NCBI GenBank assembly: GCA_034696485.1
Contig: JAQIWT010000413.1
Coordinates: 1 to 20,948, forward strand
Direction of reading: 5' to 3'
Length of the DNA: 20,948 bases
Source of the DNA: Isohypsibius dastychi
Taxonomy: Eukaryota > Tardigrada > Eutardigrada > Parachela > Isohypsibiidae
Of the stretch, positions 1-20,948 are shown one piece after another (positions within the stretch are counted from its first letter, which is position 1; each line of letters begins with the position of its first letter). The notes below the pieces were generated by a model. It made no database searches and was not told where the DNA came from. It saw nothing but the letters and a program-made list of their open reading frames with translations. The position numbers were made by a program, and so were the translations under genes.

Positions 1-66
1 CGCACCTATGGGACCCCGCTGTTCACATTTCTGCTCAAATCTAAACAGCGGGGTCTCATAGGTGCG
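1..66. repeat. Near-perfect inverted repeat (hairpin)
   Basis: Positions 1-23 and 44-66 are reverse complements with a single mismatch (22 of 23 pairs), separated by a 20-nt loop. The arms are GC-rich, unlike the AT-rich surroundings. The sequence could be a fold-back element, the end of a mobile element, or a structured transcript. The window starts exactly here, so anything to the left is invisible. Confidence 0.85.
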
Positions 67-734
67 GTAAGCGGCGCGCCTCCCTATCAATGCCAATCAG
101 CCTGTTTATTTCCATCGCTGATTCCTCATTTGCTTAGTAGCCGATCCGGTCGAAAACAATCTGGTCCATAGAGGTTTTGCAGGGCTTCAAAATGATATCT
201 TATTCATGCTTGAGACATGATTTGGAAACGGAAGGTTGAGTGAACCAACCCAAGTCTTTTTAACACACTGCGCCAGTCCAAGTCTTTCACTGGTAGATAG
301 CTTGCTTCCATTTCGCTGAGCAGATCGCTAGATCGCTTGTTTCCCACTACTGTACATGGTCGAACAGGTATTCTTCACAGGACTCTAAAAATTGTATTCA
401 TAATCGGACCTGATATCTATACGTTCTACAGAATCGTCATAGTATTTTTCGTTGCCATACAATGCGAACTCGTTTCCGATTTTTCAGTTTTGCACAATTG
501 TAACTCAAGAAGTTTTGCTGTTTTAAAATGGAAAATTCACGAAATCCTGCCGACGGAATCGCATTGTTAGGTGGTACATGAGAAAACGAATCACATACGA
601 AGACATTTTTCGTTTGGATTAGCAACAACTGCTCGAAAAAAGACCTGAAAGTTCTCTTGGAAAATATTGGCCTTCTCGCGGGAGCTGATCAGCCAGACCA
701 TCGAGAACTCCAAGCGAAAAATCCAAAGTTGAAG
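67..734. other. No gene seen; non-coding flank
   Basis: Only short ORFs without recognisable domains occur here (for example 337-570 plus and 437-628 minus, which overlap each other). The one structured item is a single copy of the right-hand array unit at 318-341, listed separately. Nothing else is supported. Confidence 0.6.
318..341 (-). repeat. Single inverted copy of the 48-bp array unit
   Basis: Positions 318-339 are an exact 22-nt reverse complement of the core of the tandem array at 20303-20725 (the doubled 'gatctagc' motif with flanks). One unit on the left in opposite orientation to nine on the right suggests the motif existed on both flanks and was amplified only on one. Confidence 0.7.
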
Positions 735-1185
735 ACGCCAGGTGGGAAATGTATCACGAGATGTCACTCAATGTGATTTTGGAAAATGGGCATAAACGGC
801 CACCACTTTAAAACGCCGTTACGACGACTCCAAAATCGTGATCCATAATTCATAATCCATCATCGCCGCTCACGAAAATGAATAATTTGCGTTCAGAAGC
901 AAGAAACTCCATTCAGCAACAAGATTAAACGATTTCGAATAAAGTAAAGAGTTTGTTAGCACTCCTACAGAATTCTGGACATCGTGGACCGATTGTTTTT
1001 TTCTTCATTAGACGTAACTCCGGAGACATCAGGTTAACTTAACCAACAAAAAATATTCACAGAATGCTTGCTAAATAAGCGGCTTAAAAAGTATCTTCAG
1101 CTGTATCGGGACCAACTTATATTTCATTATCCAGCTTAAGTACTGGATTTGAACCGGTACACCATCGTCGCGATAAGCGTCAATC
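735..1185 (+). repeat. Dispersed repeat, left (internally deleted) copy
   Basis: This stretch matches 19634-20265 in the same orientation with moderate divergence. Shared landmarks are the block 'cacgagatgtcactcaatgt' (near 757 and 19667), 'cgctcacgaa', 'attctggacatcg', 'gacatcaggt', 'aatgcttgctaaat' and 'tcttcagctgtatcggga'. The left copy lacks roughly 150 bp present on the right between the 'cgccgttac' and 'cgctcacgaa' landmarks. Neither copy holds a convincing intact reading frame; the longer copy has one open stretch (19655-19963). Confidence 0.85.
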
Positions 1186-2429
1186 ACCTACTGTTATTGT
1201 TGCAAAAAACGATGATTATTGATGTGATTCAGATTCGCAGACTATCGCTGCGGTTGTTTGTATCATTTGCCATCTTCGCAAATGAAATCTGAAAGCCGAG
1301 CATGAAACTGAAGCGGCTAGTTGCCCCGGAATCCTGAATTTCACCTCGGTCTTCATTTGATGGTTTTGTGCAAAACAGAAAAGCTACAAAATTTTGCTAC
1401 TAGGAGAGTATCGACTCACCAGACTTACATGCTAAATAGCAGCTTTTTTGACAAGAGCATTACTTTCTTGGTAAATTTTCTACCGCTTCCATGGATTTGG
1501 GGCTTTCCACCGTCAGTTTCGGTGGTGTGCCGCTTGTAATCGTTTCTCTCCTTTATAATGTACTGTAAACCGAATCGAATTTAGTTGCGTGGCTGATTCT
1601 ATTCATTTGGCAGTACGTTGTAGCTATATTTCCAAGCAGAAATCACTAAAAGCTTTGATGTCTCACAAGCGGTTCAAGTTCATGGTCAGCTATCGCAAGA
1701 CTAGCATCCCAAAACGTGAAACATCTGAAACAGCAGCTAATATGTGAGTTGATTGGGAATGGTAGTCTTTCACACGGTCACAAGGGTGTCCATCAATGAG
1801 TTGCGATAATTCCATTAGAAATGGCCGACCTTTTCCAAGCCCGACTTGTCACCATTGCTCAATGACCGAAACCGTGCAGCCTCTCCGCCAAATAACGGGT
1901 CATAGCAAGTTAGTTTAATCATCACGTCTGACCAGTCAAATTATAATGGTGGCGAGCGATATGGATGACAAGCGAACTTTTCATCGGGTTCTGGTCGTCT
2001 TTCAAAAATATGTAGATGTGAACCATCTTTTTCGAAATATTCGTTTCCGCTTGTTGATGAAACTACTATCCAAGTACATGGACTGGAGCATTGGATATCT
2101 AGGAGAACCACTCTGGAAAACTAGGTTTCTACAAGAGAAAAACACAACGGTCTTCACGCTTGCGAAGATGTGGTGGGAGTGTAAATCGCTCATCCAGTTA
2201 TGAAAGCTAGTGAAGCAGAATGCACAAATTGAACTTGGTAATCTTGATATTTGCGTATCTGGGCACAGTGCAATGTTGTACAGTAGTTTTTACGCGGATA
2301 CAGATTGCTTCCAGTTAGAGCTTGGAGATCTTGAACATGCTGTTTGGGGGAAAGACTTAATCGTTGTGATCATAAGTTCATCGTTCTCTCAGCTTCGAAA
2401 ATACAACAGGAAGACTGCCAGCTCCCAAA
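1186..2429. other. No recognised gene
   Basis: The region holds a few plus-strand open stretches: 1946-2203 (85 codons from an ATG) and 2210-2608 (opens at a non-ATG codon). I recognise no domain in either, and overlapping minus-strand frames are equally open, so I do not call them genes. The second overlaps the end of the kinase relic on the minus strand, which argues that it is a shadow. Confidence 0.5.
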
Positions 2430-3300
2430 GGATAAAGACAAGGTGTCCAGACTACCAGACTACAACGGTCTGCAGCATTGGGTTTCAAACAGGCTTTAGT
2501 GAATATTTTAAGGTCATACGACAGCCAGCTTCTTGGGGCAGCCGAGACGCCACCAGATTAAATATTTTGCGCGTAATCGTTGAGACGGTCATAAGGCACG
2601 ATAATTGATGCTTTTTTTCGATATTTCCTGTCCCACACTTGCTCCAAGTTGCTCTCAGTCCTTTCCGACAATAAAACGATTCTGGGATCCTACGGCTGCA
2701 TGTTTATTGAGAATAGCACAGTCCAAACTCCGGTTATCAGTTTTGATGATGATATTTTGGGAGGATTCTGTGAGGGCGATTCTCGATGCCGTTTCGGGCA
2801 ACAGTACCTGAGATTTCCAACAAAAAAACTTATGTCGATTGCATCGATATCTCGTTTTCCCGCAATGATAGCTTCATCGAGATCACATATTTTGACCTGC
2901 GTCGTACCGTGCTCTTCTTCGGCAATCACAAAACTGGCTAGTTTGAGATCACCATGAACAATTCCGTTAGAGTGGAGATACGAAAGACCAAAAATAATAT
3001 GTCCCGATGACCGATGAGAAACGAAGATTCTTTCTCACCTGAGCAGTATTCCATAACAATGCAGATTTTGTTGGTCTCAGAAACCGTTTGTGCTATTTTG
3101 AATACCGCGTAGTACCTGAAGACATTCACGTGCCTGCGTTCTGAGATAGGTGATCTACTTTTCATGTTCCTCGAAATTTCTTTCACACATGTTATCGACC
3201 AAATGATTTCTATTCAACTCTTCGATGGCAAGAAATTGTTGTCCACCAGGTTGTGGCCATTGAACAACTTCCGCTTTTAGTACGACACCCCTCCTGCAGG
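2430..3300 (-). pseudogene. Decayed protein-kinase domain
   Basis: On the minus strand, fragments of a eukaryotic Ser/Thr-type protein kinase follow in order but in shifting frames. The N-lobe lies near 3295-3190, where the ATP-anchoring lysine of the usual AxK motif is Glu (LAIEEL). Subdomains IV-V lie near 3140-3040 (RHVNVFRYY ... CIVMEYCSG). The catalytic loop is near 2980-2940 (GLSYLHSNGIVHGDLK, with Ser where Asn usually sits after DLK). Next come a DFG-like DLD near 2910, a P+1 segment near 2810 (RYCCP then ETASRIAL, frame changed) and a subdomain XI-like CLKPNAADRC near 2480. At least three frame changes plus stop codons separate the pieces. A possible donor at 'ctcaggtgag' (about 3045) hints at an intron, but not all shifts can be introns. 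Loss of key residues plus frameshifts makes this a relic. Confidence 0.72.
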
Positions 3301-3785
3301 TAGAAATCTTCTAGAAATAGAAATAGAAATCTTAGAAATATATATATATAAATATATATTCTTCGAGATCTCCGCCCTTTAGCCCTCTCGTCAAACCGCT
3401 GTCCACGATTTCGTCATTCATTCCGCAAAAAACCATGTTGTTCTTGAAGAGAAAATAGGTCAAGTCTTCCGAGGGGAGTATTTAGGGGTGAGCGGTCGGG
3501 GGTGAGGGGTGTAGGAACCAGAACTTGATTATTAGAGTAATAATTATCTTCACCTGGTTAAATGTCAATCAGAACACAGCGTTTTGGTCTTACAGTCTAT
3601 CATCGTCACCGGTGACATGGCAAACTTGATCTGACTATCAGTCAGCTAACACTGCGTATTATTTGACACACTTCCATTCGTATGAGAGGACCAGTGAATT
3701 TGTGGATTGGTGAAACAGATTTTTATGGTTTAGTTGCCTGTGTTGTTCTTTGCAGGCCAGTGATCGTTATCGATAGTAGATACCT
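3301..3785. other. Non-coding: low-complexity and G-rich tracts
   Basis: Positions 3310-3360 are an A/T-rich simple sequence ('agaaat' and 'atat' repeats). Positions 3473-3509 contain four runs of four or five G within 37 nt. No ORF of interest is present. The first weak 'caccggtgac ... aacttgatct' motif of the downstream array family appears near 3607-3632. Confidence 0.6.
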
Positions 3786-4335
3786 TTTGAACTTGATCTT
3801 TTTCACCCCTGAATCTGTGAACCGGTGAACTCAATCTTGTTTTCGGGTAAAATTTCCCACCGATTCCTTTTTCCTTCACTCCGAACTAGTGAACCGGTGA
3901 AATTAATGATAACTGCGGGTCAAATAATCTTTTCGAACCCGATTTTCCCCACCCCGAATCAATGAACTGCTGAACTTGATCTTAGAATCGGGTAAAATCA
4001 ATTTTTGATGTCACTGTTTTCCACCCTTTTTCACCCCGAACTAGTGAACCCGTGAAATTGATGATAAGTGCGGGTTGGGACAATATTTAGAAATCTATCT
4101 TTTACCACCGCGGATCAGTGAACTGGCGAACTTGATTTTGGATCGGGTAAAATTATAGCTTCTCGTCCCATTTTTTTACCCCTAACCAGTGAACTCGTGA
4201 CACTGGAGATAAGTGCGTGTCAGGACAGCTTTTTCTCACTCCGAATCGGTGAACCGTTGAACCCGATTTCGGATTCTCCTAAGAATGTAGCTGTTCGATT
4301 CCGTTTTTGACCCAGAATCATTGAACCGATGAAAG
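3786..4335 (+). repeat. Degenerate tandem array, ~150-bp two-part unit
   Basis: Two half-units alternate. Half A resembles 'gaatcNgtgaaccggtgaac' followed by 'ttgatctt..atcgggtaaaa'. Half B resembles 'gaactagtgaaccggtgaaa' followed by 'ttgatgataagtgcgggt'. The 'gggtaaaat' landmark recurs at 3845, 3990 and 4145, and the 'actagtgaacc' landmark near 3885 and 4040 with a decayed third near 4185, giving a period of 145-155 bp and about four units. It lies just beyond the 3' end of the helicase gene. Inverted relatives lie on the far side of the transposase gene (17862-17952), so it may be a subterminal transposase-binding array. Confidence 0.85.
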
Positions 4336-4610
4336 GGTCAGTTTGACTGGTGACCACGTCCGGTCTGATCTAGAGCTCATTCAGTCTATGTTCCAGTTTC
4401 AGGTGCAGAAGAAAAAAATGATTTGTCCGTGTTCTCAATCGTACATATGCATGTTTTTATCGACTGAAAGCTGCATCGAAATTCTGTCATGACACAACGC
4501 ACAGTGATAATTAAATATACGTTTGACAGCTTGCAATAAATCTGTGAAGCTGCCGTACTGAAGTAAGCGCTGCTTATTTTTATTCAATAATATCCGATAG
4601 AACTCAATAT
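4336..4610. other. 3' flank of the helicase gene
   Basis: No ORF or repeat was recognised. It probably includes the 3' untranslated region of the minus-strand helicase gene. 'ttattcaataa' at about 4580 contains a reverse-complement AATAA-type motif that could serve polyadenylation of that gene. Confidence 0.35.
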
Positions 4611-7600
4611 TTAAAAGAACTCAATTTCCGACATGTTATCAACAAAGTAAACTTGACCATCAGTTTCTCTGTGATCAGATCCAAAACTTCCATTATCCAT
4701 TTGGTTGACCATCGTATCAAAATCTTCGGCGATATTTTGCTCGTCTTCAGCTGTATCCAGTATCATCTCAGATTCCGCCTCGCATGTCGAGTCATTCAAA
4801 TTCGGTGAATGTAATCGCAGTTCGTGATGTTGTTGATTTTCTTTATATGGGTTCTCCATTCCGATTTTGTTCAGCGTATCGTACAAACGGTTTTTTGCGC
4901 TAGGACGAATTCGGAAATCGGCTTCGTACCTGTTGCGATATTCAACTGCTGTGATACGCAACTTTTGTAATTTTTCCTTGGTCAGATGGTCTGGCAAGCA
5001 TTTGAAAAATACAGAATACGCAGCAGATTTCCCAGAGTCAAGGGTAATATCTACATCTTTTAGTATACCATATCCGAGAGTCGACAACGACGATGCGATC
5101 TGCTTGAATTCTGCAATCCCTGCGAATTTGGGTAGATTTTTGTAGCCATACGCTTCTGAGATGATGCGTGGATAGATGAATGCTCCTTCCAGAAGCAGGA
5201 ATCGGTATTCAGTGGATTTTTTTTCATCTGAGCCATCAAATACCGCAGCTATGCCCTCGCTCGAGAGCACGTGGCGTATTGCACCTGGAATAATCCATAT
5301 TTCAAGCATGAATTTTAAAACATTGCTATGAAGTTCTCGAATCAGAGCTGTGTCAGAAAGAAGTATTGTTTGGAGTTATGACGGATGTGCTACGTCAAAT
5401 CAAGTTCATCTCAAAAAACTCTTGAATTTATCGTATAACAATGGCTGCAGCTCAATTTTGATTTCGTGCAATAAACTCTTGATCTGTGTTTGAGTCTAAC
5501 TGACCTTGGACAGTTTCAATGCTGATTTCTGTGGGAATCTCGATCTGTCCAAAATCCTTCAGTGTAATGAGAGCATGAATCAAGAAATGTAAATTCTGAG
5601 CGACATGAATGACCATTTCTTCGAGTTTTCCCAGCCCCCGTTCAGCAATTTCATCGTCGCTTTCGTCATCATCTGAAGAATCTAACTGAACGTTGATTTT
5701 CTCGACTAGTTCGGCGGAAAATTTGAAAATGAGTCTCCGTCCCTGAGCTGACGGCATCAAGGTGAATAACTCAGGGTGGTCTGCCAGATAGCCGTACAAA
5801 TACAGAAAGGTCGTCTTGTGATCAAATTCAGCCTGGAGATTCATTGCTGTCCAATACTTATACCACTCCTCACACCCCGAATTTGGTGCGGAAATCAGTG
5901 TGAAAAGCAGTCTGTTCTTGAATCCGTCTCCATGGACCCACATTTTCATCAACAAACAAGCTCCCACCGGATGTAAGCCACCAAACAGGTTCACGCATGA
6001 GTCAGGTATTCTCAACGATACAGCTTTCTTATAGCGAATGCGTAACGCACTGCCACTCCACCCTCCGTTGATTAAAGCTAACGCTTGTGTGCCATCTTGT
6101 TTTGTCGTGAAGGTTTGCAACCAAGCAAAAATTTCATCGGCAAATATTGTGCCATAACCCTTTGTTTCAAGTAGAAAATCTCGCAGTGCTGCAAATAACA
6201 GTCCAGTTTTATCGGTTGTATTTCATCGGTTGTATCACATTGTAGTCTAGCATTTCATCGTTTGATACCTTGAATTTGAATCGCTCGAGTGTGAATCGCA
6301 CTAGCCAGCGGTCTATCCAGAAGCTTGACAGCTTCTCTATTCTTCCACAATTTGAGCTTTGATACTCACAGTTCTTATGAAAACAACCCTTCACCCTTGA
6401 AAACAGAAGTGTGACAACTTCTTTCTAAGTTCTCTAAGTTCATGTTTAGTGTGGGGGGGGGGAAGCTTTTCTTGACACATAGGTGTCGCTGGAGGTCAAG
6501 GCAAGTAAACTTCAAAAAAGTTATTCTAATTGGCCGATTAGCCCGACCTCCGTAGTATTAAGTATTAAAAGTATCAAAAATATTGAAAGTAGTATTAGAA
6601 AGTTTTTAGTAGCGTTCCATGAATTCCTGTAGACTCATATGTCAGAAAGTTACAAAACCTCGAAATATCTGGCTTAACCCACGCCCATACCTCGCCTAGT
6701 TTACCGCTATAAAGGCCTACTACCCCTATTGCCTACTTCTCCGGCAGTGGGAGTGTGCATTAGGATTATGATTTGAGCATTCGACTGCTCTGCGCAGTTT
6801 GTTGTCGTATTCTGTATTCATCATTCATAATTTGTTCTCATCCCCTCGTTCTCAAGGGTTTTAAGAATAGATCCTGAAAGATAGATGGATTCCTGTCTTC
6901 TGGTTTGATCGGATGAATCAGTGGCGAAATCGATGGCTAAGGAGAACACATAAATCGATAATATTTGATAACTTGTGACTCGAGAGCACCATGCTTGCTC
7001 TTCTTCACTCCCCTGTATGAAATGAGGGGGAGTGCAAAGAGGGATCTATCGAGCCGCCGTGTTTGAGAAACTCGCATGATTATGCATCAGTTCTTTTCAA
7101 AACCCATAATTCTACTTATAAATACTGGTGGGCATTGCAAATTTGTTGATAAAAAAAATGTGTGAAAAATCTTCGATATTTCAGCCGGTATGGATTTGAG
7201 AAAATTTGTCAGCTTGATCGATTTTTTTCAATAAAAATTTTAATCAATAATTTGTAGCCGTGCTGATCCTGTTTTTTGAGTATTTTGGATGATCATAGCG
7301 TTCTCTGCGGTAGTGATGGTAGACAATAGCCAGATTCATAACGAATGACCCGCTCACCTGCTGTTGTTCCAGCGTTGTCTTTGATGACAACTTTATAGAA
7401 ATCTTCAATGTGCTCAATTATGTCCGTGCAAAACATTTTCGTGGCCGGTGATTTTCCATACCCAGCACCAGCAATCGTTACGATGAACAACGACGGAACA
7501 GTTATGTACTTGACTCTTGGGCCCATTTTGAATCCAACTTTGCCCGCGATGATTGAAGCTGTGGTTGAGAGCAAACAAGCCAGAACGGCTGGTGGTTTTG

Positions 7601-8348
7601 ATCGGCATGATATAGCCCAGAAATTTAGTGCTTTTGCAATTCTGGGCGGTAAATAATCTTCTACGTTTTGTGGATACCGTTTGAGAGCACGAAGAAAAAT
7701 TCGGTTCGCTTTTCCTTCAGAAACTGTGGCGAATTTGTGAGAGGCCATGTGCCTTTGCAAATCCAAAATAACAGCAAACTGGTAACAGTTCCGAGTTAGT
7801 TTCGAACTGAGCTAGCTACCAAATTTGCTAGGCAAAATTCATGATTCGATTTGATTTGGTGAAGTTGATTGCAACTGCGATCTTAGAATTTCAGACCAGT
7901 GAGGGTTAACTGAAACCAAAATACAAACATGAAAACCAAACTCACGTCAAGTCAACACGACACTGCAATGAATTAAGACGGACCATTTCAGACCAGCCGA
8001 AACTTTAGATAAACAATGAAACGAACCAGAGCCGTGTCATCGGCCAGGTTAGTGTAGATCTTTACTCTGTCGATATTGTTCCGACCCCCATGATGCATGC
8101 AAACTGAAACCAACCTTTTCACGCTGACTGAATAAAACCTTGGAGTTATAACCTGACTTTTGGATATCCTTCGGAATATCTGTTTGAAAGTGCGCTGCAC
8201 AACGCATCGAGAGCAGCTCAATGAGCCGGATTCTCCGATGCAATCACACTGAGTGGGTCTTAATGTACTCCAGGGTATTTATTTCGCGGATCAGAGCGTA
8301 TATTTTGGGGTCGACGATGGTGATTGGATCCAACAGATTTTGTTCCAT
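4611..8348 (-). CDS. DUF3987-family P-loop helicase/primase-associated ATPase (six exons)
   Basis: Proposed minus-strand exons are 8348-8250, 8194-8115, 7806-7358, 6364-6269, 6188-5505 and 5347-4611. Their lengths sum to 2145 nt, giving 714 aa plus stop with all phases matching. It begins with ATG (MEQNLLDP). The DUF3987 signature is clear: an N-terminal 'YLPPRIAKAL...FWAI' segment, Walker A GAGYGKS (residues about 173-179), a Walker B-like TIFADE (D259/E260), GGLHPVG (about 311-317) and DGFKNR with the conserved Arg (R334). Acidic stretches follow near 411-424 and in the tail. DUF3987 proteins are P-loop ATPases often paired with archaeo-eukaryotic primases, so a replicative helicase role is inferred. 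The 993-nt third intron holds a dispersed repeat. The exon 4 acceptor (...gtgag) is weak, so exon 4 and the small exon 2 are the least certain. Short upstream TTG starts were rejected because homology runs through them. Confidence 0.82.
6189..6268 (-). other. 80-nt intron of the helicase gene (ambiguous)
   Basis: Donor aag|gtatca and acceptor tttgcag|c join phase 1 to phase 1 and give ...IQIQALRDFLLETKGYG.... The intron contains a near-exact 14-nt tandem duplication ('acaaccgatgaaat' followed by a second 'acaaccgat'). Its last part would read as in-frame protein (DKTGLLFAALRDF), which resembles the DUF3987 'D-T-x-E-G-L' segment, but that reading needs a frameshift and crosses a TGA. I favour the intron. 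Confidence 0.6.
6395..7292. other. Intronic stretch with little coding content
   Basis: This lies inside the proposed 993-nt intron (7357-6365) of the helicase gene. It contains a run of at least ten G at about 6452, the dispersed repeat at 6510-6760 and otherwise AT-rich unique sequence. No ORF of note occurs on either strand, which is consistent with an intron enlarged by insertion. Confidence 0.5.
6510..6760 (+). repeat. Dispersed repeat, intronic copy
   Basis: It is a diverged direct repeat of 12490-12730. Both begin with 'aaagtt...att', then '(t/g)gattggccgattagcccgacc' against a near-identical block, then 'tagta'. Both later share a C-rich stretch ('cctcgcct.gt.t.cc') followed by 'ctact' and 'tgcc' motifs. 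No coding content is seen. Confidence 0.6.
7359..7806 (-). other. Walker A exon of the helicase gene
   Basis: This is exon 3 of the helicase model and carries the nucleotide-binding loop. It runs from acceptor gctcag|ttcg (7806) to donor acagcag|gtgagc (last exon base 7358), a near-ideal splice donor. Reading past the donor gives about 19 further codons and a stop at 7293, which marks readthrough, not the real C-terminus. The overlapping plus-strand ORF 7408-7656 is a shadow. Confidence 0.8.
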
Positions 8349-8498
8349 TTCAACAGATAAAATGCCAAATGATTAAAATCAAATCAAGCGCTGAGCTATC
8401 AACAAAATATGGCACCTCCGCAGAAAAAGTCAGGTAGTGCAGCTGGAGATGGAACAGAGTGACATTTTTAATGTTGCAAAATCGTGACATTCAGAATT

Positions 8499-9879
8499 TC
8501 AAATTCTTTCCACGCGAAAATTCATACTAGAGTCTCCCACGGAAGTATCTTTGCTAAATCTGAGCTCAAACGGAGTACTGTTACCGTGATTATAGGATGG
8601 GTCAGCAAGTGAAATCAGTGGATTCTTGATGCAAATTTTGGCACCAACTTTGAATTTACTTGCAAAATCTTCGAACTGTGAGAAAATGGCTCCTCTAGCT
8701 GTACCGGTCGCATCTCTGCAAGTGAAATACAGTCCATCCCCTTCCTTTCCATTGGCTTTCCATGGTCCGATTCTTTGACTCAACACTTCCACGTTCACTT
8801 CAACTCTGAACAAAATGGGTGGATGAATGGGTGTGAGGTTGATGTATTGATATCAAGTATGTTTACCCTTTCAATTTACTATCCAACTGGAAAATTGTGA
8901 TTTTCTTCAGGTCAGGCGTTCCCACAACCAAACGCGTTGGTTCACCGAACTTGCGATCAATCGCATCCTGAAGTTGCTCATCCTGCAGGATAATTTCACT
9001 GTCGTGCAGAACCAGTATGGTCCTACAATGATAAATGCACGGATCTGATAGGATATGCACGACAAAATTTCGAAATCAACAGAATCGAAAAACTGACACC
9101 CGCCGCTTCAGTATCTTGTAATTGAACAGCGGTTATTTTGCATCGAAAATTAATCCAGATCTTTTAAAACAACAACGGCACTGATGTTTACCCATTTGGA
9201 CCTGGTCGAAGACTGCTACGACCGACTTTCAGAAGACCAGACTGATAATTCTCAAACATCATACCACTGCCACGTGCGAATTCACATTCTGTAAATTTTC
9301 AGTGTTCTGTTAGTTTTCTGTTACCCATGAAAAAATACAGCTAACCTGTAGTCATATGTCGCCAGTCTCGAACAAGTAAAACTGTTCCATCATCATTCTT
9401 CCGAGTTGCAATGATATACAGAGTGAATGGACCAGATTTACCCCCAAAAGCGTCCTAATATATATTCTGTCATTTTTGAAGTAACCCATAATTGATGTTT
9501 CACCAACCTTCAGCGTGAACTTGTTTTCGAGTTGAGAGATGTGATTCATCAGCTGCACGTTAGAAACAGGTTTTGGCAACATGAGCCCGTTGTTCACCAT
9601 TTGTTCAGAACATCGACTCATCTTCGTTGAAACAGCAGCTGGAAAAACTTGCCGAACGTCGGACGCACCTTCCGCTCGCGATTGTGCATCAGTAGGAAAC
9701 GATTTGATCGCGATCACGCACGATTTCTCAGACTCGCTATCAGAATCCAGCCGAGTGCCTTTACGTTTCTGTGAGGCATACTGAACATCTTCATCATCGC
9801 TCTCATTTTCGAAAAATTTGGGATCCCCAGCGCTTTCGTCGCCGGAATCAAGCAGAAGTGCGTCGTTCTCTTGTTGTTT
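8499..9879 (-). CDS. RPA70-like OB-fold ssDNA-binding protein (5' end not found)
   Basis: Minus-strand exons are 9879-9508, 9454-9346, 9288-9192, 9022-8867 and 8805-8499. The introns are 53, 57, 169 and 61 nt, all GT-AG with matching phases, and together they encode 346 aa. No in-frame ATG occurs near the start of the first exon and it follows an acceptor (gactctag|aaa), so an upstream first exon is missing. An acidic, Ser/Asp/Glu-rich N-terminal part (DSDSESEKS) leads to a first OB-like segment (FTLYIIATRKNDDGTVLLVRD). The C-terminal domain looks like RPA70 DNA-binding domain A or B: ITIFQLDS, RIGPWKANGKEGDGLYFTCR, DATGTARGAIFSQF, VGAKICIKN and FELRFSKDTSV. The zinc-containing C domain of RPA70 is absent. 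Likely role: coating single-stranded DNA during replication of the element. It could instead be a diverged host RPA paralogue. Confidence 0.75.
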
Positions 9880-10177
9880 CTAGAGTCAAAAATATCGAAC
9901 GGTCACTCAAGCCAGCAGATCTGATCAAACAAGTTGAAAAACATATGCTCGCTCAACAAACATGACCAAAAATCACTTTCGATATTTCGTCAGATTAAGG
10001 ATTCAATATCCACATCGCTTCATGCGTTAAGCTAAAAGTAGACATTCTGGTTAAACGTGGAGAAAAAAGACGATGACTAATTATTATTCATGTTTGGGTA
10101 AGTCACTCAAGCGAGTCGATCTGATCAACAGTAGCGACAAGCATTTCTCAGATTGAACTGCGTGGGAGGTAGCCCAG
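9880..10177. other. Gap upstream of the RPA-like gene
   Basis: This interval should contain the missing first exon or exons and promoter of the RPA-like gene, but I could not choose an exon with confidence. A minus-strand ATG at about 9963 opens only 12 codons. A short diverged direct repeat is present (9901-9930 and about 10099-10128, sharing 'gtcactcaagc' and 'gatctgatcaa'). Confidence 0.4.
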
Positions 10178-10345
10178 TTAAAACTTCTCCGCCAAATTCA
10201 AATTACACCTCCAATAGACGTAACGTGCTTCTTTATACGTGGTGTCCATACGTAATACCGGCGGATATGAACGCCAAATCTTTGGCTTTTCGTTTTGTGC
10301 CAATTCTTCGCATGTAATAAGCCTGCCGAGAATCGATATTGACAT
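10178..10345 (-). CDS. Small ORF, 55 aa, unknown
   Basis: It runs from ATG (10345) to TAA with coding-like composition (CEELAQNEKPKIWRSYPP, then TTYKEARYVYWRCNLN). The 'YVYWRC' ending resembles half of a FLYWCH-type zinc finger, but the second half (downstream Cys and His-x-His) is missing. It could be a real small protein, a last exon of a spliced gene, or a relic. It overlaps a longer minus-strand frame (10395-10198) that reads less like protein. Function unknown. Confidence 0.3.
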   Translation of the reverse strand: MSISILGRLITCEELAQNEKPKIWRSYPPVLRMDTTYKEARYVYWRCNLNLAEKF

Positions 10346-10395
10346 CGTTCAAAATTGGGCAAGATTGACCGATTTTGGAGCGTTATTTTGTACAA

Positions 10396-10811
10396 GTGAA
10401 TGATGATTTATATTTTTGAAATTCGGGTAAACCGGGAACCGGGTTTTGCGAAACTATGGGACGGAAAAAGTCAAGCTGCATTGGTATCCCGTTTCCATCA
10501 CTCGGCTTTGATTTCGGCTAATTGGCTGAACGGTTGCATGAAGACATTGATTATGCTGGTCTTACCCTATAAGTCAAGCTTGACCTATTGACATATTGAC
10601 CCATTGACCTGTCGGAGTTCTAAGCACTGTTTAATGTTCACTGTTTAATCAGATTAACACAACAAAATTTGCGAAGTTGATACAACAAGCCCCTGTTATC
10701 TGGTAGGACTATCTTGCTGAATTATTCACCATAAAAGCATCTTTATGTACATGGCCAGATCTGTAATTTTAATTAAAACCAATTCAAAATCAATGAACTC
10801 AATCGGTCTGA
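10396..10811. other. No gene seen
   Basis: Only short plus-strand open stretches (10400-10591, 10745-10948) without recognisable domains occur here. The second runs into a repeat. A short run of 'tgacctattgacatattgac' type sequence at 10588-10607 is a minor local repeat. Confidence 0.5.
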
Positions 10812-11000
10812 CCCTGTTCAAAGACTTCAGTCTCCATTTTGGACAAGTGCGACAAAGACTGCACGAGACCTTGCTGGAGATGATCACTCAAGAGACAAGA
10901 TGGCAGACCATCGATCGGCCGACTGTCACCGCTGTTTTCTCATTTTGACGGAGTTTGGGAGCGGCTATTTGCATTCAGTTTATGAGTAAGATTTCGAACA
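10812..11000 (+). repeat. Direct repeat R1, copy 1
   Basis: It is a diverged direct copy of 14258-14444. Both start 'ccctgttcaaagactt.agtctcca', share 'caagtgcgacaaagac.gca' and 'gactgtca', and end in 'ttttgaacag'-like sequence. The two copies bracket 3.4 kb holding the coiled-coil gene and PrimPol. No intact ORF is present. Confidence 0.8.
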
Positions 11001-11193
11001 GTCCAGTTTTATCAGATGCGTTTGAAAATATTGGGTTCTTGTCAAACTTTTTTTGCAAACCTTGTACTAACTAGAACAAGGTTCTTCTCCGGTGGCCAAC
11101 TTCACTTGCCACAAAAGATTCTTACTGCGATCGGCATAACCACATTACTGTCTCAAAAATTACAACTTACAACTTACACTGGCGTTCAGTTCC
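10998..11193 (+). repeat. Direct repeat R2, copy 1
   Basis: It is a copy of 11361-11576, about 75-80% alike by eye, lying just downstream of the coiled-coil gene on the minus strand. It duplicates that gene's intron plus about a dozen nt of the upstream exon edge ('ggaactgaacgccagt|gtaag'). The matching acceptor AG is lost here ('actg' instead of 'acag'). It begins with a 17-nt block identical to 6197-6213 inside a helicase intron. Confidence 0.82.
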
Positions 11194-11217
11194 CTCAGCG
11201 ATGAAGATGCTCAGTTT

Positions 11218-11882
11218 TCACTGATAAACATTTAGATCGGGAAAAGGACTTCTGTGCATCGGCTTAAGAGCTCGAGATTCACATTCAGAATAAGCTGGCT
11301 TGTAGAAGTAAGTACCTCTAACAAAACTGGCCAGAATCATCGGAACTTTTTCGAGCCAAAACTGTCCAGGTTTATTAGATGCGTTTGGAAAATTTAGGTT
11401 TATGTCAAAAAATTTTTTATATACCTTGTTCCAACTAAAACAAGGCTCTTCTCCGGTGGCCAACTTGACTTGCCACGATAACTTTGTTTTGAACGAGGTT
11501 TACTCTGCCGTCGGCATAACTACATTACGGGCTCAAAAAATACAAGTTGATTACAACTTACACTGGCGTTCAGTTCCTGTTCCAAAGCTGCAAGCTTTAA
11601 CAAGAGCTGTGCTTTGGTTGGTTTTTTTGAAACGGCAGTAGCAGCCGATGCCCGGCGCTTTGTTGGTTGGTCCGATTTTCCGGCAAGCCCACCATCAATA
11701 AATTCGACTTCTCCACCTGAGTCGACACTTGCTGTTTCATCAGTTCTGCTCGGCCCAGCAACCAGTTCCGAGGTAGGTCCTCTTTTCAGCGAAAGCTCAC
11801 TCTTTCTTGAAATTGCAGCAGATCCTCCTTGCGTCACACAAATGCGACTGACGACTGCCTTTTTTCCTCCGTTTTTGCTCAT
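11218..11882 (-). CDS. Basic coiled-coil protein, 154 aa, unknown (two exons)
   Basis: Exon 1 runs 11882-11562 (ATG, 107 codons) and exon 2 runs 11361-11218 (47 codons plus stop). They are joined by a 200-nt phase-0 intron with strong donor agt|gtaagt and acceptor gacag|t. The N-terminal part is Ser/Lys-rich with nuclear-localisation-like basic clusters (SKNGGKK, KRGPTS, TKRRASA). A short heptad-like coiled coil follows near residues 91-105 (AQLLLKLAALEQELN). The tail (FWLEKVPMILASFVRG..., ends PFPDLNVYQ) has no recognised domain. The intron is duplicated downstream as R2 copy 1. By position between PrimPol and the RPA-like gene it may be an accessory replication or packaging factor, but this is inference. 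Exon 2 is less certain than exon 1. Confidence 0.5.
11361..11576 (+). repeat. Direct repeat R2, copy 2 (contains the intron)
   Basis: This copy coincides almost exactly with the intron 11362-11561 of the coiled-coil gene plus 15 nt of exon 1. Shared landmarks with copy 1 are 'agatgcgttt', 'ttcttctccggtggccaact' (one difference), 'gatcggcataac.acatta' and 'cttacactggcgttcagttcc'. Confidence 0.82.
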
Positions 11883-11951
11883 GTTATCGTTGAGAACTAT
11901 TGCATTCGATGAAGCGGAATTCGATTTGGCATTCCGTTTTCAGTTTCGGAA

Positions 11952-12067
11952 TTCTCCAAAAACACTATTGCAATTTGAAATTATGCAGATTTTCAAGATA
12001 TCGATTCAATATCTTCGGTATCTTGAGAGTCGGCATAATTCTGAATCGCAATAGCGTGTTTGGAGAA
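11952..12067. repeat. Large imperfect palindrome
   Basis: Two arms of about 58 nt meet near 12009. Left 'ttctccaaa', 'ctattgc', 'aattatgc' and 'caagatat' pair in order with right 'gatatcttga'-like, 'gcataatt', 'gcaatag' and 'tttggagaa' (12059-12067). Outer fragments continue: 'gaagcgg...tttggcattc' at 11911-11934 is echoed in inverse at 12136-12146 and 12183-12201. It lies upstream of the coiled-coil gene start. It could be a MITE-like insertion, a hairpin-forming replication or regulatory site, or an inverted duplication. Confidence 0.75.
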
Positions 12068-12256
12068 TATTCAAAGGATTTTGAAACTGCCGAATCGGTC
12101 AGGCTTGGTGTATCTTTAAATCAAGTAAGAATCCAAATGCCAAACCGATTCAGAAAAACCAGCTTTGCTGATTTTTCAAGAGAATGCCAAACTGCCGCTT
12201 CACCGGAAATGTTCCGTCAAGTTGATACGAGATTATTAAACTGGAAAGCAAGCTAA

Positions 12257-12394
12257 AAACCTCAGCAAGCAGACGATCAGCTGCATGAAAAAATGAGCTC
12301 GCTTGAATCGATCTTCATGCGCGTAGCAACACTTGACAAGTATGCAGTTAGAACTAACGCTCCGAACCCCAAGAAAAATCACAAACAACTGTGA
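12257..12394 (+). other. Short coding-like frame on the plus strand
   Basis: It is 45 codons between stops with an internal ATG at 12293 and protein-like composition (ADDQLHEKMSSLESIFMRVA). No family was recognised. It may be an exon relic from an older insertion. Evidence is weak. Confidence 0.2.
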
Positions 12395-12489
12395 AATTAA
12401 CCCACTGGAGCTCCTTGGTCGGGCGGTTCCATAAAGAGCCAAAAGGTCACAGTGATGGATTACGACAAGGTTTCGATGACGAGGACCGG

Positions 12490-12730
12490 CAATAAAGTTT
12501 CAAACCGTTTATTTGGATTGGTCGGTTGGCCCGACCCCCTAGTAGATCTAACCTTAAGCTACACCTCCCATTGACACAATATTCGAAAACAATTCAAAAC
12601 TCTGAAACCCCCCGGTCTGTTCGACCCCCACCCTCGCCTTGTCTGCCTAACTACGACGTCTACTCATACTGCCCAAATCCTATGCAGCGACGGTGAGCTG
12701 TAGGGGAAGCTGCAATATTTCAGTTGACCA
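12490..12730 (+). repeat. Dispersed repeat, second copy
   Basis: It is the partner of 6510-6760 in the same orientation. It contains a strongly C-rich middle ('cccgaccccct', then 'cgacccccaccctcgcct'). It sits between the 3' end of PrimPol and the palindrome. No coding content is seen. Confidence 0.6.
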
Positions 12731-12937
12731 CGTTGCCTGAATAGGGGGTACGCAAGTGGGCTGGCTTTTCTTATGACCTGAATTCAGAAGGTGCCGTTCT
12801 TTTCTACTTTCATCCATATCGGACATTTTCCAGTTCTAAATTTTTTAGTTACTACTGACTTCTTGGTTAAGTGAAGAACTGATGGCTCGAACGGACACTT
12901 GATTCGTCAATGCAGTAACTTTGATCTGTTGACTGAC

Positions 12938-13999
12938 TTAAATTACATTCTGCGATTTACCTTTGAGAAGTCGTTCTTTGATGTGTCTATTCAATTTCGT
13001 GAATACGGCTTTTTGGGTTTTCTTGCAGTTAGTACTAAAACACCGCTCTTCCAAATCAGCCTTCCCTCTTGTGAAAATGAAATAGATTTGATTAGAGCTG
13101 TGGTATCTTCCTGCTCGCTTGCAAAATTGCTGGACTGTATTCTTGAAAATGATAACTCCAGTGTCGGGAAAAACTTTGATGCATCGGATAAACAACGACG
13201 GCTCTTTTAAGATACAAAATTGATTGCCAATTAATCCTGCAGCTTGGTGGAGTAATGTCAGTTTGGGACTGTTAACAGAACATTCCCCCAGTTTGAGCAT
13301 TCCCGATCCGATAATCAAGCTCGCTGCAAACAGAGAATGCTCTGGCAATTCAGTGAAAACCGAACTGGTCAAATGATGGACCATGAGTTTCTCTGATTTT
13401 CCAAATTTATTGCAAGCTAACATGCGGAATTGTTGATTCCTGTTGTAGGGCAATGTGTCAATCACACTTTTATTTTTGCTCCCGTGTAATCCCGGTATCG
13501 TTTCTTTGTCAGCGGCAAACTTTTGTGCGATTGATCTCATCTGACAGAGACTCTGAATTTCGACATCAGGGCAGATAATGTGAAAACTGCACTTCGTCGT
13601 TGAGGAGGATGACAGCACTATCATGTTTTGAGCGCCGTAGTAGTCCGTGACAACTTTCAATACGCGCTGAATCACTTGTGTTTCAACGTAGTCCGTACTA
13701 TTCTCAGTGATATACTCAATATCGAAGTACAACCTGTACGATGAATGCTCCAAGAGAACTTCGTAGAAATGTGCAGTGAGGCAATATTTGAATCTGATCA
13801 TTTCGTGCATTTGTGGAACCGAAAAAATGAGAAACTTCCTTTTTCGCTCGTTGTTATATTCATATGCGAATAGCCTATCCTCTGGACGATTCTCTCGTAA
13901 TAAATGACTAATAGCCTCTGCTTGATTGTGAAACCAACAAACACGCTCAGCTTCCATGATATCAAATGAAATACAGGCTCGGGTAGCAAATATGCACAT
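12938..13999 (-). CDS. PrimPol-type primase-polymerase (AEP superfamily)
   Basis: This is a 353-aa uninterrupted ORF from ATG; a second in-frame Met at residue 15 may be the real start. All hallmarks of PrimPol (CCDC111) are visible: CWFHNQAEAI near residue 21, catalytic motif I YRLYFDIEY (D93, E95), motif II CSFHII (S138, H140), and motif III VIDTLPYNRNQQFRML (D181 with the RN..FR signature). A UL52-type zinc knuckle follows with C293, H300, C320 and C325. Its C-x6-H-x19-C-x4-C spacing equals that of vertebrate PrimPol as I recall it. Such enzymes make primers de novo and extend them with dNTPs. It is shorter than vertebrate PrimPol (about 560 aa), with compact linkers and no long C-terminal RPA-binding tail. 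Its neighbours in the same orientation include an RPA-like and a DUF3987 gene, consistent with a replication module. A possible donor near 12960 (aaag|gtaaat) could add another exon. Confidence 0.93.
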   Translation of the reverse strand: MCIFATRACISFDIMEAERVCWFHNQAEAISHLLRENRPEDRLFAYEYNNERKRKFLIFSVPQMHEMIRFKYCLTAHFYEVLLEHSSYRLYFDIEYITENSTDYVETQVIQRVLKVVTDYYGAQNMIVLSSSSTTKCSFHIICPDVEIQSLCQMRSIAQKFAADKETIPGLHGSKNKSVIDTLPYNRNQQFRMLACNKFGKSEKLMVHHLTSSVFTELPEHSLFAASLIIGSGMLKLGECSVNSPKLTLLHQAAGLIGNQFCILKEPSLFIRCIKVFPDTGVIIFKNTVQQFCKRAGRYHSSNQIYFIFTRGKADLEERCFSTNCKKTQKAVFTKLNRHIKERLLKGKSQNVI

Positions 14000-14257
14000 A
14001 TTTGGTGAATGATGGACTGGTTTGCTTGGTTACATCGATTTATGTAGCGAATGAAGATCCAAATTTATTCGCAAGTTCAAGAATCTAATTTTAGACAGAG
14101 GCTGATACGTTTCCTCCGCAAATTACAGCCCACCCCTCAGCATTTGGTTGTATGTGATAGATGTGCAAGGTGTGCTGTGAATTTTGGAGCACACGCAAAA
14201 TTATTTCTGTTTGGATTCATTCATACCTTTCCCTGCTCCGCTGTTGGAAATGCTCCA
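14000..14257. promoter_or_regulatory. Presumed upstream region of PrimPol
   Basis: No gene is convincing here: two overlapping plus-strand frames are open but featureless. By position this should hold the PrimPol promoter on the minus strand. I see no clear core element. Confidence 0.25.
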
Positions 14258-14444
14258 CCCTGTTCAAAGACTTAAGTCTCCACTGTCAACAAGTGCGACA
14301 AAGACGGCAGGAGACATTGATGGAAATTAACACTCAGAAGGGAAGAGGGCAGACAACCGATTGTGCGACTGTCAAGCTGTCTGTCTCAAGTTGATGGAGT
14401 TGGGCGCCGATTAGCTGACTGATTATGAGAAAAATTTTGAACAG
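14258..14444 (+). repeat. Direct repeat R1, copy 2
   Basis: It is the partner of 10812-11000 (see there). Both copies stop at the same 'gaacag' boundary. Copy 1 continues straight into R2 and copy 2 into unrelated sequence, so this boundary is a junction. Confidence 0.8.
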
Positions 14445-14516
14445 GCGTTTCTGGCCGGAACCCTCCAGTTATATTATGTGCTTGGTTTTTCAGCAAAAAT
14501 CAGCAACATTTTAGGG

Positions 14517-14687
14517 TTTGATAACCGAGTATATTGGCAAAACAAAGCAGCTGATCAAAGCTGAAAATAAGCGTCTGCAGCAGTATTTGGATAAGTCGAC
14601 CAAAGCATGATTGGATAAGATTATTGATGAAGAGTTAATTCAGAGGAATATGGACGTCCTGGGAGATTCACCCGATTGGACGTAGTA
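14517..14687 (+). pseudogene. Coiled-coil exon relic
   Basis: After a plausible acceptor (acattttag|ggt), the plus strand reads through a helical, charged segment (KTKQLIKAENKRLQQYLDKS). It then meets one in-frame TGA and continues (LDKIIDEELIQRNMDVLGD) to a stop. The composition is protein-like, but the stop and lack of a start suggest a broken exon. No family was recognised. Confidence 0.3.
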
Positions 14688-14923
14688 CGTACTTGCTTCC
14701 TATAAGTTTTCCTTCAAGGTTGCGCATAATTTCCTCGGAGTGATTTTTTGAGAAATAACGACATTAACTTAATGCAGAATGCAAATTGCAGTCCAAATTC
14801 CAGTAATTTTTTCTTATTACAGAAGTGATACAACGCAGGATAGCCAAGTACCAAGTACACCAAGCCGAGTACACATGCCAAGTACACATAGCACGCTGTA
14901 TGATCTCAAGATGATGGTTAGAT

Positions 14924-17244
14924 TCATTTATTGAATGTTCTGTGGTGTCGACCATTGTTGGGTCGTCCCTTTGGGACCACTGCTCCTGCTGCGTTCAGAT
15001 AGAAAAGTTCGTTCCTGTGAATCCTTACGTTGTCTTCTCCAATCTGGACGCGTGACACTCGCTTTTTTGACGAAGAAATTTTGGGACAGATTTTGTGAAC
15101 CGTTTCAAGGGGCTGTATATTCGGTATTTTACCAGCCAGAAAATAATCCTGGACAGTCTCAAGGCAGGACTTGATGGAACAGAATTGAGCTGCTCCGAAT
15201 GAAGAGGCAGTCGATGCAATTGTCTTGCATACATCAGATGACGCTGCGAAGCGTTGCCCTAATTTAGAATAGGTATGCTTGTGAGGAAAATCTGGAGTTG
15301 TCGTAATTTTGAGGCTGAGCTCATCGTGGTCAATCCCACTGCCGAGCACATTTTCGTCGCTCTTGCACTCATCGAACATCTCTTCATCGGTTAGACCTCT
15401 GACTGCTGCTCTCATTATGCATAATGGTACGTCCATTGTACAGTTTTCCATAGACGTCCTTCTATGCCATTTTTGCAAGTTGTCACGAATGTCAAATAAA
15501 CTCAAGCCTAGATTTTCTCTGACTTTCATGATATGGCGGCAGGTCAAACCGAATGAGCAGTTGATATAACAGGAACAATCGAACGAATCCTCAAACAGAA
15601 AAACAACGTACGATGCTCCCACCCTCAATTCGACGTCCCAGTCGACTTCAGAAGTTCTCGTGACCACAAGATCCTGGCTTACGAATTGTTCGCATTGTTT
15701 GTTGATGATCTGACAGGCAAATCTGGTGAGAATTTTACCAGATTCTGCAGCGACAATAGGTAACGCTGCACCGTGGATCACAAGATTCTTCCCTTCATTG
15801 ACATAATCCTGATAATTTCCCAGCACAGCCTTGTAACTCAGCATTTCTAAAATAATCTCAACGCATTCTCCGAGATGATATTTTTTTCCACAGCTTGCAC
15901 CATTAGCTCTCATTGCCAGTTTCAAGAACAAGAAAAATCGTTCGATACGATTTGTTGTGATGTTGCCAAAAGTTCGCATATGTGAGCGAAAAGCCATTAC
16001 CCACTGTTGTTTGATGGGCATCCAGTTCTTGTTATAGTAGCTAAAAAATTCTTCCGATGACTGTATTCCAAGCTGTATCTCGTTGGCGAAATAGGTATCC
16101 TGATCGTGGGAGTAAAGCACTTTTCTGAAACATGAAAGTACTTCTTGTTTTTCATCACTGGAACAGCGCTCTTTAGCAATTCGAGTTTTCACAGCCTTTA
16201 TAACGTGGAACGCGCACAGTAAAATCTCTGTTTGTGCAAACGCTTCTTGAAGTATTTGGAGCTGTGTGAAGTCTTTGTCGACAAATATTGCACATACGGA
16301 CGCCCATGTATCGTTATTTTCTTTAAACTTTTCAAAAAAAGAACCCAAAATCATGGAAGTTTCTCTCCTCATAAATCCAAGTGCATACGGAATGCCGAAA
16401 CCGTTTTGATCCTGCCCGAGTATACTACGGCAATTTCAGTATTAATACAGACAAGTTTTGGTGAAATAAATTTGTACCAGTAGAGCGAGAAGTTCTCAAT
16501 ATTGATTCTGTATGTGCTGTCGATAAATAACACTTCTCCGTGCTTGACAAAATCTGCTTTCATCTTGCTTGTTTGTAAGAACAAGAGTTGGAGCTGTCCA
16601 TTTGCATTATTTTTGTCGATAATGATAGTGCATCCGCTATCTTTCTTCTTGTGGTTTCTCAAAATTTCCAACAGATGATCTTCGTGAGACTTCTCACAGC
16701 CGCCTGATTTTCTGAAGCGTGCCGATAAATTGTAGATGTCTTTAGTTGTGATTAGCCCTGGCATTTTCGATCTGGTGCGTAACAGATTGAGATGTGTGGA
16801 AATCTTTCTAACTGGTGTACCCAGTTTCATCAAATGAAGACATTCGTCTTTTTCACCAGAAGACATCGCTCGATTTTCCGGGTAAAAAGCAGCGATATGT
16901 AGTGCAACTGTATGGCCCCTGTGCTCACAAATACGGCTCATCTCCATCAGGTACATTCGATTACCTCGAAGCTTCAGAACCAATATCACCGGACATCCAG
17001 TTTTGATTGTGCTCTGAAATTTGCGTTTTTGATTTTTTTCTGAAGTTTTCGTATTTTTGTAATTTCCTCCATGTTTGCATCTCATCCTGAGGGATGAATT
17101 CGGAAAGATGTCATGTTGAGGATGTGAATGTGCAGTACGTGGCTGTCCAGAGGGTATAATGAACAACTGGCCACTTGCAATGCCAAAAGCACGAACCGCA
17201 ATTAGCGCTTCTTTCTGCGAGCTGAACCACTGGCCAACTTTCAT
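14924..17244 (-). CDS. MULE-type transposase with FAR1-like and SWIM zinc domains
   Basis: Exon 1 (17244-16478) and exon 2 (16424-14924) are joined by a 53-nt intron (gtacaa...gccgtag) that restores the conserved FSLY|CILGQDQNGFGIPYAL segment and yields 755 aa. Without splicing the gene looks like two ORFs overlapping by ATGA. Domains: an N-terminal FAR1/WRKY-GCM1-like zinc region (C56, C84, then ICEHRGH at 105-111); the DDE catalytic core with D242 (FIDSTY), D305 (FVDKD), the LLCAFH motif near 324-329 and E417 (TTNRIERF); and a C-terminal SWIM finger C539-x-C541...C551-x-H553. All key residues are present, so it is probably functional or recently so. It should bind the element ends and catalyse excision and insertion in the nucleus. 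Start: first ATG (MKVGQW). It is the 5'-most gene of the same-strand series. It could also be a domesticated ZSWIM/FAR1-type regulator, but the intact DDE triad favours a transposase. Confidence 0.94.
16425..16477 (-). other. 53-nt intron in the transposase gene
   Basis: It is a GT-AG intron with donor ctg|gtacaa, an 'attaatactgaaat' branch-like sequence and acceptor gtag|t. Its removal puts the two halves in one frame and removes 18 residues or so that have no counterpart in MULE proteins. Its size matches the 53-nt intron in the RPA-like gene. Confidence 0.85.
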
Positions 17245-17861
17245 TGTAAAAGATGCAAACAATCAGGCACGATGAATTAGACAAACCCATATGAATTTGC
17301 ATCAGGTCATGATACGTTACTGCCAGGCAACCAGCAACTGATCAAGCATAAACCGCTACCGATATTCCAAATAGCACTGTGGCTCGAGGTCAGCCTCAGA
17401 GAGCAACCATATCACGTGACGAAATTTTGTTGGTCAATAAAGACCAACAAGTGACAACTGAGGACCACGCTACACTTCAGATTATACTGCCCCTTGAGAC
17501 GAATAACGATAATCACGCGTCCAGTTCGAAAAAAACAACGAACCGATAAACAGAAACGAACTTTTTCATCTGGCTGTGGCAGAAACAGTTGTCTCAGAAG
17601 GTCGCACCAATAACGGTCGACACAACAAGAGATTAACAGATGAACCTTAATTTGTCGAATTCAACGGAGAAAAATCGCAAATAAATTTGCAGCTTTCAAC
17701 TTTTGTCCAGATATCACGACATGTTTTTCGGCCCGAAATTTGAGATCCTTTTAGAAAGAAGTTAGTTTTCCAGTCGGCAGATAAGAAAATAAAACAACGA
17801 TCTGTAACTTGGAAAGAAAAGATGTATCGAAACCACTGTGTTCAAACTCGTACTTAAGTAT
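17245..17861. promoter_or_regulatory. Upstream region of the transposase gene
   Basis: No ORF of note occurs here. A perfect 9-bp inverted repeat with a 6-nt loop lies at 17427-17450 (ttgttggtc/gaccaacaa). By position the region holds the transposase promoter and possibly the element's end, but I cannot point to a TATA box or a terminal inverted repeat with confidence. Confidence 0.35.
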
Positions 17862-17952
17862 CGAGATCGAGTTCACCAGTTCACCGGTTCGCGATGAAAA
17901 AGCATGAAATCGAAACGAGCATGCTTTGACTCGTATCAAAGATCAAGTTCAC
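17862..17952 (-). repeat. Inverted copies of the left-array motif
   Basis: On the minus strand this region reads 'gaaccggtgaactggtgaac', then 'tcgatct', and farther right 'gtgaacttgatctttgata'. These match the theme of the 3786-4335 array, in opposite orientation and on the opposite side of the gene block. They are candidate subterminal repeats of a transposon. Confidence 0.6.
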
Positions 17953-18711
17953 AATTTCCCATGCTCGAGGTAAGATAGATCACGATAGATCACTTCACTT
18001 TGCGTCAAAATTTTCTGCATCAATAATTCCACATTAGCTTTCGGAAACAATCGCCAAGTCTCAAGAAAAGGGGCCCTCCCCGACCCCAGGGAGAAATATA
18101 ACCAAGGAGGGTAACAAAAAAAAAACACTTGATATTCACTTTTCTGAAGTATTCTGGCGCAAAGGACTGTCTGATACCCAAACATGACTTGTCTTGCAAT
18201 ATTCTGAGTGTGATGAGACAAAACATGATAACCCCCAAAAACTCACCCAGGAAGACACTACGGAGAAAATAAGCATGATTCACTCTAGTAATCCCTCCTC
18301 GTTATTTCCTCTAAGCTCACTTCAGCATTCGCCATTTTTTAAAGGATTAAAAAGACAGGTAAAAACACGAGTCAGATTACTTTATAATAATTATCTCACA
18401 GTCACTGGTCTCGATCTACTGTAGAAAATACAAATGTTTCGAACGGAGAACTTGTGAGGAGATATGTCCTGAAATTGTAGGAGTTATTTTGAGGAGATAT
18501 GGTCAGAGGTTATATGTCCATGAGGAGGAGGAGATCTCGTACTGAAGAGGAGGAGGAGGAAGAGGAGGAGGATGTGAGGGAGCAGTTCGCTCACAAGTAG
18601 ATATATACCTAGCCGGTTACACAACAATTATTGCGGGTGCTGGCAAAACGGTACTAATAAGCTGATTTATCGAAATCGGTTATAGCAATGTTTTTTTATC
18701 TCAACTGGTAA
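17953..18711. other. No recognised gene
   Basis: Overlapping minus-strand frames (17949-18221, 18020-18283) and a plus-strand frame (18194-18424) are open but show no domain. Positions 18526-18577 are a purine-rich GAG/GGA tract typical of simple sequence. Nothing else is supported. Confidence 0.5.
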
Positions 18712-18897
18712 ATGATGCCACGCAGCTTATTCTCCATTTTTCTGTTTACAATGGTCAGTGCAGATGCTTTTGTGACAACCGGCAATCGAAAAGGGAGACT
18801 ACTCAGAAAACAGGACACTCAGAAATCAGAAAGTTCTTCTGAAACTGACGTCGACTTGAATTATGTTGTTCTATGCTTTTCAATGCCGCTGATTTAG
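18712..18897 (+). CDS. Small predicted secreted protein, 61 aa, unknown
   Basis: It starts at ATG with a classical signal peptide: a basic residue at 4, a hydrophobic core SLFSIFLFTMV and a likely cleavage after Ala-Asp-Ala at residue 19. The mature part is short, basic then acidic (GNRKGRLLRKQD, followed by SSSETDVD). It contains Arg-Leu-Leu-Arg at 29-32. This resembles the N-terminal layout of oomycete RxLR secreted proteins, but the motif is short, no EER follows, and the protein ends after 61 residues. It may be the first exon of a longer gene. The host taxon is unknown, so function is not assigned. Confidence 0.35.
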   Translation: MMPRSLFSIFLFTMVSADAFVTTGNRKGRLLRKQDTQKSESSSETDVDLNYVVLCFSMPLI

Positions 18898-19633
18898 CAC
18901 ATTCATCACAACGTTTTGGCTGAATCGAAAACATTTTTTAGCCACATTCTGCCACTTTTTGTTGAGGCATCTAGCTTCGAATTAAACAAAACTCCAGGTA
19001 CATAGCAAATTTACGAAGAATGAGAGTACTCAAGTGATTACCAAATTTATGGGTACAATTTTAATATTTACAATATGTTTTTTTATTGAAGCAGACTTCT
19101 GTGGTATTCAACGTAAAAAACTTCACAACGTGAACTTGATTTTACAGGAGTGAACTTGTATTTTGGTACTTTGGCTGTAGTCGAAAAGTGCTTCGGCTGT
19201 AGCCAAAAACCGGTCCGGCTGCAGCCGAAAGTTCTTTCGGCCGGCTGATGGCACCAATAGCCGCCATGAGCGCGGTTTGATTTAAATAATTTTAGGAGAC
19301 TGGTAGACCTGACTGAGGTCAGGAGTCATAAGCAATCTTTCCAATATTTTTTGATTCTTTCGGGGATTCTGTGTTTCATATATCGTTGCACTCGAGCGGT
19401 ATTTTCGATGATTGACAAGACTTTTTCGGAACGAACCAACGGTATAACCTAGGCTGTTACCAGTTTCGCATTCGCTGCTATTTATCTGCGAAGTCTGATT
19501 TTTCTTGTTCTAATCCAGAGAAATTTGGTGATTCTTCTAACGCTGACGCTGACCAGAATGATAAACGACTTGAGCTATGATCATCCTGTGAAGATATGGA
19601 CAACGTAATATCAGCGAGAACTGCTGCGGTGAG
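18898..19633. other. Non-coding with local repeats
   Basis: No ORF was recognised. Positions 19130-19165 hold two 'gtgaacttg(a/t)' motifs like those of the left array. Positions 19171-19250 hold a 22-bp repeat, listed separately. The rest shows nothing I can name. Confidence 0.5.
19171..19250 (+). repeat. 22-bp tandem repeat with palindromic core
   Basis: Three to four diverged units of about 22 bp follow the theme 'tcggctgtagccgaaaa' (starting near 19171, 19192, 19214 and 19236). The third contains the perfect 12-bp palindrome cggctgcagccg. It could be a protein-binding array or a simple satellite seed. Confidence 0.6.
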
Positions 19634-20265
19634 ATTCAAAATTGATGACGCTAGGTGGAAAAAGAATCACGAGATGTCACTCAATGTGATTTTGAAGAGT
19701 GGGTCGAAAAGGTCACCACTTTGAATCGCCGTTACATGGACCAGTTTGAAATTTGCCGGTATATTTGTAAGCACTTCGGCAACATTCTCCTGATTCTCCA
19801 TGAACTCAACATGTTCTACATCCTCGGTACAATGATCGTAATAGTTACAAGCTCAAAGGGTAAACGGACACTTGGATTAAAATCCGAAAATTGCGAGGTG
19901 CTCCATGTTCTTATCATTTACGACACAGATTTTAATCCCTTCATCGCTCACGAAGGAGTATGATTTGTGTTTAAAAGCAAAATTAGCTAAATTCAGCGGC
20001 AAAATTTAACAATTTCGAATTAGGGCAAGAGTTTGTTTGGAGCACTGTGCAAGCTTGAAGGGATTCTGGACATCGCGGAGCGATCGTCTCCGCAACCACT
20101 TTCATAAGAGGTAACTCTGGACACATCAGGTCAACTTGACCAAAAACAGATTTTCACAAGAATGCTTGCTAAATGAGTAGCCTAAAGAGTTTCTTCAGCT
20201 GTATCGGGATCAACCCATATTTCATAATCCAGCTGGATTTAAAACGGTACTCTGTCGTCACGGTA
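19634..20265 (+). repeat. Dispersed repeat, right (longer) copy
   Basis: It is the partner of 735-1185 in direct orientation, retaining the segment deleted on the left. An open frame (19655-19963, opening at GTG, first ATG in MDQFEIC) spans the extra part and reads somewhat like protein (CDFEEWVEKVTTLNRRYMDQ). It has no recognised domain, so it may be a decayed exon carried by the repeat. Confidence 0.82.
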
Positions 20266-20302
20266 AGTAATTATTGCGAACTTGCAAACTTCTGAAATAA
20301 AA

Positions 20303-20725
20303 ATGCCTGTGCAACAAGCGATCTAGCGATCTGCTCGACTTGAAAAAGAAATGCCTGTGCAACAAGTGATCTAGCGATCTGCTCCACCTGAAAAAGAGAT
20401 GCCTGTGCAACAAGCGATCTAGCGATCTGCTCAATTTGAAAAAGGAATGGATGTGCAACGAGCGATCTAGCGATCTAGCGATCTGCCCGACTTGAAAAAG
20501 AAATGTCTGTGCAACAAGCGATCTAGCGATCTGCTCGACCTGAAAAAGAGATGCCTGTGCAACAAGCGATCTAGCGATCTGCTCAATTTGAAAAAGGAAT
20601 GTGCAACGAGCGATCTAGCGATCTAGCGATCTGCTTGACTTGAAAAAGAAATGCCTGTGTAACAAGCGATCTAGCAATCTGCTCGACTTGAAAAAGAAAT
20701 GCGATCCAGCAATCCAGCAATCTGC
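20303..20725 (+). repeat. 48-bp tandem array with higher-order structure
   Basis: There are eight clear units plus a degenerate ninth on the theme 'atgcctgtgcaacaagcgat', 'ctagcgatctgctcgac' and 'ttgaaaaaga'. Unit landmarks (gcaacaag) are at 20311, 20359, 20407, 20455, 20511, 20559, 20603 and 20659, so spacings are 48, 48, 48, 56, 48, 44 and 56. The 56-bp steps carry an extra 'gcgatcta' octamer. Units 2-4 and 5-7 match each other by type (spacing 152 and 148 bp), showing a trimeric higher-order repeat. The minus strand reads as a 16-residue peptide repeat only because 48 is a multiple of three. Confidence 0.92.
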
Positions 20726-20948
20726 CCGATTTATTAAGGAATACAGCTTACAGCTAGCGATATTGCGATCTTCACGGTGCAATGCCTCTTCACCAATGCA
20801 AACACGGTCGTGCTTGAAGTAAAGACTCCGCAAATTTCGTTAGACATAAAGAACCAATAGACCGCTCTGACATACGGTTTGTTGTGGTTTGATTGATTGT
20901 TGTTGTTTGATTTGCGCTGCGTTCCCCGTGTTGATTCATCGTTGAATA
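20726..20948. other. Right edge, no gene seen
   Basis: This is unique-looking sequence with a short 'ttgttgtggtttgattgattgttgttgtttg' T/G-rich run near 20879-20909. The overlapping ORFs on both strands (20615-20833 minus, 20640-20822 plus) are shadows of the array and its edge. Confidence 0.5.

Follow-up and report, generated by a model that had tools for sequence, protein, structure and literature searches.

The window analysed here, which is the whole stretch of 20,948 nucleotides, contains a single DNA transposon of 14,805 bp. It encodes a MULE transposase, a PrimPol-type primase-polymerase, an RPA70-type OB-fold protein and a DUF3987 ATPase, all on the minus strand, as the first-pass annotation had proposed. 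That these genes form one transposon is well shown by its ends, its target duplications, its recurrence and its gene trees. The element is probably a large eukaryotic DNA transposon of the MULE superfamily whose three extra proteins copy element DNA during its cycle. Such self-copying would fit both the set of genes carried and the residues conserved in them.

Limits of the element

The contig of the window is called C413, and C24, C162, C636 and similar names denote further contigs of the same genome. The element had earlier been placed at 4611-17244. This range holds as the span of the four genes but not as the limits, since the element ends at 3458 and 18262. Its boundary features are as follows.

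3458..18262, minus strand (that of its genes): whole element, 14,805 bp, from ends common to copies and a 9/9 duplication
3449..3457, no strand: target-site duplication, left copy GAGAAAATA, from flank comparison
18263..18271, no strand: target-site duplication, right copy GAGAAAATA, from flank comparison
3458..3478, plus strand: left terminal sequence GGTCAAGTCTTCCGAGGGGAG, equal to the right end at 14/21 positions
18242..18262, minus strand: right terminal sequence CGTAGTGTCTTCCTGGGTGAG, from comparison of copies
3785..4227, plus strand: left subterminal repeat array, GTGAAC units at about 73-bp spacing, from repeat analysis and motif count
17864..18129, minus strand: right subterminal repeats with an oppositely oriented GTGAAC-type unit, limits approximate, from repeat analysis and motif count

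A perfect 9-bp A+T-rich target duplication lies outside the short, imperfect inverted ends of the window element. The inverted ends match at 14/21 positions in C413, 16/21 in C24, 17/21 in C162 and 15/21 in C13, and the corresponding target duplications are identical at 9/9, 9/9, 8/9 and 9/9 positions. Two of the six end-paired copies, on C648 and C1451, are without a target duplication (5/9 and 4/9). When flanks were cross-paired as a control, no more than 6/9 positions were identical in 30 pairings.

Within C413, 101 identical 9-bp flank pairs were found between 1001-4611 and 17262-20900, and the best inverted-end score among them falls exactly at 3458/18262. With 8-bp flanks in the same scan, unrelated pairs score up to 11/14 and 12/20. 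Allowing up to three mismatches, two end patterns occur at 21 and 14 places, as against 0 and 1 for reversed controls. These end-like patterns are spread over 28 contigs, including the 63.7-kb C13, which carries a short end-bounded copy of 3,652 bp and gave no match in searches with the four genes.

The oppositely oriented repeats of a single family that had been described at the two sides are real, and are subterminal repeats within the element. GTGAAC occurs 7, 4 and 13 times in the left subterminal regions of C413, C24 and C162 and 0 times in each of the right ones. For its complement GTTCAC the counts are 0, 0 and 0 on the left and 3, 2 and 6 on the right. The region at 9.9-12.9 kb of the window contains repeats of its own.

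Other repeats were considered as ends and rejected. The pairs 699-1177 / 19612-20267 and 317-346 / 20293-20702 lie outside 3458-18262. The inverted pair 14934-15066 / 17502-17634, a candidate for the ends of a smaller MULE, consists of the transposase 3' end and a partial inverted copy of it, upstream of the transposase and 53% identical at the protein level. No replication origin was identified in the element.

Genes of the element

The genes and one further frame are listed below; the spliced window genes contain no internal stop codon.

14924..17244, minus strand: MULE transposase, 755 aa, two exons and one GT-AG intron (53 nt, 16477-16425), from Pfam on the spliced protein
12938..14029, minus strand: PrimPol-type primase-polymerase, single open frame, from profile and structure-sequence matches
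9352..9879, minus strand: acidic open frame, matching C24 (37%, 1.4e-11), with a weak match (5e-5) to the equivalent part of C460
8499..9075, minus strand: RPA70-type OB-fold protein, two exons and one GT-AG intron (8866-8806), upstream end of the first exon provisional, from a structure-sequence match
4611..7811, minus strand: DUF3987 P-loop ATPase, three exons (7811-7358, 6188-5505, 5284-4611) with GT-AG introns, from Pfam on the spliced protein

Transposase. The spliced protein matches the Pfam MULE family (2.5e-14) and the ZSWIM1-3 RNaseH-like family (8.7e-28). The putative catalytic residues are invariant, with D in 5/5 first-exon rows and D and E in 6/6 second-exon rows. We take D, D and E to be the catalytic triad, and the Cys/His motif to be of SWIM type.

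PrimPol. Profile matches are to Herpes_UL52 (1e-4) and AEP_C962R (3.6e-4), and the best solved relatives are the PrimPol chains 5l2x/7jk1 (E 2.5e-23), which are human. Residues D103, E105, S148, H150 and D191 are invariant in 7/7 aligned rows, representing the eight known loci with C45 left out, and a C-H-C-C knuckle is present in the six aligned rows that reach that far. We read the DxE, SxH and D motifs as the AEP catalytic type and C-H-C-C as a UL52-type zinc knuckle. To look for a separate host PrimPol, an Artemia PrimPol was used as query; it matched seven places in this assembly, which looks incomplete, and every one was an element locus.

OB-fold protein. The best solved relative is 1ynx, 'Replication factor-A protein 1' (E 2.8e-8), and 1jmc also matches (5.2e-6). 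The acidic frame is probably the N-terminal part of this protein.

ATPase. If translation starts at the Met in codon 22 of its opening frame (near 7748), the protein is 582 aa long. Once spliced, it matches Pfam DUF3987 with E 3e-16 and 60 bits (cut-off 27), and it has a P-loop, GAGYGKS, and a Walker-B-like motif, FADE. GKS is found in 8/9 aligned first-exon rows (C603 left out), and C460 has AKS. When 7,997 candidates were scored with the DUF3987 profile, 0 relatives reached E 1e-3. NCBIfam gave no match for the ATPase, and PHROGs gave a weak DNA helicase match for C460 (9e-5) and none for C1366. A helicase role has been predicted for DUF3987 domains fused to mobile-element primases, in the account given by PMC5862659, and the protein here is likewise a predicted helicase.

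Recurrence and selection

The four genes occur in the order MULE-PrimPol-OB-DUF3987, in one orientation, on C413, C24, C162 and C636. The co-occurrence that a single element would entail is thus borne out on three contigs besides that of the window, at 30-68% protein identity. Complete copies sharing the ends and gene order of C413 lie on C24 and C162, and C636 has all four genes and one end. Comparison of copies puts the ends outside all four genes and none between them, and the four gene trees agree across the contigs having all four. Shared ends, target duplications and agreeing trees all speak for one element, as first suggested.

The alternative named at that time was that several unrelated elements had become nested by chance. 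The internal repeats at 9.9-12.9 kb and the partial, inverted duplicate of the transposase 3' end are what such nesting could leave, but order, strand, ends and duplications are repeated on other contigs and the trees agree. For the three complete copies chance nesting is excluded, and as a general account it is so improbable that it can be set aside.

Flanking or neighbouring genes include one for astacin on C162, one of PAN/LRR type on C24 and one for a eukaryotic ribonucleotide reductase on C45. The host is eutardigrade-like, its alpha-centractin being 88% identical to that of Ramazzottius; a COX1 search gave 0 matches.

An artefact of assembly, or contamination by contigs of a different organism, would be suggested by the shortness of the contigs, by foldbacks at the start of two of them (C413 1-66 and C1366 1-111), and by the position of the alpha-centractin that places the host on a separate contig, C1361. 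Against this, the end-like patterns extend over 28 contigs including C13, and the flanks and neighbours include the astacin, PAN/LRR and ribonucleotide reductase genes, which makes this explanation very improbable.

OB and DUF3987 matches are present on 8/8 contigs with a PrimPol match. C45 and C460 have enough sequence upstream, and there PrimPol, OB and ATPase genes are present and a MULE match is absent; a flank and inverted-end scan found no element ends around these two loci. C1199 holds a MULE with one stop, and no module match across 5.4 kb downstream.

Ratios of dN/dS were usable in 5 of 15 comparisons, those in which synonymous change was not fully saturated (dS 1.5-2.8). They concern the ATPase and PrimPol only and range from 0.02 to 0.10. 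Between C162 and C45 the values are 0.04 and 0.02 for the ATPase and 0.10 for PrimPol; for the ATPase they are 0.02 between C636 and C1444 and 0.09 between C413 and C24. The full copies found are few, old and far apart in sequence and show no recent burst, the counts being lower bounds in an incomplete assembly. A few diverged copies without a burst are unlike the leavings expected of an efficient copy-paste element.

A sister lineage with another transposase

Merlin is the eukaryotic counterpart of IS1595/IS1016. The transposase on C1366 belongs to the IS1595 family (NF033547, 77.4 bits, cut-off 75), and C835 and C1490 carry relatives of it (42%). All three contigs with this type of transposase have module genes, the evidence on C1490 being a single OB match at 7e-4. 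The transposase stands near OB and ATPase genes, and on C1366 near PrimPol too. No inverted ends or duplication of this lineage stood out on C835 or C1366 (only 11 kb). Transposase and module are candidates for parts of one element. To judge from sequence, the replication kit would not be bound to one transposase, since a sister lineage has it beside an IS1595/Merlin-type enzyme.

Proposed mechanism and alternatives

The transposase would bind the ends and the oriented subterminal repeats, excise or nick the element, and insert it into a 9-bp target rich in A+T. A minimal replication kit could be made up of the remaining three proteins, which would copy element DNA in the course of the transposition cycle: the ATPase would unwind it, the OB protein would coat single strands, and PrimPol would prime and begin synthesis. 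What is copied may be a circular or linear molecule set free ahead of re-insertion, or else an intermediate of the strand-transfer or figure-eight kind (copy-out-paste-in). Because no PolB was recognised, synthesis would probably be finished by host polymerases.

Alternatively, a MULE may have captured virus- or plasmid-like replication genes that now serve in another role, such as fork repriming, donor-gap repair or anti-host-defence. Capture of gene fragments by MULEs is known from Pack-MULEs, as related in PMC6431247, and repriming by PrimPol is described in PMC8641930. However, PrimPol, OB and ATPase genes stand together at every PrimPol locus and beside two kinds of transposase, dN/dS is low where measurable, and the trio would seem to resemble a replicon set more than a single repair factor. 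We regard capture for another role as unlikely.

It is more doubtful still that the core is an integrated virus- or plasmid-like replicon using whichever transposase is at hand, with the MULE being a property of one lineage. The module does accompany a MULE at some loci and an IS1595-type transposase at others, and at C45 and C460 neither was found. But pattern scans of viral contigs gave 9 PrimPol candidates (from one peptide pattern only) and 102 DUF3987 candidates with 0 confirmed relatives, and no capsid or packaging gene was found among the frames scanned against Pfam, a subset of all frames. On the four contigs that carry both, the MULE tree and the module trees also agree, so the pairing of MULE and module is old.

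A transposon that copies itself with its own kit is the reading we prefer. More tentatively, it may represent a new class, "PrimPol replicon-transposons", in which one cassette (PrimPol, RPA-type SSB and DUF3987 helicase) would be paired with DDE transposases that can replace one another (MULE; IS1595/Merlin-type) and would copy the element apart from normal host replication, independently of PolB or HUH Rep.

Comparison with known systems

MULE and Merlin elements. Target duplications of MULEs are 8-11 bp long, usually 9 bp. The element resembles MULEs in its MULE/ZSWIM-type DDE transposase, inverted ends, 9-bp A+T-rich duplication and short relatives sharing its ends. It differs in that elements here are 15-22 kb long with three additional conserved genes, whereas the complete arthropod MULEs reported in PMC13359780 measure 1,875-9,972 bp and have one frame, or two in six species. 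The main text of a eukaryote-wide MULE survey (PMC6446971) lacks the words 'primase', 'helicase' and 'replication' by term search, and the matches listed in open-licence PMC full text included no primase-bearing MULE or Merlin element. The C1366-type transposase differs from Merlin/IS1595 in standing near OB, ATPase and (on C1366) PrimPol genes.

Polintons/Mavericks and casposons. These also combine an integration enzyme and their own DNA-synthesis enzyme in one end-bounded element. Casposons use PolB. Polintons have a protein-primed PolB and a retroviral-like integrase, according to PMC6431247. The transposase here is instead a MULE, without a recognised PolB; the 20 frames scanned yielded no recognisable PolB, retroviral-type integrase, protease, packaging ATPase or capsid gene.

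Teratorn. This piggyBac-herpesvirus fusion likewise has a transposase and replication genes, a primase among them. It is described as about 180 kb long and mostly herpesvirus genome (PMC5601938, PMC6431247), whereas elements here are 15-22 kb, with no virion gene recognised in the scanned frames.

Helitrons. Those with RPA share an element-encoded RPA-type OB protein. Helitrons have an HUH Rep-helicase and are without TIR or TSD. The Rep and helicase domains are also given in PMC6431247. The element here has a DDE transposase, TIR and TSD, with no Rep match in the scanned frames.

Prokaryotic elements. In these, too, an AEP primase is paired with a DUF3987 ATPase, but the domains described in PMC5862659 are fused and the primases belong to other AEP families. 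The window element has separate genes and a human-type PrimPol, and is a eukaryotic transposon.

The usual view is that cut-and-paste DNA transposons leave DNA synthesis to the host. The element makes it possible to test how a DDE transposon could raise its copy number by its own replication, how such cassettes pass from one transposase family to another, and what roles PrimPol and DUF3987 play when owned by a selfish element. Large eukaryotic elements with replication proteins, as reviewed in PMC6431247, have PolB, Rep/helicase or a fused herpesvirus. The same source suggests that a nucleic-acid-primed polymerase and a primase could yield new elements once a suitable integrase is acquired. 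The element described here is a concrete relative of that idea, with genes that look intact in an animal-like genome.

Gene content of the element

The element at 3458-18262 of the window (contig C413; other C-numbers are contigs of the same assembly) carries four genes. In order of transcription they are:

MULE transposase, minus strand
PrimPol-type primase-polymerase, minus strand
RPA70-type OB protein, minus strand
DUF3987 ATPase, minus strand

The first-pass annotation had named these four minus-strand genes, and all were identified. The transposase (755 aa) is one frame once a GT-AG intron is spliced out, at a position common to C413, C24, and C1408. The ATPase (582 aa, counted from the Met at codon 22) is likewise one frame after GT-AG splicing. 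The modelled part of the OB gene has one intron, across which the exons join stop-free, and the PrimPol gene is a single open frame. In Pfam, the spliced transposase matches MULE (2.5e-14) and ZSWIM1-3 RNaseH-like (8.7e-28), and the spliced ATPase DUF3987 (3e-16).

The PrimPol motif residues show no variation in seven of seven aligned loci, and the presumed transposase triad is invariant in every row aligned. The P-loop Lys-Ser of the ATPase is kept in nine of nine first-exon rows, eight of which have GKS. Upstream of the transposase start, window 17502-17634 is a decayed, inverted duplicate of the 3' end of the transposase coding sequence.

Recurrence in the assembly

The assembly, including the window, comprises 30.4 Mb in 1,648 contigs. 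Matches were found to the transposase (15 on 11 contigs), PrimPol (8 on 8), the middle ATPase exon (12 on 12), and the OB exon (8 on 8); these locus counts are lower bounds, because contigs shorter than about 10.6 kb (C1490) may be missing from the search. DUF3987 and OB genes are present on all eight PrimPol contigs, the OB gene of C1366 being counted via its own, related query only. All four genes, on one strand and in identical order, occur on C413, C24, C162, and C636, so the set is found together elsewhere, as a single element would predict. On C636 the first transposase exon falls past the contig end.

PrimPol lies downstream of MULE in four of the five loci with a readable downstream neighbour, a count that leaves out C1408 and C1106, where the contig ends on that side, and short MULE matches on C1274, C746, C110, and C1498. 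The exception is C1199, with no module gene (PrimPol, OB, or ATPase) matched in the 5.4 kb downstream of its MULE, which contains one stop. Since the C1199 transposase places beside that of C636 in the tree, its module may have been lost. Adjoining this MULE is a very weak tyrosine-recombinase/DUF3435 match (C1199 4429-5214; 0.03).

Ends and target site duplications

Comparison of flanks between copies gave one common end per side. Written inwards, the end past the ATPase gene (left) is GGTCAAGKCTTCCG and that past the transposase gene (right) is CGTAGTGKCTTCC.

Copies with both ends in opposed orientation (six contigs)
C413 3458-18262; element copy, 14,805 bp; flanking 9-bp repeats 9/9
C24 616-22181; element copy, 21,566 bp; flanking 9-bp repeats 9/9
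C162 10442-25704; element copy, 15,263 bp; flanking 9-bp repeats 8/9
C13 3229-6880; short copy, 3,652 bp; 9-bp duplication 9/9
C648 12559-13100; short copy, 542 bp; flanks 5/9, no target duplication
C1451; copy, 2,685 bp; flanks 4/9, no target duplication

At up to three mismatches, the left pattern occurs at 21 places in the whole assembly and the right at 14, on 28 contigs together; reversed control patterns occur at 0 and 1 places, respectively. Flanks cross-paired between copies agree at no more than 6/9 in all 30 pairs, and 17,796 random A+T-rich 9-mer pairs agree at 9/9 in 0.02% and at 8/9 in 0.08%. These ends and duplications are good evidence that the MULE transposase inserts the element.

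A scan of C413 (left ends 1001-4611, right ends 17262-20900) gave 101 pairs with identical 9-bp flanks, among which 3458/18262 has the best inverted-end score (9/14 and 13/20). In the 8-bp-flank register, which shuts out this pair, other C413 pairs reach 11/14 and 12/20. The end score alone is thus unexceptional, and the weight rests on agreement between copies.

In the left subterminal region, GTGAAC has 7 occurrences on C413, 4 on C24, and 13 on C162, against none in the right region of any of them. Its complement shows the reverse pattern, with none on the left and 3, 2, and 6 occurrences, respectively, on the right. The opposed repeat family seen earlier at the two sides corresponds to these oriented repeats, which are likely binding sites for the transposase or the replication proteins.

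Host and flanking sequence

Among the 120 matches listed for alpha-centractin exons on C1361, identity is 88% for Ramazzottius varieornatus, 84% for Paramacrobiotus, 82% for Hypsibius, and no higher than 72% for any other. Element-bearing contigs also hold other genes, such as a PAN/LRR gene (C24) and an astacin protease, whose open frame (C162 7852-10443) extends to the left end of the C162 element. A protein kinase fragment (window 2690-3034; Pfam 8.8e-9) lies in the flank of the C413 element.

Direct repeats at window 699-1177 and 19612-20267, outside the element and about 18.9 kb apart, are 73-83% alike and possibly represent another dispersed repeat around the insertion. A 48-bp tandem array occupies 20293-20702, with a lone reversed unit near the opposite contig end (317-346). 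The contig start (1-66) is a near-perfect palindrome, and on C1366 bases 1-111 are an exact inverted copy of bases 372-482; both palindromic starts are perhaps assembly foldbacks.

Evolution as a unit

Gene trees, with four contigs common to all four, indicate joint evolution of the four genes. C162, C636, and close relatives group with support of 98 (transposase), 99 (PrimPol), 100 (OB), and 100 (ATPase). The branch splitting C413 and C24 from the rest has 100, 86, 60, and 100, respectively; certain other branches are weak (40, 56).

Nei-Gojobori dN/dS was obtainable in 5 of 15 comparisons, at dS of 1.5-2.8. For C162/C45 it is 0.04 and 0.02 in two parts of the ATPase and 0.10 in PrimPol; for the N part of the ATPase it is 0.02 (C636/C1444) and 0.09 (C413/C24). 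Synonymous change is saturated in the remaining ten, including all transposase and OB comparisons, with dN of 0.10-0.57.

Modules beside a different transposase or lacking a MULE match

An open reading frame on C1366 matches the IS1595 family (Pfam 4.6e-14; NCBIfam 77.4 bits, cut-off 75). Its only relatives in the assembly search are on C835 and C1490. Module genes accompany it on each of the three contigs: C1366 has PrimPol, OB, and ATPase; C835 has OB and ATPase, a search there finding no PrimPol; and C1490 has one weak OB match (7e-4), which the C1366 OB query did not reproduce, and no ATPase match. This lineage is only probably one element, because C1366 and C835 differ in gene order, the C835 OB match has one stop inside, and an end scan of both contigs revealed no ends.

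The transposase query gave no match at two PrimPol loci: C45, with 9.2 kb read upstream, and C460, with 5.3 kb. At a third, C603, the contig stops 163 nt upstream. The stretch 15887-17846 of C45, 5-7 kb upstream of PrimPol, holds a DDE gene of Harbinger type and a small-chain exon of ribonucleotide reductase, both of which may be unrelated neighbours. The best solved relatives of the reductase are mammalian, with yeast close behind.

Proposed mechanism

PrimPol enzymes prime DNA and extend it, and OB domains of the RPA type are single-strand binders. A helicase function has been predicted for DUF3987 domains that are fused to primases of mobile elements (PMC5862659). Judged by these protein families, the three module proteins would have corresponding roles in the element. 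No PolB was recognised among the frames scanned, so bulk DNA synthesis would probably be left to the host. The copied form could be linear, a circle released by excision, or an intermediate of strand transfer. The full copies are few, old, and diverged, which counts against efficient self-copying.

Relation to known transposons

A PrimPol profile search found 12 proteins; none of the five matches bearing an organism name is from a tardigrade. Full-text literature searches returned no primase-bearing MULE or Merlin element among the matches listed. A tardigrade transposon curation paper reports MULE among the superfamilies found, and a term search of its main text gave neither "primase" nor "Merlin" (PMC11071193).

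Transposase, ends, and duplications make the element a MULE, but with a gene set unlike those that term searches and passages show for MULEs in two surveys (PMC6446971, PMC13359780). On a bolder reading, the MULE and IS1595-type loci would belong to one class of elements, PrimPol replicon-transposons, whose transposases can be exchanged.
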